Source of the DNA: Candidatus Abyssobacteria bacterium SURF_5
Lineage (GTDB): Bacteria > Abyssobacteria > SURF-5
NCBI GenBank assembly: GCA_003598085.1
Contig: QZKU01000128.1
Location: 62,001 to 126,000 of the forward strand
DNA length: 64,000 nucleotides
Reading direction: 5' to 3'
Part shown: positions 1-64,000 of the stretch, in pieces
How the letters are laid out: every line of letters starts with the position of its first letter
Position numbering within the stretch: position 1 is the stretch's first letter
Notes under the pieces: generated by a model
What the model was told of the DNA's origin: nothing
What the model saw: the letters and a program-made list of their open reading frames with translations, nothing else
The model's database searches: none
Program-made: the position numbers and the translations under genes

Positions 1-573
1 AAACTCATTGACAAACTCAGGTCCATGAATGTCGCGCAGGCGATCCTCGAAATCTGTGAGAAGGATGGTCGTTCCCTCGAGACCGGCCCATTTGGTCATG
101 CCGATCAGATCGCCATGCCGGAGTCCGCCGGTCGTGATCGGTCGTCCGGCGACTTTTCCGAGCATAGTTCCCGCGATGATGGTTTGTGGCAGACCGGCGG
201 TCACCTCGGTGTGTCCGCCGATCAAGACGATTCCCATCGTTTCGCACGTCGTCCGGATTTCATCCAGGAGTTCATAGATGGAGTCCTCCTCCGCGTGCTC
301 GGGCGAAATAAGGATGATGGCGGTGAAATAGAGGGGGGTCGCTCCGCGGACGGCCACGTCATTGGCGTTCACGAAAACCGACAGCTTGCCCGCGTCTTTT
401 GAAGTGAACGTAATGGGGTCGGAAGCAACCGCCCAAATTTCGCCGCCGACCTGAATGAGAGCGGCATCCTCTCCCTCGGCCGGCCCGAGCAGGACCTCCG
501 GCGGCAATTTGGCGCTCACTTTCTGCGCAATCTTTTTCCAGGGTATTTTGCCCGTCAAGAATTTGTCTTTCAT
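1..573 (-). CDS. AIR synthase / HypE-like ATP-binding protein, C-terminus cut by window edge
   Basis: The reading frame runs from an ATG at 573 to the left window edge without a stop, giving the N-terminal 191 residues. The sequence has the layout of the PurM/HypE/SelD/ThiL superfamily: an early GEDAALIQVGG strand-turn, then SDPITF, then a NANDVAVRGATP helix, and GGHTEVTAG near residue 135. In known members these segments form the ATP- and metal-binding half of the AIR-synthase N-domain. The closest resemblance is to the stand-alone HypE-like proteins annotated as AIR synthase-related. No hyp or pur genes are visible beside it, so the substrate cannot be named. The C-terminal domain lies outside the window. 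Confidence 0.8.
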   Translation of the reverse strand, partial: MKDKFLTGKIPWKKIAQKVSAKLPPEVLLGPAEGEDAALIQVGGEIWAVASDPITFTSKDAGKLSVFVNANDVAVRGATPLYFTAIILISPEHAEEDSIYELLDEIRTTCETMGIVLIGGHTEVTAGLPQTIIAGTMLGKVAGRPITTGGLRHGDLIGMTKWAGLEGTTILLTDFEDRLRDIHGPEFVNEF

Positions 574-968
574 TGGTTGGATCCAGGAAGAATAACGGAA
601 TTATCGCTTCCGATAAAATTATATCAGATAGCGGGCGGCATCAAAAGTCCCGAAGAGCTCGTGCTGACATTCGATTTGTTCGAGGAGGCGGGAGGGACAG
701 GCGCCGGAAAAAAGGGGCATGAACCGTTCGTGAGCAGCCTCGTTGTCGTTTCTCTTTAATTTGTTCGAAGGCGGCGAAGATTCTCTGTTTTTCTTCAGGT
801 CGCATGAATTCTGCGGGTAGCGGCGGTCTGGGGCGTCCCAAGCTGTTGTGGCAGTGGATAAGTGATGGACGGTTCTGGAGGACATTTTGACCGAGTTCGG
901 CGCCCCTGCAATGGGACCCTTGAATTGCTGGTTTTTTTCGCGATGGGCCTCCGCGCGTTAAGGTGTGA
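574..968. other. Gene-poor stretch between divergently oriented genes
   Basis: No convincing gene is seen. Short open frames on both strands (for example minus strand 641-841) have no recognisable domain and no good ribosome binding site. One of them, with a proline-rich start and a KQRIFAAFEQIKEKRQRG segment, could be the remnant of a small decayed gene, but this is not supported further. The stretch must hold the promoter of the minus-strand gene ending at the left edge; I could not pick a clear one. Confidence 0.4.
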
Positions 969-998
969 TTGCAATGCAGGGGTGGGCGCGACTATAAT
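969..998 (+). promoter_or_regulatory. Predicted sigma-70 promoter for the hemolysin III gene
   Basis: TTGCAA (969-974) is followed after 18 bases by a perfect TATAAT (993-998). Transcription would start near 1005, about 65 bases before the hemolysin III start. This is a consensus match by eye only. Confidence 0.5.
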
Positions 999-1070
999 GG
1001 ATTGATTGATGGATTGGTATGACTGTTGGTGCCGGGAAGGACGCAATTCTCTTAAGGAAACAGATGCCGC

Positions 1071-1721
1071 ATGGCCAAGAACCTGAATAATCTGCAGCAA
1101 TACAGCGCGGGCGAGGAAATTTTCAACAGCGTTACGCATGGGATCGGCGCGCTTTTGAGTGTCGCAGGGCTCGCTGTCCTGGTGGTGTTTGCCGCATTGC
1201 ATGGTGACAGGTGGCATGTTATCAGCTTCTCCATATTCGGCGGTTCGCTTATTTGCCTTTACGGAGCCTCCACGCTCTATCATGGTTTTTCCCGGCCCTC
1301 CATAAAAACTTTCTTCAAGAAATTGGACCACTCCGCGATTTTTCTTCTCATTGCGGGCACATACACGCCGTTCATGCTCGTGACTCTGAGAGGCGCTTGG
1401 GGGTGGAGCCTGTTCGGTATCATCTGGACGATGGCCGTTGCTGGGATCTGTATTAAAAGCGTCAGCGGTTTCAAGTTCCGAAAGTTATCGGCCCTTGTCT
1501 ATCTTTTCATGGGGTGGCTCGGCGTTGTGGCTATAAAAGAAATCATCAGCGCCGCACCACCGCCGACTGTGGCGCTGCTCGTGGTCGGCGGGCTGTCATA
1601 CACGGCCGGCGTCTTGTTTTATTTGTATCGAAAACTTCCGTTCAATCACGGCATCTGGCACATGTTCGTCCTTTGCGGAAGCGTCTCGCACTATTTTGCC
1701 GTCCTCTTTATCCTGCGGTAA
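1071..1721 (+). CDS. Hemolysin III family (PAQR-type) seven-helix membrane protein
   Basis: The 216-residue protein has seven hydrophobic segments and the family signatures in order: EEIFNSVTHGIGA at the start, STLYHGF near residue 70, LDHSAIFLLIAGTYTPF near 87-103, and HGIWHMFVLCGS..H near the C-terminus. The conserved His, Ser and Asp residues match the metal-binding site of PAQR/HlyIII proteins. The family is found in bacterial inner membranes (TrhA/YqfA); its job is poorly defined, with links to membrane homeostasis, and a true haemolytic role is not implied. A TAAGGAAA sequence about ten bases upstream supports the start. The gene appears monocistronic behind its own promoter. Confidence 0.9.
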   Translation: MAKNLNNLQQYSAGEEIFNSVTHGIGALLSVAGLAVLVVFAALHGDRWHVISFSIFGGSLICLYGASTLYHGFSRPSIKTFFKKLDHSAIFLLIAGTYTPFMLVTLRGAWGWSLFGIIWTMAVAGICIKSVSGFKFRKLSALVYLFMGWLGVVAIKEIISAAPPPTVALLVVGGLSYTAGVLFYLYRKLPFNHGIWHMFVLCGSVSHYFAVLFILR

Positions 1722-1934
1722 GAGGGATTGGGCGGAAAATCCGTTTTTCATCCCTATCCGCTGCCGGATACCCGCTTGGACCTGCCCTCTCGACATCAAG
1801 CGCCGATGGAGGATTTCCTGTTCCCGAAGCTGGTCCTGGATTTCTCGGGCCGAAATGTCGTAGAATGGCCCCGAAATGTCGGGTTATGTGTGGGGGGCTG
1901 GATCGAAAGTTAACCGGAAGAAATGGAGCAAGAA

Positions 1935-2945
1935 ATGCGCATTGTTGTCTATGGTGCGGGCGCGATCGGCAGCATTATCGGGGGCTATCTTCATAATAGC
2001 GGCTGCGAAACAGTCCTGGTTTGTTCGAAGGCGCACGCCGATGCGATTGGCCGCAATGGATTAAAGATTTCGGGGGTGCAGGGGGAGTATCTGCTGCGAG
2101 TCACGGCAGTCGCGGATGTCTCCCAAGTTGTTTTTCGGGATGACGACGTGGTCTTTCTCACGATGAAGACATTCGATACCCGCGCCGCAATCGACGCGCT
2201 CGGTGAGGCGGCCCGGCGCTTGCCGGCGGTCTGTTTCCAGAACGGCGTGAGGAATGAGGAGATCGCTGACGGCAGGTTCAGCAGGGTGTATGGCGGCATC
2301 GTGTTCTTCGGCGCGAAATACCTGGCGCCGGGCTCGGTGGTTCATACGGCCGACAACAGCCTCGGGATTGGAGTGTATCCAAAGGGGCTGGATGATACAG
2401 TCGAGAAGTTGGACGCAGTATTAACGAAGGCCGGATTCAGCGTGACTCAATATCCGGACGTCATGGCGGTCAAGTGGTCGAAGCTTTTCCGGAATCTGAA
2501 TAATGCGTTATTTGCCGCGACGAACCTGTCGGTGCTCGAAGGGATCAAGTACGAGGATTCACGCTTTGTGATGGCGGACATACTGGAGGAAGCTCTGCGG
2601 GTGGTCGAGGCCGAAGGGATTGAGATTGTGCCGCTGGCGGGGCATCAGCCTCCCGACAAGATGCTGGAGCATTTGCGCCGGCCGGGCACGCGCGGTTTCG
2701 AGATTCCAACGAACGAGGAGGAGATGCTGCGACCGAGCACGTGGCAGGACCTGTACTTGATGCGCGGGCGCACGGAGATCGAGTATTTTAACGGCGAGAT
2801 CGTTCGCCTCGGCAAAAAGCACGGGATCCCGACGCCGCTCAATAAGCTGCTGGTGCGGGTCGTAAATGAGATGGCGGAGAAGAGGCAGCGCCCGGGGGCG
2901 GTAAGCGTGGCGCAGTTGAGGGAGATGGCGGGGAAAGGGTCGTAA
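1935..2945 (+). CDS. Ketopantoate reductase family NAD(P)-dependent oxidoreductase
   Basis: The protein (336 residues) starts with MRIVVYGAGAIGSIIGG, the N-terminal Rossmann dinucleotide-binding loop of the ApbA/PanE family. The C-terminal helical half carries the family lysine in VKWSKLFRNLNN (Lys183) and the WQDLYLMRGRTEIEYFNGE segment that in PanE contributes the catalytic glutamate. Known members reduce 2-dehydropantoate to pantoate with NADPH, but many paralogues act on other 2-oxo acids. No other pantothenate gene is nearby, so 2-dehydropantoate 2-reductase activity is only possible. The ATG at 1935 was chosen over 1923 because a GGAG lies six bases upstream and the protein then begins directly at the Rossmann strand. 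Confidence 0.85.
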   Translation: MRIVVYGAGAIGSIIGGYLHNSGCETVLVCSKAHADAIGRNGLKISGVQGEYLLRVTAVADVSQVVFRDDDVVFLTMKTFDTRAAIDALGEAARRLPAVCFQNGVRNEEIADGRFSRVYGGIVFFGAKYLAPGSVVHTADNSLGIGVYPKGLDDTVEKLDAVLTKAGFSVTQYPDVMAVKWSKLFRNLNNALFAATNLSVLEGIKYEDSRFVMADILEEALRVVEAEGIEIVPLAGHQPPDKMLEHLRRPGTRGFEIPTNEEEMLRPSTWQDLYLMRGRTEIEYFNGEIVRLGKKHGIPTPLNKLLVRVVNEMAEKRQRPGAVSVAQLREMAGKGS

Positions 2946-3076
2946 ATTTTTGCGCCGCGTCCGGGAGAGGCTTTGGAGTGCGGATCGGCTGCGGGGCCCG
3001 TTGTCGGAACGGTCAGACCTGCCGGGACAGGACGGCGCGGTGGCAAAATGTAATGATGTAAGACCCCGTTGGCCCC

Positions 3077-3406
3077 TCACCACTTCTTGAAGATGAAGAA
3101 GACTGCGCCGAGAATGAGGACGAAGCCGACGATGTAATTCCACCGCAGTCCCTCCTTCAGGTACCAGACGGAGAAGACGCAGAAGACGCTGAGGGTGATA
3201 ACCTCCTGGATAGTTTTGAGTTGGGCCGCAGAGAAATACGCGTGTCCGATGCGGTTGGCGGGCACCTGAAAACAGTACTCGAGGAAAGCGATCAGCCAGC
3301 TTGCGACGATAACCTGCCAGAGCGGCAGGTTTTTGTATTTGAGGTGGCCGTACCACGCGAACGTCATGAAGATGTTGGAGATTGTCAGAAGGAGGATAGT
3401 ACTCAT
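3077..3406 (-). CDS. DUF486 (DMT superfamily) small membrane protein
   Basis: The 109-residue protein has four hydrophobic segments and matches the DUF486 pattern: an N-terminal helix with SNIFMTFAWYGHLKY, then a QVIVASWLIAFLEYCFQVPANRIGH segment (split here: QVIVASWLIAFLEY, then CFQVPANRIGH), then a helix ending in FSVWYLKEGLRWNY and a C-terminal FIFKKW. DUF486 belongs to the drug/metabolite transporter superfamily as a half-size form; its substrate is unknown. It stands alone between an inward-facing reductase gene and a short AT-rich stretch. An AGGAGG precedes the ATG by about seven bases. Confidence 0.85.
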   Translation of the reverse strand: MSTILLLTISNIFMTFAWYGHLKYKNLPLWQVIVASWLIAFLEYCFQVPANRIGHAYFSAAQLKTIQEVITLSVFCVFSVWYLKEGLRWNYIVGFVLILGAVFFIFKKW

Positions 3407-3413
3407 ATATTTT

Positions 3414-3446
3414 AGTTCAAGGTTCCAAGTTCAAGGTTCAAGGTTG
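3414..3446. repeat. Short tandem repeat of a GTTCAAGGTTC-like unit
   Basis: Three to four degenerate copies of AGTTCAAGGTTC follow each other directly upstream of the DUF486 gene. It is a simple-sequence repeat with no visible coding role. Confidence 0.6.
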
Positions 3447-3635
3447 TTTGGACTCTGGATTTGGATCAAGTGAGATCGAATTCTTGTTCTCGTGAATTTG
3501 TGAGGCAGTTTTTAGAGGAATGGCCTTTTCGGGATGGATTTCCACCGCTCCGAACGATGTGTCAGTTCCGGAGAATAGCATTGCGGGGACAGGAAAGGAG
3601 TGTGTGCACCATGACCGTCGAGAAGGTGCTGTGCC

Positions 3636-4799
3636 TTAGCTGTAGTAACCATATTTTTTCACTGATTCGATCATGGCTTTGACGTTTTCGGGGTTGGCGT
3701 TGGGCGGAATCTCGCAACCCGCGCCAAGGATGAAGCCGCCGTTCTTGCCGGCGTGTATTATCAGTTTTCTGCAGTAATCGCTTACCTCCTCCTTGCCGCC
3801 GAAGGCGAGCATGGTTGCGGGCACGTCTCCGAAGATGCAGCAGTGGCCGCCAATGACTTCCTTGGCGCGCAGGATATCGGTTCGGCCGTCGAATTGAAGG
3901 ACTACCTTTGCCCGCGGGAACTCATGCAGATGGTCGAGGTTCTTATCCCAGTTCCCGTCGCAATGAAGGATCGGCGTGATGCCGCGCGCAATCAGGTCTT
4001 CGACGATCTTCTTCAGGGGCGGCAGGGCGTATTCTTTGAAATGACGGGGCGACATGAAATCGTTCGAGGTTCGATGGCAGAATACGAGTGTGCGGCGAAT
4101 GCCGGTTCTGTGGGTGAAGTAATGAGTAAGCTGGACGTAGCCTTCGGCGAGCGCCATGGCGGCGTCCCGCAACTGTTCGGGTCGCTCCATCAGATCGTAT
4201 GAGAACTCGATGACGCCGCGCGACATCGAGAAGGTGTCGAACGGCGCCTCCGCGCACAGGCCGTGCTGGATGGCGACGCCTCGATCCTGCCATTTCCGGA
4301 ACTCGTCGCGCCAGTAATTTTTCTGCTCGAGCAGCTTCAAGAGGATTCGGATTCTGGCGGCGATGCCGGTTGCGGGGGTTCTCTGGACCCTGCCGGCGAG
4401 AGTCAGCATGAAATTGAGATACTTCAATCGAGAGGGCAGCAGGCTTCGGATGATGCGCAGGTATTCATCCGGTCCCATGATTTCCTCCTCGATCACCTGG
4501 CAGATATTGTCGGGCGGCAGGTCGATGCCGGGATACTTGATTTTCATCGGCAGCACAAAGACGTACGCGTTCGGATTCACCGGATTGATAGGGTAATAGA
4601 TGTCCCAGGGGCCGAGTTCGGAGAAACATTTGTCGATGGCAGACGCGTATTTTTGGGGATCGGACCAGAGCTCGTGGACAGTGATGCCGGCATAGAACGC
4701 GGCGAAATAATAGATCATCGGCGCGACCGGTACGCGGTCGGGCGCGCCGAGCCGTATCACGGTCTGAAGCCGCTCTTCTGAAGTCAATGTGTCGCGCAT
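3636..4799 (-). CDS. Uroporphyrinogen decarboxylase-like (MtaA/CmuA-type) methyltransferase family protein
   Basis: The 387-residue protein shows the UroD TIM-barrel fold by pattern: an N-terminal LTSEERLQTVIRLGAPDRVP opening, a long insertion, then ITPILHCDGNW (His279, Cys280) and a C-terminal ILGAGCEIPPNANPENV (Cys362). In the cobalamin-dependent methyltransferases of this family a histidine and two cysteines near these places bind zinc and activate a thiol or corrinoid methyl acceptor, so this is more likely a methyltransferase relative than the haem enzyme HemE. No corrinoid protein or methyl donor enzyme is adjacent, so the substrate is open. It is monocistronic and faces a repeat-rich spacer. 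Confidence 0.8.
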   Translation of the reverse strand: MRDTLTSEERLQTVIRLGAPDRVPVAPMIYYFAAFYAGITVHELWSDPQKYASAIDKCFSELGPWDIYYPINPVNPNAYVFVLPMKIKYPGIDLPPDNICQVIEEEIMGPDEYLRIIRSLLPSRLKYLNFMLTLAGRVQRTPATGIAARIRILLKLLEQKNYWRDEFRKWQDRGVAIQHGLCAEAPFDTFSMSRGVIEFSYDLMERPEQLRDAAMALAEGYVQLTHYFTHRTGIRRTLVFCHRTSNDFMSPRHFKEYALPPLKKIVEDLIARGITPILHCDGNWDKNLDHLHEFPRAKVVLQFDGRTDILRAKEVIGGHCCIFGDVPATMLAFGGKEEVSDYCRKLIIHAGKNGGFILGAGCEIPPNANPENVKAMIESVKKYGYYS

Positions 4800-4990
4800 A
4801 GGAATTTCAGGAGGGATCTTCGAAATGTTTCATTAGGAAAGGAATATAGCAGGTTCGCAGGAAATATTCAAGTTGGATGCTATTGGTGGTGATGTAAGAT
4901 TTCTTGTGCAAAAAGAGGAATGGGATATCTTGCTTGAAAACTGTCGTGGTTTATGAAGTTGCCTTGCGGGGCAACCAACCAAGAAAGAGA

Positions 4991-5258
4991 AATATAGGGA
5001 CAGACACCATATTAATATATATAACAAGTGTGAATGCAATGTGTTATGAAGTATCAGGCCCAACTTAATATGTGAATGCCATTTATCATGAGTGAAATTG
5101 CCCCGCCGCGCCCTCAGTCTTACAAACTGACTACGGGACGGGCCCCTGCATTTTTAGTGAGAATAACTATTCAATTCATTGAAGAAATACGCAGATAAGT
5201 CCTAACATAATGTCATTATGATGGTTACAAATATAAATATGGTGTCTGTCCCCATATT
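4991..5258. mobile_element. MITE-like element with 23-bp inverted ends
   Basis: The left end (4991-5013) and right end (5236-5258) are inverted copies of each other, differing at one of 23 positions; the right arm begins AATATGGTGTCTGTCCCC. The 268-bp body has no open frame worth calling and holds smaller palindromes such as CATAATG/CATTATG near 5209-5223. Non-coding DNA bounded by good inverted ends fits a miniature element moved in trans. A related, shorter copy sits at 43837-43941. The element occupies most of the 554-bp spacer between the UroD-like gene and the YfhO gene; nothing else is seen there. Confidence 0.65.
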
Positions 5259-5353
5259 TTAGGGCTGGGATGAAACAGGATGAGAAAGCAGTCGCGGTGT
5301 GATATTTGCGGATTTGGGGTGGGAAGGCCTGTCAGCTTTGACAAGCTGGTAAA

Positions 5354-7843
5354 GTGTGTGGTAATCTTAGTTTTTGCAGTATCTTTGGGGTTTTCAGCCG
5401 TGCTGCCAAATTTTACCGCGTGAATTTCCACTTGAAAAAGGCTATTCCATACTTCTTCAGCATTTTCCTTCTGGCGGTTGCAGTTGGTGTGTATTGGCAT
5501 TTTAATGTCATAAAGCCCGCCATTATTCCTGCGCATCATACGAATCTGGACGCTTACAATCTTTATGTCCCTTTTTATGCGTATACGGCTGAGTGCCTTC
5601 GCAATCTCGATCTTCCTTTATGGAATCCGTACCAATTGTGTGGAGTGACCTATCTCGGTGTTCTGCAGGGCGCCGTTTTTTATCCTCCTGTTCTTCTGTT
5701 CGCATTCATTTCACCCGCGCAAGCCTATTCATTCTATGTGATGCTGCACATGGTTCTGGGGGGGCTGTTTCTTATTCTGCTGATGCGGCACCTGAAGGTG
5801 TCGTGGATCGGTTCAGTTGCGGCGGCAGTTACGTTCATATTTTGCAGCAGCACCGTTTCAAACATTTTTGGCCCGGCTTTTCTGGCAAACAGCGTCTATT
5901 TCCCACTGATGCTCCTGTTCGTCTTAAAGGTTTTTGAGACCGGCAGGGTTAAATGGGCGCTCGCGCTTACGGCGGCCGTTTTGCTGCCGCTGCTGGCGGG
6001 GTGGATACAGGCGCTGGTTTACTGCGTGTACGCGCTCCTTGCATTTGTTATCGCCATTGTCATTCGCTCGCTGTTTGCGGGCGCATCTGAAACCCGATAT
6101 ATCAGACGGGGGCTGATTCTTTTGGCGGTCAGTGCGTGTCTATTTTTTGTTTTGGCAGCGGTGCAGATACTTCCGGTCATGGAGTTGGGGCTGCAGTCGA
6201 CGCGCTCATTCGATCAGATGTCCGAGGAAATGGTAACCATCAGGAATACGGCCATATATGGTCCGTATCGAATCGTCTATGATCTGGTCAATTCCCGAGG
6301 CGGGATCCTTCCGTTTTTTCTTTACGTGGGCGTGTTTCCTCTTTTGTTTGCGCTCCTTGCCCTGGGGAACAGGAAGTTGCGCTTTTTTGTCCTTTTCTTC
6401 TACGGGCTTGCCGGCTGTGCAGTGCTGTTGTCGATGGGGCCGCAGACACCGCTGCACGCGCTTTCCTTGAGTCTTCCCTTGATGAAGATGTTCCGGGCGC
6501 CATTCCGATTTCTGTTCCTGTACGCTTTTTCGGCGGCGATATTATGCGGCATCGGATTGGATGTACTGCTGGCGAGGGTGCGGTCGCTGGACGCCGTTCG
6601 GGCGAGACGAGCCATACTGGGCGCCACTGCAACGGTTGTTTTCTTTGCAGTTCTTCTTGCAGTCTGGCCGGCGGAAGAGACGGGCGGGGAGTCTTTGCGT
6701 AACGTTCTGTTTGCGGCATCTCGATGGCCGCTCTATCTGTTGGCATTTTCTGTCGCTATTCTAATCTTTCTCGTTCTTCCGATAAACGATCGGCTGAGGC
6801 GATATGCAGTCGGCGCGACGAGTCTTCTTTTGATTCTGATCGATCTTTTCGCCGCGAATCATAATTATTTTTATCTGCCCGAGAAAAATCCGGAGTTGTT
6901 CGGGAGACATGATCGCGTGATAGAGAAGCTGAAGACGCTTATGGATATTGACAATTGCAGGGTGTTTGTCGCGGCGGATTTTCTCGATTTCTCGTATAAC
7001 ATAAAAGCCGGCCAACTAAAGAAAATTTCGATGGTGACGGATTATGAGAATATGAATCCGACCTTATACAACCGCTACTGCAATTACATTTTTGGAAGAC
7101 AGGACCAGCGGAGCAGGGAATTTTTTTGGGGATGGTTCAATCTGGACGAGAAGCCGGTGCATCCTGAGTTTTTGGATTACATGAGCGCGCGCTACATCTG
7201 GGTCAGCCGCTCGTATGCGGAGGATGGCTCACAGGCTGTCAAGGAGAACGTACTTTCCATTGCAGGCGGCAATGTTGTGTATGCGGACGAGGAGAATCTG
7301 GTGTTTTTGAATGAGAGGGCGATGCCGCGCGCGTATATCGTTGGGGGAATCCGGGAGGCCGATTCCGAAGAGCATCTGCTTGAGGTACTGGCGTCTGACG
7401 AATTCTCACCTTCCGAGGAAGTTGCCGTTTTAAGAGGGGCGGTGGCTGCGACAAGTGGAGGAGCTATGGCTTCCGCCGGGTCAAAGGCCGTCATCGTCTC
7501 GATGGAGCCGGAGGAGGTACGCATAACGGCGTATGCCGACGGCGCGGGCTATCTGGTTTTGACCGACCAGTATTATCCAGGTTGGGAAGCGACCGTGGAC
7601 GGCAGACGGGTGGACATCTTCCGGGCCAACTTTCTGTTCAGGGGGATTCCCCTGGAAGCGGGGGAGCATGAGGTTGTGTTCCGATACAGGCCGAAGAGCT
7701 TCATGATTGGCGCGGGGGTCTCGACGGCAGGAATTGCGGCTCTCATTGCGTGGGCGGTTTGCGGCAGGGCGCGGAGCAGAATCAGTTTTCGACGGCGGCT
7801 GAAAGAATCTCCCCGGGAAGGCGTCGCGGCCGCATCACGGTAA
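5354..7843 (+). CDS. YfhO family multi-pass membrane protein
   Basis: The protein (829 residues from the GTG at 5354) has about a dozen hydrophobic helices over the first 500 residues and a soluble C-terminal domain with LVLTDQYYPGWEATVDG and FRYRPKSF, the hallmark of the YfhO/DUF6541-like membrane family. Early after the first helix it has the GT-C-like pattern DAYNLYVPFYAY and LPLWNPYQ. YfhO proteins are thought to be lipid-linked sugar glycosyltransferases that decorate wall polymers or lipids outside the membrane. The start is uncertain: no strong ribosome binding site is seen, and a GTG at 5420 is an alternative. Its 3' end overlaps the convergent gene by 62 bases. A paralogue lies at about 20-22 kb. 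Confidence 0.8.
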   Translation: MCGNLSFCSIFGVFSRAAKFYRVNFHLKKAIPYFFSIFLLAVAVGVYWHFNVIKPAIIPAHHTNLDAYNLYVPFYAYTAECLRNLDLPLWNPYQLCGVTYLGVLQGAVFYPPVLLFAFISPAQAYSFYVMLHMVLGGLFLILLMRHLKVSWIGSVAAAVTFIFCSSTVSNIFGPAFLANSVYFPLMLLFVLKVFETGRVKWALALTAAVLLPLLAGWIQALVYCVYALLAFVIAIVIRSLFAGASETRYIRRGLILLAVSACLFFVLAAVQILPVMELGLQSTRSFDQMSEEMVTIRNTAIYGPYRIVYDLVNSRGGILPFFLYVGVFPLLFALLALGNRKLRFFVLFFYGLAGCAVLLSMGPQTPLHALSLSLPLMKMFRAPFRFLFLYAFSAAILCGIGLDVLLARVRSLDAVRARRAILGATATVVFFAVLLAVWPAEETGGESLRNVLFAASRWPLYLLAFSVAILIFLVLPINDRLRRYAVGATSLLLILIDLFAANHNYFYLPEKNPELFGRHDRVIEKLKTLMDIDNCRVFVAADFLDFSYNIKAGQLKKISMVTDYENMNPTLYNRYCNYIFGRQDQRSREFFWGWFNLDEKPVHPEFLDYMSARYIWVSRSYAEDGSQAVKENVLSIAGGNVVYADEENLVFLNERAMPRAYIVGGIREADSEEHLLEVLASDEFSPSEEVAVLRGAVAATSGGAMASAGSKAVIVSMEPEEVRITAYADGAGYLVLTDQYYPGWEATVDGRRVDIFRANFLFRGIPLEAGEHEVVFRYRPKSFMIGAGVSTAGIAALIAWAVCGRARSRISFRRRLKESPREGVAAASR

Positions 7844-9824
7844 AGTATCCGATCGTCGCAACCGGTTCATACAGTTCCGCAACGGCGCCGGCGATTTCGG
7901 GATATTCCGATGAATAACCCTCATATGAGAGAATGTCGTTTGAAAGGCTCGGCATTCGCGAGATAATAACGAGCTTCGGCAGGTTTGTTCTGATTTGGTC
8001 CGCTGTCATTCGTATCTCTTCCTCTGAAAAATAACCCGGCCACAGATACACGAACTTTGTCGGCGCCATCCTCTGAGTGAGCACGTTGACGATCACGAGC
8101 GAGGGCAGCGAAGCGACGGTATCGGTCGGCGCGGTGTTGGCCCGCACGTATTCGATGAGTTCCTTGAACATCTGCGCATAGCCGGTGTCGAAAAAGATTT
8201 GTCCGCCCTCGACATCCATCCGTGAGATCGGTCTCGACTCGAGCGACCAACCCGCGGGAACGCGCTTGAATGCCAGCAGCAGCCGCGCCTGATTTACGGC
8301 CCGTCCTGCGAACAGGAGAAAAAGGGGAACCGCGAGGACGGCTATCGCCGCGACGCGAATCGATAAAAGGCGGGATTCGATTCTTGCGGATGCGATGAGC
8401 CGATGGACAAGGAAGAATGCGAGCGGAATCCATGGGGCGAATCCGAAGGTGAAATGATTCAGGTCCGCATAAGGAAACGTTTGCTGGAAGAGGAGAACGG
8501 CGTAAACGAACAGGCACAGCGAGAACAGGACCTCCTTTGAGGCGGCATTTTTCTTGACGTTCCGGATCAGGAAGATTGTGAAAACGGCGGTGATCGCCGC
8601 CGGGAAATACAGGTAAATGTTCAGGTCCCATCGCTTCGAGAGGAAATACCTGAAAGCGGCTCCCTCGACTATCCAATTGGCGAACAGAATCAGAAGAGCG
8701 GCGGCCGCTGAAGAGCAGATGATGACAACTCCTCGATTTGCGCGATTACGGATCATGATGTGGCCGATAGCTGCGAGCGCGGCAAGAAAGGCCGGGAACA
8801 GAAACGAAATCGGAGAAAATGTCGGGAAGGCGACGACCATCTCGTTGAGGCGCCAGCTTTGTCCGATGAGAAGGACGTTTCGGAAAAGGTCGAGCCAGCC
8901 CACCTTTGGCGCGAGATAGCAGAACCATGCCGCTATGAGAGCAATGAATCCGCCGGACAAGACAAGTTGATAGAGTACGAGGTTTCTGAATGAGGAGCGG
9001 GCTTCGGTTCGGTAGTAGGGGCGGTTGAGCAGCCACAGGAGCAGACCGGCGAGCAGGAGGGCCGGCAGATGCAGAAAGGCGATGTTGCTGACGGTGTGCC
9101 GCGAGACGTAGGCAAGTGGGAGTGCGGCGGCGAGCACGAGGACAAGAAGGAATTCGGCCGACCGGGCGACGAGGCAGTCCGCATGGTTTCCTCTTCTCCA
9201 GAACAGGCCGATCAGGCCGTAGGATGCGAGAACGAATACGCCGATGCTTTGTTTGAAGGTGAAGGCTGCGCCCGCGGCAATTCCGGCGAGCAGAACAGGC
9301 AATAATCTGTCGTTCTCGACGGCTCGGATGAGAACGCAGAGGCCGGCGAGCCCGAACGGAACGGCGTACCACGAGCTGTAGGGGATATTCAGGATCGGCG
9401 GTCCCCAGAAGAGGAAGAGGAGCGCGCACAACGCGGCGAGATGATTGGGCATGATCTTTATGGCGATGAAAAAGAGCAGCAGGCTGCTGAGAACGGTGAC
9501 GAAAGCGAGGCCGTACTTGACTGCGAGCAGGTCGGGTCCGAAGAGTGTGAAGAGGAGTCCGTTGACGAAGTAAACGCCGGGCGGCCAGAACGGATCGAAA
9601 TCGAGATACGGCGTTTTCCCGAGCGAAAGCAGGTACGACTTGTAAAGGATGAATCCCTCGTCCGAATGATGCCACGGGACGGGGAACGAGAGTTCGAAGG
9701 GAGCGGCGAGGATGGCGGCAATCAGGATGAGAGGAAGAAGGAAGAGGAGAAGGACATTCGGTTTTGGATTTTGGATCCCGGATCGGTGTCCGGGACAAGC
9801 TTTGGATTTTGGATTATTATTCAT
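7782..9824 (-). CDS. ArnT/GT39-like multi-pass membrane glycosyltransferase candidate
   Basis: The 680-residue protein has many hydrophobic helices and, in the first extracytoplasmic loop, HHSDEGFILYKSYLL followed by FWPPGVYFVNG; an acidic pair there is typical of GT-C enzymes that use polyprenyl-phosphate sugars. A soluble C-terminal tail follows. The donor and acceptor are unknown. The first ~22 residues are encoded by a dispersed AATCCAAAATCC/TCCCGGA repeat (9766-9816) and there is no good ribosome binding site before the ATG, so the true start may be further inside. The 3' end overlaps the convergent YfhO gene by 62 bases. A distant paralogue lies at 25.1-27.1 kb. Confidence 0.7.
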   Translation of the reverse strand: MNNNPKSKACPGHRSGIQNPKPNVLLLFLLPLILIAAILAAPFELSFPVPWHHSDEGFILYKSYLLSLGKTPYLDFDPFWPPGVYFVNGLLFTLFGPDLLAVKYGLAFVTVLSSLLLFFIAIKIMPNHLAALCALLFLFWGPPILNIPYSSWYAVPFGLAGLCVLIRAVENDRLLPVLLAGIAAGAAFTFKQSIGVFVLASYGLIGLFWRRGNHADCLVARSAEFLLVLVLAAALPLAYVSRHTVSNIAFLHLPALLLAGLLLWLLNRPYYRTEARSSFRNLVLYQLVLSGGFIALIAAWFCYLAPKVGWLDLFRNVLLIGQSWRLNEMVVAFPTFSPISFLFPAFLAALAAIGHIMIRNRANRGVVIICSSAAAALLILFANWIVEGAAFRYFLSKRWDLNIYLYFPAAITAVFTIFLIRNVKKNAASKEVLFSLCLFVYAVLLFQQTFPYADLNHFTFGFAPWIPLAFFLVHRLIASARIESRLLSIRVAAIAVLAVPLFLLFAGRAVNQARLLLAFKRVPAGWSLESRPISRMDVEGGQIFFDTGYAQMFKELIEYVRANTAPTDTVASLPSLVIVNVLTQRMAPTKFVYLWPGYFSEEEIRMTADQIRTNLPKLVIISRMPSLSNDILSYEGYSSEYPEIAGAVAELYEPVATIGYFTVMRPRRLPGEILSAAVEN
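9766..9816. repeat. Dispersed AATCCAAAATCC + TCCCGGA hairpin repeat
   Basis: This copy (minus orientation) is near-identical to 27576-27630, and its hairpin part also occurs at 30805-30832. The core is an inverted repeat TCCCGGA/TCCGGGA separated by six bases, flanked by AATCCAAAATCC runs. It is read through by the start of the GT39-like ORF. Confidence 0.6.
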
Positions 9825-9920
9825 ACAAGGTTATCGCACGAAGAAGGGGACCCCTGTCACGCCAATGATTATAACATAAATGCATTAATGATTTTACATG
9901 GATTTTCTAAATGGATTTGA

Positions 9921-9949
9921 TTGACAAGTATCTGAGCTGAAAATATAAT
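9921..9949 (+). promoter_or_regulatory. Perfect-consensus sigma-70 promoter of the six-gene acyl-transfer operon
   Basis: TTGACA (9921-9926), a 17-base spacer, and TATAAT (9944-9949) match the housekeeping consensus at every position. Transcription should start near 9956, about 75 bases before the MaoC-like gene. No operator palindrome was recognised in the leader, so expression may be strong and constitutive. Confidence 0.75.
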
Positions 9950-10030
9950 TGTTACCAAGTAAGAAGCGCGCCTTCTTATTTAAAGCGGCAAGTTTCTGAA
10001 AGAATTCAGTTTATTGCATGGGGTGGCATC

Positions 10031-10471
10031 GTGGCGGGGATTGCTTCATTCCGTTTCTCGGATTTGAGCGAAGGGCAAGAATTTGCCTTTGATGTTGCAA
10101 TTCGGGCGGAGGACATCGACACGTATGCCCGGGTGTCCGGCGATGTGAGTCCGTTGCACATGGATGCCGCTTTCGCAAAGCAGAGGGGGTTCCGCGGGAG
10201 AGTCGCACACGGCGGGTTACTCGGCGCTTACATCTCGCGAATGGTGGGCGTTCATTGTCCCGGACAAAATGCGCTGCTGCAGGCGCTGGACCTGAAGTTT
10301 TTGAAGCCGTTCTACGAGGGAGATACGGCGCACGTCACAGCGCAAGTGGATATGCTGTCGGCGGCAACGCAGGTGATGGTGCTGAAGGTACAGATAACTG
10401 ATGCGTCGACTGGACAGGTCCATGTGCGGGGAAAGGCGCAGGTTGGCTTCACAAGGAGTATCGGGGAATGA
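10031..10471 (+). CDS. MaoC-like (R)-enoyl-CoA/ACP hydratase
   Basis: The 146-residue single hot-dog domain carries the hydratase-2 motif in YARVSGDVSPLHMDAAFA (about residues 34-51), with the Asp and His that bind and activate water in (R)-specific enoyl-CoA hydratases, then GRVAHGGLLGAYIS. It would add water to a trans-2-enoyl thioester or remove it from a 3-hydroxyacyl thioester. As first gene of the operon with an FkbH-like protein and an ACP, it probably works on an ACP- or CoA-bound acyl group. The GTG start is preceded by a weak GGGGTGG. The stop overlaps the next start as ATGA, so translation is coupled. Confidence 0.85.
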   Translation: MAGIASFRFSDLSEGQEFAFDVAIRAEDIDTYARVSGDVSPLHMDAAFAKQRGFRGRVAHGGLLGAYISRMVGVHCPGQNALLQALDLKFLKPFYEGDTAHVTAQVDMLSAATQVMVLKVQITDASTGQVHVRGKAQVGFTRSIGE

Positions 10472-12102
10472 AATCGGATGTTGATTTTATCCTGATTTCG
10501 CAGTCGGAGGTTGTGAATTACAGTCAATATTCCGAACTGCCTTTGGATAGAATCGACATGTACCGCGAACTGGTTTTTCCGCGGATGATATATTATCGAG
10601 ATGCGTTTCGCTCACCGATCGATCTGCTCAACATGCTTCGGGACGGGGTTTCGTTTCAAGATGCCTCTTACGAGATGCGCAGGCGCCTGTTGAGTGTTTG
10701 GAATCTTCCCTCGCTCAGCGGCATGCACATTGCCAACTACCTTCTGGCGCACGGCTTTCAAACGTGCATCATCAATAACTTCGATGCTGAATTTGACCGT
10801 TTCCATGAAGTTTATACTGCCTGCAAGACGCCTCCTCTTGTGGGCATTTCATCAACATTTCATTTGAGTTTTTCAGAGCTCAAGCGGATTATCGGGCACT
10901 TGCGCAAGGTTGATCCCGAAATGGAAATTGTGGTTGGTGGAGCTTTTGCCAATGCAGTGGTGCAGAATGCGCCAGTGGAGCGTTTTGAGAAGCCGATGCG
11001 CAGATTCGGCATTGACTATATACTGCATGGGTTTAATTCGGAAACGGATTTACGGGATCTATTGATGAAAAGGGGCAATGGAGGACTACAAGATATATCG
11101 AATATGGCATACCTTGAGCGAAGGAATTCAGGGGATGCAATTTTCCAAACAACCAAGAGCCAATGGCATCCGGCAGTACTGAATGAGATGCCGGCGCTGT
11201 GGGATCAGCTCGATCTTCCGTTTGTCAACAGGACCGTTCAGCTTCGTACGTCTTCCGGCTGTCCTTTTTCCTGCGCATTTTGTTCGTATCCGAAGGTAGC
11301 GCACGGATTCCACCTGATGGATGCGGGAATTCTGGAGCGGCAGATACAGAGCGTTCTGAAGGTCCCCGGGATTCGGCAGATCGTCTTTGTTGATGACACT
11401 TTCAACGTGCCGCGCGTGCGATTCAAGGAACTATGCCGCTTATTCTCCAAATATGAGTTCGACTGGTTTTCCTTTCTGAGGGTCCAATTCATAGATGACG
11501 AGATTGCTCAGCTCATGCGCGAATCAGGCTGTCGCGCTGTTTACCTTGGGATCGAGTCGGCGAGCGATCAAGTTCTGCGGAACATGAACAAGCGGGCTAC
11601 CAGAGAAGATTATGAGCGCGGGATTCGGTCTCTGCGAAAATATGGTATCCGCACAGTTGCGGCTTTTGTTATCGGATTTCCAGGAGAAAATGAGCGGACT
11701 CTCAGGGAGAACCAGGACTTCATTGAATCCTCGGGAATAGACTATTACACGCTGAAGGAATTCTACTACATGGAGCACACGCCGATTCATTCAGACCGGG
11801 AAAGGTACAAGCTAACCGGCTCGGGTAATAAGTGGTCGCATGAAACGATGAACTCAGTGCAGGCATACGAGGCGAAGATCGGGCTTTTTCAGGAAATCAA
11901 GAATTCATGTTTTATCGATCCTGACACCAGCCTGTGGAACCTGGTTGTGCTGCTGGATGCCGGCTTCTCTCTGGATCAAGCGCAACTCATCCAGCGAGAG
12001 ATCAACGTTATCTTGAGGGAGCAACTGAACGGATCATATGACAGCAGTCATCCGGCCTTTGGCAGGCTCAAGGAGCTTGTAGCCGGTCAGGAGGCGCCAT
12101 GA
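10468..12102 (+). CDS. B12-binding-type radical SAM protein
   Basis: The 544-residue protein has an N-terminal part with the layout of a cobalamin-binding fold (VGISSTFHLS, then IVVGGAFANAV about residues 125-165) followed by a radical SAM barrel with CPFSCAFC (Cys265, Cys269, Cys272) that should hold a 4Fe-4S cluster, and later GIESASDQVLRNMNK and FVIGFPGENE, the usual SAM-site motifs. Class B members methylate unactivated carbon or phosphorus, and overall it resembles the PhpK-like group. The N-terminal part lacks an obvious DxHxxG motif, so cobalamin binding is uncertain. It is coupled to both neighbours by ATGA overlaps, which implies that it modifies the intermediate handled by them. Confidence 0.8.
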   Translation: MKSDVDFILISQSEVVNYSQYSELPLDRIDMYRELVFPRMIYYRDAFRSPIDLLNMLRDGVSFQDASYEMRRRLLSVWNLPSLSGMHIANYLLAHGFQTCIINNFDAEFDRFHEVYTACKTPPLVGISSTFHLSFSELKRIIGHLRKVDPEMEIVVGGAFANAVVQNAPVERFEKPMRRFGIDYILHGFNSETDLRDLLMKRGNGGLQDISNMAYLERRNSGDAIFQTTKSQWHPAVLNEMPALWDQLDLPFVNRTVQLRTSSGCPFSCAFCSYPKVAHGFHLMDAGILERQIQSVLKVPGIRQIVFVDDTFNVPRVRFKELCRLFSKYEFDWFSFLRVQFIDDEIAQLMRESGCRAVYLGIESASDQVLRNMNKRATREDYERGIRSLRKYGIRTVAAFVIGFPGENERTLRENQDFIESSGIDYYTLKEFYYMEHTPIHSDRERYKLTGSGNKWSHETMNSVQAYEAKIGLFQEIKNSCFIDPDTSLWNLVVLLDAGFSLDQAQLIQREINVILREQLNGSYDSSHPAFGRLKELVAGQEAP

Positions 12103-13967
12103 AGGCGGAGCAGAAGCGTGAAGAGATAAAGGCGGCCAAGTCGGCAAGCAAAGAGGGCAAGCACCAGGAGGCTTTCCAGCGACTGCGGGGGATCGCCGAT
12201 CCTTACGATGATTTTTCTCTTCAGTCACGGTATGCGAAGGTATATCAAACGATTCGAGGGAATCTGGGTCTGCGGCCGATTCGGCTCGCTCTGGTTGGCG
12301 GGAGCACGCTTGAACATTTCTCCGATGTGCTTGCTTTCTGGCTCGCGATGGAAGGTTTTCGGCTGGAGTTGTACCTGTCGCCGTATGACACGATGCGCCA
12401 GACGATCCTGGATGCGGGAAGCGATCTGTACGCGTTTAACCCCGAGCTCGTCTGGATTTTCTGCACAGAGAAGGATGTTCGGATTTCCTTGTCCTCGGCC
12501 GCCGGCCATTCTCCCGAGATCATTTCGCAAGCCGTTCAGTCCGCCGTGCAAGAGTGTTCGGAGCTATGGCAGACAATCAATTCCCGCTGTTCCGCCTATA
12601 TTATTCAGAATAATGCAGACCTGCCCTGCGAAAGGATTTTTGGGAATCTCGAATGCGCGGTCGACTGGAGCCGATTGAATTTGCTGCGCCGGTTCAATCT
12701 TGAGCTTGCCTCCCGATTGCGGGCGGGGATCACCATATTGGATTTCGAGTACATTTCTTCCGCGTTCGGGAAATATCGGTGGTTCGACCATCGGTACTGG
12801 TTCCACTCGAAGCATGCCTTTTCGTTGGATGCGGCGGGACTGGTCGCATTTCATGCGGCGCGGCTGATCGGCGCTCTAAAAGGCGCGGCGAAGAAGTGCA
12901 TTGTACTGGATTTGGACAACACGCTCTGGGGAGGCGTAGTAGGAGACGACGGGCTTGCGGGCATCCGGCTGGGGGTTTCCGCGGACGGCGAAGCATTCGT
13001 AGCATTTCAGGAATATCTCAAGGGACTGGCGGATCGGGGAGTTTTGTTGGCAGTCTGCAGCAAGAATGAGGATGGAACTGCAAAAGAGCCGTTTCTGAAG
13101 CACCCGGACATGCGGCTGAAGCTGCAGGACATTTCCGTTTTTATCGCCAATTGGAATAACAAGGCGGATAACATCTGCACCATTGCAAAGACCCTCAATA
13201 TCGGACTCGACTCCCTGGTGTTCATTGATGATAACCCTGCCGAGCGAGAGCTGGTTCGGTCGCTCTTGCCGATGGTGACGGTTCCGGAGATGCCGGAGGA
13301 TCCCGCGGATTACATCCGAACGCTTGACCGGCTGAGCCTTTTCGAAACCGTCTCATTTTCGAGTGAAGACAGGAAGCGCGGGCAGATGTATCGGGAGAAC
13401 GCCGCCCGTCAAGAGCATCAGGAGAAATTTACGGACCTCACGAGCTTTCTGGCGAGCCTGGATATGGAAGCCACGGTTGGGTCGCCTGACGCGTTTCATG
13501 TGAAGAGGATGTCGCAACTAATTAACAAGAGCAATCAGTTTCACCTGACCGGCACGCGCTACACGGAGAGCCAGATTGAAGGATTTGCCGCCGATCCGGA
13601 TTATATGGTTCGCTATTTCAAGCTGAAGGACAAATTTGGCGATAACGGTTTGATCTCGGTTGTCGTCTTGAAGCGGGAGCAGGCGGATCTCTTGATCAAC
13701 ACGTGGGTGATGAGTTGCCGGGTGTTGTCGAGGGGGATGGAGGAATTCATCTGCAACGAGATTCTGTCTCTGGCCCGGAATGGAGGTTGCAGCCGCGTGC
13801 TCGGTTGCTATGTTCCCAGCAGCAAGAATCAGCTTGTTCAAGGATTATTTGGGAGGCTGCAATTCAGGAAGGTTTTACAGGAGGAGAACGGCGCAACGCA
13901 TTGGGAATATGTATTGGAGCAAGGGAATCTGCCGTTCCAGACCCACATTCGCCGATCGGAGAGTTAG
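12099..13967 (+). CDS. FkbH-like HAD-IIIC protein (glyceryl-ACP-type synthetase/phosphatase)
   Basis: The 622-residue protein has three parts: an N-terminal SGNH-like region starting LALVGGSTLEHF, a central HAD domain with DLDNTLWGG (Asp271, Asp273) and FIDDNPAERE (Asp377, Asp378), and a C-terminal GNAT-like region. This is the FkbH architecture. Characterised members take 1,3-bisphosphoglycerate, remove its phosphate and load the glyceryl group onto an ACP. The ACP gene follows 16 bases downstream, so this protein probably charges it with a glyceryl or related 3-carbon unit. Whether the C-terminal part transfers a further acyl group cannot be told. The start overlaps the radical SAM stop as ATGA. 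Confidence 0.9.
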   Translation: MKAEQKREEIKAAKSASKEGKHQEAFQRLRGIADPYDDFSLQSRYAKVYQTIRGNLGLRPIRLALVGGSTLEHFSDVLAFWLAMEGFRLELYLSPYDTMRQTILDAGSDLYAFNPELVWIFCTEKDVRISLSSAAGHSPEIISQAVQSAVQECSELWQTINSRCSAYIIQNNADLPCERIFGNLECAVDWSRLNLLRRFNLELASRLRAGITILDFEYISSAFGKYRWFDHRYWFHSKHAFSLDAAGLVAFHAARLIGALKGAAKKCIVLDLDNTLWGGVVGDDGLAGIRLGVSADGEAFVAFQEYLKGLADRGVLLAVCSKNEDGTAKEPFLKHPDMRLKLQDISVFIANWNNKADNICTIAKTLNIGLDSLVFIDDNPAERELVRSLLPMVTVPEMPEDPADYIRTLDRLSLFETVSFSSEDRKRGQMYRENAARQEHQEKFTDLTSFLASLDMEATVGSPDAFHVKRMSQLINKSNQFHLTGTRYTESQIEGFAADPDYMVRYFKLKDKFGDNGLISVVVLKREQADLLINTWVMSCRVLSRGMEEFICNEILSLARNGGCSRVLGCYVPSSKNQLVQGLFGRLQFRKVLQEENGATHWEYVLEQGNLPFQTHIRRSES

Positions 13968-13983
13968 GGAAGGAGGGATAAGC

Positions 13984-14238
13984 TTGACAGTATCGGATGG
14001 AGAGAAAAGGAAAGCGATACGGGAGCGGCTGAATGTCGTGTTTCAGGAAGTCTTTGATGATGACGCGATAGAGATCTTTGATGAGATGACGGCCGAAGAT
14101 ATTGATGAGTGGGATTCGCTCATGCATATCACGCTGGTGGTCGCCGTCGAGAAGGAATTTGATGTCAGGCTGAACGCCGCCGAAATCGGCAAGCTGGAGA
14201 ACGTCGGCGCCATGATCAGCCTGCTCCAGAATCGATAG
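13984..14238 (+). CDS. Acyl carrier protein
   Basis: The 84-residue acidic protein has the ACP fold pattern with EWDSLMHI; Ser45 is the expected 4'-phosphopantetheine attachment site. The TTG at 13984 was chosen because GGAGGG lies about eight bases upstream; a longer frame from 13780 would overlap the FkbH-like gene and adds nothing ACP-like. It sits between the FkbH-like gene and an MBOAT gene, so it most likely carries the acyl unit made by the upstream enzymes to a membrane transferase, as DltC carries D-alanine. A dedicated ACP like this is distinct from the fatty-acid ACP by context. Confidence 0.9.
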   Translation: MTVSDGEKRKAIRERLNVVFQEVFDDDAIEIFDEMTAEDIDEWDSLMHITLVVAVEKEFDVRLNAAEIGKLENVGAMISLLQNR

Positions 14239-14285
14239 GCAAATCAGGCCGGATTGTCATGCTCGTCAGTCCGGGAAAAAGACAT

Positions 14286-15716
14286 ATGAATCTCATTTCC
14301 TTTCGTTTCCTGGCTCTTGTAGCAGTTGGTCTGCTGCTCTTTCACAGCTTTCGCTCCCTCACCTGGCGGAGGCTCGTCCTGCTGGTCCTGAACGTGACGT
14401 TCATAGCGAGTTTTGCAAACAGCCCTCTTGATCTGTTTCCGCTGGCTGCATTTTTAATGCTCGGCTATCTTTTCATTTTGGTCGCGCACTCGCAGAAAAG
14501 CAGGATGAATTTTGTTGCAGGCATATTTCTGCTTTTGCTGGCATTCGTTTATCTGAAGAGATATTCACTCTTCGATTTTCTCCAGTTCTGGGAGAATCCA
14601 TATGTCGTAGTGGGGCTGTCGTTCATATTTTTTCGGGTGGTCCAGATCTTTGTGGATACGCATCAAGGAGCGCTGGTGGAGCGCATTTCTGCATTGGAGA
14701 TGTTCAATTACTGCTGCAATTTCCTGACGTTTGTTTCCGGCCCCATCCAGCGTTTCCAGGATTATCGCGAACAGGAGAAACAGCTTGCGTCCATAAATAT
14801 CACAGATCGGACAGCATATCTTGCATTCTCGCGCATTACGAATGGCGTCATGAAATTGGCGCTTATTTCGACGGCCTTCGAGTGGTTATTTGAATGGATG
14901 AAGATTCATTCCGGAGAGGCATCCTATCTTTGGGCGACTTATGCCGGCGCAGGCCTGAGCTATTTTTTGCAGTTATTTTATAATTTCTCCGGTTACATGG
15001 ATATCGTTGTCGGAATCGGATTCCTGTTCGGATTCAAATTGCCGGAGAACTTCGACTCACCGCTGGATTCAGAGAATTTTCTGGATTTCTGGAGCCGCTG
15101 GCATATCACACTTTCGGAGTGGTTCAAGCTGTACCTGTTCAATCCGATTGTGAAAGCTTTAACTCGTCGTTGGATGCGAATGGGTCTGGTCCCATACTTC
15201 GGTGTGTTCGCGTACTTTGTCACGTTCTTCCTCATGGGAATGTGGCATGGGACTACTTTCATGTTCATGATTTATGGCCTGTTTCTTGGTCTGGGGATGG
15301 CCATCAATAAATTCTATGAGATCGAAATGCGGGCGCTGCTGGGGAAGGCGCGATTCAAGAAGCTTCGGGGGAAGTTTTTGTACAGAATATTTTCGAAGAG
15401 CCTTACGCTTACATATTTTGCAATCGCTCTCACCGCTCTCTGGATGAAATGGGATACTTTCACCTACGTCCTTGGGCGCCTTGGCTGGATTGGCATTCTC
15501 GAGAGCCTGGGTCTATTTATTTTGGTAATCGGCTTCATTCATGTAGGTTATATGGCGGTACGCATCTTTTTGGCTCGTTTTCGTGACCATCTGGGAGAAC
15601 TGGATCAGAGCCGTTCATTTCAGCAAATACATCTCGCCGCTCGCGTGGTTATCGTGATTTTATTCTTGATCTCGTCACAAATCTCGATGCCGAAATTGAT
15701 TTACGGTGGTTTCTGA
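14286..15716 (+). CDS. MBOAT family membrane O-acyltransferase
   Basis: The protein (476 residues from 14286) has about ten hydrophobic helices and the MBOAT signatures FWSRWHITLSEWFKLYLF near the middle and GMWHGTTFMFMIYGLF with the catalytic histidine. Relatives are DltB (D-alanyl transfer to teichoic acid) and AlgI (alginate acetylation). DltB takes its acyl group from a carrier protein, and here an ACP gene lies directly upstream, so an ACP-bound acyl donor is inferred. The acceptor would be an envelope polymer or glycolipid. The first methionine at 14259 is less likely because it places an odd MLVSPGKRH segment before the first helix. It overlaps the SGNH gene by one base. Confidence 0.9.
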   Translation: MNLISFRFLALVAVGLLLFHSFRSLTWRRLVLLVLNVTFIASFANSPLDLFPLAAFLMLGYLFILVAHSQKSRMNFVAGIFLLLLAFVYLKRYSLFDFLQFWENPYVVVGLSFIFFRVVQIFVDTHQGALVERISALEMFNYCCNFLTFVSGPIQRFQDYREQEKQLASINITDRTAYLAFSRITNGVMKLALISTAFEWLFEWMKIHSGEASYLWATYAGAGLSYFLQLFYNFSGYMDIVVGIGFLFGFKLPENFDSPLDSENFLDFWSRWHITLSEWFKLYLFNPIVKALTRRWMRMGLVPYFGVFAYFVTFFLMGMWHGTTFMFMIYGLFLGLGMAINKFYEIEMRALLGKARFKKLRGKFLYRIFSKSLTLTYFAIALTALWMKWDTFTYVLGRLGWIGILESLGLFILVIGFIHVGYMAVRIFLARFRDHLGELDQSRSFQQIHLAARVVIVILFLISSQISMPKLIYGGF

Positions 15717-16711
15717 TGAGAGCCATCCTGCGACAAACGGTGCGGTTATTTGTTTGTGTGCTCCTGCTGTACTTCATTCTTGCTCTTCTGACGGAGGTTA
15801 TCTCGCTGAGGAAGAGGTACGTTGATATTGGTGATGAATGGAGAGACGCATTTCCCTTTCTTACCTTTGACGTCTGCAGATTGCAGCGCAATGAAAAACC
15901 AAAGCTGATCATCCTGGGGTCATCAAACTGCATGGTCGGATTCAGGCCGGAACATTTGCAGCCTCTGTTTCCTGAATACGAAGTGGCCAATCTTTCGATT
16001 CCCGGAGCAAACATGTCCGATATTCGGCAAATTGTGGAATTACTTCAGTTGCTTTTGCCGCGTCATGTTCTCGATAAATCTCTTTTCTTTGTCGGAATGT
16101 GGTATGGGTCGTTTTCCTGGGAACGGTCGCCCGTGGTTAATGAGTCGCTGGTAAAAATAGGCCTTTACAAATGGAATGGCGAAAGCATTCAAAGCGTTGT
16201 TCCCGCTGAAAATATGGACCTGTTCGTTCGATTGCTTCGTCCTCTTGTCCTGTGCAGAGAGTTGTTGGAACGAACAAGAGAGGCTTTCATGAATGTCGGT
16301 GCTGACAGCTTTCTGCCCGAAGGCACGGAATGTGGAGCGAATTCTGAAGAAAAGACCATAGGGCTCCTGCAGTATTACGAATCATTCTACGGTGGGCATG
16401 CTGCAAGCGAGTTTAACGAATTGCTGGCAATTTGCGACCTGATTGAATCTGGCGGAGGCGAGCTTGTGCTTATTGACATGCCGCTGCCGCGATGGCATCA
16501 GGAGGCGTCACTCTTTCATTTTGAGTATCAACAGCGGAAACAACCGTTTCTGGAGGAAGCTCTTCAATATCAATGCGTAAAATATATAGATATGATTGAT
16601 GATCCTGATTTGTCGGATGAAATGAATTATCGTGACGCCACTCATGCGTGTGGGCCAGCCCAGGAAATGTGGAGCAGGGTTTTAAAGGCTCATTTCGAGC
16701 TGATAAGATGA
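15716..16711 (+). CDS. Membrane-anchored SGNH-type (DltD/AlgJ-like) protein
   Basis: The 331-residue protein has one N-terminal membrane helix (about residues 7-28), then KLIILGSSNCMVGF with the nucleophile serine at 69 or 70, NLSIPGANMSD with the oxyanion-type residues, and near the C-terminus YRDATHACG, the Asp-x-x-His pair. This is the SGNH hydrolase order. In Dlt and alginate systems such a protein acts outside the membrane together with the MBOAT to hand the acyl group to the polymer. The start codon overlaps the stop of the MBOAT gene (TGATGA), so the two are translated together. It is the last gene of the operon; no clear terminator follows. Confidence 0.8.
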   Translation: MRAILRQTVRLFVCVLLLYFILALLTEVISLRKRYVDIGDEWRDAFPFLTFDVCRLQRNEKPKLIILGSSNCMVGFRPEHLQPLFPEYEVANLSIPGANMSDIRQIVELLQLLLPRHVLDKSLFFVGMWYGSFSWERSPVVNESLVKIGLYKWNGESIQSVVPAENMDLFVRLLRPLVLCRELLERTREAFMNVGADSFLPEGTECGANSEEKTIGLLQYYESFYGGHAASEFNELLAICDLIESGGGELVLIDMPLPRWHQEASLFHFEYQQRKQPFLEEALQYQCVKYIDMIDDPDLSDEMNYRDATHACGPAQEMWSRVLKAHFELIR

Positions 16712-16931
16712 GAGCTTTCAGCCTGTATTATAACACTTAAGCCTCAAGCAGAACGCAATTCAAGCTCAACCTGTACGCTCACAAGACCCCTCTATTTCTC
16801 ACATAGGTTACAGCATAAATGTTCTTGCATCTCTTCTTGCAACAAATTATTTATGATGAGAAAAGTTCCCTACTTTTAAACTTAAGAAGACAGAGGTTTT
16901 TTATCGTGTGAGCCTAGTTCGACTTCATCTG

Positions 16932-18359
16932 CTACTCACATACGGGTAAAGAGTATGTAATCACAAGATCAGCGGCATTCGCATTATTGTAGCTGCTCTC
17001 CACCCCATAAAATTGTCTATATTGAGGAATGGTAGAGGGATATACGGCACGTAACCCAAAATATCGAGACTCGGGATCTTCTGGATTATATTCAGTATCA
17101 TAGATCCTTGCCCGGACTAGAGCTGCAATAGGTGGAGATTGAACTATCTCATCCTTAAAGATTTGAGATGGTAGCTCCCAATAAACTACATCCTCCGATC
17201 GCGGACTGATATTTAGCAAGGCCTGATCATCTACATAAGGTGAGAATCCCACAACATTCCATATGCCGTCAGGAGCTAACGCTTCCAGTCGAACCATCAC
17301 GGCATCATTATCAAAGTCAACAGAGGATTTCACCTTTATGTAAGCATCCTCTATGATCGCTTCTACTGGAATGTCAAGTTCCCATCTCCAGAAGGGATGG
17401 TATTCAGAAACCGCATAGCCAGCCCACAGATCACCATAACGATCGACTTTATTAAACCAATGAACGCAATTTCGACACTGCTGAGTGGGCTGCCAAAACC
17501 CCATGGCAAATGTGTCGTCGTAAATGCCTTTCACTCTATAAGTCTTTGTAACTGGTCCGCTACCACTGAATACTGTTCCTGTATTATGTGCAACTATATG
17601 GTCTTCCAGGTTAAATGTGCAGAGGCCATTGTGGAGCACATTACTTACAACAACATTCTCGACGCAAGCAGAATCCAACCGTAGAGATGCAGCTGTTCTC
17701 GTATTATACGTGGAACCTTCTTGGAGGACGTTGCCGGTGAAAATATTATGATTACCTCTTGACAAAACTGTCTCTATGGCGGCGCCTGGTGTCCCTGGGA
17801 CTGGTGTTCCGAAGAAACAGCCGGATACTCTCATTTCCGATTGCTCTGCCTTTAGCGCATGACTCTTGGTATTCTCCACAATACAATTAGTAATTACCGT
17901 ACCGGATTTTTCAACACCGCCTATATAGAATCCACAGTTATCCGAATCTGAGATGTTTAGATTTTCAAATTCGCAGTCTGCGGCCGTGCAATTAATCGCG
18001 TCGACCCCGGTTCCTGAAGAAGATACTTTCAGATCACATATCTTCACCTGTGTCCCCGAGACTGTAATTGAGGGGTCAATCCCATTGCCGTTAATTTCCG
18101 TGGACTTTCCTTGCCCTTGGAGGACTATATTAGAAGAGCTAATGACGATGCTTTCTGAATAGGGCTTCCGGTCTGCGATTACTATGCCGCCGCCAGACGA
18201 TTCGCAAGCATTTATAGCCAGTTGCAGTGTTCCGTAGTTCCAGGCTTTAATGATGTAGATGTGGTCTGCTGTCGCAGGGGTTGTCAATCCTGCAGAGAGT
18301 AAAATGACGGCTAATGCGGCAAAAGGAAATATTCTGGCGTAAGGATCTGACTTTTTCAT
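16932..18359 (-). CDS. Secreted right-handed beta-helix protein
   Basis: The 475-residue protein starts with a Sec signal peptide (MKKSDPYARIFPF, a hydrophobic core, then ATA before the likely cut). Residues about 50-280 repeat short strands such as IVISSSNIVLQG, VKICDLKVSSSG and CEFENLNISDSD, with regular NG and G turns, which is the pattern of pectate-lyase-like parallel beta-helices. The last ~180 residues look like a separate beta-sandwich domain with a CRNCVHWF cysteine pair. It may be a glycan-binding or glycan-cleaving surface protein; no catalytic set was recognised. The start was set at 18359 by a GGGGGGT ribosome binding site. The gene and its neighbour are visibly AT-richer than the flanks. 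Confidence 0.7.
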   Translation of the reverse strand: MKKSDPYARIFPFAALAVILLSAGLTTPATADHIYIIKAWNYGTLQLAINACESSGGGIVIADRKPYSESIVISSSNIVLQGQGKSTEINGNGIDPSITVSGTQVKICDLKVSSSGTGVDAINCTAADCEFENLNISDSDNCGFYIGGVEKSGTVITNCIVENTKSHALKAEQSEMRVSGCFFGTPVPGTPGAAIETVLSRGNHNIFTGNVLQEGSTYNTRTAASLRLDSACVENVVVSNVLHNGLCTFNLEDHIVAHNTGTVFSGSGPVTKTYRVKGIYDDTFAMGFWQPTQQCRNCVHWFNKVDRYGDLWAGYAVSEYHPFWRWELDIPVEAIIEDAYIKVKSSVDFDNDAVMVRLEALAPDGIWNVVGFSPYVDDQALLNISPRSEDVVYWELPSQIFKDEIVQSPPIAALVRARIYDTEYNPEDPESRYFGLRAVYPSTIPQYRQFYGVESSYNNANAADLVITYSLPVCE

Positions 18360-18409
18360 TCTACCCCCCTGGTTTTGGCCAATTCTCATGGGTGTGTAGG
18401 AGTGGAAGT

Positions 18410-18438
18410 AATCTACCATAATGATTGTCGCCTGTCAA
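18410..18438 (-). promoter_or_regulatory. Predicted sigma-70 promoter of the beta-helix gene
   Basis: On the minus strand a perfect TTGACA (18438-18433) is followed after 17 bases by TAGATT (18415-18410). The start of transcription would lie near 18403, about 45 bases before the chosen ATG. Confidence 0.5.
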
Positions 18439-18571
18439 GGAGAATTTTAAAGTATGGCGTTCCAGCAAATAACAATGTGACACAGCATCCCATTTCAGCA
18501 AAAGTAAGGGTGATGCAGACTTTCGATCGTGATGAGCGCCTGATTTCAAAGGTGGTCTTCCCGAATAAATA

Positions 18572-19462
18572 TCAATCATTCATGGATTGGAATGGGAAGT
18601 TAGAGGAAGTCAAGGTATCCTTCAAAAGAGTTTTCAGCAGGTCCCTCCCCGCTGAATTCAGATGAATGAGATCTATAAAATATTCCGGACCAATTGCGTC
18701 GGAAAGGTCTATGACCTGAAGATGACTACTTGTTATCATTGTTTTGAATATAATCATGTTTCTCAATATTTCGTTAATCAGGGGATCAGGACATTCATAT
18801 TTTAACGGAAGTACAGGAGAAAGAATGAAAGTCACATTAGGGTGGGCCGCGGCAATGTCATTCCAAACGGGTCGAACATCTGTATTCTGATTAAGAAGCC
18901 AGAATTGTACTTGCATCAAGTCGGGCACCATGTTCGGAGCCTTCGCACCGATGGACTGACAGATATCCTTATAAATTTCATCATCTTCATCATATCTTCC
19001 ATCATAGTTAAACTCCGGCAGGAAGGGAGGAAGGGGAAGATGAAATCTATCGAGCAGGATAATCCGCAGGGTCATCAATCCCCGGCGCAGGCGACTTCTG
19101 ATTTCCGGCCGAGGCGGGCGCGGATCAAGGGCATCGCGAAAAGTTATGAAATAATATATACTGTCATCCGGCCTGCAATAATTCTCGATCACCTCGACAT
19201 GCTCATATGTAAAACTTGCAGGGATTCCCAGATTCTGAAAATCTGCAAATTCACCAAGATAAGATGCATATGAACCGCCGACAATTACCTTTTTCGAGGC
19301 CGGCGAGTGTTGATATTTAAGCAAACGACGGTCGAAGTCTGATAGATGCCATTCCCAAGTATTCCTCGGAATTCTTGCCAGAGGTAAGAAGCACTGTGTG
19401 AGGTAGCTCGAAACAATGAAGAGGATAGCTGTCCCAAGGTACCAGGATAAGATTTTTCTCAT
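18572..19462 (-). CDS. Membrane-anchored SGNH-like protein of unknown substrate
   Basis: The 296-residue protein has an N-terminal membrane helix (residues 5-25), KKVIVGGSYASYLG with a candidate nucleophile Ser64, NLGIPASFTY as second block, and YFIDLIHLNSAG near the end with the Asp264/His267 pair. This order is that of SGNH hydrolases anchored outside the membrane, as in DltD and acyltransferase partners. It is not a close copy of the SGNH protein at 15.7-16.7 kb. There is no MBOAT directly next to it; it stands between a beta-helix gene and a YfhO gene, so a role in modifying the same surface glycan is inferred only from the neighbourhood. Confidence 0.6.
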   Translation of the reverse strand: MRKILSWYLGTAILFIVSSYLTQCFLPLARIPRNTWEWHLSDFDRRLLKYQHSPASKKVIVGGSYASYLGEFADFQNLGIPASFTYEHVEVIENYCRPDDSIYYFITFRDALDPRPPRPEIRSRLRRGLMTLRIILLDRFHLPLPPFLPEFNYDGRYDEDDEIYKDICQSIGAKAPNMVPDLMQVQFWLLNQNTDVRPVWNDIAAAHPNVTFILSPVLPLKYECPDPLINEILRNMIIFKTMITSSHLQVIDLSDAIGPEYFIDLIHLNSAGRDLLKTLLKDTLTSSNFPFQSMND

Positions 19463-19675
19463 GTTGCTATTCAGCTTCAGCGCTCAAGAATTATTCGATA
19501 ACGCCTCAAATTGTTGATTTTAGCGATATTTTTTCATCGAGATCTTGCCCGAACAGCAGGTCATTGTCACCGACTGTAAAGACCCACCATCGCAAACTTG
19601 ATGACGCTGTTCTGAAAAGTAGTAGTTCATCGCTGCCGCTATTGTCCAACGTGTTCTTCGACTGGACAATTCAAG

Positions 19676-22030
19676 CTAATTATCCTTTATTATAGCGGAT
19701 TTGGGGGCAAAATTCCCGGATTCCGCCGGTTTCTCGGAGATCTCCGGTCGCGGGTGCGGACGGGTCTTTATTTCCCGCCGCTCACGAAGAAGTAGCGGAG
19801 TTGCCAACAAAACGGTTGTCAGCGTCGCCGCTATTCCAGCGAACAGGCTGAGGGGTCGATATTTGAAAATCACCTCGTGGTTGCCCGGCGGCACTTCGAC
19901 CGCGCGGAAGAGCGAGTTGGCGCGCCAGATCGGCCGGCGGACGCCGTCGACGAGCGCCTGCCAGCCCGGATAATAGCTGTCAGTGAGGACCAATAGGGCC
20001 GGTCTTTCCGTCTCGACCTGCAAGCGCACCTGATTGAGGCCGTAGTCGTCGATTTGGCCGGCGCCGGGATTTTCCGGCTGTTCCGCTGAGAGAAAAGAAG
20101 GCGCGGCGTTTTCCAGAACGACTGATGTTCGCAACCTTGCCATATTGTCCTCAATAGCCTCGAGGCTCTCCTGCTCATTCCGGGTGAGTACGTACCTGTC
20201 GACCAGATACGCCCGCGGCAGAGCATGTCTATTTTCGTAAATGAAGAAGGGATTCTCTTGCACGGTGTGCCAGGCCATGTGCTGATCTGCCGTCCCGGCT
20301 GCGCCGATCGGGTCGCGGGTGAGCGCATATTGGAGCGAGGTCAGCCCCAGCAGATCGGGATGCGCCAGGAGGAGTTGCTCGGTATAATCGAAAACGCCAT
20401 AAAAGAATCCAAACGTCAGAAACTTCTCAAAATTGTTTGGCCCAACCGCATGGAGGATATAGTTGCTCCATCGTTTCAAAGTGAAGCCGGAATAACTAGT
20501 GAGATTGTTGAAGCGGAACATGGTGCCGGTATTGTAGGATTTAATGATTGATTCCGGGAAAGTTACCAGGACACGGCTCTGTCCTGCATTCTCTTTGGCC
20601 CATTCGACGCGCTGATCGTGAAACGCATCAGGCTGGGGCGTAGAGATTTGTGAACTGCCATGGGAAACCGAGAACACATCAAGGAGTACCACCAGGGCCA
20701 TGACCCAATGTGTCAGGTTTCTTTTTGACAGGGGGAGTTTGTGCGCCAATGGCAGGGCGAAGAGGATGGACAGGCCGAAGGCGCAATAGAAGACCAAGCG
20801 CCATTTGCTGTGCGGCGAACCGATCCACGGAACAACTGCAAGCGCGCAGATTACAGCAATAAAGAGCAAGGCAAATAACCAAGTCCTGCTTAGTTTCCGG
20901 CTGTCTGGATCCCGCATCCGGAAAGGCATTTGGCTCAGTTCCGACAAACCGATGCCTGAAAGGGCTGCCAGGGGAAAGAAAGAAAAGGAGACCATTCGTG
21001 ACGGCCTCTCGAAGACATCGGCCAGTGGTATTCTCGTAAATATTGAAAGAAATTGAAAGTAATGCCCGAGCAGAAATAACGCCAGAAAGACAAGAGCAGC
21101 CGAGAGAGCAACCACAGTCTTTCGATGATTGCGTGAGGCAAGCGCAAACGGGAAGAAGAACAGTGCGCTGCCGAAATAGTATGCCCTCAAGAGAATGCCG
21201 AACATATGGCCTTCGATGCCGAGAACGCCTATTTCAAGGAAGTCCGTTTCTGCATTTGTCTTGCTGACGGCGCTGATAGTGCGTACCGATTGAGAGGAAA
21301 GCTCGATGGTAGGGAACAGTTGGGTAGCTGCCAGTCCAGCCAGCAGGAGAAAAGCAATTCCCGCATACGACCATTGGGCAGCGATCGGCCTGAAGCCGGA
21401 ACTCCGCCAGGAATATAAGGTCATAGCGAAAAGGTATATGCACAGAAGCAGGCAGATATAAAAAAAGAACTGATAAAAGCCGGCGATGAAACAGATTGCC
21501 AGCGAGGCCGCCAGTGCAGCGGAAGATGTGAAACGGGGCCTGTCGAAGAGCCGGTGTGCCAGCAGAAATATGATCGGTGTCCAACAATAGGTGGAACCCG
21601 CGTATAACGCCTGGGTCTCCGCCGCGACCGCGTAGCCGAAAATTCCCGCTGCCATGACGGTTACCGCCCAATTCAGCTTCAGGTAGCGGGCGTAGAGGAT
21701 CATGCCGGAGAAACCGATGAGCACGGTCGCGACCTGGATTGCCAGCAGGGCGCGGACCGGCTCGAGCGGAATTGCCAGCCAATTGACCGGATAAAAGAGA
21801 TTGACGTACGGCTCGGGAAGGAATGGCGCTCCGGTTGCGAGATAGGGATTCCAGAGAGGAAATATTCCTACTCTCATGCTTTCTCTGATAAAAGTGATGC
21901 AAGGCAGATAGAGAGAGTAGATGTCGTTAGCGTACAGTCCCCATCCTGCACGTTTGGCTTCGAGCAGGGACAGCACCAGAAACGAAAACACCGCTGCCAG
22001 AGCCAGCGCCGGCAAGAGTCTGTTTCTCAT
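19676..22030 (-). CDS. YfhO family multi-pass membrane protein
   Basis: From the ATG at 22030 the protein has 784 residues. It begins with a basic start MRNRLLPALALA and a membrane helix, then the GT-C-like loop LYANDIYSLYLPC and FPLWNPYLATG, about a dozen helices, and a C-terminal domain with LVLTDSYYPGWQALVDG and FKYRPLS. The same end motif occurs in the YfhO gene at 5.4-7.8 kb, so the two are paralogues. A putative role is transfer of a lipid-linked sugar to a surface polymer. An upstream extension to 22117 is open but has no membrane or family sequence and was left out. Confidence 0.8.
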   Translation of the reverse strand: MRNRLLPALALAAVFSFLVLSLLEAKRAGWGLYANDIYSLYLPCITFIRESMRVGIFPLWNPYLATGAPFLPEPYVNLFYPVNWLAIPLEPVRALLAIQVATVLIGFSGMILYARYLKLNWAVTVMAAGIFGYAVAAETQALYAGSTYCWTPIIFLLAHRLFDRPRFTSSAALAASLAICFIAGFYQFFFYICLLLCIYLFAMTLYSWRSSGFRPIAAQWSYAGIAFLLLAGLAATQLFPTIELSSQSVRTISAVSKTNAETDFLEIGVLGIEGHMFGILLRAYYFGSALFFFPFALASRNHRKTVVALSAALVFLALFLLGHYFQFLSIFTRIPLADVFERPSRMVSFSFFPLAALSGIGLSELSQMPFRMRDPDSRKLSRTWLFALLFIAVICALAVVPWIGSPHSKWRLVFYCAFGLSILFALPLAHKLPLSKRNLTHWVMALVVLLDVFSVSHGSSQISTPQPDAFHDQRVEWAKENAGQSRVLVTFPESIIKSYNTGTMFRFNNLTSYSGFTLKRWSNYILHAVGPNNFEKFLTFGFFYGVFDYTEQLLLAHPDLLGLTSLQYALTRDPIGAAGTADQHMAWHTVQENPFFIYENRHALPRAYLVDRYVLTRNEQESLEAIEDNMARLRTSVVLENAAPSFLSAEQPENPGAGQIDDYGLNQVRLQVETERPALLVLTDSYYPGWQALVDGVRRPIWRANSLFRAVEVPPGNHEVIFKYRPLSLFAGIAATLTTVLLATPLLLRERREIKTRPHPRPEISEKPAESGNFAPKSAIIKDN

Positions 22031-22644
22031 GCGGTTTCGATCCCGGCAGATTCGGAAGTGATGGATGAATACGGAGCAAACGGAGGCGTGATGATTCCGA
22101 CAAGAAGGCGCGGGCACTTATGGCGCCACCGACGGCTGGACCTCCCTTGCAGTCGGCTGTTGAGCGTGAGCCTCTTCTTCATCAAATATTCCACGTGAGT
22201 GTGCCCGGTTTCCTTTTTCTGTCCGGTCATGCGAATGCAAAGCAACAAAAACATTATACCACCGCGGGCGATTTTTATCGACGCAGAATGCGGGTGCTCC
22301 TTTATCCATATCTGATGGTGGCAGCGGGTTACATCTGCCGAGCGCCGCGGGATCATTCCCGCGTGAAAATCGGGGGATGTGTTTTTTAACGGATTGGCTT
22401 CCGGGGCCTTGGCGCCTTTGTGGTTAATCTTTGAGGCTATAGGGGAGACCGGCCGAATGAATTCGGCCCTACCGGCTTGGACGCATTCGACCGATAGGTG
22501 CGTTCCCCACGGTAGGTGCGAATTTATTCGCACAGCCTTCGGCGCGGGAGCAAAAGCTTTGGCCCCCGAATGGAATACAACCACTAAGACACAAGAACCG
22601 CATAGAAACAAGGCGCGGCAAAGCGCAGAAAGCCCCCCTCACCC
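22031..22644. repeat. Gene-free spacer with dispersed palindromes
   Basis: No gene is supported. The right half holds palindromes of one family: GGCCGAATGAATTCGGCC (22451-22468) and GTGCGAATTTATTCGCAC (22516-22533), joined by GGTAGGTGCG-type linkers. A related GCGAATGAATTCGC occurs at 27204-27217 beside similar linkers. Nothing recognisable is seen in the left half beyond the leader of the YfhO gene. Confidence 0.55.
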
Positions 22645-22671
22645 AAACCCTCTCTTCAAGGGCGAGGGTTT
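22645..22671. repeat. Hairpin repeat at the 3' end of the MFS/spermidine-synthase gene
   Basis: AAACCCTC (22645-22652) and GAGGGTTT (22664-22671) form a perfect 8-bp stem with an 11-base loop. It belongs to the widespread CCCTCACCC-type hairpins. The stop codon of the minus-strand gene lies in its right arm, so it may also protect or end that message, although no T-run follows. Confidence 0.5.
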
Positions 22672-25078
22672 AAAAAACGGATGGCGCAGAATCGCTGGTC
22701 GGTATGAGGCTCGGGTGCATGATCTTTGTTGAGGAACCGTTTTTAAAAAGCGGGAATTCGATGACGGGCAGGTCGTCGGTAAGGACGGGGGCGCCTGAAA
22801 CGTATTCGCGCGCGCCGTCCTCATCGAGCAGCAGCAAGGAGAGGACGGCTGGTCCGTTGAGTACTCTTAGTGCCGGCGGGTGCACAGCGGAATAAAGTGA
22901 AAGGTCGTATCTGATTTCCGGCCTGCTGAAGTATTCGTCAAAAGCATTTTTATCGATGACGAGTCGCTCCGGGGTTCCGATCAGGTACGTGCCCATTTGA
23001 TTCGGGGAGTTCCAAATTGTGGTATGGGGGAAGACATCCATAAACGTTTTCACCAGCATCTTGTATTGCGATTCGCTCAGAACGGAGGTGAATGTGGGCA
23101 GCCATTGGCAGATGATTCCGTCGGGCGTCAGGCGCTGCTTGCACAGCTCATAAAATTCCTTCGTGTACAGGTTGACCGCGCCCGCGCTCCATGGCGGAGG
23201 CGGCGGGTCGATATTGATGATGTCGTATGTTTTGTCTGAGAGGAGGACGTAGTTTCTGCCGTCGGCGATTATCTTTCCGACGCCCGGCTGATCCAGCATG
23301 GAGGCATGTTTCTGGAAATGATGGAAGGTATCGACAACGTACGGGCAGAGCTCGACGAAGTCGACTTCGAGCCCAGCCTTTCGGGCGGAAACAAACGTTG
23401 TTCCCATTCCAAAACATATCATGAGCATGTTGTCGGGAGCCGGTGCAAGTGTTATCGGCAGGTGCGCCATGAGCTGTGTTTCGGCACATAGGATCGTCAT
23501 GACGACCCCGTTCACGCTCAGCACCTTAAAACCGAGCGGACTCGCTATCACGGCAACGGCTGCAGTTGCATCCTCCTTGAAGTCTACGATTTTGCCGGAG
23601 CCGCTTTCGAACATCTCGTCAGTCATCTCGCGCATGAAGTTGTTGTTCGACCCCAGATTCAAGATGGGAAAGATCAAGAGGACGGCCGTCGCATAATTGA
23701 GGGAGGAGGCGCCTTCGCGGCTGCGGGCGGAGACGAGCAGGATTACTCCAATGAGGATGCTGATGAAAATCAACAAGAACATGCTGTTTTTCGAGCCGAG
23801 CGCGGGTATCAGAATAAAGCCTGCGGCGAAGGAGCCGAGGATGGCGCCCACGGTATTGACGGCATACAGGGTTCCTGTTTTTCGTCCTATTGTGCGGATC
23901 TCGGTAGCCCAAATCTTTACGACAAGCGGGAAGGCGGCGCCCATCAGGATAGTGGGCGGAAGCACGACAGACAGAACTGCGGAGAAATTAGAAGTCAGGT
24001 AAGAAAGAGGCTCGACTTGCAGGGCGTATTGCTCGAAGACAAGTCTTCGAAAGATGAACATTCCTGCAAAGACGCTGAGCCCGATCAGAATCTCGATCCA
24101 TCCGAAGACCTGGACGGGTTTCTTCAGCCGATCGACATATCTTGCCATCAGGAGGCTGCCGGCAGTTAGACCGAGCAGGTACACCGTCAGGATCATCGAA
24201 AACGAGTAGATGGAGCTTCCCAGGAGCAATATCAGAATGCGTGTCCACAGAACCTCGTATGCGAGCGCGAGTAATCCCGAGACGCCGAAGAGAAGGAGGA
24301 TGAGCCGGTCGTTCGGCCCCGCAATCTGGGCGATCGGCGGCTCGGCATTCTCCTGCATCTCATCGGGTGCGGAGTATTGTGAATCGAGCCGTCGTGAGAG
24401 CCCGAGCGCGGTGAATCCAATGATGATATTAACAGCCGCGGCGAGATGCTCCGAATGGTTTATTCCGATCCAACCGGGCAGGACGAATCCGCCGAGGAAG
24501 CAGCCGGCGACGGCGCCGAGGGTATTGAGGGCATACAGCGTCCCAATTCCCATGCCAGTGTGGTCGGCCCGACGAACGGCGAATTTCGAGAGGACGGGGA
24601 GCGTCGCTCCCATAAAGGTGGTCGGGATTATGAGGACCGACACACTGAGAACGAAGCGGGCCACGACCATGCCTGCGCCCGAGAAGCCGGCGCTGTTATA
24701 GAGGAAGCGGTATGCGGGATTCAACGCGGCGAGCGCGAATGGAAGTAGTAACGCGAAGACGCCGATCCCGATTTCGAGTAATCCGTAGATTCTTACCGGT
24801 TTTCGATGCTTATCGACAAAGCGGCCGAACAGGATACTGCCAAAGGCGAGCCCGCCCATGAACGACACAAGGACGGTGCTGACCGAATAGACGGTGTTTC
24901 CGAAGACTAACGTGAGGCGCCTGGTCCAGGTTATCTCATAGATGAGAGCCGCCATGCCGGAGCAGAAGAAAAGAACCAGGAAGAATATATAACCTGCAGA
25001 AAGCGAATCTCTTAATGCGGATGTTTCCGGATGTGTAGTTGCTACTGATGGATAAGTATCTGTTCTTTCGATCACCAA
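22670..25078 (-). CDS. Fused MFS-like transporter / spermidine synthase-like protein
   Basis: The 802-residue protein has about fourteen membrane helices in two repeated halves, each opening with a GMAALIYEITWTRRL or GLLALAYEVLWTRIL segment, followed by a spermidine-synthase-like Rossmann domain (about residues 500-740). That domain has MICFGMGTTFVSARKAG, VDFVELCPYVVDTF and IINIDPPPPPWSAGAVN, the motifs for decarboxy-SAM and the Asp of the amine site. Fused MFS/spermidine synthases are common in environmental bacteria; whether they make polyamines or another aminopropyl product is not settled. The GTG start at 25078 follows a GGGGGG. It is the first gene after the large membrane protein on the same strand, separated by about 85 bases. 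Confidence 0.85.
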   Translation of the reverse strand: MVIERTDTYPSVATTHPETSALRDSLSAGYIFFLVLFFCSGMAALIYEITWTRRLTLVFGNTVYSVSTVLVSFMGGLAFGSILFGRFVDKHRKPVRIYGLLEIGIGVFALLLPFALAALNPAYRFLYNSAGFSGAGMVVARFVLSVSVLIIPTTFMGATLPVLSKFAVRRADHTGMGIGTLYALNTLGAVAGCFLGGFVLPGWIGINHSEHLAAAVNIIIGFTALGLSRRLDSQYSAPDEMQENAEPPIAQIAGPNDRLILLLFGVSGLLALAYEVLWTRILILLLGSSIYSFSMILTVYLLGLTAGSLLMARYVDRLKKPVQVFGWIEILIGLSVFAGMFIFRRLVFEQYALQVEPLSYLTSNFSAVLSVVLPPTILMGAAFPLVVKIWATEIRTIGRKTGTLYAVNTVGAILGSFAAGFILIPALGSKNSMFLLIFISILIGVILLVSARSREGASSLNYATAVLLIFPILNLGSNNNFMREMTDEMFESGSGKIVDFKEDATAAVAVIASPLGFKVLSVNGVVMTILCAETQLMAHLPITLAPAPDNMLMICFGMGTTFVSARKAGLEVDFVELCPYVVDTFHHFQKHASMLDQPGVGKIIADGRNYVLLSDKTYDIINIDPPPPPWSAGAVNLYTKEFYELCKQRLTPDGIICQWLPTFTSVLSESQYKMLVKTFMDVFPHTTIWNSPNQMGTYLIGTPERLVIDKNAFDEYFSRPEIRYDLSLYSAVHPPALRVLNGPAVLSLLLLDEDGAREYVSGAPVLTDDLPVIEFPLFKNGSSTKIMHPSLIPTSDSAPSVF

Positions 25079-25164
25079 AACCCCCCATGAACCAACGGAT
25101 TAAGAAATAGTTGTTGTCCGAGTTTCTCAAAAATGATACATGACTAAACGCAGTAAAGTCAAGG

Positions 25165-27141
25165 CTATATGCGCTTTAGAATCGTGAAATAGCCGATTTG
25201 TTTTTCAACCCGATAATACTTTTCCAGATAACCGATGATTTCTTTAAAGGTAATCTGGATATCCGGATCAGAGAAAGTGAACAGATATCCCTTCGGGTCG
25301 TCAAATATAATTGCATACCGTGGTTTTTTTTGTTCCAGATCCCGAATAACCTCGTCCTGTTTATCCGAAAAGAGGCCCGGATAGAAGTAATCGATGCTGG
25401 AAGGATTGGTACGCTGCGAATAGTAATAGAAGAATGTTGTCGGAAATTCAAAGACGTATTCGTTTTTTGAAGTGTAAGTCTGCAAAAACCTGTTAACAGT
25501 CTCTATCTGGTACGCAGAGGGAGTGTATTCATAAACATCAGCACGTTCGCTCGCAAGATAGATGAAGCTTCTCTTAACCCACTGACGGCTTGTCAGCGAG
25601 AGCTCACAGTAACTTTGGAACAGCCAAAAAGCTTTGGCATTGATGATAAGAGCGGGATAGGGGAGCAGAAGGAGCGCGCCGGTCATTATTCCGAGAGTGG
25701 GTCTTGTCAGGGCGGGCCAACTGCTGATGAGAAACACGCGAGCCTTTTCCAGCAAGAAGAGGAGGAATATCATAGTTGTGGGATACGACCAGGAAATATG
25801 GGTGTATTCCGTATGCGGATAAGCGACAAGGAAGAAGAAGACATGATAGAGCACAAGAATCAGAATCTTCGGATCATTCACCTCTGCGAGACTTCGGTCT
25901 TTTTTCCTCAAGCCTACTAAAAGAAAGGTTGAGAGGATTGCCACCGCAATTGGCGCGATGAAGGCGACTATGTTCTCCGTATCCTGAACCAGCAACAGGT
26001 ACGAACGCAGCGAGGCGTGCATGTAATGTCGCAGGACCAACGCATGAATCAGTATGACGACCAAACCGACTGCCCAGAGGTATTTCGGGAAGATTCTTTT
26101 TGCCAGCGAAAACAGCAAGATTGAAATTGCAGCGCAGACGATGAGTGCGATGGTTGTCGAATTCGGCTCCGGATATGCAAGGAAAATATGTTTGCTGTGT
26201 TCCAATGCCGACCCGAGTAAATGATATGCGATTCTCCTTCCGTCGAACTTATACAGGTAAAACCCGATCCACGGGAGACTGGTCAAGAATGCGCCTGTCG
26301 CGAAAAGGAGAAGATTCCTTTCGAATTTTCGCTTCTGATGTGCGGGCTCGTGAGAAGGTTGAACCTGATATCCCTGCGTGCGGAGGGCCAAATAAGCGGT
26401 GACGAGAATTGGAGCAACGAAGAGGAGGAGATACTGAATCGTTAGGTGCGAGCGCAAGAGAATGAAGACTTGTGCAATGAGAAAGAAGACCAGTATCGGG
26501 CGGAGGTCGAGCGGATCGAACCCGATGAGGCGCCGCCTCTGGAAAGGTCTGTTTCGACCGTCGGCAACGAGGAGCCCCAATGTGAGTCCTGCAGTCGCGA
26601 AGAGTCCGGCATTCAGTTTCAGGCCGAGCGCGAGTCCGCATAAGAGGCCTGCGGAAAAGACCAGGGCGCGCTTTCCATTGCGGTAATATCTGCAGAGAAG
26701 CAGCAAGGCGAGCAGACCGACGGGGATGACGAACAGGTTTGCGTATGGCGTCAGCGCGTTGCGGATATACGTCAGATGAACGATGAGAGCGGCGGCAAAA
26801 GAGTGGGTTCGCGGGAGAAATTCGCGTCCAAGGAGGTACGTGAGCGCCGCGGTCAGGATGAATACGAGCGTCATCAGAAGGCGGACGCTGGAGATCTTGA
26901 TGCCGAGTATTTTGAAAACATAACCATTCAAATAGAGCGCGTACGGTCCCCACTGATAGAAGAAATCCTCATACGGTACGCGGCCCTCGAGCAGGTAGAC
27001 GGCCGATAGATAGGTCTGGCCGGTATCGGCGAGGCAAATGCCGTCGGCAAGAAAGGGGATATTATATTTGTAGCCGGCGATGCTGGCGGCCGCCAGGATG
27101 GCGAAGAGGAGAATTACGAGGAGTTTCTTATATTTTTCCAT
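25165..27141 (-). CDS. Large GT-C-like membrane protein, probable glycosyltransferase
   Basis: From the ATG at 27141 the protein has 658 residues, with about twelve hydrophobic helices. The first outer loop reads ICLADTGQTYLSAVYLL then FFYQWGPYALYLNG, which parallels the DEG and PPGVYFVNG blocks of the ArnT-like protein at 7.8-9.8 kb; the two are probably distant paralogues. The acidic residue in this loop is typical of GT-C enzymes. The short soluble end (from about residue 560) has YVFEFPTTFFYYYSQ and a block ending YFTILKRI, also shared with that protein (GYFTVMRPRR). The upstream extension to 27219 is translated repeat DNA and was excluded. Confidence 0.65.
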   Translation of the reverse strand: MEKYKKLLVILLFAILAAASIAGYKYNIPFLADGICLADTGQTYLSAVYLLEGRVPYEDFFYQWGPYALYLNGYVFKILGIKISSVRLLMTLVFILTAALTYLLGREFLPRTHSFAAALIVHLTYIRNALTPYANLFVIPVGLLALLLLCRYYRNGKRALVFSAGLLCGLALGLKLNAGLFATAGLTLGLLVADGRNRPFQRRRLIGFDPLDLRPILVFFLIAQVFILLRSHLTIQYLLLFVAPILVTAYLALRTQGYQVQPSHEPAHQKRKFERNLLLFATGAFLTSLPWIGFYLYKFDGRRIAYHLLGSALEHSKHIFLAYPEPNSTTIALIVCAAISILLFSLAKRIFPKYLWAVGLVVILIHALVLRHYMHASLRSYLLLVQDTENIVAFIAPIAVAILSTFLLVGLRKKDRSLAEVNDPKILILVLYHVFFFLVAYPHTEYTHISWSYPTTMIFLLFLLEKARVFLISSWPALTRPTLGIMTGALLLLPYPALIINAKAFWLFQSYCELSLTSRQWVKRSFIYLASERADVYEYTPSAYQIETVNRFLQTYTSKNEYVFEFPTTFFYYYSQRTNPSSIDYFYPGLFSDKQDEVIRDLEQKKPRYAIIFDDPKGYLFTFSDPDIQITFKEIIGYLEKYYRVEKQIGYFTILKRI

Positions 27142-27177
27142 CAAGAATTTCTGTTTGACCTTATTTATGACAGGATG

Positions 27178-27822
27178 GAAGCCTGTGCGACCAGCGACAC
27201 CGCGCGAATGAATTCGCATCTACCAGAAAACGCGGTCGCCGTGCCGTTGCCCCTACAATTGGTGATAACTCATAATCTGTACTACTGAATTTCAAATTCC
27301 TGAATGTTCTAATACTTTTCGAACCGAGTACGCATATCCTGTCGATGTAAGATGGATTCCTGCTTTCGCAGGAATGACGAAAAGAGGAGACTTCATTCGT
27401 GTAATTCGTCAAATTTGTGTAATTCGTGTTCCAAGTATTTTGGTTGCGACTTCGCCCCAATAAATCCGTACTACTTACCTGCAATTTCTCGAATTTCTTT
27501 CACGATTTTCATGAAAGAGATGCAGAAGGGCCTAGTTGACAGGATGTTATGAAAACAAAAGACTTCCTCCTTCTCAATCCAAAATCGAAAATCCAAAATC
27601 CAAAGCTTGTCCCGGACTCCGATCCGGGATTGCTGCGGCTTCGCCCCAATAAACCCGTGTAAATCCGTTGTTAAAAGCGTCTTTCATTCGTCTCATTCAC
27701 GCAATCCGTGAATCCAAAAGGCCTTGTTTCTAATCTGAGGAAGTCTGCGAAATCTGCGGACGTATCTTTTTGCGTCTATCGGCGAGGTGGACGAGCGTGA
27801 TCATTCGAGGTGGAACGGCCTC
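27178..27822. repeat. Repeat-filled spacer without a gene
   Basis: Four kinds of repeat stand here in a row: GCGAATGAATTCGC (27204-27217); a hairpin GATTCCTGCTTTCGCAGGAAT (shortened: stem ATTCCTGC/GCAGGAAT) at 27354-27375; imperfect AATTCGTGTAATTCG direct repeats at about 27397-27430; and the AATCCAAAATCC plus TCCCGGA/TCCGGGA unit at 27576-27630. No open frame has support. Such runs look like a landing zone for small non-coding elements. Confidence 0.55.
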
Positions 27823-29223
27823 TCAAAATTGGAAATAGATGAACCTTTGCTCGGTTGTGAAGAAAAGATAAATCAGTATTGTTACGCATGAATAGCCGAA
27901 GGCCTGCACGGGCGCCGGCATGCGCACATACCACTCTTCGAGCTTCACCCTGCTGCGGAAGATATGGCTCAGGATAGCGATTGACAGCATCACGACGATA
28001 GGCGTTTCGAACGTCTCAACGCCCTGCCCGCCCGAAAAGACATTTTTCAGAACTTCGACCGCTTGCCCCAGACTCTGCGCCCGGAAAATCACCCAGCCGA
28101 GAGACACGAGGTGGAATGTGAGAAGCGCGCTTCCAACGGCGACGAGCGGCGAGGGCTTTTCAATCCAGCGTTTGGCGGCCGGCAAATTTTCTTCGAGGAG
28201 CCGCTGGATCGAGATCAGCAATCCGTGATAAGCGCCCCAGAAGAGGAACGTCCAATTCGCGCCGTGCCAGATTCCACCCAATAACATTGTCACCATCATG
28301 TTGTAATAGGTGCGACCGGATGATTTTCTATTTCCGCCGAGCGGGATGTACAGATAATCACGGAGCCAGGTCGAGAGCGATATGTGCCAGCGGCGCCAGA
28401 ATTCGCGGGGCGATTTCGAGATGTATGGAAGGTCGAAATTGATCGGGATCTCGAAGCTGAACAATTTGCCTACGCCGATGGCGATATCGGTATAGCCCGA
28501 GAAGTCGAAATATATCTGGAAGGCGTAGGCGTAGATGCCGATCAGAGTGGCGAGGCCGGAAAAATCGCCCGGCGCGGCAAAGACCTTGTCGACGTAGCCG
28601 CCCAGGAAATCGGCGAACGCGACTTTTTTCACGAGCCCCTGTGCAATGAGAAAGAGACCGCGCACGGCCTGGTCCTCATCGTATTTATGGTCGGCCTTGA
28701 TCTGCGGCAGCAGCGTTTGGGGCCTGACAATGGGGCCGGCCACCAATTGGGGGAAGAATGAGATGTATGCCGCAAAATTCCAGAAGGATTTCTCCGCCGG
28801 CAGTCCGCGGTAGGTATCGATCACGTAGCTCATCATCTGGAACGTGAAGAACGAGATTCCGAGCGGCAGAGTTATCTCTATGGCCGTTACATCCGATTGA
28901 ATTCCGAATGACGAGAGCAGATTCAGGACTTCGCGCGAGGCGAAGCCGGCGTACTTATAAAACCCGAGCACGAACAGGTCGATCGAAATAGCCAAAGCGA
29001 GGAAATGCTTTCTTCGGCTGGGTTTTCTCGCCATCTCGAGGGCCAGCCCGAAATTGATCAGGGTGAGGATCGCGAGCAAAAAAAAGTAGATCGGGTAGGA
29101 GTACATGTAGAAGAAGTAGCTTAAGCCGATGATGATGAAGACGCGGTGAGTACGGGGTGCGCTCCAGAAGAGGATGAGGGCGATAATCAGAAAACCGCCG
29201 AATGCGAGACTATTGAAAAGCAT
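27823..29223 (-). CDS. MBOAT family O-acyltransferase, AlgI-type
   Basis: The 466-residue protein is a classical AlgI-type MBOAT: MLFNSLAFGGFLI at the start, LPLGISFFTFQMMSYVIDTY, YISFFPQLVAGPIVR, FWRRWHISLSTWLRDYLYIP, and GGIWHGANWTFLFWG with the catalytic histidine. Members move an acetyl or similar group through the membrane to exported polysaccharides. It differs clearly from the MBOAT at 14.3 kb, which is of the ACP-linked kind, so the locus holds two types. It lies 17 bases after a small membrane protein gene on the same strand, and the two probably form a pair. A cognate AlgJ-like partner is not directly adjacent; the SGNH gene at 18.6 kb is a candidate. Confidence 0.92.
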   Translation of the reverse strand: MLFNSLAFGGFLIIALILFWSAPRTHRVFIIIGLSYFFYMYSYPIYFFLLAILTLINFGLALEMARKPSRRKHFLALAISIDLFVLGFYKYAGFASREVLNLLSSFGIQSDVTAIEITLPLGISFFTFQMMSYVIDTYRGLPAEKSFWNFAAYISFFPQLVAGPIVRPQTLLPQIKADHKYDEDQAVRGLFLIAQGLVKKVAFADFLGGYVDKVFAAPGDFSGLATLIGIYAYAFQIYFDFSGYTDIAIGVGKLFSFEIPINFDLPYISKSPREFWRRWHISLSTWLRDYLYIPLGGNRKSSGRTYYNMMVTMLLGGIWHGANWTFLFWGAYHGLLISIQRLLEENLPAAKRWIEKPSPLVAVGSALLTFHLVSLGWVIFRAQSLGQAVEVLKNVFSGGQGVETFETPIVVMLSIAILSHIFRSRVKLEEWYVRMPAPVQAFGYSCVTILIYLFFTTEQRFIYFQF

Positions 29224-29240
29224 ATGCTAGACTTCGGGCC

Positions 29241-29531
29241 TCACGTCGTTACGCGCTCATGGTCATAGGAAACTTGCGCTGTCCCGGAAGAAGGCTTCGG
29301 CTGCAAGCGTCTCTGAAGTGCGGCGATTCCCGCGTAAATCAGCGACAGCAGCAAGGACGGCAGGATAACGTCTTTTATCTGGATCGGGAAGGAAATATCA
29401 AAAAACGACATGCGCGTTTCCCGGCTGATGTGTTGAAGAAGTTCAAGGATCGGGAACGCCAGGACGAGGAAAAGAAAATAGCCGTAAATCAGGAATGTCA
29501 GCAATTTAAAAAAGGGTCTGATGAGCGACAT
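29241..29531 (-). CDS. Small two-helix membrane protein upstream of the MBOAT gene
   Basis: The 96-residue protein has two predicted membrane helices (about residues 8-30 and 50-72) with FFDISFPIQIKDVIL between them, and a short charged tail. I do not recognise a named family with certainty. Its tight spacing to the AlgI-type MBOAT gene and the same strand suggest an accessory subunit or a regulator of that enzyme. The ribosome binding site is weak. Support comes from the compact, hydrophobic and well-formed reading frame rather than from a known relative. Confidence 0.55.
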   Translation of the reverse strand: MSLIRPFFKLLTFLIYGYFLFLVLAFPILELLQHISRETRMSFFDISFPIQIKDVILPSLLLSLIYAGIAALQRRLQPKPSSGTAQVSYDHERVTT

Positions 29532-30177
29532 TTTCTTTAATTATCTTGTCAATTAACAGGATTCTATTTGGTGAAATTCAGTATAAATGAACGGAAAAAC
29601 AAAAGTCAAGCAACAGGGGGAAGGTGGGCCGGGTGGCTGAGTGGCTTCGCTATGGACAGGCGCCATGGATGCTCCGGAGCCGGTGAGACTGTCCGACAAT
29701 TGATTGAGTGGTTGTAGCTTCGGGGACAGGCACCATTCTATCCCGCGAGGCGCGGGATTTCGCTGCGCTCAACGAGGTACTTGAGATAATTCCGTAAATG
29801 GAGCCAGTTTCCTTCGCCGGGAGGAGCACGGGCACACGGACGACATGGACTAACACGGACGAACACGGACGAACACGGACCGGCACGAACAGACACGGAC
29901 CATCATTCACGAACATGGACCGGGATGAACCGGGCATGAACGGCTAAGATGGGGCAATGGCTGGTGGTGGACGAGCTTCCGGCAAGGTGGGACGCTGTCA
30001 GGTGGAGGAATACGGCGTATTGCGCATAAGGAGGTAGGGTTTTCCTTTAATTGATGCTCCGTCTCTTTAAATAAGGAACACTTGCTGGCAGAGTTGAATG
30101 TGACTGAAATGCCTGGGGCGTGAGCGGGCGTCCTTTATTAAATGTCCCCGCACGTGCCTCGGAAGGAGGGGTTCAAG
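29532..30177. repeat. Spacer with a REP-like element and a CACGGAC tandem array
   Basis: At 29716-29820 a REP-like unit begins CTTCGGGGACAGGCACCATT and ends with AATGGAGCCAGTTTCC, the same ends as the unit at 33648-33712. At 29829-29940 a degenerate array repeats AACACGGACG about seven to eight times. No gene is seen in the spacer. The last 60 bases hold the leader of the ankyrin gene. Confidence 0.6.
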
Positions 30178-30621
30178 ATGATGCGCTTGATAGCAACGTG
30201 TATGATTTTTCTGTTTGTCACCTTGCAGTGCAGCCGGGATCCGGATCTTGCGCTGATACAAAGTGCGAGATTAGGAGATGCCGAAGCCATTGAGCAATAC
30301 CTTGCAGGGGGAGCGAGTCCGAACGTGCAGGACAGGAAAGGGAAAACGGCTCTGATGGAGGCCGCTTCAACGGGGCAGACCAACATCGTCAGATTGCTGC
30401 TGAGCAAAGGGTCGGATATCAATATTTGCGACAGGAATGGGTGGACGGCGATAATGCACGCGGCTTCCCACGGACAACTTGATATCGTTCACCTGCTGAT
30501 CTCGAAGGGAGCAAGTGTGAATGCGCGAACTTCGGAAAACGTTACGGCGCTGCAATTGGCGATGAAAGGGAATCATGTGGAGACGGCGGAATTGTTGAGG
30601 ATGGCGGGCGCAAAGGAGTGA
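30178..30621 (+). CDS. Secreted or lipid-anchored ankyrin repeat protein
   Basis: The 147-residue protein starts with MMRLIATCMIFLFVTLQC, a signal-peptide-like segment ending in a cysteine; the lipobox (TLQC) is not canonical, so lipidation is uncertain. Residues about 22-147 form four ankyrin repeats, with the consensus GKTALMEAASTGQTNIVRLL, a second at GWTAIMHAASHGQLDIVHLL, and shorter ones at each end. The partner protein is unknown. GGAAGGAGGG seven to eight bases before the ATG at 30178 sets the start; 30181 is also possible. No operon partner is evident. Confidence 0.85.
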   Translation: MMRLIATCMIFLFVTLQCSRDPDLALIQSARLGDAEAIEQYLAGGASPNVQDRKGKTALMEAASTGQTNIVRLLLSKGSDINICDRNGWTAIMHAASHGQLDIVHLLISKGASVNARTSENVTALQLAMKGNHVETAELLRMAGAKE

Positions 30622-31085
30622 CGGAGCCTTATTCGAGTCCTTCCTCATTATTGCCAATAGCTTGTAGGGGTGCGATAGCGCTGAGGCTTAGAATCTTGCG
30701 CGGTTGACGCCCTCTGCAAAATCCTCCTTTGGAGGCGGTCCCTTAATGGGATTGGCGCCGATGACAGAGCGTATCGCCGACTCAGAGTAACCCGTCATTC
30801 CTGCGAAGCTTGTCCCGGACTCCGATCCGGGAGCAGGAATCCAGGGTCTGGCAGAAGAAGACAAATCAGCCCCTTAGTCCCCCTTTGAGGAAGAGAGAAT
30901 AGAAGGCGCTGAGGGAATTAAGAAGGCCGTTCGGGAAGGGGGCTTCGCTTGGTGCAATGCTGGAGCGGGCAAGAAGAAGTAAAGAACCACCGGCCGCAAG
31001 CACGCGCCAGCCATGGCTTCGCTTCAACGGGCGCGCAAGCAGCAATGAGGGCGCTATACCGATTGCTTGAGCCGGCATCGGCTCA
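30622..31085. repeat. Spacer with a nested hairpin repeat
   Basis: The hairpin spans 30793-30844: an outer stem ATTCCTGC/GCAGGAAT encloses an inner stem TCCCGGA/TCCGGGA. The inner part is shared with 27576-27630 and 9766-9816, the outer one with 27354-27375. No gene was recognised in the rest of the spacer. Confidence 0.55.
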
Positions 31086-32366
31086 TTAAGCCCAATTACG
31101 CGATTTTGCCTTCTCGGAGACCAGTTCAATGAAAGCGTCTATGCGCGTTATGGTCTGTCCTTCGTTGAAGGAGGACGGGTCGACCATATCGCTCTCGAGG
31201 AGCAGTGCAGGGACGCCGAGTTCTTCCTCGAGGGAATTCTTTATCTCCATCTGATTGATGTACAAGGCGCGGCAGGTCGGCGTATAGGAGAGAATGACGC
31301 CGTCGATATTGTAATCGACGACGGCTCGAATAACGGAGCCGACCATGCCGTTCATGCCCCATCGTTGCGGCTGGCGCGTGGCGGTATTGATCGTTGAGGC
31401 GGCGGACCCGTACTGCGTGTCGATGACGACTACCCCGCCTTTCTCCTCGAAATAATTGATCAGGCCCATGTTGTACCAGAAGGGAATGCCGCTCCATGCC
31501 AATCGGAACCGTTCGGGATCGACGATGCCTGTCTTTGTTTCGATGCGCTGTTTCACTTCAGCCCGGAGCTGTTCGTAGAATGCATCCGCCTCTTTCGTGC
31601 CTGGCATGTACATACCGGGGAACATGGCGGTGAAGGCGTCGCCGGCGCCCATCGGCGTGGGGATATGCTTGCGGTACTCGTTTATCTCGCGCCTGAGTTT
31701 GCCGACTCTTCGCGATGCCTGCTGGATTTCGAAAAGTTTTTGGGGGTCGAGCGATCTGCCGGTTTGTTTCTCGAGGAATTCGACCAGCCCCTGATATTGC
31801 GCCATCACGTACGCCTCGAGATGCGGGGCGTCTTCGCGGCCGACCTGAATCCCGGCGTTTTCGGTTGCGATAGTCGAGCCGTCGGCGCCGTTCCGTCCGG
31901 CGGGAGGCATCTGCGGCACCTCCATCAGGTAGACGGGCACACCGAGCATATCGGCCATCAGCTCGAACCACTTGATGCGGGTGTCGCACACGATGCTGGT
32001 GATAAGCAGAAAATCGGGGCGCGGCATGCCCCCCATCGGCGCATCCTCGGGCAAGCCTTCCATGATGAATCCGAGGTTGACGCGGGCATACCCGCACAAC
32101 TCCTTTGCAAATCCCGCCGCCTCGGCGGGCTTTATGAAGCGCGAGGATGCGTCGCGCGACGCGCACACGGTCGCATATTGCTCGGGATAAAAGGCGAGGA
32201 TGTCGAGGGCCTGTAGAAGCTGCTTTGGGATTCCGACGCAACACCATGCGACCGGTTGGCCCTCCATATTCTGCTTGCGCCGCTGGTCTTCGTAGTAGCT
32301 CTTGATGAGGGCCGATGCCGCCTTGGTGGTCTCCAGATGTTTCTTTGCGTGCATGCGCGAGCCCAT
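31086..32366 (-). CDS. 2-hydroxyacyl-CoA dehydratase family subunit
   Basis: The 426-residue protein matches the D-subunit family of 2-hydroxyglutaryl-CoA dehydratase and benzoyl-CoA reductase: AWCCVGIPKQLLQ near residue 40, FLLITSIVCDTRIKWFELM, and LSYTPTCRALYINQMEI near 365-380, giving three cysteine sites that in relatives bind a 4Fe-4S cluster. It starts at the ATG at 32366, with GGAGG five to six bases upstream. Two bases separate its start from the stop of the related upstream gene, so the two are translated as a pair, as expected for a two-subunit enzyme. Substrate cannot be told. The ATP-driven activator needed by this family is not in the window. Confidence 0.85.
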   Translation of the reverse strand: MGSRMHAKKHLETTKAASALIKSYYEDQRRKQNMEGQPVAWCCVGIPKQLLQALDILAFYPEQYATVCASRDASSRFIKPAEAAGFAKELCGYARVNLGFIMEGLPEDAPMGGMPRPDFLLITSIVCDTRIKWFELMADMLGVPVYLMEVPQMPPAGRNGADGSTIATENAGIQVGREDAPHLEAYVMAQYQGLVEFLEKQTGRSLDPQKLFEIQQASRRVGKLRREINEYRKHIPTPMGAGDAFTAMFPGMYMPGTKEADAFYEQLRAEVKQRIETKTGIVDPERFRLAWSGIPFWYNMGLINYFEEKGGVVVIDTQYGSAASTINTATRQPQRWGMNGMVGSVIRAVVDYNIDGVILSYTPTCRALYINQMEIKNSLEEELGVPALLLESDMVDPSSFNEGQTITRIDAFIELVSEKAKSRNWA

Positions 32367-32367
32367 A

Positions 32368-33513
32368 TTATCCTCCAAGCATTTCGAGAAAAGCGGCTAT
32401 GCGGTTTTTTGTTTCTTCGGATATCGCCGCCGAGTGATCGCCCTGCAAATAAAGGACGGGAACACCCTTTGCCTTCAGCTTTCGCTGCAGGTCCGGCATC
32501 TGGAAAAGGTGCGCGTCGCAGCATCTGAGGATGTACATGATGACGCCGTCGACCGCGTAGTCATCGATGTTGTTCATGAGGAAATCGATTCGGGCGCCCG
32601 AGTCGAACGTGCGGGGGCAGGGTATCTTTTGCAGGTAACGGTCGGCGATCGCCTCGATGGGGTCTCCATTCTCGCGGACCTCTTGCCAAAAATAGCGGAA
32701 GCCGGTGCAGGAGTCATCCACGGCGACCAATCCACCGAGGTTTTCGATTGCCGAGATGAGTTCAACGTCATCCAGGGCAGCCGCAGAAAGGAGGATTCGC
32801 GGGCGTCGTTTTTCGAGTGTCTGAGACGAGGCGAGCGCATCGAGCAGTTCTCTCAGCCGCAGTGAATGATCTTCTTTCGGCATGAGCATCGAGGAAAGCG
32901 TAATGAATAATGATTCGGTTCCCGTGAGGGGAGAAAGCGTGTTTTTGCGCAATGCATAGAGTTTTTGGAGCAGCCGGCGGTTCTCGTTATAGCGAACGAT
33001 GGATTCCCGCAGGGACTGCTCGGTTATCGGGGAGTCGGTATGCTGCTCGATAGACGTCTTGAGCCGGCGCGCTTCATCAATAAAGGCGGAGCGGGCGGTG
33101 GGGTCGTTGACTTTGTGCGGATACCAGAGGTAATGGCAGAAGTCGGGGTATCCGGCGCGGTAGGCCCAGAGGTCGTACATTTTCGTGATAACGTCGCACG
33201 AGTGGGGGACGACTACTCCCGAAAGATACCGATAGGTGCCATCAAGCACAAGTTCGAGGCTGCTGCGCGCGAAAGAACAGACGTTCGACTGCAGATACTT
33301 GTCGGCGAGCGAGATGGGTTTGCGGGTTCCGATGATTCGCATCGGAATGAAACCGGCTGCGTCGAGCAGTTCCTCGGGGACAAAGTCGCAGAAGTAGCCC
33401 ATGATCTTCCGCGTCATCGCAAGCTCGCGCGCCTGCTCGTGCCAGCGTGCGACCGCCTGGCGGAAGAAGGAAAAATCGGCCATAGGAGAAGAAGCGGCTT
33501 TGTCTGTTTCCAT
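32368..33513 (-). CDS. 2-hydroxyacyl-CoA dehydratase family subunit (paralogue of next gene)
   Basis: From the ATG at 33513 the protein has 381 residues. The family features are MGYFCDFVPEELLDAAG and IPMRIIGTR near the start, YLSGVVVPHSCDVITKMYD, and near the end DGVIMYILRCCDAHLFQMPDL, with cysteines placed to hold an iron-sulfur cluster. It is related to, but shorter than, the downstream subunit, and both probably form a heterodimer. The frame is open further upstream to 33867, but that part is made of repeat DNA (the 33.6-kb element) and codes nothing family-like. No acyl-CoA transferase or activator gene is adjacent. Confidence 0.82.
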   Translation of the reverse strand: METDKAASSPMADFSFFRQAVARWHEQARELAMTRKIMGYFCDFVPEELLDAAGFIPMRIIGTRKPISLADKYLQSNVCSFARSSLELVLDGTYRYLSGVVVPHSCDVITKMYDLWAYRAGYPDFCHYLWYPHKVNDPTARSAFIDEARRLKTSIEQHTDSPITEQSLRESIVRYNENRRLLQKLYALRKNTLSPLTGTESLFITLSSMLMPKEDHSLRLRELLDALASSQTLEKRRPRILLSAAALDDVELISAIENLGGLVAVDDSCTGFRYFWQEVRENGDPIEAIADRYLQKIPCPRTFDSGARIDFLMNNIDDYAVDGVIMYILRCCDAHLFQMPDLQRKLKAKGVPVLYLQGDHSAAISEETKNRIAAFLEMLGG

Positions 33514-33610
33514 TGGTCGGTCCCGGAGCAAAAACACGCGACAGAGGCTAAGGGAAGTATATCGAGGCGGGTGGAAAGTGTCAAATGGTTTTGGGCTTCG
33601 TCTTCGGGAA

Positions 33611-33712
33611 CAGAGAAGTTTCGGGGACGGGAAGGGACGGTGGTTTTGCTTCGGGGACAGGCGCCATTCTACGCCCTTCGGGCCATAAATGGAGCCAGTC
33701 CCCTTCGCTTCG
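33611..33712. repeat. REP-like GGGGACAGGC element
   Basis: The main unit (33648-33712) starts GCTTCGGGGACAGGCGCCAT and ends AATGGAGCCAGTCCCC, with an inner GCCCTTCGGGC hairpin. The two ends pair imperfectly, so the whole unit can fold. A partial TTCGGGGACGG copy precedes it. Its relative at 29716-29820 has the same ends. Such units are often mobilised by REP-associated tyrosine transposases; none is in the window. Confidence 0.6.
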
Positions 33713-33833
33713 GCCATTCCCCATCGCTTGGTCGGCATTCTGGCAAAATGTTTTTGTTTCGTGTATATTAAGTGAAATCGGGAACAGGTTGTGCGGCGTA
33801 AGTACACATTGGAAAACGGGGGAGGATACTCGC

Positions 33834-34505
33834 GTGTTCCAGAAGACGAGACGAAACACAAGCCCATTTCTCTTGATACTGCATATCACGCCGATCCTTT
33901 TGCTGTGTTCATGCGCGACGACGTACTACCGCGCGATGGAGAGCGTGGGAATTTACAAGCGCGACATTCTTGTGGATCGGGTCGAGGAAGCGCGCGAGAG
34001 CCAGGAGGAGGCGGGAGAGCAATTCCAGTCGGCGCTCGAGAGGTTTCGCGAGGTCGTTGATGTCGAGGGCGGCGATCTCGAGCGCAAATTCAACAAGTTG
34101 AATGCGGAATACGAGCGCAGCGAGGCGAAGGCGCAAGAAGTGAGCGACCGGATCGATTCGGTTGAAACAGTCGCGAACGACTTGTTCGAGGAATGGGAGA
34201 GCGAACTCGAGGAGTATCAGAACAGGGAATTGCGCCGTTCGAGCGAACGGCTTTTGCGCGATACCCGCACGCGGTACGCAGAGCTGATGAAGGCGATGAG
34301 GCGCGCCGAGGAGAAGATGCCGCCGGTGCTCGCGCAACTGAACGACCAGGTGCTTTTTCTGAAGCATAATCTGAACGCGCAGGCGATCGGAGCGCTGCGC
34401 GGTGTAGCCGACGAATTGGAAGTGGACGTCGAGGCTCTGCTGAAGGAGCTACAGAATTCAATTGACGAAGCCAACGAGTTTATAGCCTCGATGCCGCCCG
34501 CTTGA
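33834..34505 (+). CDS. DUF2959 family lipoprotein-like periplasmic protein
   Basis: The 223-residue protein begins with a signal sequence (MFQKTRRNTSPFLLILHI, then ILLLCSC, a lipobox-like end) and continues as one long, charged helical chain with the DUF2959 signature: TTYYRAMESVGIYKRDILVD, RVEEARESQEEA, GGDLERKFNKLN and LKHNLNAQAIGALRG. Coiled-coil formation is expected over most of its length. The function of the family is unknown. The GTG at 33834 was chosen because GGAGG lies about nine bases upstream and the longer frame is repeat DNA. An RND exporter gene starts about 100 bases downstream on the same strand, so an envelope role with it is likely. Confidence 0.85.
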   Translation: MFQKTRRNTSPFLLILHITPILLLCSCATTYYRAMESVGIYKRDILVDRVEEARESQEEAGEQFQSALERFREVVDVEGGDLERKFNKLNAEYERSEAKAQEVSDRIDSVETVANDLFEEWESELEEYQNRELRRSSERLLRDTRTRYAELMKAMRRAEEKMPPVLAQLNDQVLFLKHNLNAQAIGALRGVADELEVDVEALLKELQNSIDEANEFIASMPPA

Positions 34506-34606
34506 TCGCCGGCATGGCGTCCTCCGACCCGGAGCGGAATATCGAAATCGCTCGACTGCTCCCGGTGCGCTCCGGGAATACATTCCTGTAGTCCGAAAAC
34601 CTGTCT

Positions 34607-36922
34607 ATGATGAAATCGTGTTTTCGTTTTGTGCTGCATCATCGATCTGCGGTGCTTATTTTCTGCGCGTTTCTGTCACTTCTCTCGCTGTTCGCGATCT
34701 CTCATGCCGTCATTGCCACATCGATCGGGAAACTGTTTCTGGGCGAGAGCCCGGCATATAAGGAGTACTTGAAGAAGGCGGACCTGTTCGGAAGCGATGA
34801 GATTCTCATTATCGGGATCGATTCGGCCGATCTGCTGTACCCGGAGCGGCAAGAGCGGCTGAGGAGCGCGTTGGAGCGGATCGAAGAGATCCCGATTGTC
34901 GACCGTGTCGAGAGCGTATTAAGCGCTCAGAACATGAGGCTGGAGGACGACACGCTGGTGGTCTCGCGGTACGCGGACGAAGCAGCGTTGGACCCGAAGC
35001 GCATTCCGGAACTGATTTCCGAGCTGAAGGAGGACTCATTAGCCGGGGGGCTGATCGTTTCTGAGAGCGGGCGCGAGGCGGCTGTGATCGTGGAACTGAA
35101 ACCCGACCCTACTCGCCCGGTGGAGCAGGGGCCGCGCATCGTGGCGGAGATTCTGAAGATTTTTGAAGAGGAAGGATTTTCGCGCGCGCAATTGCATCGA
35201 GCGGGCATCCTTGCGGTGCTGTCCGAGATTTTGGTGCAGACGCAGTACAACTTGAAGGTACTGTTCCCGATAGTCGTAGTCATTCTCGTGGCTACCGTCT
35301 GGCTGCTGTTTCGGCGGGTGTGGCCGGGGGTCATCGCGTTCATCATATCGATGCTTGCGGTGATCTGGACGTTGGGGTTTGCTGTCCTGTGGGACCGGCA
35401 GGTGGATATTATCATCTCGATGGTTCCGGCGGTCATTTTCATCGTTTCTTTTTCAGATGTGGTTCATCTGTGCAGCGCGTATCTTATCGAGTTGGGCAAG
35501 GGGGCGGACAAGCAGGAGGCGATCGTTCGGACGGCGGAAGACGTGGGCAAAGGATGTTTTTATACCTCGATAACGACTCTCTTCGGCTTTCTCTCCCTGT
35601 CGCTGGTGCCGGTACCCGTTTTCCGCAAAGCGGGCGCGATTTTCGGATTTGGCGTTGCGGCCGCCCTGTTGCTGGCGATGACGCTTGTTCCCATTATGTT
35701 TTCGATCATGAAAAAGCCGGCGCCATTACGGCGGGGAACTGCAGCGTTTGTTCACGAGATGCTCGATTGGGTTTTGATGCAGGCGCAGCTTGTGACGACG
35801 CGGCGCTCTCGCCTGGTTCTCGCTCTCTTCGGCATTCTTCTGATCATATCGGCGGCGGGAGCGTTAAGGGTGAATGTGGAGACCGATTTTGTGCGCAGGC
35901 TGGGCGAAGGCAATCCGGTTCGCAGGGACGAGGTTTGGTTCGACCGGCATTTTTCCGGCACAAACACATTGGATATCTACGTGGAGACGCCTGAGCCGGA
36001 GGGAGTGCTGGATGCAGAGCTATTTGCTCGTGTCGCGCGGCTGCAGGACGAGGTCGAAGAATTTCAAGGAGTCGACAAGGGAATTTCGCTGGTCGATCTG
36101 GTCGAAAAGATCCACAGAACTCTTGACAGCGAAGATGGTGGGACGCTGCCGACGTCGCGGCCGGCCCTGGCGCAGTATCTGCTATTGTTCGAAATGGGAG
36201 GCGGAGAGGACCTGGATCGGTTTGTCGATTTCGAGCGGCGCACCATGCGGGTGCTCCTCCGGCTGAAAGAAGGCGGATTCCGGAGTGCGGCCGCAACAGG
36301 CGCGAAAGCCGTGCTTGCCGCCAAGGAATTACTTGGGGAATCGGCAGTCGTGCAGGCGACCGGCCTCACGTATCTGCTCGGCGATTGGCTGGATGAAATC
36401 CTGGCCGGGCAGAAGCGGGGCATCCTGTTCTCGTGCTTCATTGTCAGCGTGATGATGACGCTAGCGGTTCGTTCTCTTCGGGCCGGCCTGTGGGCGATGG
36501 TGCCCAACATCGTGCCGCTGCTCGTCCTTGGCGGGTACGTCGGGGGCTTTTGGGAGCAGGTCGATTCGGATACGCTGATGATCGTCTACGTTGGTGTCGG
36601 CGTTGCGGTGGACGATACGATTCATTTCCTGATCCGCTACCGGATCGAGGAGGCGCGGTGCGAGGATACGGAAAACGCGATCAAGCGTTCGTTCGAGTAC
36701 GTGGGGCGAGCGATGTGCATGACTACCGTTATTCTTGTTGCCGGATTCCTGCCGTTCGCGACGAGCGACTATTTCACGATCCACATACTGGGAACGCTCC
36801 TGCCGATGTGTCTGGTTGCGGCACTGCTTGCGGACTTGTTGCTGCTGCCTGCGATGGTGCAGATTGGCCTGATCAGATTTCGGAAAAGTGAGCCGGCGGC
36901 GGAGCCTGCCATCTCTTCATGA
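34607..36922 (+). CDS. RND superfamily (MMPL-type) exporter
   Basis: The 771-residue protein has the RND plan: one helix, a large loop (about residues 45-210), five helices, then a second copy (helix near 405, loop to 600, five helices). The family blocks are SMVPAVIFIVSFSDVVHL, FGFLSLSLVPVPVFRKAGA, YVGVGVAVDDTIHFLIRY and ILGTLLPMCLVAALLADLLL. The acidic residues in helices 4 and 10 (Asp in FSDVV and VDDT) are those used for proton coupling. MMPL/HpnN-type members move lipids or hopanoids to the outer membrane; the substrate here is unknown. Convergent with the PAS gene, overlapping by six bases. Confidence 0.88.
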   Translation: MMKSCFRFVLHHRSAVLIFCAFLSLLSLFAISHAVIATSIGKLFLGESPAYKEYLKKADLFGSDEILIIGIDSADLLYPERQERLRSALERIEEIPIVDRVESVLSAQNMRLEDDTLVVSRYADEAALDPKRIPELISELKEDSLAGGLIVSESGREAAVIVELKPDPTRPVEQGPRIVAEILKIFEEEGFSRAQLHRAGILAVLSEILVQTQYNLKVLFPIVVVILVATVWLLFRRVWPGVIAFIISMLAVIWTLGFAVLWDRQVDIIISMVPAVIFIVSFSDVVHLCSAYLIELGKGADKQEAIVRTAEDVGKGCFYTSITTLFGFLSLSLVPVPVFRKAGAIFGFGVAAALLLAMTLVPIMFSIMKKPAPLRRGTAAFVHEMLDWVLMQAQLVTTRRSRLVLALFGILLIISAAGALRVNVETDFVRRLGEGNPVRRDEVWFDRHFSGTNTLDIYVETPEPEGVLDAELFARVARLQDEVEEFQGVDKGISLVDLVEKIHRTLDSEDGGTLPTSRPALAQYLLLFEMGGGEDLDRFVDFERRTMRVLLRLKEGGFRSAAATGAKAVLAAKELLGESAVVQATGLTYLLGDWLDEILAGQKRGILFSCFIVSVMMTLAVRSLRAGLWAMVPNIVPLLVLGGYVGGFWEQVDSDTLMIVYVGVGVAVDDTIHFLIRYRIEEARCEDTENAIKRSFEYVGRAMCMTTVILVAGFLPFATSDYFTIHILGTLLPMCLVAALLADLLLLPAMVQIGLIRFRKSEPAAEPAISS

Positions 36923-37321
36923 TTGCGCGTGTTCAGCGTCTTTCTTATCCTTCGCGATCTTCTCGATATAGGTGAAATTCAGCAGATATTCCATCGTCCC
37001 GAGGTACCGCCCGGATTTGTCCCGGATCGCGAAGAATCTGTTCAGCGCCCTCATGTCGCAGTGTTCGAGCGGCACCCAGAATTCGGCCTCGTCTCTCTTG
37101 CCGCTTTTAAAGTCAGACAGAATCTTCTCCAGTTTGGGCAGGCTCTTCTGTTTATGGCACGTGCGCACGTCTTTTCCGAGATTATCGATATTAGCGGCGA
37201 CCATTCGGCCTTTGAACTCGTTCCAGTACTGGATGCGGTCGCGCTCATCGATGAATACGAGTTGGAACGGCAGCGCGTCCATGATTCCTTCGATTTGTTC
37301 ATGGGTAAGATTCTCGATCAT
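36917..37321 (-). CDS. PAS domain protein, DUF438-type
   Basis: The 134-residue protein is a single PAS domain: IMDALPFQLVFIDERDRIQYWNEF, here noted as LVFIDERDRIQYWN, then DVRTCHKQKSLPKLEKIL, FKSGKRDEAEFWVPL and a final RFFAIRDKSGRYLGTMEYLL. The CHxxKS block is shared with the PAS domain of DUF438 proteins, which are proposed to sense redox or bind haem; haem binding is not shown here. No output domain is attached, so it probably works by binding a partner. It is flanked by convergent genes and shares no operon. Confidence 0.85.
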   Translation of the reverse strand: MIENLTHEQIEGIMDALPFQLVFIDERDRIQYWNEFKGRMVAANIDNLGKDVRTCHKQKSLPKLEKILSDFKSGKRDEAEFWVPLEHCDMRALNRFFAIRDKSGRYLGTMEYLLNFTYIEKIAKDKKDAEHAQS

Positions 37322-37428
37322 GGTTGCTCCTCAGGGCGAAAAATCTTCACAGGATTGTGTCGGGATGAAAAGACATTATCAGTATAGAAATAATCGGGTT
37401 AATTTTCAAGGAAACGCGATGTAAAGCT

Positions 37429-38544
37429 TCAATCCTTGTCGCCGATTGTGACGAGCCATGTTCCGGACGGTGTGTTAAGGGTGTCCATAAATCCGGGCGA
37501 GCCGATTCGGATGAAGCCGTATTTGCGCATGCGGAATCCGATGCTCTTGAAGATCAGGTGGCTGATTTGCCTTTCGCGGAAATGATCTGAGAGGAGTCTG
37601 AGACAGGCGCGTGTATGGGAGCTGATGACCAGATCATAGACTTGTGCGGCGGTTTTGTCTATGTAGTACACGCAATAACCGAGGCTGGTATTCTCGTGGT
37701 TGAAAAACTCATATACGGAATACCTGCGAACCGGGTTGTCTATGAACCGCCAGTTCAGATATTCGGCCGAGCGAACCCCCTGGAGAAAGCTGTGATCGAG
37801 GCTATACGATCTCTCGAAACTGCGCACGGGCTTCATATGCAGGCCGTGCGTTTTTCTGCCGAGCCAGAGACGTGAATAGAGCCTTGAAACGGCGTTGGCT
37901 GCGGGCGCAACAGGCTTCAGGACTCTGCTGCGGAACATGCCGCCGATTGCCAGCGGGTACCACCATTCATCAATGGGGATATATATCCTCACGTCCCCCG
38001 GCATATTCCACGTCAACTGTTTTGCGATTTTGTTGGGGAAACTGACAATGGGATAATTGCCGGTTCGGCACAATCTCCAGACGGCCGAATACACGCCGCT
38101 CCCTCTGCTGGCCTTCGCTACGAACAAATCCACCGACTGTCTGGCCAGGAACACCCCTGTTTTCTCGCTGGTAAAGAGGCGAGGCATATGCGCGCGTAAA
38201 GCTATGATTTTTCCGTTCTGGTCCTCGGCCAGAAAGATGTTCGCCTTTCCATCGGGATTGCGGAAATACTTCCAGCGCAGCCATTCCACGTCTTTCGGGC
38301 CATACTCATGGGATTTAAATAGTTCGGTTATGCCCTCGAGATCGCCTTCATCGCCCAGCCGGCAGATGAAGTGCTTTTCAGGTTCTTTCGTGGCTTGCTT
38401 CTTTTGATGCGGACCCGGCGCCGGCGGATCGGCACTTGAGCCGGATCGAGTAGGCGTTGGCTTTGTTTTAAGTGCGACAGCCCCGGGAGTTCTTGTCAGC
38501 CATTGCAGTCTGGAAAACCTCAGCAAGAAACCTGCAAGAGCCAT
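37429..38544 (-). CDS. GNAT-fold acyltransferase (FemAB/Mig-14-like)
   Basis: The 371-residue protein has a basic, proline-rich start (residues 1-55) and then a GNAT-like domain: FICRLGDEGDLEGITELFKS, WLRWKYFRNPDGKANIFLAE, IIALRAHMPRLF, and a block SVDLFVAKASRGSGVYSAVW with the acyl-CoA loop pattern. A second half with ISLDHSFLQGVRSAEYLNWRF-like sequence (SAEYLNWRFIDNPV) resembles the doubled GNAT proteins of exopolysaccharide loci. The acceptor is unknown. An AAGG seven bases before the ATG supports the start. It is the last gene on the minus strand before a 280-base spacer. Confidence 0.65.
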   Translation of the reverse strand: MALAGFLLRFSRLQWLTRTPGAVALKTKPTPTRSGSSADPPAPGPHQKKQATKEPEKHFICRLGDEGDLEGITELFKSHEYGPKDVEWLRWKYFRNPDGKANIFLAEDQNGKIIALRAHMPRLFTSEKTGVFLARQSVDLFVAKASRGSGVYSAVWRLCRTGNYPIVSFPNKIAKQLTWNMPGDVRIYIPIDEWWYPLAIGGMFRSRVLKPVAPAANAVSRLYSRLWLGRKTHGLHMKPVRSFERSYSLDHSFLQGVRSAEYLNWRFIDNPVRRYSVYEFFNHENTSLGYCVYYIDKTAAQVYDLVISSHTRACLRLLSDHFRERQISHLIFKSIGFRMRKYGFIRIGSPGFMDTLNTPSGTWLVTIGDKD

Positions 38545-38827
38545 TCAATACCTTCTTTCGTAGGGGCGAGATTGAGCACTGCGAGCCAAGGCAGAAGAAC
38601 GCGAAGCTCTTCGGAAAGGGAAGTCACTGCGTCGAAAAGTCGCGACCGTCAGCGCTTCCGGATGAACCGAGCGCGAGAATTTTCTGTTGCGATTATATTA
38701 ACATCGAACGATGAAAGGGGCTATGGCCGTGACGCAAAAATTTATCGAGAAATATGAAAGAGCGAAAAGGGAGTGTTGGAGGTATGAAGCACAATCACAT
38801 CGCCCAGAGGGGACATTGGGGTCCGCG

Positions 38828-39730
38828 TTAGGCGAGGTTTTCAAGATATTCGTCAATGCCCACGCCGGTTTCGCCCGTTTCCGAGAGCGAGAAATCCGAG
38901 AAGTTTTCGTGCACCGCCAGATCGGTTCCTTTTTCGCGAAGCGGGAGGAACAAGCCTGAGAACCTGCGCGAGGTAAGGGTCCAGACGCGTGCCTTCTCGT
39001 CGACGGCCTCATAGACTGAGCTCTGCGGCGCCTTCTGTTCATTGCGTTCTGTCGAAATGACCTTTACCGATCGGATTCCGGTGTTTCCCTGTTTCTCGGA
39101 GATGAAGCCGCGGTTCATATCGCGCCTGCCAGCGACGCGAACCTGTGAGATGTTGATGGTTCTCTCGGGGAATTGGGCGGCGACCCAGTTCCATCCCGCG
39201 ATATTGGACTCGTTCCTGAATCCCCAGGAATGATCGCGGTGGCCGAAGCAGGAGATGGGGCGGGAGACGCCGTCTTTTTCGAGATGTCCTTCAGCGGTCA
39301 AGGCCTGTTCGTAATGGTTGATCGCCAGGCTTTTCTTATCGCCGCCGGGCTGTTTTCGCTTTTTTGTGGCGTAGTTGAACACATCGAATCGGGCGGAATA
39401 CATCAAGTCCAGGGAATGATTGGGGCCATGCAACGTCAGGCGGAACGTCTTATGGGGTTCGACGAACTCGATGGAAAGCTTTCCATCGTTCAACTCGCGA
39501 AGGTTGTCATCGAGCGGGATCTGATTTGCATACATGAGGATTTCGTCGTCGACCACGTGGAACGCGCGAAAGTGAGCCTTCTGCTTGTGACGCTCGAGCG
39601 AGATGTGGTTGATGCCCCATGCCTTGTTCTTGCGATCGATGAAATTGAAGTACCAGTTTTCCTTCCACGCGTCTGTTGTGCCGCGGGGGTAATCGTGATG
39701 GATGAACTCGTCTTCCGGCCGGACGTTCAT
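38828..39730 (-). CDS. DUF7064/AttH-like beta-barrel protein
   Basis: The 300-residue protein has no signal peptide and consists of beta strands. Two halves of about 150 residues resemble the AttH/CrtC hydroxysteroid-type lipocalin fold, and the HRDHSWGFRN block near residue 165-175 matches the family motif (HxxHSWG). Members of DUF7064/DUF7065 occur next to APH-type phosphotransferases in many actinobacterial and other genomes, often with acyl-CoA metabolism genes. That same pairing is seen here. The start ATG overlaps the stop of the upstream helical-protein gene (ATGA), so the three genes are translated together. Substrate unknown. Confidence 0.75.
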   Translation of the reverse strand: MNVRPEDEFIHHDYPRGTTDAWKENWYFNFIDRKNKAWGINHISLERHKQKAHFRAFHVVDDEILMYANQIPLDDNLRELNDGKLSIEFVEPHKTFRLTLHGPNHSLDLMYSARFDVFNYATKKRKQPGGDKKSLAINHYEQALTAEGHLEKDGVSRPISCFGHRDHSWGFRNESNIAGWNWVAAQFPERTINISQVRVAGRRDMNRGFISEKQGNTGIRSVKVISTERNEQKAPQSSVYEAVDEKARVWTLTSRRFSGLFLPLREKGTDLAVHENFSDFSLSETGETGVGIDEYLENLA

Positions 39731-40233
39731 GCTGAATCTCCTTTGCGTTTTGAGCGGGAAATCCGTTCGAACCTCTGCGGGCGAAACAGCATCAGATCGC
39801 GGAAGATTCCCTGCTGAATCTGCTCAAGGGCCGCGCGCTCGATCGCTTCGGGGTCCGAAATCTCTGATCGGCGCTCATGAACGATGTCGAGCGCCTTGCT
39901 CAAGGTGCGCTCGATACGCTCGCGTTCGTCGCGCAGTTGAAGGCCGGTCATTTCGAGGAAGTTCAGCGGCTGGGCGGCCCCGCAGATGTCCGCCGGCACG
40001 GGCACTCCGGCTGTCGACAAAGCCGAGATCAGCATCCGGATCGTCTCCCGCCCGCTCTCGATATCCTGCACGATGAAGTCGTGGCGGTGTTCGATGCGTC
40101 CCTGAAGCTGGCTGAGCAATTCTATGACGGCGAAGACCTGTCCGCGGATGTAGTCCGATTCGATTTCCGGGGCTATGACATGCTCGAGGATATCGTTTAT
40201 CCGGTTCACGTATATCTCGAATGGCTCTTTCAT
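39727..40233 (-). CDS. Uncharacterised helical protein of the kinase-like/DUF7064 operon
   Basis: I do not recognise a family for this 168-residue protein. It is rich in Glu, Arg and Leu, and long helices are predicted from the spacing of hydrophobic residues. There is no signal peptide or membrane segment. It is coupled by ATGA overlaps to the phosphotransferase gene before it and the DUF7064 gene after it, so it almost certainly acts with both, perhaps as a structural subunit. The tight coupling on both sides makes a chance ORF unlikely. Confidence 0.75.
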   Translation of the reverse strand: MKEPFEIYVNRINDILEHVIAPEIESDYIRGQVFAVIELLSQLQGRIEHRHDFIVQDIESGRETIRMLISALSTAGVPVPADICGAAQPLNFLEMTGLQLRDERERIERTLSKALDIVHERRSEISDPEAIERAALEQIQQGIFRDLMLFRPQRFERISRSKRKGDSA

Positions 40234-41282
40234 TGGGAAACCCGCAGTTGTTTACCGAGATATTTGGCAAGGGAGTAGTAGAACATGTCGATCAGGAAGG
40301 CGAAGACGCCGGGACGCAGATCGAGGTTCTTGCCGGTTGCGAATGCGTGCGCCGCGGTCGAGGTGATCCCGACCGCCTTCAAATCATTCAGTATCTGATA
40401 GTAATCAAGCTTTTGCCGGTCCACGTGGATTCCCGATTTTTCCTGGTATTTATCGAGGAATTCGTCTTCCGGCATCAAATGGCTCACCCAATTTGTCGGG
40501 GCGGGCGACCGCCACAGGCCCCCGAGCACATATACCAGGTCCTCGTGCGGGTCGCCGAGATGAACCATTTCCCAATCGAGAACGGCCCGGATGCGCCCAT
40601 TCCGGTGGATGTAATTGCCGGTGCGATAGTCTCCATGCACGAGGCGCACGCATTCGTTGTGCGGCGCGTTGTGCTTGAGCCAGTTGACTGCCAAACTGAC
40701 TATCGGTTTCCGCCTGTATCCGGCGCGTTCGATCACCTGTTCCCAGTATTCGACCTGGCTGAGAGCCGAGCCGCGGCCGGGTCCGGGGTCGCCCAGGAAA
40801 TCCAGTCCCGCGGCGCGCCAGTCGCAGGTATGGATTCGGACGAGGTTCTCGATGAAGTCTGCGGCGAGGCTGGCTCGTTCGCGGTCATCGGGAATAAGGC
40901 GGTAGTCGGGGTCGTTCTCCCGGGTGAGGAAATGGACGTCGCCCTCGACTTTTTCCATGACGTAAAACGGGCGCTCGAAGACTGAAGGATCGGGTTCATA
41001 CCAATAGGTTCTTGCCAGGGCGATTCCGCTATGCTGCAGTGCGTCAAGAACGCGGAATTCGATGGAAGCGTCATACGGTTCAAGCAGCCCGGCCGCCGGT
41101 TCCCGGCGGAGAATGATATCCTGCTCGACTGACTTTCCGTTCTTTCTGTATGAGAGTCCGAGACTGAAAGTCTCCATCGACCAGCCTTCGGTGTTTCTCC
41201 ACTCCCGAATGATTTTCAGGTCGGCGCAGCCGAGCTTTTGGGCCAGGTAAGATTCGAGTTTCCAATTGGGGGCTGAAGCCAT
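40230..41282 (-). CDS. APH-type phosphotransferase family protein
   Basis: The 350-residue protein has the two-lobed kinase fold: an N-lobe with IILRREPAAGLL carrying the ATP-binding Arg/Lys region, and a C-lobe with RLVHGDYRTGNYI (His216, Asp218, Asn223) and AVLDWEMVHLGDPHEDL (Asp236), the catalytic loop and metal-binding Asp of APH/choline-kinase-like enzymes. This form is close to ACAD10/11-type kinases, which in other systems phosphorylate hydroxyacyl-CoA; that is a possibility, not shown. It is first of three ATGA-coupled genes. The ATG at 41282 was preferred to 41333 because the longer frame adds no kinase sequence. Confidence 0.85.
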   Translation of the reverse strand: MASAPNWKLESYLAQKLGCADLKIIREWRNTEGWSMETFSLGLSYRKNGKSVEQDIILRREPAAGLLEPYDASIEFRVLDALQHSGIALARTYWYEPDPSVFERPFYVMEKVEGDVHFLTRENDPDYRLIPDDRERASLAADFIENLVRIHTCDWRAAGLDFLGDPGPGRGSALSQVEYWEQVIERAGYRRKPIVSLAVNWLKHNAPHNECVRLVHGDYRTGNYIHRNGRIRAVLDWEMVHLGDPHEDLVYVLGGLWRSPAPTNWVSHLMPEDEFLDKYQEKSGIHVDRQKLDYYQILNDLKAVGITSTAAHAFATGKNLDLRPGVFAFLIDMFYYSLAKYLGKQLRVSQ

Positions 41283-41513
41283 CGTTGAATCCGGTATTTT
41301 TTGAAGCTTACAAGGATTGAACTCTCGTGGCATAGTAGCAACGAGCGACTGAACGGAAAGAGTATATCAGAAAATATTTCGTATTTTCAGAATTTCTTTC
41401 GATGTTTGAAAGAAGTTTGAGAGGGAGGCCTTTGCATGGCTGGACTTCGTGAGGCAGGCAGGATAGAATGACATCCACCGAAAGCCCTTGTCTATATCCG
41501 AAAGGAGTGGGAG

Positions 41514-43778
41514 ATGAAGAAGAATCGCCAGCGAACGTGTCTGTGTGAAAGAAGCCGCTTCGGGATTGGCCCGGCGGCCTGGTTCGCCGTTCTCACTTTG
41601 CTGATAAGTGCGGCATTTTCGGCGGCGAGCGCAGCCGCTGATTTCCCCGGGGTAGGGGAAGACGCCGGAAAGACAGTGATCTATCGGGATACATGGGGCG
41701 TCCCTCATATTTATGCTCCCACGGTTGAAGCCGGCGCATATGCCGCCGGCTGGGCGCAGGCGCAGGACCGGCCCGAGGAGTTGCTGAAGAATTTCATGCG
41801 CGGCATCGGCGAGAGCGCCAAATTTGCGGGTCCGGCGACAGTCAAGTACGACCTGGTCGCGAAGCTGTGGGATAATTACGGCGTGGCCGAGCGCAATATC
41901 GAGCACATCCGCCCGGCGATTCGCGGAATCAATCAGGCGTATGTAAAGGGTGTGAACGATTATTACGCGGCCCATCCGGAGGATGTGCCCGCGTGGTGGG
42001 GCGACCGCAAGGTGGATGAATACATGGTAATCGCCGCCGCACGTTTTTTCTTGTATAACTGGTCGATTGAGCAGGCGTTCGCCGACTTGAAGCGAACGGG
42101 GATCGAGCCGGGCTTTCCCGAGATCAGGCACGGCTCGAATCAATTTGCCGTGGCCCCGAGCCGGAGCGCCGAGAAAGCGCCGATTCTTGCGATTGACCCT
42201 CATCTCTCGTGGTGGGGGATGACGCGGTTCTGGGAATTTCGGATTCATGCGGGCGCGCTGGTGGGCAGCGGCGTGACTTTGCCTGGTTTCCCCACGATCG
42301 GCAACGGCCACAACGAGCACATCGCCTGGGCGATGACGACCGGCGGACCGGATACCGCCGATATATACGAATTGAAGTTGAATCCGAAAAATCCATCGCA
42401 GTACCTGTATGACGGCGAATGGAAACAGATGTCTTCGCGCGAGATCATCATTGAGGTGCGAAGGGCGGAGCCGCAGAGATTCACGGTGTACGACTCGCAT
42501 TATGGGCCGGTTATTGCCATGAGAGGCGGCAAGGCGTATGCGGCCAGGATGGCATATGCCGATGCGGTTCAGGCGGGCGACAGTTGGTATGACCTGAATT
42601 TCGCAAAGGATTACCGCGGCGCGGCCGCGTCGGCCGAGAACCTGCAATATTATCCGCAGAACCTGATGGTTGCCGACACCTCCGGCAATATCTATTATCA
42701 ACGCGTGGGCCGGGCGCCACGCCGCCCTACGGGTTATGACTGGTCTCGCGCCGTAGACGGATCGACATCGGCCACAGAATGGCAGGGTTTTCACCCCTCC
42801 TCGGACCACGTGCAGATACTTAATCCGCCGCAGGGCTACATGCAGAACTGCAACATACCGCCCGACGTCATGATGCTCAGGAGCCCGCTGACGCCGGACA
42901 AGAGCATCCCGTACATTTACAGCGATTGGATTTACGGTCCGCCCAACGGCTGGATCAATCAGCGCGGCGCGCGCGCACTGCAGCTACTGGCTGCCGACAA
43001 ATCGGTGACCGCCGAGGAAGCGATTTCCTATATTCTTGACGTGCATCCGGCGGGCGTGGAGCAGTGGATAGCCGCGCTGAAGCATGCCCATGGCAAATTC
43101 GGAGCTGAATTCGAATCGAATCCGGATTACGCGATTGGCGTTAAGGATCTTCTTGCATGGGACGGCGAATTGCGGCGCGACTCGTCGGCTGCGCTGAAAT
43201 ATTATTATCTGCGGAAACAACTCCATCATGATCATGGAGAAAAAGCCGTGGAACTGGCGGAGCGTATCGCGCCTCTGCTCGCGATCGCGGGGAAAAAGCC
43301 CGCCTGGAAAAAAGTGGAGGATGAGGATCTGAGAATGCTGTTGTCGTCGGTAGCGCCCGCGATGGCCTCGCTCAAAGCGGATTTCGGTTCGCTCGATGCT
43401 CCTTACGGAGCGGCCTTTCGCGTCGGGCGCGACGAGGTATCCTGGCCCGTGGGCGGCGGGGGAGCTGAAGGACTGGGGACGGCCACCCTGCGCAATGTCG
43501 ATTTCGGGCCTGAAAGGCCGGATCACACCCGCTGGGGTGAAGCGGGTCAGACATCGACGCAGATCGTCGTGCTGTCGAAGCCAATCCGCAGTTGGACCGC
43601 AGTTCCCATCGGACAGAGCGATCGGCCCGAGTCGCCGCACTACCGTGACCAGGCCGAGAAACTCTTCAGCGCGCGCAAGCTGAAGGAGACATGGTGGAGA
43701 CCGCTTGATCTTGTTGGCCATATAGAATCGCGGATGGTCCTGGAAGGAGCGCCGACGCCGGCCCCGATAACGCAGTAA
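41514..43778 (+). CDS. Penicillin acylase family Ntn hydrolase (acylase of unknown amide)
   Basis: The 754-residue precursor has a long signal-type N-terminus (hydrophobic core at about 21-42, ASAAA before the cut), an alpha chain starting TVIYRDTWGVPHIYAP, and the self-cleavage site HGSNQFAVAP, where Ser208 becomes the N-terminal nucleophile of the beta chain. Other blocks such as AIDPHLSWW and LPGFPTIGNGHNEHIAWAMT are family hallmarks. Relatives cut penicillin, glutaryl-cephalosporin or N-acyl-homoserine lactones; substrate cannot be told, and a true antibiotic role is not implied. The gene has no partner on its strand, and a strong terminator follows it. Confidence 0.9.
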   Translation: MKKNRQRTCLCERSRFGIGPAAWFAVLTLLISAAFSAASAAADFPGVGEDAGKTVIYRDTWGVPHIYAPTVEAGAYAAGWAQAQDRPEELLKNFMRGIGESAKFAGPATVKYDLVAKLWDNYGVAERNIEHIRPAIRGINQAYVKGVNDYYAAHPEDVPAWWGDRKVDEYMVIAAARFFLYNWSIEQAFADLKRTGIEPGFPEIRHGSNQFAVAPSRSAEKAPILAIDPHLSWWGMTRFWEFRIHAGALVGSGVTLPGFPTIGNGHNEHIAWAMTTGGPDTADIYELKLNPKNPSQYLYDGEWKQMSSREIIIEVRRAEPQRFTVYDSHYGPVIAMRGGKAYAARMAYADAVQAGDSWYDLNFAKDYRGAAASAENLQYYPQNLMVADTSGNIYYQRVGRAPRRPTGYDWSRAVDGSTSATEWQGFHPSSDHVQILNPPQGYMQNCNIPPDVMMLRSPLTPDKSIPYIYSDWIYGPPNGWINQRGARALQLLAADKSVTAEEAISYILDVHPAGVEQWIAALKHAHGKFGAEFESNPDYAIGVKDLLAWDGELRRDSSAALKYYYLRKQLHHDHGEKAVELAERIAPLLAIAGKKPAWKKVEDEDLRMLLSSVAPAMASLKADFGSLDAPYGAAFRVGRDEVSWPVGGGGAEGLGTATLRNVDFGPERPDHTRWGEAGQTSTQIVVLSKPIRSWTAVPIGQSDRPESPHYRDQAEKLFSARKLKETWWRPLDLVGHIESRMVLEGAPTPAPITQ

Positions 43779-43791
43779 GTACGGCAATACA

Positions 43792-43828
43792 CGGGCGCCA
43801 GAGCAACTTCTTTGGCGCCCGTTTTGTT
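43792..43828 (+). terminator. Rho-independent terminator after the acylase gene
   Basis: CGGGCGCCA (43792-43800) pairs perfectly with TGGCGCCCG (43813-43821) over a 12-base loop, followed by TTTTGTTT. It starts 13 bases after the acylase stop codon. Confidence 0.85.
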
Positions 43829-43836
43829 TCCGCCTA

Positions 43837-43941
43837 AATATGGGGACAGCTCCCATATTTATAAGTCTCACCTGCTGATGGAAACATAACATACGTGTTT
43901 GCAGTATGTTATGACTATAAATATGGTGTCTGTCCCTAGAT
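43837..43941. mobile_element. Short MITE-like element of the AATATGGTGTCTGTCCC family
   Basis: The right arm AATATGGTGTCTGTCCC (43920-43936) is identical to the right arm of the 4991-5258 element; the left arm AATATGGGGACAGCTCCC is an imperfect inverted copy. The body has a perfect inner palindrome CATAACATAC/GTATGTTATG (43885-43894 and 43904-43913). It lies between the acylase terminator and the promoter of the MerR gene. Confidence 0.6.
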
Positions 43942-43970
43942 CTACCACATTTCCCTGTGCGGGATTTTGC

Positions 43971-43999
43971 TTGACAATAGGGCTGGGTGGGGATATGAT
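43971..43999 (+). promoter_or_regulatory. Near-consensus sigma-70 promoter of the MerR-led operon
   Basis: A perfect TTGACA (43971-43976) is followed after exactly 17 bases by TATGAT (43994-43999). Transcription would start near 44006. MerR-type regulators usually act at promoters with longer spacers (19-20 bp); the normal 17-bp spacer here suggests that this is not a classical MerR-distorted target. Confidence 0.65.
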
Positions 44000-44054
44000 T
44001 GCGGAATTAGAAGTAGCACGTGCGACTTTTAAGAGGAGGAAAGCGGGCGCCTGA

Positions 44055-45527
44055 ATGAAAGTGAATGAGCAAGCGAGGCAGTTGCTGCGGGCGAGCAAAC
44101 TGTCGGAACTGGCCGGAGTCCCGATTCCAACCATCAAGCATTACGTTAACGAGGGGCTCATTCCGCAGCCGATGAAGACCGGCAAAACGATGGCGTATTA
44201 CGATCCCGCTTGTGTTGATCGGATCAAGCTGATCAAGCGCCTGCAGAAGGAGCAGTTTCTGCCGCTGGACGTCATCAAGCGCGTTCTGGATTCCGGCGCC
44301 GCATACGAAGAAGAACTGCAGGTGGGGCAGGCGATACTGAAATCACACAAAGCGGCGTCTCTGAGCAAAATGGTGCCCGAGCAGTCGATCGAACGGCGCT
44401 CGCATTATCCGATGCGGAAGGTGCGGCTGCTGGAGAAGGAGGGACTGATCATGCCGTCGAAAAAGGACGGCAGTCGATTTTATGACGCGGCGGATTTGAA
44501 GGTTATCGAGATCATGAAGCGGCGCGAGGAACTCGGTGTGCCCTTCGACCATTCCATCGAGACGCTGAGATTGTACAAGGAGGCGATCAGGGGGGCGGTG
44601 GGGCGTGATATCAGGTTGTTCGCGAAGAACTTGCTGGGCGGCTTCCCGAGCGAGCAGACGGTGAGTTTCCTCACGGAAGTTGATGATTCGCTCGATTCGT
44701 TTATCATTCTGATCAGGCAGAAATTGCTTCGCAGATTGGGCGGCGAGGCGATCAGCCAGATGAATGAGTTGTCGAAGAAGCTTGCGATGCTGTCGTTCAC
44801 GCTTCCGGGCGCATATCTACCGGAAGACGAACCTGAAGAATTCATCCCGAGGCTTCTCTATTTTTTCTGTTCGGGCAGGCAGGCTTCAGTCGCTGAGTTC
44901 GTGGAGAGCCTACCTGAGACAGATGCGTCGAAGTATGCGGCTGCGGCGGTTATCGCGCATGTTTTGCGGAAGGATTTCACGGCGGCGCTCTCTCTGGTCA
45001 GCCGACAATTTCCGAAGCCGGACGGGCGCGTACTGAATGATGCGGCGGCGGCGCTGGCGTATATGGTTTCGGTGGGTGAGACGTCCGGTTTTACCGGCCC
45101 GAGCAACCTGGTGCGGAAGGCGCTGGCGCATCTGAGGGAGATCGAGCGGGCGCGGATGAAAAATAATGTTGCAGATTTGATCGGCGGCTACATCTGCGGT
45201 GCGATTTACGTTTTGCTTCCCGACATGTTTGACACCCTTGAGAGGGGCATCGACATGCTCGAGCGGGTCAAGCGGCGCCTGCGCGACAGGCGGATGCAAA
45301 TCGGACGGATTCCCCCCTGGCTGGAGGAGACGGTTCAATTTGAAATTATTCCCGCCATGACAATTCGGGTGAACCGGTTCCTGGCCGAAGCATATTTACG
45401 GCGCGGTGATTGCGAACGAGCGGAACAGTGCCTGGCGGCGATAATAGAGATTGCGGAGCCGTGCGACGAGCATTCGCAGTGGGCGCGGATAAAGAAAATC
45501 GAAATCAGGAATATGCCGGTTCATTGA
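44055..45527 (+). CDS. MerR-family regulator with two tandem HTH domains
   Basis: The 490-residue protein has two MerR-type winged-helix domains in a row. The first is residues about 11-75 (LRASKLSELAGVPIPTIKHY, EGLIPQP, then a second helix block), the second about 108-170 (PMRKVRLLEKEGLIMPSK, SRFYDAADLKVIEIMKR). The remaining ~300 residues are helical with no named effector domain and look like a repeat scaffold. A single-chain double HTH could bind a DNA dyad as a monomer. A GAGGAGG lies about 18 bases before the ATG, which is farther than usual. It heads the operon with the MFS, ThDP and aminotransferase genes. Confidence 0.8.
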   Translation: MKVNEQARQLLRASKLSELAGVPIPTIKHYVNEGLIPQPMKTGKTMAYYDPACVDRIKLIKRLQKEQFLPLDVIKRVLDSGAAYEEELQVGQAILKSHKAASLSKMVPEQSIERRSHYPMRKVRLLEKEGLIMPSKKDGSRFYDAADLKVIEIMKRREELGVPFDHSIETLRLYKEAIRGAVGRDIRLFAKNLLGGFPSEQTVSFLTEVDDSLDSFIILIRQKLLRRLGGEAISQMNELSKKLAMLSFTLPGAYLPEDEPEEFIPRLLYFFCSGRQASVAEFVESLPETDASKYAAAAVIAHVLRKDFTAALSLVSRQFPKPDGRVLNDAAAALAYMVSVGETSGFTGPSNLVRKALAHLREIERARMKNNVADLIGGYICGAIYVLLPDMFDTLERGIDMLERVKRRLRDRRMQIGRIPPWLEETVQFEIIPAMTIRVNRFLAEAYLRRGDCERAEQCLAAIIEIAEPCDEHSQWARIKKIEIRNMPVH

Positions 45528-45537
45528 TCGACAGGAG

Positions 45538-46836
45538 ATGCCGACTTCGGTGGAAACTGAAACGCTCGCGAAAATCCGATCTCCAGAAACAACCTCAGTG
45601 AGATGGCGACTGCCTGTCGTATTGCTGATCACGGTAATAATTGCGTATTTCGACCGGCTGAACATTTCGCTTGCGCTTCCATTCATCGCGGCTGAACACG
45701 GCTGGACCGCCGAACAGACCGGCAAGTACGGCGGCACAATATTGAGTATCTTCTTTGTCGGCTATGGGCTGGCGAACATTTTTTTCAGCCCGATCGGTGA
45801 GAGAGTTGGCCCGCGCAGAAGTCTGATTACCGCCGTCGTTTTCTTTTCGCTCTTTACGGTAGCCGGAGCCGCCACAGGCGGGATTTTGTGGCTTTTCCTG
45901 GTTACGCGTCTCCTCCTTGGGCTGGGCGAAGGTATCCACTTCCCAATGAACAGCAAGCTTATCAAAAACTGGTTTCCTCTTTCAGAGCGTTCGAGGGCGA
46001 ACGGGATGTGGGTCAGCGGGATTCTTTTCGCCACTGTTCTTGCGCCTCTGATTCTTGTTCCCATTATTCAGTGGTGGAGCTGGCGAGCGATGTTTTTGCT
46101 GCTCGGTATTATGGGGATGGTGATAACCATTCCGCTGCTGGCGCTGTTTTGTCATGATACGCCCGCCCGCCATCCATTCATAAGCACTTCTGAAAAGGCG
46201 CTCATTGAAGCGGGCATGGAGGCGCGGGAGCCGGAAGAAGAGAGATTCTGGAAACAGGTGAAGCCATTCTTACGGGACAAGACGTATTGGCTTGCGATGC
46301 TTGGCGGAATCTTCAATAATATTGCTTCATTCGGCCTTCTGATGTGGTTTCCGACGTATTTTGTTGAAGGTCGCGGACTCGCTTTCGACAATTTGAAATA
46401 CGCGTTGTCAATTCCGTATGTGATCAGTATTGCGGGGATAGCGTTCATGTCGTGGGCGGGGGATAAGAGTCAGCGACGCGCCTATCTTGCCGGGGCGGGA
46501 TATTTATTGACCGGAGTCATTGCATTTTTCGCCGTGAGAGCGTCGTCGATTGAGACGACTGTGGCGCTTTTTGCCGCTGCGCTTTTCTTTCAGATGGGAT
46601 TCACCTCGCAGGAATTCGCGATTCTGCAGCGGATACTTCCGCGATCGCGTGTGGCCACCGGGACGGGGTTTTACAACGGCGTCGCGATGCTTATCGGCGG
46701 CGGGTTAGGTCCGGCGATTGTCGGGGGAGTAGTCGCGCTGAGCGGCAATTATGCGGCGGGCATACTGGCAATTCTTGGCGCAGCGTTTCTCGCCGGGTTC
46801 GATATGCTGATTCTGGGCAGGTTTTTAAAATATTGA
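45538..46836 (+). CDS. MFS transporter, anion:cation symporter (ACS)-like
   Basis: The 432-residue protein has twelve predicted helices. The sequence VVLLITVIIAYFDRLNISLA near the start, FFSPIGERVGPRRS (the MFS loop 2-3 motif) and GLGEGIHFPMNSKLIKNWFP are characteristic of the ACS group, which takes up organic anions such as hexuronates, galactonate or phthalate-type acids. The substrate here is unknown. It begins ten bases after the MerR stop, so it is in the same transcript and the regulator probably responds to what it imports or to a product of it. Confidence 0.85.
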   Translation: MPTSVETETLAKIRSPETTSVRWRLPVVLLITVIIAYFDRLNISLALPFIAAEHGWTAEQTGKYGGTILSIFFVGYGLANIFFSPIGERVGPRRSLITAVVFFSLFTVAGAATGGILWLFLVTRLLLGLGEGIHFPMNSKLIKNWFPLSERSRANGMWVSGILFATVLAPLILVPIIQWWSWRAMFLLLGIMGMVITIPLLALFCHDTPARHPFISTSEKALIEAGMEAREPEEERFWKQVKPFLRDKTYWLAMLGGIFNNIASFGLLMWFPTYFVEGRGLAFDNLKYALSIPYVISIAGIAFMSWAGDKSQRRAYLAGAGYLLTGVIAFFAVRASSIETTVALFAAALFFQMGFTSQEFAILQRILPRSRVATGTGFYNGVAMLIGGGLGPAIVGGVVALSGNYAAGILAILGAAFLAGFDMLILGRFLKY

Positions 46837-46887
46837 GAATGAAACCGCGAATGAGTGTGTGTTCGTACATGTTAAGGAGGATAATCC

Positions 46888-48579
46888 ATGCCGAAGACAA
46901 CTGAGATCATTATTGATATTCTTGTTGATGCCGGAATCGACCACGTATTTGGGATGCCGGGCGGGGCGACATTATTTCTATACGACGCACTGTTCGACCG
47001 GCAGGACAAGATCCGCACGATCCTTGCGCGGCACGAAGGCGGCGCGGCCTGCATGGCGGACATGTACGGCCGGCTGACGGGCAAGCCGGGTGTCGTTATC
47101 GGGCAAGGCGCCTGGATGGGATCGAATGCCGCTGTCGCCGTGATGGAGGCCTATCTTGCGGGTTCACCGATGCTCGTGCTGGGTGACGTCTCGGATTATG
47201 GCGGCCTGATACAGCATGGGCCTTTCCAGTGCGCGGGCGGCGAATACGGCTCGATCGATCTGCCGAACATCATGCGCTCAATGACAAAATATACGACGGT
47301 GGCGAACAGTCCGGCCGAGTACGCCCACGGCGTGCAACTGGCGATCAAGCATGCCGTCACCGGCCGGCCCGGTCCCGCCTGCGTTTTGGCGCGGTGGGAC
47401 GTTGCGATATCGGAGACCGAACTGGATTCAATAAATCCCAAATTGTTTTCGATACAGGGGCATATCAACGTCTCGCCGGCCTGCATTTCGGCTGCGGATG
47501 CCGGCAAAGCGGCCGATCTGTTACTCGGGGCCTCAGATCCAGTGATGATCACTGGTCGTGGAGTACACGCATCGCGCGCGTACACAGAAGTGCAGGAACT
47601 GGCGGAGCTTCTCGGGATGCCGGTTGCGACCAGCTACATGGGCAAGAGCGGAATAGCTGAAACGCATGATCTTGCAATCGGGACCATGGGCAACATCGGC
47701 CAGAGAACAGCGAATGAGAAGATCAATTCGGCCGATGTGATCCTTGCAGTCGGGACATGTCTTTCCCCGGAGAACACGCGGATGCTGTCGCCGGACTACA
47801 TTGATGCTGAACGCCAGAAGATCATTCAGATCGACATTGAACCGCTGAACGCCGGCTGGAACTATCCCGTGGCGCTCGGTATCGCTTCGGACGCGAAGCT
47901 GGCGCTGAGGGCGGTGATTGATGCCGTAAAGAAGCGAGGGGTGAAATTGGATGTGAAGGCACGGATCGAGCGACTGAAAAAGCTGAAGGCGGAGAACGAC
48001 TTTTTTTCGAGCGACTCGTATCATTCCGATGAGGAGCCGATTTCGCCCGAGCGGATTGTGAACGACCTGAATGAGGCGGTTGGCGCTGATGATCTGCTGG
48101 TGCTTGACGGCGGCAACAACCGCATGTGGTGCGCGAAACATTTCAAATCGAAAAAAGCCGGCCAGGTGATTGCGCCGGGCGGAGCGGCGGGAGTCGGCTG
48201 GAGCGTTCCGGCCTCGCTCGGCGCCCAGATCATTTCGGGCAACAGGCGCGTGGTGTGCGTGTGCGGCGACGGCGGCATGATGATGATGCTGTATTGCCTC
48301 GAGATGGCAAAGCAGTATGAGGCGCCCATCACGTACGTTGTCATGAACAATGCGTCGTTGGGAAACGTGAAGGATTTTCAGTCTCCCGAGCGCAGGATCG
48401 CCACGGAATATGATGAGGCTGATTTTGCGGCAATCGGCAGGGCAATCGGCTGTAAGGGTTTGAAAATTGCGCATCCGAATGAATTACTGCCTGCTTTGAA
48501 AGCCGCTATCCAGAGCGAGCGTCCGGCTGTTATCGATGTAACGACCAGTAAAGAAGCTCATTTCAAACTGATGATGTAA
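46888..48579 (+). CDS. Thiamine diphosphate-dependent enzyme, acetolactate synthase-like
   Basis: The 563-residue protein has the three-domain ThDP layout: a PYR domain with FGMPGGATL and RHEGGAACMADMYGR (catalytic Glu50), a central domain, and a PP domain with CGDGGMMMMLYCLEM (Gly460-Asp461-Gly462) ending in VVMNNAS (Asn487/Asn488) that binds the Mg-diphosphate. The overall sequence belongs to the acetolactate synthase/oxalyl-CoA decarboxylase/sulfoacetaldehyde acetyltransferase group; the substrate cannot be given. Its ribosome binding site is AAGGAGGATAATCC. The neighbour is a GSA-type aminotransferase, and both probably act in one catabolic route fed by the MFS carrier. Confidence 0.88.
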   Translation: MPKTTEIIIDILVDAGIDHVFGMPGGATLFLYDALFDRQDKIRTILARHEGGAACMADMYGRLTGKPGVVIGQGAWMGSNAAVAVMEAYLAGSPMLVLGDVSDYGGLIQHGPFQCAGGEYGSIDLPNIMRSMTKYTTVANSPAEYAHGVQLAIKHAVTGRPGPACVLARWDVAISETELDSINPKLFSIQGHINVSPACISAADAGKAADLLLGASDPVMITGRGVHASRAYTEVQELAELLGMPVATSYMGKSGIAETHDLAIGTMGNIGQRTANEKINSADVILAVGTCLSPENTRMLSPDYIDAERQKIIQIDIEPLNAGWNYPVALGIASDAKLALRAVIDAVKKRGVKLDVKARIERLKKLKAENDFFSSDSYHSDEEPISPERIVNDLNEAVGADDLLVLDGGNNRMWCAKHFKSKKAGQVIAPGGAAGVGWSVPASLGAQIISGNRRVVCVCGDGGMMMMLYCLEMAKQYEAPITYVVMNNASLGNVKDFQSPERRIATEYDEADFAAIGRAIGCKGLKIAHPNELLPALKAAIQSERPAVIDVTTSKEAHFKLMM

Positions 48580-48621
48580 CGGAATTTAGGTGCTGCCGAA
48601 AGGGCGATGCGGAGGTGGGCT

Positions 48622-50028
48622 ATGAAATTCAAAGAGATCGAGAAGAGAGGCAATGCACTGAGCAAGATGCCGGTCAAGCATATACCGAAGGATGTGATGA
48701 ATCGGGTTAATGAGGAAATCAGGCAGAAGACCAAGAAATCCAAGCGCATGTTCGAGGCGGCGAAAAAGGTGATTCCCGGCGGTTGCGAACACATGTTGTC
48801 GCATACCACGCCGTACCCGGTTTTTATCGAGAGAGGGGATGGCGCATATCTCGTTGACGTCGACGGTAACCGGTATATCGACTATTTAAATGCCGGCGGG
48901 CCTGTTTTGCTTGGACACAACCCTCCCGAACTGATCGAGAAAATGGTTGAGGTGATGCGGAACAAAGGCGCGCTCCACGGGCTGTGCGACGAGTACGAGA
49001 CGCTGGCGGCCGAGAAGATCATTCAGCACATGCCTTCGGTGGAAAAGGTGCGCTTCCTGCAATCGGGCACGGAGGCCGATATGGCGGCCATCCGTCTTGC
49101 CAGGGTGTATACCGGCAAGAAGAAGATCATCAAATTCTGCGGCACGTATCACGGGTGGTCGGATCAGTTGGTCGTCGACCTCTGGGTTCCGCACAGCGGC
49201 CGTTTCATGGCGAACGGGATACCGGAAGAAGTTGCCGCGAACACGGTGATCGTTCCGCAGAACGATCTTGCGGCTCTGGAACGAGCAATTGAAGCACACG
49301 AGAAAGATGGGGGAGTGGCGGCGGTCCTCGTTGAGCCGCTGGGAGCGGAGTCGGGGACAATGCCGCTTGCAGAGGATTTCCATAAGGGCCTTCGCGAGAT
49401 CACGCGGAAACATAACATCGCTCTTATTTTCGATGAAGTGGTAACGGGCTTCAGGGTGGCCATGGGCGGCGCGCAGGAGTATTTCGGCATCGACCCGGAA
49501 CTGACGGTCCTGGGCAAAATCATGGGGGGCACGTTTCCTTCGAGCGGCGCGTTGGCGGGCAAAGCCGAGATCATGGACATACTGAATTCCGGCATCCTTT
49601 CGGGCGGGGGCCCATCCTGTTTTGTGGCCGGGACGATCGCCGGCAATCTGCTTTCATGCGCGGCCACGTATCAGGCGATCTGCGAGATTGAGAGGACCAA
49701 CGCAATTGAGCGGGCGGCGGCGACAACCGACCGATTGGTGAAAGAATTGAATGAATTGTTCGAGGATCGGAACTATCCGTTCTTCGCATACAATTTCGCT
49801 TCGATCCTGCATATCGAGATGACCGGCGGATTGCACATCGATATAAACAGCGATGACGGTCTGCCGCAGATTTTTGAGCGGAAAACGGCGATGACGGACT
49901 ACCAGACGTTTTTGCGCAATGAAGGGCTCATGACGTTAATGGGAAAGGGATTCGTCACGAGCGCTCACGGAGACGCGGAAGTGAAGAAGAGCGTGGACGC
50001 TTACAACAGGCTGCTGGACGCGCTGTAA
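48622..50028 (+). CDS. Class III aminotransferase, glutamate-1-semialdehyde aminomutase-like
   Basis: The 468-residue protein shows RFLQSGTEADMAAIRLAR for the phosphate of PLP, FDEVVTGFRVAMGG (residues 270-283, with Asp271) and LGKIMGGTFPSSGALAG with Lys299 forming the Schiff base. These follow the GSA-aminomutase (HemL) subgroup. The N-terminal ~40 residues are extra to HemL. Because no haem-synthesis gene is near and a ThDP enzyme precedes it, it more likely moves an amino group on an unknown amino acid or amine. The ATG at 48622 is preceded by GGAGGTG; a start at 48607 would lack such a site. It ends 13 bases from the convergent SDR gene. Confidence 0.85.
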   Translation: MKFKEIEKRGNALSKMPVKHIPKDVMNRVNEEIRQKTKKSKRMFEAAKKVIPGGCEHMLSHTTPYPVFIERGDGAYLVDVDGNRYIDYLNAGGPVLLGHNPPELIEKMVEVMRNKGALHGLCDEYETLAAEKIIQHMPSVEKVRFLQSGTEADMAAIRLARVYTGKKKIIKFCGTYHGWSDQLVVDLWVPHSGRFMANGIPEEVAANTVIVPQNDLAALERAIEAHEKDGGVAAVLVEPLGAESGTMPLAEDFHKGLREITRKHNIALIFDEVVTGFRVAMGGAQEYFGIDPELTVLGKIMGGTFPSSGALAGKAEIMDILNSGILSGGGPSCFVAGTIAGNLLSCAATYQAICEIERTNAIERAAATTDRLVKELNELFEDRNYPFFAYNFASILHIEMTGGLHIDINSDDGLPQIFERKTAMTDYQTFLRNEGLMTLMGKGFVTSAHGDAEVKKSVDAYNRLLDAL

Positions 50029-50041
50029 GTTTGGCGCCTTT

Positions 50042-50860
50042 TCAGAATTTGATGGCGCCGCCGCAAATGCTGATCGTCTGACCGGTCACATAATCTGCGA
50101 GGTCGGTGCAGAGGAAATCGACGGCGACCTTTGCGCAGTCGTCCTCGGTGCCGAGGCGACCGAGGGGAACCTGTGCGAGAACGTTCTGGCGTATTGCATC
50201 ATGCTTGAACGCGATCTCGCGGAGGCGCGCGGTTTCTATATAAGCCGGCGCGATGCAATTAACCGTAATGTTGTATGGCCCGAGTTCCTGCGCAAGATAG
50301 CTGGTGTAGCGGATGATTCCCGCTTTCGCGGCTCCGTAGGAGGCGTAGACCCCGCCGGGCTGGGCCTGAAGGCCGGCCTGCGAAGCGACGTTGATGATCT
50401 TGCCTGACCGCTGTTCCTTCATTGGAACGCTTGCGGCCTGACTGCAGTAAATGGTTCCCATCAGGTTTCGGTCGATCGTGGCCCGTAAATCGGTTTCCGA
50501 CACGCTCGATGCGAAACTCTCGAAGACCTGCCCCGCCAATCCGCCTGCGTTATTGATCAGGATATCGATGCGTCCGAATTCGGCGATCACCTTAGCGACC
50601 ATCCTCTCGACGGCCGTTTTGTCGCCGACGTTGCATTCGATGCCGAGGGAGCGGACCTTATAGGCCTCGATCTCGGCCATCACGCTTTCGGCGGTAAGTT
50701 CCTCGCCGAATTCTCGGGCCGAATCAAGGTTGACATCGTTGATGACGACATCGGCTCCGAACATAGCCAGGCGCAGGGCGTATCTGCGTCCCAGGCCTCT
50801 GGCGGCGCCGGTGACGAGGGCGACTTTTCCCTTCAATTTTCTCAGATCGATGGAACCCAT
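50042..50860 (-). CDS. Short-chain dehydrogenase/reductase (FabG-like)
   Basis: The 272-residue protein has VTGAARGLGRRY for the cofactor, LINNAGG, and the catalytic set Ser160, Tyr175 and Lys179 (in YASYGAAKAG). It is closest to 3-oxoacyl-ACP/CoA reductases. Asp42 after the second strand (VINDVNLDS) suggests NAD(H) rather than NADP(H). The ATG at 50860 is preceded by GGAGGCG. It follows the 4-hydroxybutyryl-CoA dehydratase-like gene by 26 bases, so it might work on the product of that enzyme, a crotonyl-type or 3-hydroxyacyl-CoA. Confidence 0.9.
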   Translation of the reverse strand: MGSIDLRKLKGKVALVTGAARGLGRRYALRLAMFGADVVINDVNLDSAREFGEELTAESVMAEIEAYKVRSLGIECNVGDKTAVERMVAKVIAEFGRIDILINNAGGLAGQVFESFASSVSETDLRATIDRNLMGTIYCSQAASVPMKEQRSGKIINVASQAGLQAQPGGVYASYGAAKAGIIRYTSYLAQELGPYNITVNCIAPAYIETARLREIAFKHDAIRQNVLAQVPLGRLGTEDDCAKVAVDFLCTDLADYVTGQTISICGGAIKF

Positions 50861-50886
50861 TCTGCGCCTCCGGCTATGCCAAGTTG

Positions 50887-52323
50887 TTATTTGATCCCGC
50901 AGAGGACCCTGGCGAGATTCTTTTTTTGTTCGAGGTTCCCTTGCCGATAAATCATGACGCGCTGCGCCTGAGGGGAGCCGGCCCCATGCATCGATTCGAC
51001 GAGCGCGGTGCCGGCGGTCATATTCTCGATGAGGCGGCACACGCGGACGCGATCGTCTGCGGACGCGGGGCTCGAAGCGGCATAATGCTTGCGCAGCAGG
51101 TCTCCGATCTCCTCGTTTCGGAAATCTTTTTCGCTCGGGATCGTGGCGATGAGGCCGCCTGCGATATCATGCGAAAGCCTGCCGATCTCGTAGATGAGCC
51201 GTGTGACGTTGTGCTTGCAGATGTTCGCCAGCAGTGGGTCCACGAGGTATGAGCCCGATTTTGTTTGCGTTCCTTCGCAGGAACAAGCGATCGAGCAGCA
51301 ATACAGGGTTTCCGTAAGATGCATCATTTCGACCAGCTTATCGCGCACGTGCGAGGCCTTCTCGACCCCATTCATTTCTGCGGCGAGAGCAGTCGCTCCA
51401 ATGATGATGTCGCTGACGCCTCCCTTGCAGGCTCCGTAATTCTGGCGGTGGAATGCAGCGAACCTCTCGACCAGCATGCCGGCGAACTCATACTCGCCGC
51501 ACATGAATACGCGCTCCCAGGGAACGAAAACGTCCTCGAGAATAACGATCGCTTCACCGCCCACAATGCCGAATGCGGGATTTCCCATATCAGTCCGCTC
51601 GTTAAAGAGCTTGCGGTAATCGTTTGCTTGACGGCCGAACACCATGGTAACGCCGGGGGCGTCCGCGGGGACGGCGCAGCAGACGGCGAAATCCTTATCC
51701 GGCTCACGAAGTGCTATGGTCGGCATCAGGAGAACCTCGTGAGAGTTGACCGCCCCCGTCTGATGCTGTTTCGAGCCGCGAATGACGATGCCATCCTTGC
51801 GTCGTTCGGTGACATGGACAAACACGTCGGGATCCGGCTGTTGATGAGGCGGCAGCGAGCGATTGCCTTTGGAGTCGGTCATTGCGCCGCAGATCATCAG
51901 GTCTTTCCGCTGCATTTGCTTCAGGTATTCGATGAAGCGCTGGTGATAATCAGTGCTCTTGGCAGAGTCGATCTCGTATGTGGTCGAGTAAACGGCATTG
52001 ATCCCGTCGAAGCCGACGCAGCGTTGATAGCAGGAGCCTGTCTTCTGCGAGAGGAATCTCAGCATCTTTACTTTGGTAATCAGATCGGCGGCGCTTTGAT
52101 GGATGTGGAGGAACCTGTTGATCGTATCTCCGGTAAGGTGCGACTGCGCGGTCAGCAAGGGTTTTCCGTCGGCCGAGTGGGCCAGCCCATACGTCATAGC
52201 GGCGCAGCGGACGTGCGGCGCCGTGGCCGGATGGCTCACCACGTCTTCTATCTTCTCGCCAAATGCATATACTTTCGTCCGCATCGAACGAAGGCTTTCC
52301 ATATACTCTTTTGATGTCATCAT
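50887..52323 (-). CDS. 4-hydroxybutyryl-CoA dehydratase/vinylacetyl-CoA isomerase-like enzyme
   Basis: The 478-residue protein belongs to the 4-hydroxyphenylacetate 3-monooxygenase (HpaB) fold family. It retains the ligands that separate the 4-hydroxybutyryl-CoA dehydratase branch: Cys98 and Cys102 in TGSCYQRCVG, and His292 and Cys299 in HRQNYGACKGG, matching (from memory) Cys99, Cys103, His292 and Cys299 of the clostridial enzyme AbfD. Tyr296, Lys300, Glu257 and a glutamate in VESMHGAGSPQAQR also fit. Such enzymes hold FAD and a 4Fe-4S cluster and dehydrate 4-hydroxybutyryl-CoA to crotonyl-CoA; they are oxygen-sensitive. An AGGAG lies eight bases before the ATG. Real substrate unproven; relatives may act on other 4-hydroxyacyl-CoAs. 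Confidence 0.85.
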   Translation of the reverse strand: MMTSKEYMESLRSMRTKVYAFGEKIEDVVSHPATAPHVRCAAMTYGLAHSADGKPLLTAQSHLTGDTINRFLHIHQSAADLITKVKMLRFLSQKTGSCYQRCVGFDGINAVYSTTYEIDSAKSTDYHQRFIEYLKQMQRKDLMICGAMTDSKGNRSLPPHQQPDPDVFVHVTERRKDGIVIRGSKQHQTGAVNSHEVLLMPTIALREPDKDFAVCCAVPADAPGVTMVFGRQANDYRKLFNERTDMGNPAFGIVGGEAIVILEDVFVPWERVFMCGEYEFAGMLVERFAAFHRQNYGACKGGVSDIIIGATALAAEMNGVEKASHVRDKLVEMMHLTETLYCCSIACSCEGTQTKSGSYLVDPLLANICKHNVTRLIYEIGRLSHDIAGGLIATIPSEKDFRNEEIGDLLRKHYAASSPASADDRVRVCRLIENMTAGTALVESMHGAGSPQAQRVMIYRQGNLEQKKNLARVLCGIK

Positions 52324-52505
52324 GGTCGAGACTCCTTGGCCAGGTGGGCGCCTAATATGAATACGCAGATAACCATCTTATCACAAAGAGTGTGAGGAGC
52401 AGAAATTACAGGCTGAAATCGACAGAGAAAAACCTGCCTTCAGCGATTTGGCTTTCGCTGAACACAGGTATTCCTTTGAAGGGGAGCCTTAATCTTAGCC
52501 TAATC

Positions 52506-52970
52506 TCAATTCTGAGAGGGTGCTGCTGCATCCTGCTCGCCGGACGCGGCATGCGGGCAATTGGGATGCTCTCCGGGCGTGGCGCAGCATGCATCTCCCG
52601 AGGCCTTTTTTTGCAAGGCGGCGAGATCGGGAACGGCGATTTTAACCGTTTTTTGTGTTCCATCGGGCAGGGAGAAGACCAGGGATGCTTCATTTTGGTT
52701 GCCGCCGATCAAATTAAAACTGGAATCATACAGGAAAACACCGATAGCGCTGTCGCCGGCCGGAACCACCTGCACAAAGTTGTCGCCGAGCATCATTACG
52801 GACGGATGGCTCATCATCGGCTTACTCTCATGGGCTGAGCAAACGTCCTGTTTTTTGGCTGGTTCAGATGCATTGGCCGTCGCTATAACCTGTTGAGCAA
52901 GCGGGACGCCCACAACAAAAAGAACCAGCGCGATGCCTGCCAATAACCAACGTATTGTCTTTTTACCCAT
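52506..52970 (-). CDS. Small secreted protein with Cys/His-rich tail
   Basis: I do not recognise a family. The 154-residue protein has a clear Sec signal peptide (MGKKTIRWLLAGIALVLFV, cut after about ANA), a middle region with strand-like VPAGDSAIGVFLYDSSFNL, and a tail with DACCATPGEHPNCPHAA. The cysteines and histidines there, plus CSAHESKPMMSHPS near the start, could bind a transition metal. It stands alone with its own ribosome binding site (GGGAG seven bases before the ATG). Export to the periplasm or outside is inferred. Confidence 0.6.
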   Translation of the reverse strand: MGKKTIRWLLAGIALVLFVVGVPLAQQVIATANASEPAKKQDVCSAHESKPMMSHPSVMMLGDNFVQVVPAGDSAIGVFLYDSSFNLIGGNQNEASLVFSLPDGTQKTVKIAVPDLAALQKKASGDACCATPGEHPNCPHAASGEQDAAAPSQN

Positions 52971-53250
52971 AAAATTCTCCCAGTTTGTCTCGTTGTTCAG
53001 CACAGCAATCAATGCCTTGTGCTATAGTTTGTGAAAGAAGTGCGAACAGCAAGGTAAGCATAGGGCAACTATCGTGCCGTTTGGATTGAGATGCCACAGT
53101 TTCTCATAAAACATATTATAGCATAACAAGTTGCAGCAATGCCTCCCCTCGCGCGGGGTGCTTGCCGATCGGGTGATTTGAGCCTAAGCCGGCGTTCTGG
53201 TGTGTGAAAACACACAGCTACGCAAGAAGCGGGAAAGAGGAAGGAAAAGA

Positions 53251-54516
53251 TTGAACGCAGTTGCATCAAATGCAGGCGTGGCAAACGCAGCGACCGATTT
53301 CAGTATCAAACGGTTCGTTGAGAACATCTGTTTTCGTTTTGGTCCGAGGCTGCCGGGGACGGCGGCAGAAGCAAAGACAGCGCGATTTTTGGCGCAAGCT
53401 TTACGGGAATACTGTGACGAAGTAGTAATCGATGAGCACAGATTCAGTCCGCGTTCGTTTGATTGGGGAGCCACATTTCACTTGATGATATATCTTGTGG
53501 CGCTCGTAGCATACGTGATCGTTCCACCGATGTCGTTGGCGCTAGTGCTGCTTTCGATTTCCATATTTTTTCTGTCGCGATTGAAGGGGTATGAGATTCT
53601 GGAACAGTTTTTCCCGCAGGAGAAGACGCAGAACGTAGTCGGAAAAATCAAATCCCGTGGGCAACCTCGACAGGTCCTGATTCTTTCCGCTCATCATGAT
53701 TCGGCATATTACATGCCGTTTTTGGAGAAGAGATCGAGGAAGATATTCTTGCCGGTATTCTTTTTCATTTTACTTGCGCACGGGATTCTCTTTATTGCGG
53801 CTGGCGTGCGAATGGTGGCATCACCGTTTCCGGTTTTTGGTTCTCTATCCGGTTATTTATACGGCATAGCTGTTGTTGCAGGAATTCTTTTTTTCATATT
53901 TCGCTTGTTCTTGTTCAAGAACGTCGCTGTTCTGGGCGCCAATGATAATCTCGCCTCCGTCGGGGTACTGGTGGCCGCCGCCCGCTATTGCGCAGCGAAT
54001 CGACCGGGCCACATCGAGTGTTGGTTTGTTTCGTTCGGCGCCGAGGAGGTAGGTCTTCGCGGCTCGAAACGGTTTACGAGGAAACATTGGCACGAGCTTG
54101 AGAAGTCGATGGTGATCAATCTGGAAATGGTGGGGGCCGGCACGTTGATGGTGGTGGCGGGTGAGAGAATGGCGGGAGCGCGTCATTCGCCGGTGGTGGT
54201 CTCACTTATTGTCGATGCGGCAAAGGCGTGCGGTATCGAAATGTCGACTTTTGTGGGAATCTTTGGGGAAACCGATGCCTCATCGTTCAGCCGAATGGGA
54301 ATACAGGCGGCGACTATCGCCGCTTTTGGTGAGGACGGGGTGCCGCCAAACTGGCATCTCTTGACGGATACGCCTGAGAATATTGATGAGGATCATTTGC
54401 AGAATGCACTGCGAGTGTGTTTAAAATGTATTCACCTGTTGGATCATCCGGAGGAACATTCAGCGGCTGGAGCTGGATCTTCTGAGGAATCGAAGCTGAT
54501 GGTAAGGAATGAATAG
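53251..54516 (+). CDS. M28 family metallopeptidase with membrane-embedded insertions
   Basis: The 421-residue protein has the M28 zinc-ligand order: SAHHDSAYY (His149, Asp150), LGANDNLAS (Asp232), GAEEVGLRG (Glu265/Glu266), NLEMVGAG (Glu292) and a final histidine in PPNWHLLTDTP. The parts between are unusual: hydrophobic helices occur at about residues 76-110 and 165-222, inside the peptidase domain, so the enzyme is tied into the membrane. Substrate unknown; family members are aminopeptidases or glutaminyl cyclases. TTG at 53251 was chosen because AGGAAGG lies six bases upstream; GTG at 53200 is possible. It overlaps the next gene by eight bases and thus heads a six-gene operon. Confidence 0.8.
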   Translation: MNAVASNAGVANAATDFSIKRFVENICFRFGPRLPGTAAEAKTARFLAQALREYCDEVVIDEHRFSPRSFDWGATFHLMIYLVALVAYVIVPPMSLALVLLSISIFFLSRLKGYEILEQFFPQEKTQNVVGKIKSRGQPRQVLILSAHHDSAYYMPFLEKRSRKIFLPVFFFILLAHGILFIAAGVRMVASPFPVFGSLSGYLYGIAVVAGILFFIFRLFLFKNVAVLGANDNLASVGVLVAAARYCAANRPGHIECWFVSFGAEEVGLRGSKRFTRKHWHELEKSMVINLEMVGAGTLMVVAGERMAGARHSPVVVSLIVDAAKACGIEMSTFVGIFGETDASSFSRMGIQAATIAAFGEDGVPPNWHLLTDTPENIDEDHLQNALRVCLKCIHLLDHPEEHSAAGAGSSEESKLMVRNE

Positions 54517-55450
54517 ATCGGTCATAGAATATGCGGAACAAAGGAGCAGGGGAAGGACCCGGGTAAGAAAATATCCGATTATTCCTGCCAATATTCCGCA
54601 GAAACTGCCGAAGCTAGTGGGCATTGGCGCCGTCCTCTGGGACGTCTATGGGACACTGCTCGGCCATCCGATGGGGGACGTGGTCGAACATTCATTGATG
54701 GAGAAGAGCACCAAACGCGCGTTTATCAAGACTGCAGCAGAGTATGGGCTTGAGAAGTTTCTCGGGGGTGATCCCGCGACTGTTTTAAGAAAGCTGTACG
54801 ACGACGAGATCGAGAAGATTCACCGGCGCAAGCGGGCGCAGGGGGTCTTCTCGCCCGAGGTGAAGATCGAAGAGGTATGGTTACGAATACTGAGGCAGCT
54901 TGAAGGTAAGGGTTACATCTCCGGGGAAGGACCGGTGGATATGGAACTGGCACTCAAGGTGGCCTATTACTTCGACGATGCCCAGCAGTTCAAGGTCCTT
55001 TACCCCGGCGCCCGGCGCACGCTGGAAATGATCAGGAAGAAGGGACTCCGCCAGGGGATCGTTTCGAATGCCCAATTTTACACGCCGATAACACTCAACA
55101 TTCTCCTTCGCAATTCGGTGAGTGTTGCTGTTGAGGCGATGGACGAGTTATTCGACCACGATCTTGTTGTGTTCTCGTATGCGCTTGGCGTGGGCAAGCC
55201 AAATCCGTCCTTGTATGAGAAGGCGAGAGACCGGCTGATTGAGATGGGGATCGAGCCATCCCGTGTGATTCATGTGGGAAACGACATGTTGTACGACGCG
55301 GTCTTGGCTCGAAAGGTCGGATTCAAGGCGGTTTTCTTTGCCGGCGACAGGAGAAGCGTTACGCTCAGGAAGGACGATCCCGAAGCGAGTGGGTTCGAGC
55401 CCGACGCGGTCATCAAATCTCTGCCGCAACTTATCGAGATACTGGCATAA
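54509..55450 (+). CDS. HAD superfamily phosphatase, candidate glycosyl-3-phosphoglycerate phosphatase
   Basis: The 313-residue protein has the HAD motifs: LWDVYGTLLGHP (nucleophile Asp45), GIVSNAQFYTP, GVGKPNPSLYEKA with the lysine, and IHVGNDMLYDAVLARKVGFK with the metal aspartate. The second catalytic residue of motif I is Tyr47, not the usual Asp, which can alter chemistry; several related HADs show the same DVYGT form. A long N-terminal extension of about 35 residues is rich in Arg and Pro. Because a GpgS-like synthase lies two genes on, a role in removing the phosphate of glucosyl-3-phosphoglycerate is attractive, but not shown. Confidence 0.78.
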   Translation: MNRSVIEYAEQRSRGRTRVRKYPIIPANIPQKLPKLVGIGAVLWDVYGTLLGHPMGDVVEHSLMEKSTKRAFIKTAAEYGLEKFLGGDPATVLRKLYDDEIEKIHRRKRAQGVFSPEVKIEEVWLRILRQLEGKGYISGEGPVDMELALKVAYYFDDAQQFKVLYPGARRTLEMIRKKGLRQGIVSNAQFYTPITLNILLRNSVSVAVEAMDELFDHDLVVFSYALGVGKPNPSLYEKARDRLIEMGIEPSRVIHVGNDMLYDAVLARKVGFKAVFFAGDRRSVTLRKDDPEASGFEPDAVIKSLPQLIEILA

Positions 55451-55473
55451 CATAATCCGATGGAGTTGTCCCG

Positions 55474-57291
55474 ATGAAAGTGAGTCACCTCCTTTCGCCT
55501 GAGCCTTTGGAGCTGAAGAGAAAATCCCTCCGCTTAGGGATACTGCACTATCACCTGAAGACGGGGGGAGTGGTTTCCGTAATGCGCGATATCATTGAGG
55601 CCCTCAGGCGCTACGGCAGCTACTCTGCGTGCGAGATCGAGGTGCTGGCGTCGCTTGAATCCGCCGGAGACCTGCACGTCGCTTTTGGTTCGGCGGCGGA
55701 CGGCGGGGGAGGGTGCAATGTGATTCCCGTATCCGGCCTTGCCTATCATGACGTTCCCTATCCGGATCCGGAATCCTTTTTGAAGGCATCGTACGATCTC
55801 GCTTTTGAAATCCTCGCGGCTCTTCAATTGGAGAAAAACAGCGCCGAATACCCGTATATTTTACATGCACACAATATATCACTCGGAAAGAACCCGACTG
55901 CAACGATGGCTTTCCGCTGGATCTCACATCTGGCGCGGAAACGGTCTCTCCCACTGTGGCTGATCAATCAGGTGCACGATTTTGCCGAAAATAATCGGTC
56001 CGATCGATTGGAGGCTCTGTATAACTGTACCGGCCGGCGCGATGAGATTCTGGCCCGCAGCATCATGTATCCGGCCGAACCGAACATTATTTATGTAACA
56101 ATAAACAGCGCCGACATCGAGAACCTGCGGGCATTCGGGATTCCCGACAACAGGATTTATCTGCTCCCGGACTCGATTGAGGTGGAGCGGTTTGAACGGA
56201 ATCCTCTGTGGGACGAAGCGGAGTGGAAGCGGAACGGTCTTTCGAACGCCGACTACAAGGAAGTGATGCTGCGAATGCTTTCGGATTTTGCCGCCGCCAC
56301 TTACCAGCCGTTTGACCGTTCCTTGCCGATATTGCTTTCCCCGATGAAGGTCATGCGGCGGAAAAACAACCTGGAGGCACTGCTTCTTGTGCTGCTGTTT
56401 GGGCGAATGGGGCGGAATTACCAACTGCTAATCTCATTGAATGCCAATTCAGCGGCGGATAAGATCTATGAGCAATATTTGAAGGAATGCGCGGTCGCAT
56501 GCGGCATCCCGGTGCTGGTGGGATTTGGGCACCATCTCGTATCGAACGGCAGAGAGCGGGTGGTGCGAGATGGTCAATTGAACCAGTTCACGTTGAGCGA
56601 CGTCATTGCTCTCAGCCGTGCGGTCCTTACCACGTCGTTTATCGAAGGCTTTGGATTCGTATACCACGAGGGATGGCTGTCCCGGAAAATGGTTTGCGGA
56701 AGGAAAATTCCGGAGATAGTGGCTGATTTTGAAGCTAACGGAATGGACACGGGGCATTTTTATGAACGGCTCGCGGTCTCAGTATCAGATCTGCCGGATC
56801 TCGAAACGAGGCTTTCAGATGCTTACCAGCGTTTCGTGAGGCGGTACGGGAAGGAAATGCCACATGCGCATGATTTGACGGTTTTATCAGGAAAAGACAT
56901 AATAGATGCAAAAACTTTCATGGTTAACGACGAACGATGTATTGATTTTGCCGATCTGGACGCGGAGATGCAGCGCGACCTCATTGCGCGATGCGCCAGC
57001 GATGTTTCCGTCGCGGACAAACTTATCGATCGGAATCCGGCGGTGGGTGCGACAGTGAAGCTGCTCACGGATCCGGCACGCGAACTGATAGAAAAGAATG
57101 CATCCGTTGTACGCTCGAGGTATTCATTGGAAGCGACGGCTCGACGGCTGGAACATTTGTTTGCGATAGGGGATTCGCTTTTTCGAGAAGAGCTTCAGTC
57201 ATCGGTTCCAGCAAAGGAGAATTATGCGGCTGTCCTGGAGAAGTATCGGAAGCCCCATCGAATTCGCTTATTACTCGGTTCGGGACAGTAA
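55474..57291 (+). CDS. Glycosyltransferase family 4-like protein
   Basis: The 605-residue protein is a long GT-B enzyme: N-terminal LRLGILHYHLKTGGVVSVMR, a HAHNIS turn, LINQVHDFAENN, and a C-terminal nucleotide-sugar site with SFIEGFGFVYHEGW (the E-x7-E motif) and then an extra helical tail of about 150 residues. The longer tail is unusual for GT4. The second GT4 gene of the operon, at 59.7-61.3 kb, shares the EGFGF signature, so both may be an ancient duplication. It probably adds a sugar to the glycosyl-glycerate formed by the downstream enzymes. Spacing is 24 bases from the HAD gene. Confidence 0.85.
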   Translation: MKVSHLLSPEPLELKRKSLRLGILHYHLKTGGVVSVMRDIIEALRRYGSYSACEIEVLASLESAGDLHVAFGSAADGGGGCNVIPVSGLAYHDVPYPDPESFLKASYDLAFEILAALQLEKNSAEYPYILHAHNISLGKNPTATMAFRWISHLARKRSLPLWLINQVHDFAENNRSDRLEALYNCTGRRDEILARSIMYPAEPNIIYVTINSADIENLRAFGIPDNRIYLLPDSIEVERFERNPLWDEAEWKRNGLSNADYKEVMLRMLSDFAAATYQPFDRSLPILLSPMKVMRRKNNLEALLLVLLFGRMGRNYQLLISLNANSAADKIYEQYLKECAVACGIPVLVGFGHHLVSNGRERVVRDGQLNQFTLSDVIALSRAVLTTSFIEGFGFVYHEGWLSRKMVCGRKIPEIVADFEANGMDTGHFYERLAVSVSDLPDLETRLSDAYQRFVRRYGKEMPHAHDLTVLSGKDIIDAKTFMVNDERCIDFADLDAEMQRDLIARCASDVSVADKLIDRNPAVGATVKLLTDPARELIEKNASVVRSRYSLEATARRLEHLFAIGDSLFREELQSSVPAKENYAAVLEKYRKPHRIRLLLGSGQ

Positions 57292-57312
57292 GAAGGGCGA
57301 AAGGAGAACAGC

Positions 57313-58524
57313 ATGAGCGATTTCTATCAGGGCGGCGTCGTTTCGCTGATTCACCGGCTCGGTCATCGGAAGATCGAGACGCTTGAATCGGAACTGGAGC
57401 ATTACTCGCGAGAACGCCCCGTCGCGCTCGTGCTGCCTGTTACCTATTCGGACCTGCATGCCCCGGCGTGTCAGAACATTTTTCGGGAATTGCGAAAAAT
57501 ACGGTATGTGAGGGAATTCGTAGTGACCCTGGGGATGACGAATACGAGGGAACAGTTTGATGAAGCGAGAAAACTTGTTCGCCAATTACCGGATAACCGG
57601 GTGCTCATATGGTGCAATGGTCCGAGGATGCGCAAGCTCTACAAATTGCTCGAGCGCTACGACCTGAGGGTGGGGGGCGACGGCAAGGGGCGTTCGGCCT
57701 GGACTGCTTACGGATATGTCATTGCCAAAGGAGCGTGCTGGGTAATAGCGCTGCATGACTGCGATATCGTTAACTACAATCGCGAGCTGCTGGCGCGGCT
57801 TTGTTATCCCTGCACCAATCCGAACCTGGATTACGAGTTCTGCAAGGGGTTTTACAGCCGTATTTCTGACCGGATGCACGGCAGGGTGACTCGACTGTAC
57901 GTCGTACCGATCGTCCGCTCGCTGATCATGATCGTGGGGTATCTTCCGTTTCTTGAATATCTGAACAGTTTCAGATATCCGCTGGCGGGCGAATTCTCGA
58001 TGGTTACGGATATCGCCCGCGTGAATCGCGTGCCGGGTGACTGGGGGCTTGAAGTTGGGACGCTTGCGGAGGTATATCGGAACTGTTCGCTGAAGCGGAT
58101 CTGCCAGTGTGATCTCACGGAGAATTATGAGCACAAACACCAGCCGCTCTCGCCGGATGATCCGGGCAAGGGCCTGCTGAAAATGAGCATCGATATCGGG
58201 AAGGTGATTTTCCGGACACTGGCCAGTGAGGGGGTCATTTTTTCGGAGTCTTTTTTCCGGACATTGACATCGAGTTATCTGCGAATTGCGCAGGAAACGA
58301 TCAAGCGGTACCAGGACGACGCGATGGTGAACGGATTGAAATTCGATCTCCATCAGGAACTGGCGGCGGTAGACGCCTTCACGCGCGGAATGGAAATGGC
58401 CGGTGACGCTTTTCTGAAGGACCCGCTGGGCCTTCCGCAGATTCCGAACTGGAGCCGCGTGACTTCCGCAATCCCCGATTTTTTGGCGATGCTGCTCGAA
58501 GCAATAGAAGCGGATAATGAATAG
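57313..58524 (+). CDS. gpgS: Glucosyl-3-phosphoglycerate synthase-like (GT81) enzyme
   Basis: The 403-residue GT-A enzyme has the GT81 signs: DFYQGGVVSLIHRLG at the N-terminus, GGDGKGRSAWTAYGYVI, ALHDCDIVNYNREL (Asp149-x-Asp151, metal site), FRYPLAGEFSMVTDIARV, and VPGDWGLEVGTLAEVYRN followed by YEHKHQPLSPDDPGKG. In known cases GpgS moves glucose from UDP- or GDP-glucose to 3-phosphoglycerate as the first step to glucosylglycerate. Whether it accepts glycerate directly is not visible. It lies between two other glycosyltransferases and its stop overlaps the next start by eight bases, so all are translated together. The gene symbol is by family resemblance. Confidence 0.85.
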   Translation: MSDFYQGGVVSLIHRLGHRKIETLESELEHYSRERPVALVLPVTYSDLHAPACQNIFRELRKIRYVREFVVTLGMTNTREQFDEARKLVRQLPDNRVLIWCNGPRMRKLYKLLERYDLRVGGDGKGRSAWTAYGYVIAKGACWVIALHDCDIVNYNRELLARLCYPCTNPNLDYEFCKGFYSRISDRMHGRVTRLYVVPIVRSLIMIVGYLPFLEYLNSFRYPLAGEFSMVTDIARVNRVPGDWGLEVGTLAEVYRNCSLKRICQCDLTENYEHKHQPLSPDDPGKGLLKMSIDIGKVIFRTLASEGVIFSESFFRTLTSSYLRIAQETIKRYQDDAMVNGLKFDLHQELAAVDAFTRGMEMAGDAFLKDPLGLPQIPNWSRVTSAIPDFLAMLLEAIEADNE

Positions 58525-59758
58525 AGAGATTTCGGCACTTGACGCGGAGGCGCAAGCGCGCCTGAGAGAACTGGGGCGCGTCGCGATTCTGGTCGGCATC
58601 CCGAGTTTCAATAATGGGACGACAATCGGGCATGTGGCCCGCATCTGCGTCGAGGGATTGGAGAAGTACTTTGGTGGCCGGCCGGCGCTGCTGCTCAATT
58701 CGGACGGCGGTTCGACCGATCAGACGAAAGAAGCTTTTTTTGCTCCGCCGGTTCCGGACAATATGGGGAGGATTTCGACCCGGTACCGGGGTATGGCGGG
58801 AAAAGGCACGGCGTTAAAAGCAATTTTTGAGGCCGCTGTTTTGACGGAAGCACAGGCTTGCGTCGTTGTCGATTCCGACCTGCGCAGCATAACGCCGGAG
58901 TGGATAGGCCTGCTGGCCGAGCCGATTGTGGAAGGCACTGCCGGATACGTGGCGCCTCTCTATCTCCGGCACAAATACGACGGCACGATCACCAATAGCA
59001 TCGTTTACCCTCTCACCCGCACCCTCTATGGAAAACGCGTGCGCCAGCCCATCGGGGGCGACTTTGGTTTTTCAGGCGAACTGGCGGCGCGATATCTCCA
59101 GCAGGATGTCTGGCAGACGGCCGTGGCGCGATTCGGCATCGACATTTTCATGACGACGACCGCCATAAATGAGGGGTTCCGCATCAGGCAGGCGAATCTG
59201 GGAGCAAAAATACATGATGCGAAAGACCCGGCCCTGCATCTGGGGCCCATGTTCAGGCAGGTGGTTGGCACGCTGTTCTCGCTCATGCGCAGGTATGAGA
59301 GCAGATGGATGGCTCGTGAGGATCGGAGCGAGCCGGTTGCGGCGGTCGGGGCCTTAAAGGAACAGGAACCTGAACCGGTCCCTGTATCCCTCGATGCCCT
59401 CCTGAAGCGGTTTCGGGAAGGAGCCGAGGAGCAGGAGGCCTATTGGAGCCGGTTTCTTTCTAAAGGACTGATGGAGGAAATCCGGAGGTTGAAGACATCC
59501 GATGCGAGCTCATTTTCTTTCCCGGCGCGGGTGTGGGTGGATTGTGTTTACGAGTTCGCTGTCGCATATAATAAATCCGGACTGATTCCGGATCAAATCG
59601 TTGATTCGCTTACGCCTTTATATTTCGGCCGCACCGCAAGCTTTGTACGGGAGACCGAGTCCATGGACTCGAAGCAGGCAGAGGAAGTAATCGAGGGCGT
59701 GGCAGAGTTATTCGAGTTGGAGAAACCGAAATTGGCATCACTCTGGAGTCGCACATGA
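58517..59758 (+). CDS. Mannosylglycerate synthase-like GT-A glycosyltransferase
   Basis: The 413-residue protein has VGIPSFNNGTTIGHV, LLNSDGGSTDQT, GKGTALKAIFEAA, VVVDSDLRSITPEWI (Asp119-Ser-Asp121, the metal site), and RQPIGGDFGFSGELAARY. This is the layout of the GT78/GT2-like mannosylglycerate synthase family, which joins a sugar to glycerate in one step. It thus offers a second route in the same operon beside the GpgS-like enzyme. The C-terminal ~140 residues are helical. It overlaps both neighbours (8 and 4 bases). Substrate is unproven; a function as a second-sugar transferase is also possible. Confidence 0.8.
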   Translation: MNREISALDAEAQARLRELGRVAILVGIPSFNNGTTIGHVARICVEGLEKYFGGRPALLLNSDGGSTDQTKEAFFAPPVPDNMGRISTRYRGMAGKGTALKAIFEAAVLTEAQACVVVDSDLRSITPEWIGLLAEPIVEGTAGYVAPLYLRHKYDGTITNSIVYPLTRTLYGKRVRQPIGGDFGFSGELAARYLQQDVWQTAVARFGIDIFMTTTAINEGFRIRQANLGAKIHDAKDPALHLGPMFRQVVGTLFSLMRRYESRWMAREDRSEPVAAVGALKEQEPEPVPVSLDALLKRFREGAEEQEAYWSRFLSKGLMEEIRRLKTSDASSFSFPARVWVDCVYEFAVAYNKSGLIPDQIVDSLTPLYFGRTASFVRETESMDSKQAEEVIEGVAELFELEKPKLASLWSRT

Positions 59759-61293
59759 ACATGCTGTTTCAGAAAAAGAACAACAACAAGAAACCTCTCA
59801 CGGTGGGAATCGGTCATTTCTGGATTGGGAAACGAGACGGCGTAAATGTCGTCATCATGCGGAACGTGGAAAGCTTGCTGAAACTCCACCCTGAAATCAA
59901 GATCAGTTTGTTCGGAAGGCTCGGCGGGAACTGGGAGGAATTCGCGACTTCGATTCCGAACAATATCACGTACTTGAATATTGACGAATTTGATCCGGAT
60001 TATCGAATACCCGGTCTGGATCACAAATCGGTATCTGAGCAGAAAATTCAGGATTACATCTGGCAGGGGACCAACATTCTGGAGATCCTCATAGAGAAGC
60101 TCAAGCCGATCGACGTAGTGCTTGCGGAAAACCTGGGCATCGGCATACATCCGGCGGTAACGTATGCGTTTTATCTTTATCTCAGGTATTGTCAGCAGCA
60201 TCATCCGAGAAAGCGGATTTTTTACCGCGCGCATGATTTTCTTCAGCAGCGGGCGAAGAATTTCGAGAATTTGAAGAAGTTTCATGATGCCGAGATTCCT
60301 CTCATTCCGAACTGGCACGAAGTGATTTACCCAAACTATCCGAACCTGGGCTATATCACTATCAACAAGTCCGACATCTCGCGTTTGATCGAGCACGGAA
60401 TAGATCGCGAGCGGGTGGCGTATGTGCCGAACTGCATTGATGAAGGCCTGCTTGTCGACGACGATGAGCATAAGAATTTGCGCACGCGGATGATTGAGCG
60501 GGTTGGGGCAGCGCCCGACGTGCGTTTTATTTTGTATCCGGTTCGCTGCGTAGAGAGAAAGAATGTGGAAGAGGCTATCTTCCACACGCGCCTGCTCAAT
60601 GTGATTTCAGAGCGAAACCTTGAAATCAGGAGGACTCGCCTCAGCGGAAAGTTTCATCTGCTTGTTGGCATAAGGCCGGAGAACGGCGATGACCTCGCTT
60701 ATGCAGAACAGATCGAGCAATTCTGCCGGGTAAACGATTTGCCCTGTACAATTGGGATTCAGGACCTTGTTTCATTCGAGCGGAAGGCGGACGGCACCGG
60801 GAACGGGTACGTGCAATACTCTATCGGCGACGCCTACAATATGGCGGATATCATCATCACAACGAGTTATCTCGAAGGCTTCGGGTTTGCGTTCATTGAG
60901 CCCTGGTATCTCGGCAAGGTGGTTATCGGCAGAAACATTGCGAACATCACACAAGACTTCCAGCGGGCGGGCGTCAATCTGGATCATTTGTATAACGTTC
61001 TGCGAGTTGACGGACAGGATTATCATTCGATCGGGTATCAAGACCGGACGAGTATCGGGCTTGGAAGACGGCTGAAGACAATTCTACATCTTAGCGATTT
61101 GTCCTTCGTACGGAAGGTTATCGAGGCGAACGAGCACAGCATCCACGCCATGATGTCGTTGCTCGATGCCGATCGTGCCTGTCCCCTGATCAATTCGAAT
61201 CGAGAAGTCGTCGCATCGACGTATTCTCCGGCAAAGGTAGGCGAACAGTTGTGGGAAGTGCTTACCAATCTTCCGCTTCGCCCCAGCAGATAG
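59755..61293 (+). CDS. Glycosyltransferase family 4-like protein
   Basis: The 512-residue GT-B protein has TVGIGHFWIGKRDGVNVVIM near the start, YRAHDFLQQRAKNFE in the middle, and SYLEGFGFAFIEPWYLGKVV in the C-terminal lobe, the EGFGF and E-x7-E motif of GT4. YPVRCVERKNVEEAI is the usual strand after the hinge. It shares these with the GT4 at 55.5-57.3 kb. It is last in the operon and starts within the stop of the MGS-like gene (ATGA). A combination of GpgS-, MGS- and two GT4-type enzymes is compatible with a tri- or tetrasaccharide glycerate; the sugars cannot be told from sequence. Confidence 0.85.
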   Translation: MNMLFQKKNNNKKPLTVGIGHFWIGKRDGVNVVIMRNVESLLKLHPEIKISLFGRLGGNWEEFATSIPNNITYLNIDEFDPDYRIPGLDHKSVSEQKIQDYIWQGTNILEILIEKLKPIDVVLAENLGIGIHPAVTYAFYLYLRYCQQHHPRKRIFYRAHDFLQQRAKNFENLKKFHDAEIPLIPNWHEVIYPNYPNLGYITINKSDISRLIEHGIDRERVAYVPNCIDEGLLVDDDEHKNLRTRMIERVGAAPDVRFILYPVRCVERKNVEEAIFHTRLLNVISERNLEIRRTRLSGKFHLLVGIRPENGDDLAYAEQIEQFCRVNDLPCTIGIQDLVSFERKADGTGNGYVQYSIGDAYNMADIIITTSYLEGFGFAFIEPWYLGKVVIGRNIANITQDFQRAGVNLDHLYNVLRVDGQDYHSIGYQDRTSIGLGRRLKTILHLSDLSFVRKVIEANEHSIHAMMSLLDADRACPLINSNREVVASTYSPAKVGEQLWEVLTNLPLRPSR

Positions 61294-61330
61294 GGCACAG
61301 GCGCGCAGCAGAACCGGGGGTTTGCTGTTA

Positions 61331-61362
61331 TCGGACAAGTCGGACACGTCCGACAGGTCCGA
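61331..61362. repeat. Imperfectly tandem, palindromic GTCGGAC/GTCCGAC hairpin
   Basis: Four 8-base units (TCGGACAA, GTCGGACA, CGTCCGAC, AGGTCCGA) fold back as GTCGGAC-AC-GTCCGAC with outer TCGGAC/GTCCGA arms, a nearly perfect stem. It lies 38 bases after the stop of the GT4 gene, before the terminator. Confidence 0.6.
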
Positions 61363-61381
61363 CGAATCGAACAGGCGCTTT

Positions 61382-61406
61382 TTCCTGCTACGGCAGGAAT
61401 TTTTTT
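61382..61406 (+). terminator. Rho-independent terminator of the glycosyl-glycerate operon
   Basis: TTCCTGC-TACG-GCAGGAA forms a perfect 7-bp stem with a tetraloop, followed by seven Ts. The stop codon (TAG) of the convergent topoisomerase VI A gene lies in the loop. On the minus strand an A-run follows, so it works only for the plus-strand operon. Confidence 0.85.
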
Positions 61407-62476
61407 GTGTTGCTCAATTTGGCCGGCAGGTAGACATCCATGACGTAATTGAGGCCGTGCTTCGCGAATGCCTGTTGCTCGACGCGTTGGCCGAGCTTCA
61501 ACATCTGGGCGATGGCGTCCTGCCAAGACTTGTGATGCTTGATGAAGGGGTCGTTCTTCAAAGCGTCTTCGGCCCGTTTGATGTCCACCGGTTTCAGCTT
61601 ATGCGTTGGCAGGTCGTAGTCGAGGATATCCTGCGGTGTGACACCGAGGAACTGGGCCCTCGGAACGCAGAAGAATCTATTTAGATGCGCGGCATTACCG
61701 GAGCCGACTTTCAATGTTCGGTAAATATTGCAGATACCGTATGGGTCGCCGTCGACGAAGGCGTAAACGGGAATATTCAAGTCGTCGGAGAGCCTTCTGA
61801 TGAAGCGGCGGCAGGCGCGCGTGGGTACGCCGCCCATAGAGATAAGGATGCAGTTGGCGCGCTTCCAGTAATTGTGTTTTACCAGTCGCTGAAACATGCC
61901 GGCCGTCTCAATGGCGAGAATGAAACGCGCCTTTGACTGAAATCCCAGGTGCTCGACTGCGATGGGAATTGAGTATGCACCCGAACCGAACCGAGTGCAG
62001 TCTATCTTCAGCGTTTTTCCCGTATCGCTCTCTTTGTCAATTACGATCAATTGGCCCGCGACTTCGCCTCCCTTCTCTTCGGGGATGAACCCCAGTTGCT
62101 CGCGGTTCACCCCGAGCATCGCTTCGATGTCATCCATCACCGTGTCCGATTCCGGCTGCTCGTGGAACGCGGCCTCTTTCCAGTTCTTGGAGATGTAATA
62201 TGCCTCTCGTTTCGAGGCGATGTCATCCGTCTCGATGAGGTTTTTGGAAAGCGCCATCATTTTGAGCGTTTGCGCGAAGGCTTTGACCGTCCCGACAGTC
62301 AGCGTGCGCTCCTTCTTGCGGTTGGAGATCTCGAGGAAGCCCTCCTTGGGTTTGTAGCGGACATTGTTCAACGCGCGAATCGGCATGCGCATCGAAGGCT
62401 TCTGGCGCTTGAGGATTTTTTCCTGGATCGTTTTTGCGTTTCTTTTTATCGACTGCAAGGCGGTCGTCACGTTCAA
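61388..62476 (-). CDS. DNA topoisomerase VI subunit A (Spo11-like)
   Basis: The 362-residue protein has the winged-helix (5Y-CAP) block with KREAYYISKNW, where Tyr94 aligns with the Spo11/TopVIA catalytic tyrosine, and a Toprim domain with ILAIETAGMFQRL (Glu190) and AFVDGDPYGICNI (Asp242 and Asp244). The subunit makes the double-strand cut and passes a second duplex through; TopVIB gives the ATP-driven gate. The start lies five bases after the TopVIB stop, so this is the canonical B-A operon. In bacteria topo VI is unusual; archaea and plants are the usual holders. The stop codon is embedded in a terminator hairpin on the other strand. Confidence 0.92.
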   Translation of the reverse strand: MNVTTALQSIKRNAKTIQEKILKRQKPSMRMPIRALNNVRYKPKEGFLEISNRKKERTLTVGTVKAFAQTLKMMALSKNLIETDDIASKREAYYISKNWKEAAFHEQPESDTVMDDIEAMLGVNREQLGFIPEEKGGEVAGQLIVIDKESDTGKTLKIDCTRFGSGAYSIPIAVEHLGFQSKARFILAIETAGMFQRLVKHNYWKRANCILISMGGVPTRACRRFIRRLSDDLNIPVYAFVDGDPYGICNIYRTLKVGSGNAAHLNRFFCVPRAQFLGVTPQDILDYDLPTHKLKPVDIKRAEDALKNDPFIKHHKSWQDAIAQMLKLGQRVEQQAFAKHGLNYVMDVYLPAKLSNTKKFLP

Positions 62477-62481
62477 GCCTC

Positions 62482-64000
62482 CTAAAATTTCCTGGAGTTC
62501 CGCAGGATGTCTTTCAAGACTTCGGTAAGGTTATCGGTCTCTTTCTTTTTCAAAGAAAGAATCTCGCCCAGCGATTCGCTGATATGCGGAATATATCGCT
62601 CGATGTACACCCGTTTGGTGTGAGCATCGGCCTCGCGACGCTGGCGCCGCAAGTATTGTCCCATTTTTCTGCCGCATTCCTGCAAGGCGAGCCGGATTTC
62701 CTTGAGAATCTCCGGGTAATGCGCTATCGCCTCTTTGCTTTCTGATGTAAACGGAACCCAAACGGACGCAACGTGAACCATGATCGTGAGCGGTCCATGC
62801 GGCAATGCGCCCTTGGACTGCTGCAGCCCATAAGAGCGCCAGTTAGTGGCAACTATCGCCTTATGAATTGCGCATGCCGATTGCTGATAGAGGAGAGGAA
62901 CCCGGTTCGCGAAGCGGAGAACGGTCGCCAGTTCGTCGGCGTCTCCGGCGCCACCGTAGGCGATGCCGCATTCGATCCGGAATGGATTCCCGCGGTAGAC
63001 GGCCGGAGGGCGGGTGCACGCCTCATAGAATTCGGCCTCAAAAACCTGTGCCAATCCTTTCTTTACAAGTTCTTCGCCGATGGGGATCACGCAATCTGAC
63101 GGCGGGCTCATGATTTTCGTGGCGTTTATTGCCGCATAAAGCTTATCGGCTTCCTCACGTGCAATTCGGCTCGAATTTGCCCTCTCGCTCAAGCCTGCCG
63201 TCGTGCAAATCTCGGCCGCGACGCGAGGAGTCACCCGGGAGAATTCGGCAGCCAGAAATGCTGAGAGCGTACGGCTTTTCGACTCCTTGAGCATCTTGAT
63301 GAGGACGCCGAGTTCGACTCCATATGGGTGGGGTTTGATCAGTTTCGGCCGGTCGGGCATTATATCAGTTGCCCGATTGTACTCGAAAACCTCCCCCTCC
63401 GGATTGATGTACTTGAGTGTGACGTGAGGATTTGCAATGGCCGTTTGTGCCAGATAACCGTCCACCGACTGTCGCCCCCGCTGATAACGGGCTTCCAGTT
63501 CGATATCCACCTGTGTTCCTTGCGGGAAATCGGCCTCGATTTCGGAATCCTTGATAATTTCGGGCCGGTTCTTCTGTGTATCGATCTGAACCTCATAATA
63601 ATGGGCGGGCTTGCGGGGCGACGTCCGGGAAATTATTTTCATTGATTTGCCGGTTGTAAGCAGCCCGTACATTCCGGCGGCCGAGATGCCGATCCCCTGC
63701 TGGCCGCGCGCCATTCTGAGTGTGTGGAACTTAGAGCCGTACAACAATTTACCGAAGATATTGGGGACCTGGGATTTGACGATTCCGGGGCCGTTGTCCT
63801 TAACCGATACCAGAAACCGGTCGGTTCCTGTATTGCGGATCAGAACCTCGACTTCCGGCAGAATCCCGGCCTCTTCACAGGCGTCCAGCGAGTTATCGAC
63901 AGCCTCTTTCACCGCTGTCAGCAATGCCTTTTTCGGGTTATCGAATCCCAGCAGGTGTCTGTTCTTGGCAAAAAATTCTGAAACAGAGATATCACGCTGC
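62482..64000 (-). CDS. DNA topoisomerase VI subunit B, 5' end beyond the window
   Basis: The frame stays open to the right edge and the coding sequence before the first TTG (63924) is still TopVIB-like (ISVSEFFAKNRHLLGFDNP), so the true start is outside. The visible 506 residues hold the GHKL ATPase motifs: EAVDNSLDACEEAG (Asn of the N-box), VSVKDNGPGIVKS, ARGQQGIGISAAG, and GTQVDIELEARY, followed by the H2TH and transducer domains (WVPFTSESKEAIAHYPEIL, split here as WVPFTSESKEAI). It forms the A2B2 topoisomerase VI with the next gene. No gyrase gene is in the window to compare. Confidence 0.92.
   Translation of the reverse strand, partial: QRDISVSEFFAKNRHLLGFDNPKKALLTAVKEAVDNSLDACEEAGILPEVEVLIRNTGTDRFLVSVKDNGPGIVKSQVPNIFGKLLYGSKFHTLRMARGQQGIGISAAGMYGLLTTGKSMKIISRTSPRKPAHYYEVQIDTQKNRPEIIKDSEIEADFPQGTQVDIELEARYQRGRQSVDGYLAQTAIANPHVTLKYINPEGEVFEYNRATDIMPDRPKLIKPHPYGVELGVLIKMLKESKSRTLSAFLAAEFSRVTPRVAAEICTTAGLSERANSSRIAREEADKLYAAINATKIMSPPSDCVIPIGEELVKKGLAQVFEAEFYEACTRPPAVYRGNPFRIECGIAYGGAGDADELATVLRFANRVPLLYQQSACAIHKAIVATNWRSYGLQQSKGALPHGPLTIMVHVASVWVPFTSESKEAIAHYPEILKEIRLALQECGRKMGQYLRRQRREADAHTKRVYIERYIPHISESLGEILSLKKKETDNLTEVLKDILRNSRKF

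Follow-up and report, generated by a model that had tools for sequence, protein, structure and literature searches.

A putative carrier-protein-dependent, Dlt-like acylation operon with a cobalamin-type radical SAM protein in Candidatus Abyssobacteria bacterium SURF_5

Teichoic acid D-alanylation by the Dlt system (DltA, DltC, DltB, DltX, and DltD) relies on an acyl thioester of a carrier protein, on the MBOAT protein DltB, and on a partner with an SGNH fold. The MBOAT-SGNH systems other than Dlt use acyl-CoA and have no carrier protein, and an acyl-Tyr shuttle motif, FXYXXF, is characteristic of MBOAT-SGNH systems (PMC12148441). In polyketide pathways, FkbH makes glyceryl-ACP, in which the glyceryl group is held by an acyl carrier protein (ACP) (PMC7489565). 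Campylobacter jejuni has an fkbH-domain gene, cj1302, in its flagellar glycan locus (PMC7099621), and its flagellin carries di-O-methylglyceryl pseudaminic acid (PMC3068675). We infer that cj1302 is linked to this glyceryl group.

In the window, i.e., the whole 64-kb stretch of Candidatus Abyssobacteria bacterium SURF_5 DNA that was analysed, six open reading frames lie on one strand in the order MaoC, radical SAM (rSAM), FkbH, ACP, MBOAT, and SGNH, all at the positions given by a first-pass annotation (Table 1). Judged from their sequences, they probably encode an ACP-dependent, Dlt-like acylation system for an exported glycan, in which FkbH would replace DltA and glyceryl-S-ACP would be C-methylated and hydrated or dehydrated before export. 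The tight gene coupling noted in the first-pass annotation was borne out by the junction gaps (−4, −4, +16, +20, and −1 nt in order), and all three overlaps are real (ATGA at 10468 and at 12099, stop with start at 15716). Its perfect TTGACA-N17-TATAAT promoter upstream of the set was also found, at 9921-9949, as the sole perfect match in the window; we designate it promoter-like on the basis of this consensus match. When up to one mismatch was allowed, three promoter-like sites were found in the window, compared with 0.10 expected by chance, and the other two are one-mismatch sites located elsewhere. No Rfam family matched the region 9400-17200. The active-site motifs are intact across the operon proteins.

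Table 1. Positions and assignments of the promoter-like site and the six operon genes in the window
Feature	Position	Strand	Length (aa)	Remarks	Basis
Sigma-70-type promoter-like site	9921..9949	+		TTGACA-N17-TATAAT	consensus match
MaoC-type hotdog hydratase/dehydratase	10031..10471	+	146	GTG start	PF01575, 67 bits
Cobalamin-type radical SAM (rSAM) protein	10468..12102	+	544	probable C-methylase	PF04055, 86 bits
FkbH (HAD-IIIC) acyl-ACP loading enzyme	12099..13967	+	622		TIGR01686
Acyl carrier protein (ACP)	13984..14238	+	84	TTG start (13984) behind AGGAGG	PF00550
MBOAT, DltB-like	14259..15716	+		C-terminal acyl-shuttle tyrosine	PF03062
Membrane-anchored SGNH-fold acyltransferase (predicted)	15716..16711	+	331		motifs and predicted fold

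FkbH scored 295 bits against the TIGR01686 cut-off of 147, and its HAD motif (DLDNT at residue 271) and Cys540 are invariant in eight homologues. The ACP scored 21.9 bits (PF00550 cut-off, 20.8), and its W43-D44-S45 segment is invariant in ten homologues. The features of a glyceryl-ACP synthase, namely the domain over its cut-off, the HAD motif, and an adjacent ACP, are all present. The proposal that FkbH and the ACP serve as a glyceryl loader is supported by the family score and motifs, by the adjacent ACP, and by analogy with the FkbH precedent (PMC7489565), from which the glyceryl reading derives.

The rSAM protein has the cysteine motif CPFSCAFC at residue 265 (CxxxCxxC) and a Gly157-Gly158 loop. 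Its B12-binding domain scored 29.9 bits, under the Pfam cut-off of 32.1, and a cobalamin-type Rossmann domain is predicted in the structure model (mean pLDDT 86.5). The best-matching folds were TsrM, OxsB, MgmA, CysS, AprD4, and TokK. The matched PDB entries of CysS and TokK carry pantetheinylated substrates, which provides a precedent for action on carrier-type thioesters. The best curated family is PhpK (TIGR04479; 387 bits, with the next family at 92 bits), and the methylation reading is based on these relatives. The tree of the rSAM proteins is poorly resolved, has long branches, and supports no conclusion here.

Because the PhpK family methylates phosphorus and is by far the best-scoring one, we considered that the rSAM protein might be a true P-methylase and that the operon might handle a phosphinate-containing group. 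However, its 387 bits fall short of the cut-off of 600, as do the scores of its homologues (404, 382, and 328 bits), while the radical SAM protein of locus L026 reaches 652 bits. In addition, FkbH supplies a carbon acid, and no PEP mutase (TIGR02320) over the cut-off was found in the window genome or in the genomes G003, G319, and G678. P-methylation is therefore disfavoured, and we consider it highly improbable. The score below the PhpK cut-off and the lack of a confident PEP mutase in the genome favour C-methylation instead. The L026 protein (L026:98-1693), a bona fide member of the PhpK family, shows only 29% identity and lies by itself in a genome (G671) that lacks FkbH.

A second alternative is that the rSAM protein is a radical diol dehydratase, or some other enzyme without methylating activity (AprD4-like), by which a hydroxyl group would be removed from glyceryl-ACP. 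MaoC would then act on the product, and the exported group would be lactyl- or 3-hydroxypropionyl-like and unmethylated. The glyceryl group is a vicinal diol, and AprD4, which dehydrates 1,2-diols by a radical route, belongs to the closest folds and is the best PDB sequence match. Related gene sets that contain MaoC and a short-chain dehydrogenase (see below) also suggest glyceryl deoxygenation. Nevertheless, the rSAM sequence is far closer to the PhpK methylases (387 bits) than to the AprD4 family (56 bits), and the top fold is that of a methylase, TsrM. We thus regard the dehydratase as unlikely and retain C-methylation as the preferred reading.

MaoC has the active-site motif G37-D38-x2-P41-x-H43, which is invariant in four homologues, and (R)-enoyl-CoA hydratases are its closest relatives with solved structures. 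The chemistry of MaoC enzymes requires a hydrogen at carbon 2 and a hydroxyl group at carbon 3, and a glyceryl group fits because it offers both. Dehydration of glyceryl by MaoC would give a pyruvyl-type thioester or, with a methyl group on carbon 3, a 2-oxobutyryl thioester. Methylation at carbon 2, on the other hand, would block this dehydration, which counts against our main explanation and makes the role of MaoC puzzling.

The MBOAT protein exceeds the PF03062 cut-off, and its catalytic His330 is invariant. In the PDB it matched DltB structures only, and its score for the DltB family TIGR04091 (170 bits) lies below the cut-off of 375. In the C-terminal LIYGGF (Tyr482), which we counted as an FXYXXF-type motif, the tyrosine and the last phenylalanine are kept and the first residue is leucine instead of phenylalanine; the homologue in locus L009 (described below) has FVYKYF. 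The SGNH protein had no family match in a profile search. It has an N-terminal helix, and its G68-x-S70 and D307-x2-H310 motifs are invariant. Its predicted fold, for which the alignment was made of the window and genome loci only, matches PatB first, followed by GDSL esterases and, lower, DltD; the model is moderate, and its middle part is poor. The Dlt-like logic that had been suggested for this operon is upheld by analogy, since a carrier protein, a DltB-like MBOAT with an acyl-shuttle tyrosine, and an SGNH fold are all present, and the likeness would be one of mechanism, not of membership.

Two other proteins in the window resemble this pair. A second MBOAT at 27823-29223 (minus strand; PF03062, 112 bits) has the textbook shuttle end FIYFQF and does not adjoin the operon. 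A 296-residue protein at 18572-19462 (minus strand) without a family match shares the G-x-S and D-x-x-H motifs of the operon SGNH protein and is possibly, to judge by them, a second SGNH transferase.

Relatives of the set were sought in one scan of genome contigs and in searches that sampled about 1,100 genomes in overlapping groups, and these yielded three further close rSAM homologues (51–53% identical). In a Thiotrichales MAG (L009), all six genes are present in the order FkbH-ACP-MBOAT-SGNH-MaoC-rSAM, with the MBOAT split over two reading frames. In locus L022 (genome G319), the genes for PseB, C, F, G, and I are followed by MaoC-rSAM-FkbH-ACP and next by a KAS III gene; no MBOAT-SGNH pair was seen there. 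In L064 (G678), the set is broken, and the rSAM gene stands beside a C-terminal remnant of FkbH and the start of a MaoC gene. The gene set thus recurs in bacteria that are not related. The rSAM and MaoC genes therefore appear to be true parts of the set, as previously proposed, because they recur with it in L009, L022, and partly in G678. A chance neighbourhood of the six genes would find support in their mixed G+C contents (0.47–0.58) and in nothing beyond; the genes overlap, and the same set occurs in changed order in other genomes. Since L009 and L022 carry the set, this explanation was rejected, and the chance that it is correct is negligible.

Homologous loci without rSAM and MaoC had been named in advance as a sign of such a chance neighbourhood. 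The loci of the close rSAM homologues did not show this loss, which answers the objection, although both genes are missing from many FkbH-ACP-MBOAT loci. FkbH, ACP, and MBOAT without a close rSAM homologue are found in L016, L018 (pSymB of Sinorhizobium meliloti, near capsule export genes), L023, L091, L093, and L094, and FkbH with SGNH- or MBOAT-type genes is found in L092 and L095. The base module FkbH-ACP-MBOAT-SGNH stands alone in other loci, and base modules without rSAM are common. These observations, together with the shifting of MaoC and rSAM as a pair among loci, would agree with a plain glyceryl transfer by FkbH-ACP-MBOAT-SGNH and an unrelated MaoC-rSAM pair that merely shares the operon. 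However, the pair is coupled to FkbH-ACP both in the window and in L022, L009 has the pair plus the full set, and distant rSAM relatives also adjoin ACP genes (L065, beside an ACP and an MBOAT; L068, beside two ACPs and FkbH). We therefore find an unrelated pair improbable and prefer a pair that belongs to the pathway.

Two modules, MaoC-rSAM and FkbH-ACP, are joined in differing orders, with MBOAT-SGNH as one outlet. The arrangement in L022, where MaoC-rSAM-FkbH-ACP lies between the pseudaminic acid genes and KAS III, indicates that these four genes work together and can feed different outlets, each of them on a glycan. Whether they form a portable cassette in which a C-methylated short acyl group is assembled on a carrier protein for surface glycans, with MBOAT-SGNH or the pseudaminic acid pathway as the outlet, is in our estimate evenly balanced. 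The L022 cluster (L022:764-15989) comprises the pseudaminic acid genes, the four genes, KAS III, and a 188-residue protein without assignment, and probably gives a nonulosonic acid that bears an unusual acyl substituent.

Other genes accompany the base module elsewhere. MaoC and a short-chain dehydrogenase are present in L023 and are fused in L019 and L093. Similar glyoxalase-fold (VOC) proteins are encoded next to FkbH-ACP-MBOAT modules at L018:2891-3307 and L068:4300-4734, and are perhaps epimerases of the acyl group; an annotated VOC gene is present in L016 as well. In L066 (8940-12388), the gene of a PhpK-like protein (315 bits), another distant relative of the rSAM protein, precedes that of an amino acid adenylation protein (TIGR01733, over the cut-off), which takes the place of FkbH; no ACP was seen just downstream. 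We infer from the gene contents of these loci that one base machine may be combined with exchangeable acyl-tailoring enzymes. No relatives were found in 297 Bacteroidota genomes, in a search without a positive control, or in two other genomes of the window's own phylum. Among viral contigs, the matches were all to generic radical SAM proteins, with at most 29% identity, and plasmid matches of the rSAM protein were at most 26% identical.

In the pathway that we propose, FkbH would take glyceryl from 1,3-bisphosphoglycerate, as is the precedent in its family, and load it onto the ACP. The rSAM protein would C-methylate the ACP-bound acyl group, and MaoC would add water to it or remove water from it. 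The product may be a modified C3 or C4 acyl group, such as C-methylated glyceryl, 2,3-dihydroxybutyryl, or 2-oxobutyryl. Following the acyl-Tyr and acyl-Ser transfers of the MBOAT-SGNH mechanism (PMC12148441), the MBOAT protein would receive the acyl group of the ACP on its C-terminal tyrosine, at the external face of the membrane, and the SGNH protein would accept it on its serine and esterify a surface polysaccharide. Acyl product and acceptor glycan are both putative. The genes around the operon include some that look like membrane glycosyltransferases (YfhO at 5354-7843 and 19676-22117; PMT_2-like at 7782-9824 and 25165-27219), which fits a surface glycan as the acceptor. Also encoded in the window, on the minus strand, are an 802-residue protein with an MFS-like membrane part and a spermine-synthase domain (22670-25078) and, from a pair of overlapping genes (31086-33867), members of the 2-hydroxyglutaryl-CoA dehydratase D-component family.

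If this assignment is correct, it would conflict with the description of non-Dlt MBOAT-SGNH systems as acyl-CoA users devoid of a carrier protein (PMC12148441). FkbH would then act in envelope chemistry, beyond its polyketide role, and radical C-methylation would enter envelope acylation and the decoration of surface glycans. Given the small size of the cassette, every step is open to in vitro study through mass measurements on the ACP.

The combination with a radical SAM methylase-like protein was earlier noted as one not known from a described system, and we likewise found no counterpart in the open-access literature searched, where no paper combining three of FkbH, radical SAM, MaoC, and MBOAT was found. 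The nearest literature parallel is found in C. jejuni, where a pseudaminic acid locus includes an FkbH-domain gene and the glycan bears a methylated glyceryl group, comparable to L022; there, however, the methyl groups are on oxygen, and we did not meet rSAM, MaoC, or MBOAT-SGNH in the descriptions of this locus. The operon shares FkbH, a stand-alone ACP, and modification of the acyl group on the ACP with the glyceryl-ACP operons of polyketide pathways (glycerate utilisation and methoxymalonyl-ACP), whereas it has no polyketide synthase or oxidising dehydrogenases, and its outlet is MBOAT-SGNH. PhpK-family P-methylases and other cobalamin rSAM methylases share the best family match and the fold class with the operon rSAM protein, which differs in its score under the cut-off, in having no phosphonate pathway in view, and in its place among carrier-protein genes. 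The PatA-PatB pair and other MBOAT-SGNH pairs have in common with the operon an MBOAT with a fused C-terminal FXYXXF-type motif and the SGNH fold, but here an ACP and its loader are encoded in the operon. With Dlt, the operon shares the carrier-protein acyl thioester, the DltB-like MBOAT, and the SGNH-fold partner. In contrast to Dlt, it has FkbH instead of DltA, with no AMP-binding gene; it has no separate DltX gene, the shuttle motif being on the MBOAT itself, as in PatA; and it adds the acyl-tailoring MaoC and rSAM in a locus that is not a Gram-positive teichoic acid locus. By its gene content, the operon would work like Dlt without being a member of that system, as a variant within the MBOAT-SGNH kind.

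Follow-up and report, generated by a model that had tools for sequence, protein, structure and literature searches.

A six-gene cluster of Candidatus Abyssobacteria with two glycerate transferases and two GT4 enzymes, possibly making a glycosyl-glucosylglycerate solute by two parallel routes

What is made by a cluster that places both known entry types to glycerate solutes, together with two GT4 glycosyltransferases, on a single transcript of a lineage not yet in culture? We addressed this question in the window, that is, the whole stretch of 64,000 nucleotides analysed here from Candidatus Abyssobacteria bacterium SURF_5. Six open reading frames, all on the + strand and spanning 53200-61293, encode in this order an M28 peptidase-like protein (M28), a HAD hydrolase (HAD), a first GT4 (GT4a), a GT81 enzyme, an MGS-like protein (GTx) and a second GT4 (GT4b), and are separated by -8, 23, 21, -8 and -4 bp (Table 1). 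The gene list and families of the first-pass annotation are found as given, and the 8- and 4-base overlaps that it reports for the glycerate transferases are exact; its M28 start at 53251, on the other hand, is an alternative TTG, the GTG lying at 53200. The E-x7-E motif (EGFGF...E) is present in both GT4s, which flank the glycerate transferases as had been described, and a D-x-D is present in both GT-A enzymes (DCD in GT81, DSD in GTx). Gene content, gene order, family relations, folds and synteny are established here, and the cluster is not a chance grouping, since four of its genes lie side by side again in another phylum (locus L031). Phylum-wide searches gave little, the phyla of the window and of genomes G003 and G033 comprising one to three genomes each. 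The genes downstream of the terminator-like hairpin are on the opposite strand. As separate observations on the - strand, genes for the A and B subunits of Topoisomerase VI are adjacent in this bacterial genome (61388-63924), and an HpaB-family hydroxylase/dehydratase gene adjoins that of a short-chain dehydrogenase (50042-52323).

Table 1. Positions of the cluster genes, the closing hairpin and the M20-like ORFs of related operons.
Feature	Position	Strand	Evidence and remarks
M28 metallopeptidase-like membrane protein, 438 aa	53200..54516	+	Pfam PF04389, 94 bits; GTG start; first gene of the transcription unit
HAD hydrolase, REG-2-like, putative phosphatase	54509..55450	+	TIGR02252, 65 bits; synteny
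MggA-family GT4 (GT4a), GT-B, E-x7-E	55474..57291	+	Homologues, tree, predicted fold
Putative GpgS, GT81, methanogen type	57313..58524	+	NF040724 (GpgS_Meth), 352.6 bits (curated cut-off 700), full length
Ggs/MGS-like, GT78-type enzyme (GTx)	58517..59758	+	Predicted fold; P. mobilis homologue; weak PRK13915/MGS profile matches
Second GT4 (GT4b), probable own clade on the MggA side	59755..61293	+	Tree, BLAST; weak Glycos_transf_1 and MggS matches
Terminator-like hairpin and T run closing the operon	61382..61410	+	7-bp stem, TTTTTTT tail; pattern match only
M20-like ORFs before gpgS, Petrotoga-type MGG operons	L228:6688-7830, L230:3123-4283, L123:6578-7807, L122:10397-11572, L121:5926-7137		

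The GT81 protein matches the methanogen-type GpgS profile over positions 3-402 and, as judged from this match, probably couples NDP-glucose to 3-phosphoglycerate to give glucosyl-3-phosphoglycerate. GT4a has no Pfam match and was placed through its homologues and its fold. It is homologous along its length to the product of the gene following gpgS in Petrotoga mobilis, an oil-field bacterium (locus L228; E about 1e-30, about 25% identity), and lies on the same side of the tree as this protein; the predicted structure is a GT-B fold that most resembles those of BshA, glycogen synthase and similar enzymes, and E391 and E399 are invariant. By homology to the L228 protein, GT-B fold and E-x7-E motif GT4a is of MggA type, and it may add the second sugar to glucosyl-3-phosphoglycerate. 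When the GT4a profile was run against 103 genomes of the phylum of P. mobilis (also that of G193), matches were confined to the genus Petrotoga and one sister genus. In each of these loci that was read the gene comes after an actinobacterial-type gpgS, which is the arrangement of mggA.

Homologues of the HAD protein (26-56% identity) occur in five other operons of the MggA/GpgS type (G002, G145, G116, G253 and L063), whereas a GT81 without an MggA often has an MPGP-family phosphatase as its neighbour in the related loci; HAD is therefore likely to be the phosphatase of the phosphorylated disaccharide-glycerate. This assignment rests on synteny, because motif I reads DxYGT, of the dehalogenase type, and not the usual DxDGT, a feature common to the homologues in L119, L121, L122, L123 and L063. 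HAD matches only HAD-IA/REG-2-like models and neither TIGR02461 nor TIGR01486 (HAD-IIB), and was rejected on this ground as a standard GpgP/MpgP. The family is a candidate MGPG phosphatase.

The M28 protein has three to four TM stretches predicted from hydropathy, and its gene accounts for the 8-bp overlap with the HAD gene. No M28 gene was found beside the operon in G002 or G003, the nearest comparable loci, and M28 was accordingly rejected as a conserved operon part; most likely, it is a passenger in the same transcript, outside the pathway. In Petrotoga, G324, G116, G253 and G145 an M20-peptidase-like ORF directly precedes gpgS, where the window has M28 up front instead. Those of Petrotoga and G116/G253 are apparently devoid of metal ligands, and the L121 member gives Pfam matches to M20 as well as to M28; a profile comparison of the window M28 with the M20-like ORF found no link (probability 0.1).

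The MGS-like nature of GTx, proposed in the first-pass annotation, is supported by a comparison of folds, the kind of evidence named there as able to overturn it. In the AF2 model built from a 20-row alignment (mean pLDDT 94.4), the eight best PDB matches are all mannosylglycerate synthase (MGS) of Rhodothermus marinus, aligned from end to end in about 405 columns (TMq 0.67-0.72), while GpgS structures rank below them and match the catalytic domain only; likewise, the profile match to MGS runs through the C-terminal domain. The model thus predicts for GTx the MGS fold with its C-terminal helical domain, and the D-x-D is DSD at 119-121. The GTx family is found in 31 of the 290 sampled genomes, belonging to many families, and has neither a curated name nor a curated Pfam or NCBIfam model above cut-off in the libraries searched. 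P. mobilis has only one GTx homologue, 42% identical, and a characterised Ggs, the one-step glucosylglycerate synthase; the homologue is therefore most likely this Ggs, and GTx itself, to go by its relatives, is most likely an enzyme of the Ggs type. It would join an NDP-sugar, of glucose or mannose, to D-glycerate in one step, yielding a glycosylglycerate. Members of the family adjoin MggS in Fervidobacterium (Thermotogota), Neomarinimicrobiota, Acetothermia, Chloroflexi, G193 and G324, as fits a Ggs feeding MggS. With this widespread GT78-like family tied to the Petrotoga Ggs, annotation of many genomes would become possible.

In the tree, which has long branches, GT4b is separated from MggS and joins MggA and GT4a (support 93/84); it scores 39 bits against the MggS model NF041101, whose cut-off is 640; both score and placement led us to reject it as an MggS orthologue. 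By its place in the tree it appears to be a third MggA-like lineage, sister to MggA, and has so far been met in this analysis in three genomes, each of a different and thinly sampled phylum, the close homologues outside the window being those of G003 and G033. In G033, GT4b comes directly after an actinobacterial-type GpgS and not beside a Ggs, GpgS being its sole partner on a short contig. GT4b may add the second sugar to a glycosylglycerate, or a further sugar. That this lineage, which has no characterised representative, serves to make a hitherto undescribed tri-glycosyl glycerate, or else two distinct glycerate solutes, is on the whole somewhat unlikely. A further MggS-like GT4 is encoded in the window's genome far from the operon (L107:979-2262; G000:C80).

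How the genes are combined elsewhere bears on their function. G002, a member of the window's own family, carries HAD-GT4a-GT81 and neither GTx nor a close GT4b, from which it follows that the modules are separable and that the GpgS route can stand alone; G001, also of this family, lacks all four transferases. In G003 the order is GT4a-GT81-GTx-glycerate kinase-GT4b. GT81 and GTx occur together in 12 of the 290 genomes against 2.2 expected (Fisher p = 4e-8, uncorrected for shared descent), which supports the suspected GT81-GT78 linkage. In G000, G003, G056, G139, G172, G207 and G095, GTx has a GpgS, of one type or the other, as its direct neighbour or at most two genes away, and such closeness is seen in at least seven families. 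The neighbours in related loci include TreT, trehalose synthase, trehalose-phosphate synthase, mechanosensitive and CLC channels, glycerate kinases and phosphomannomutase, with a Na+/H+ antiporter in G002; a GDP-mannose pyrophosphorylase-like gene is present in the window's genome. The TreT, trehalose synthase, channel, antiporter and glycerate kinase neighbours support an osmotic or solute setting. Synteny placing the GT4s in cell-wall loci had been named at the outset as what would speak against a glycosyl-glycerate solute locus with adjacent GT81 and GT78-like enzymes; the related loci point to solute genes instead, and the solute locus is supported.

Other arrangements met in this survey are recorded here in their own right. 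One genus (G116, G253) has an operon of GpgS, an MggA-family GT4, an MggS-like GT4 and HAD (L122:5939-11572, L123:6578-12261). Four Chloroflexi loci (L183, L193, L172 and L186) have MggS-like GT4s in uninterrupted runs of two or three, with a long GpgS (ORF of 500-660 aa) after them, which suggests longer glycerate oligosaccharides. At L036:2264-10695 a mechanosensitive channel, DUF5752, TreT, trehalose synthase/phosphatase, a CLC channel, GTx and a mechanosensitive-channel-like gene form an apparent osmotic-stress island linking DUF5752 to solute synthesis.

Taken at their family relations, the genes are best read as a phosphorylating set (GpgS, the MggA-like GT4a and HAD) and a non-phosphorylating pair (the Ggs-like GTx and GT4b). 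We give an even chance to the proposal that two parallel routes encoded in the operon lead to one compatible solute, a glycosyl-glucosylglycerate that would be either mannosylglucosylglycerate (MGG) or the corresponding glucosyl compound. In the first, GpgS would couple glucose to 3-phosphoglycerate, GT4a would attach the second sugar and HAD would take off the phosphate; in the second, GTx would couple a sugar to free D-glycerate, to which GT4b would attach the second sugar. All substrates, the phosphatase role of HAD, the common product and the osmotic purpose are what we infer. Counting against two parallel routes are the position of GT4b outside the MggS clade, its place beside GpgS in G033, the DxYGT motif of HAD and the low identity of GT4a to the MggA candidate of P. 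mobilis (about 25%).

The same position of GT4b, in a clade distinct from both MggA and MggS, would also suit the main rival, a single longer solute, in which GpgS or Ggs starts, as alternative entry points, GT4a adds the second sugar and GT4b the third to give a tri-glycosyl glycerate. Two GT4s from one superfamily do occur within the one operon, and multi-GT4 solute operons recur (the Chloroflexi loci L172, L183 and L193, and the GpgS-MggA-MggS-HAD operon of G116/G253); however, the pairing of GT4b with GpgS alone on the short contig of G033 implies that GT4b need not act third, and the known members of these families produce two-sugar glycerates, so that we regard a third sugar as unlikely. 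Somewhat less probable still are two separate solutes, MGG or diglucosylglycerate being made by HAD-GT4a-GT81 and another sugar-glycerate, for instance one based on mannosylglycerate, by GTx-GT4b. Such a division would agree with the separable modules, of which G002 has the first only, and with the predicted fold of GTx, closest to MGS, which is a mannosyltransferase acting on D-glycerate; it is at odds with the joint occurrence of GT81 and GTx far above chance, with GpgS and GTx being neighbours in many families, and with the P. mobilis homologue of GTx, best explained as Ggs, a glucosyl enzyme. A polysaccharide, lipid or cell-wall locus, M28 included, that starts from glucosylglycerate in the manner of mycobacterial methylglucose lipopolysaccharide, a polymer which the mycobacterial GpgS does start (PMC2674218), is highly improbable for an operon with no acyl- or methyltransferase, flippase or polymerase and with homologous loci that hold TreT, trehalose synthase, mechanosensitive/CLC channels, an antiporter and glycerate kinases.

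Returning to two parallel routes to one solute, the enzyme kinds all have precedent; what is new is their presence in one operon, with a second GT4 from the MggA side. Why a bacterium should keep two routes to one rare solute is a question that can be tested on a single cloned piece of DNA. The view that no pathway described so far employs more than one or two of these enzymes has to be abandoned, since GpgS, a GT4 of MggA type and a homologue of Ggs are all encoded by P. mobilis, for which two alternative pathways to MGG are reported (title of the paper by Fernandes et al., 2010, as cited in PMC3694870 and PMC4555173). In its genome (G337) gpgS is followed by the GT4a-family gene with a 4-bp overlap, and the GTx homologue lies elsewhere. 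The two routes of P. mobilis are said to be GpgS-MggA-phosphatase and Ggs-MggS. The window resembles this species in that the putative GpgS adjoins an MggA-family GT4, that a Ggs homologue is present in the genome and that one GT-A glycerate transferase is paired with one GT4; it differs in having all genes in one operon, a putative GpgS of methanogen and not actinobacterial type, and a second GT4 from the MggA side where the second route of P. mobilis has MggS. In Persephonella marina, which has a ggs-gpgS-gpgP operon, the Ggs and GpgS genes are adjacent as in the window, whereas its phosphatase is of another type and a GT4 pair is not known from that operon. Finally, R. marinus MGS (GT78; PDB 2BO4, 2Y4J) matches the fold of GTx over the full length, with a TM of about 0.7 at 17-18% identity, whereas, among relatives whose physiology is known, the one nearest to GTx is probably a glucosyl enzyme.
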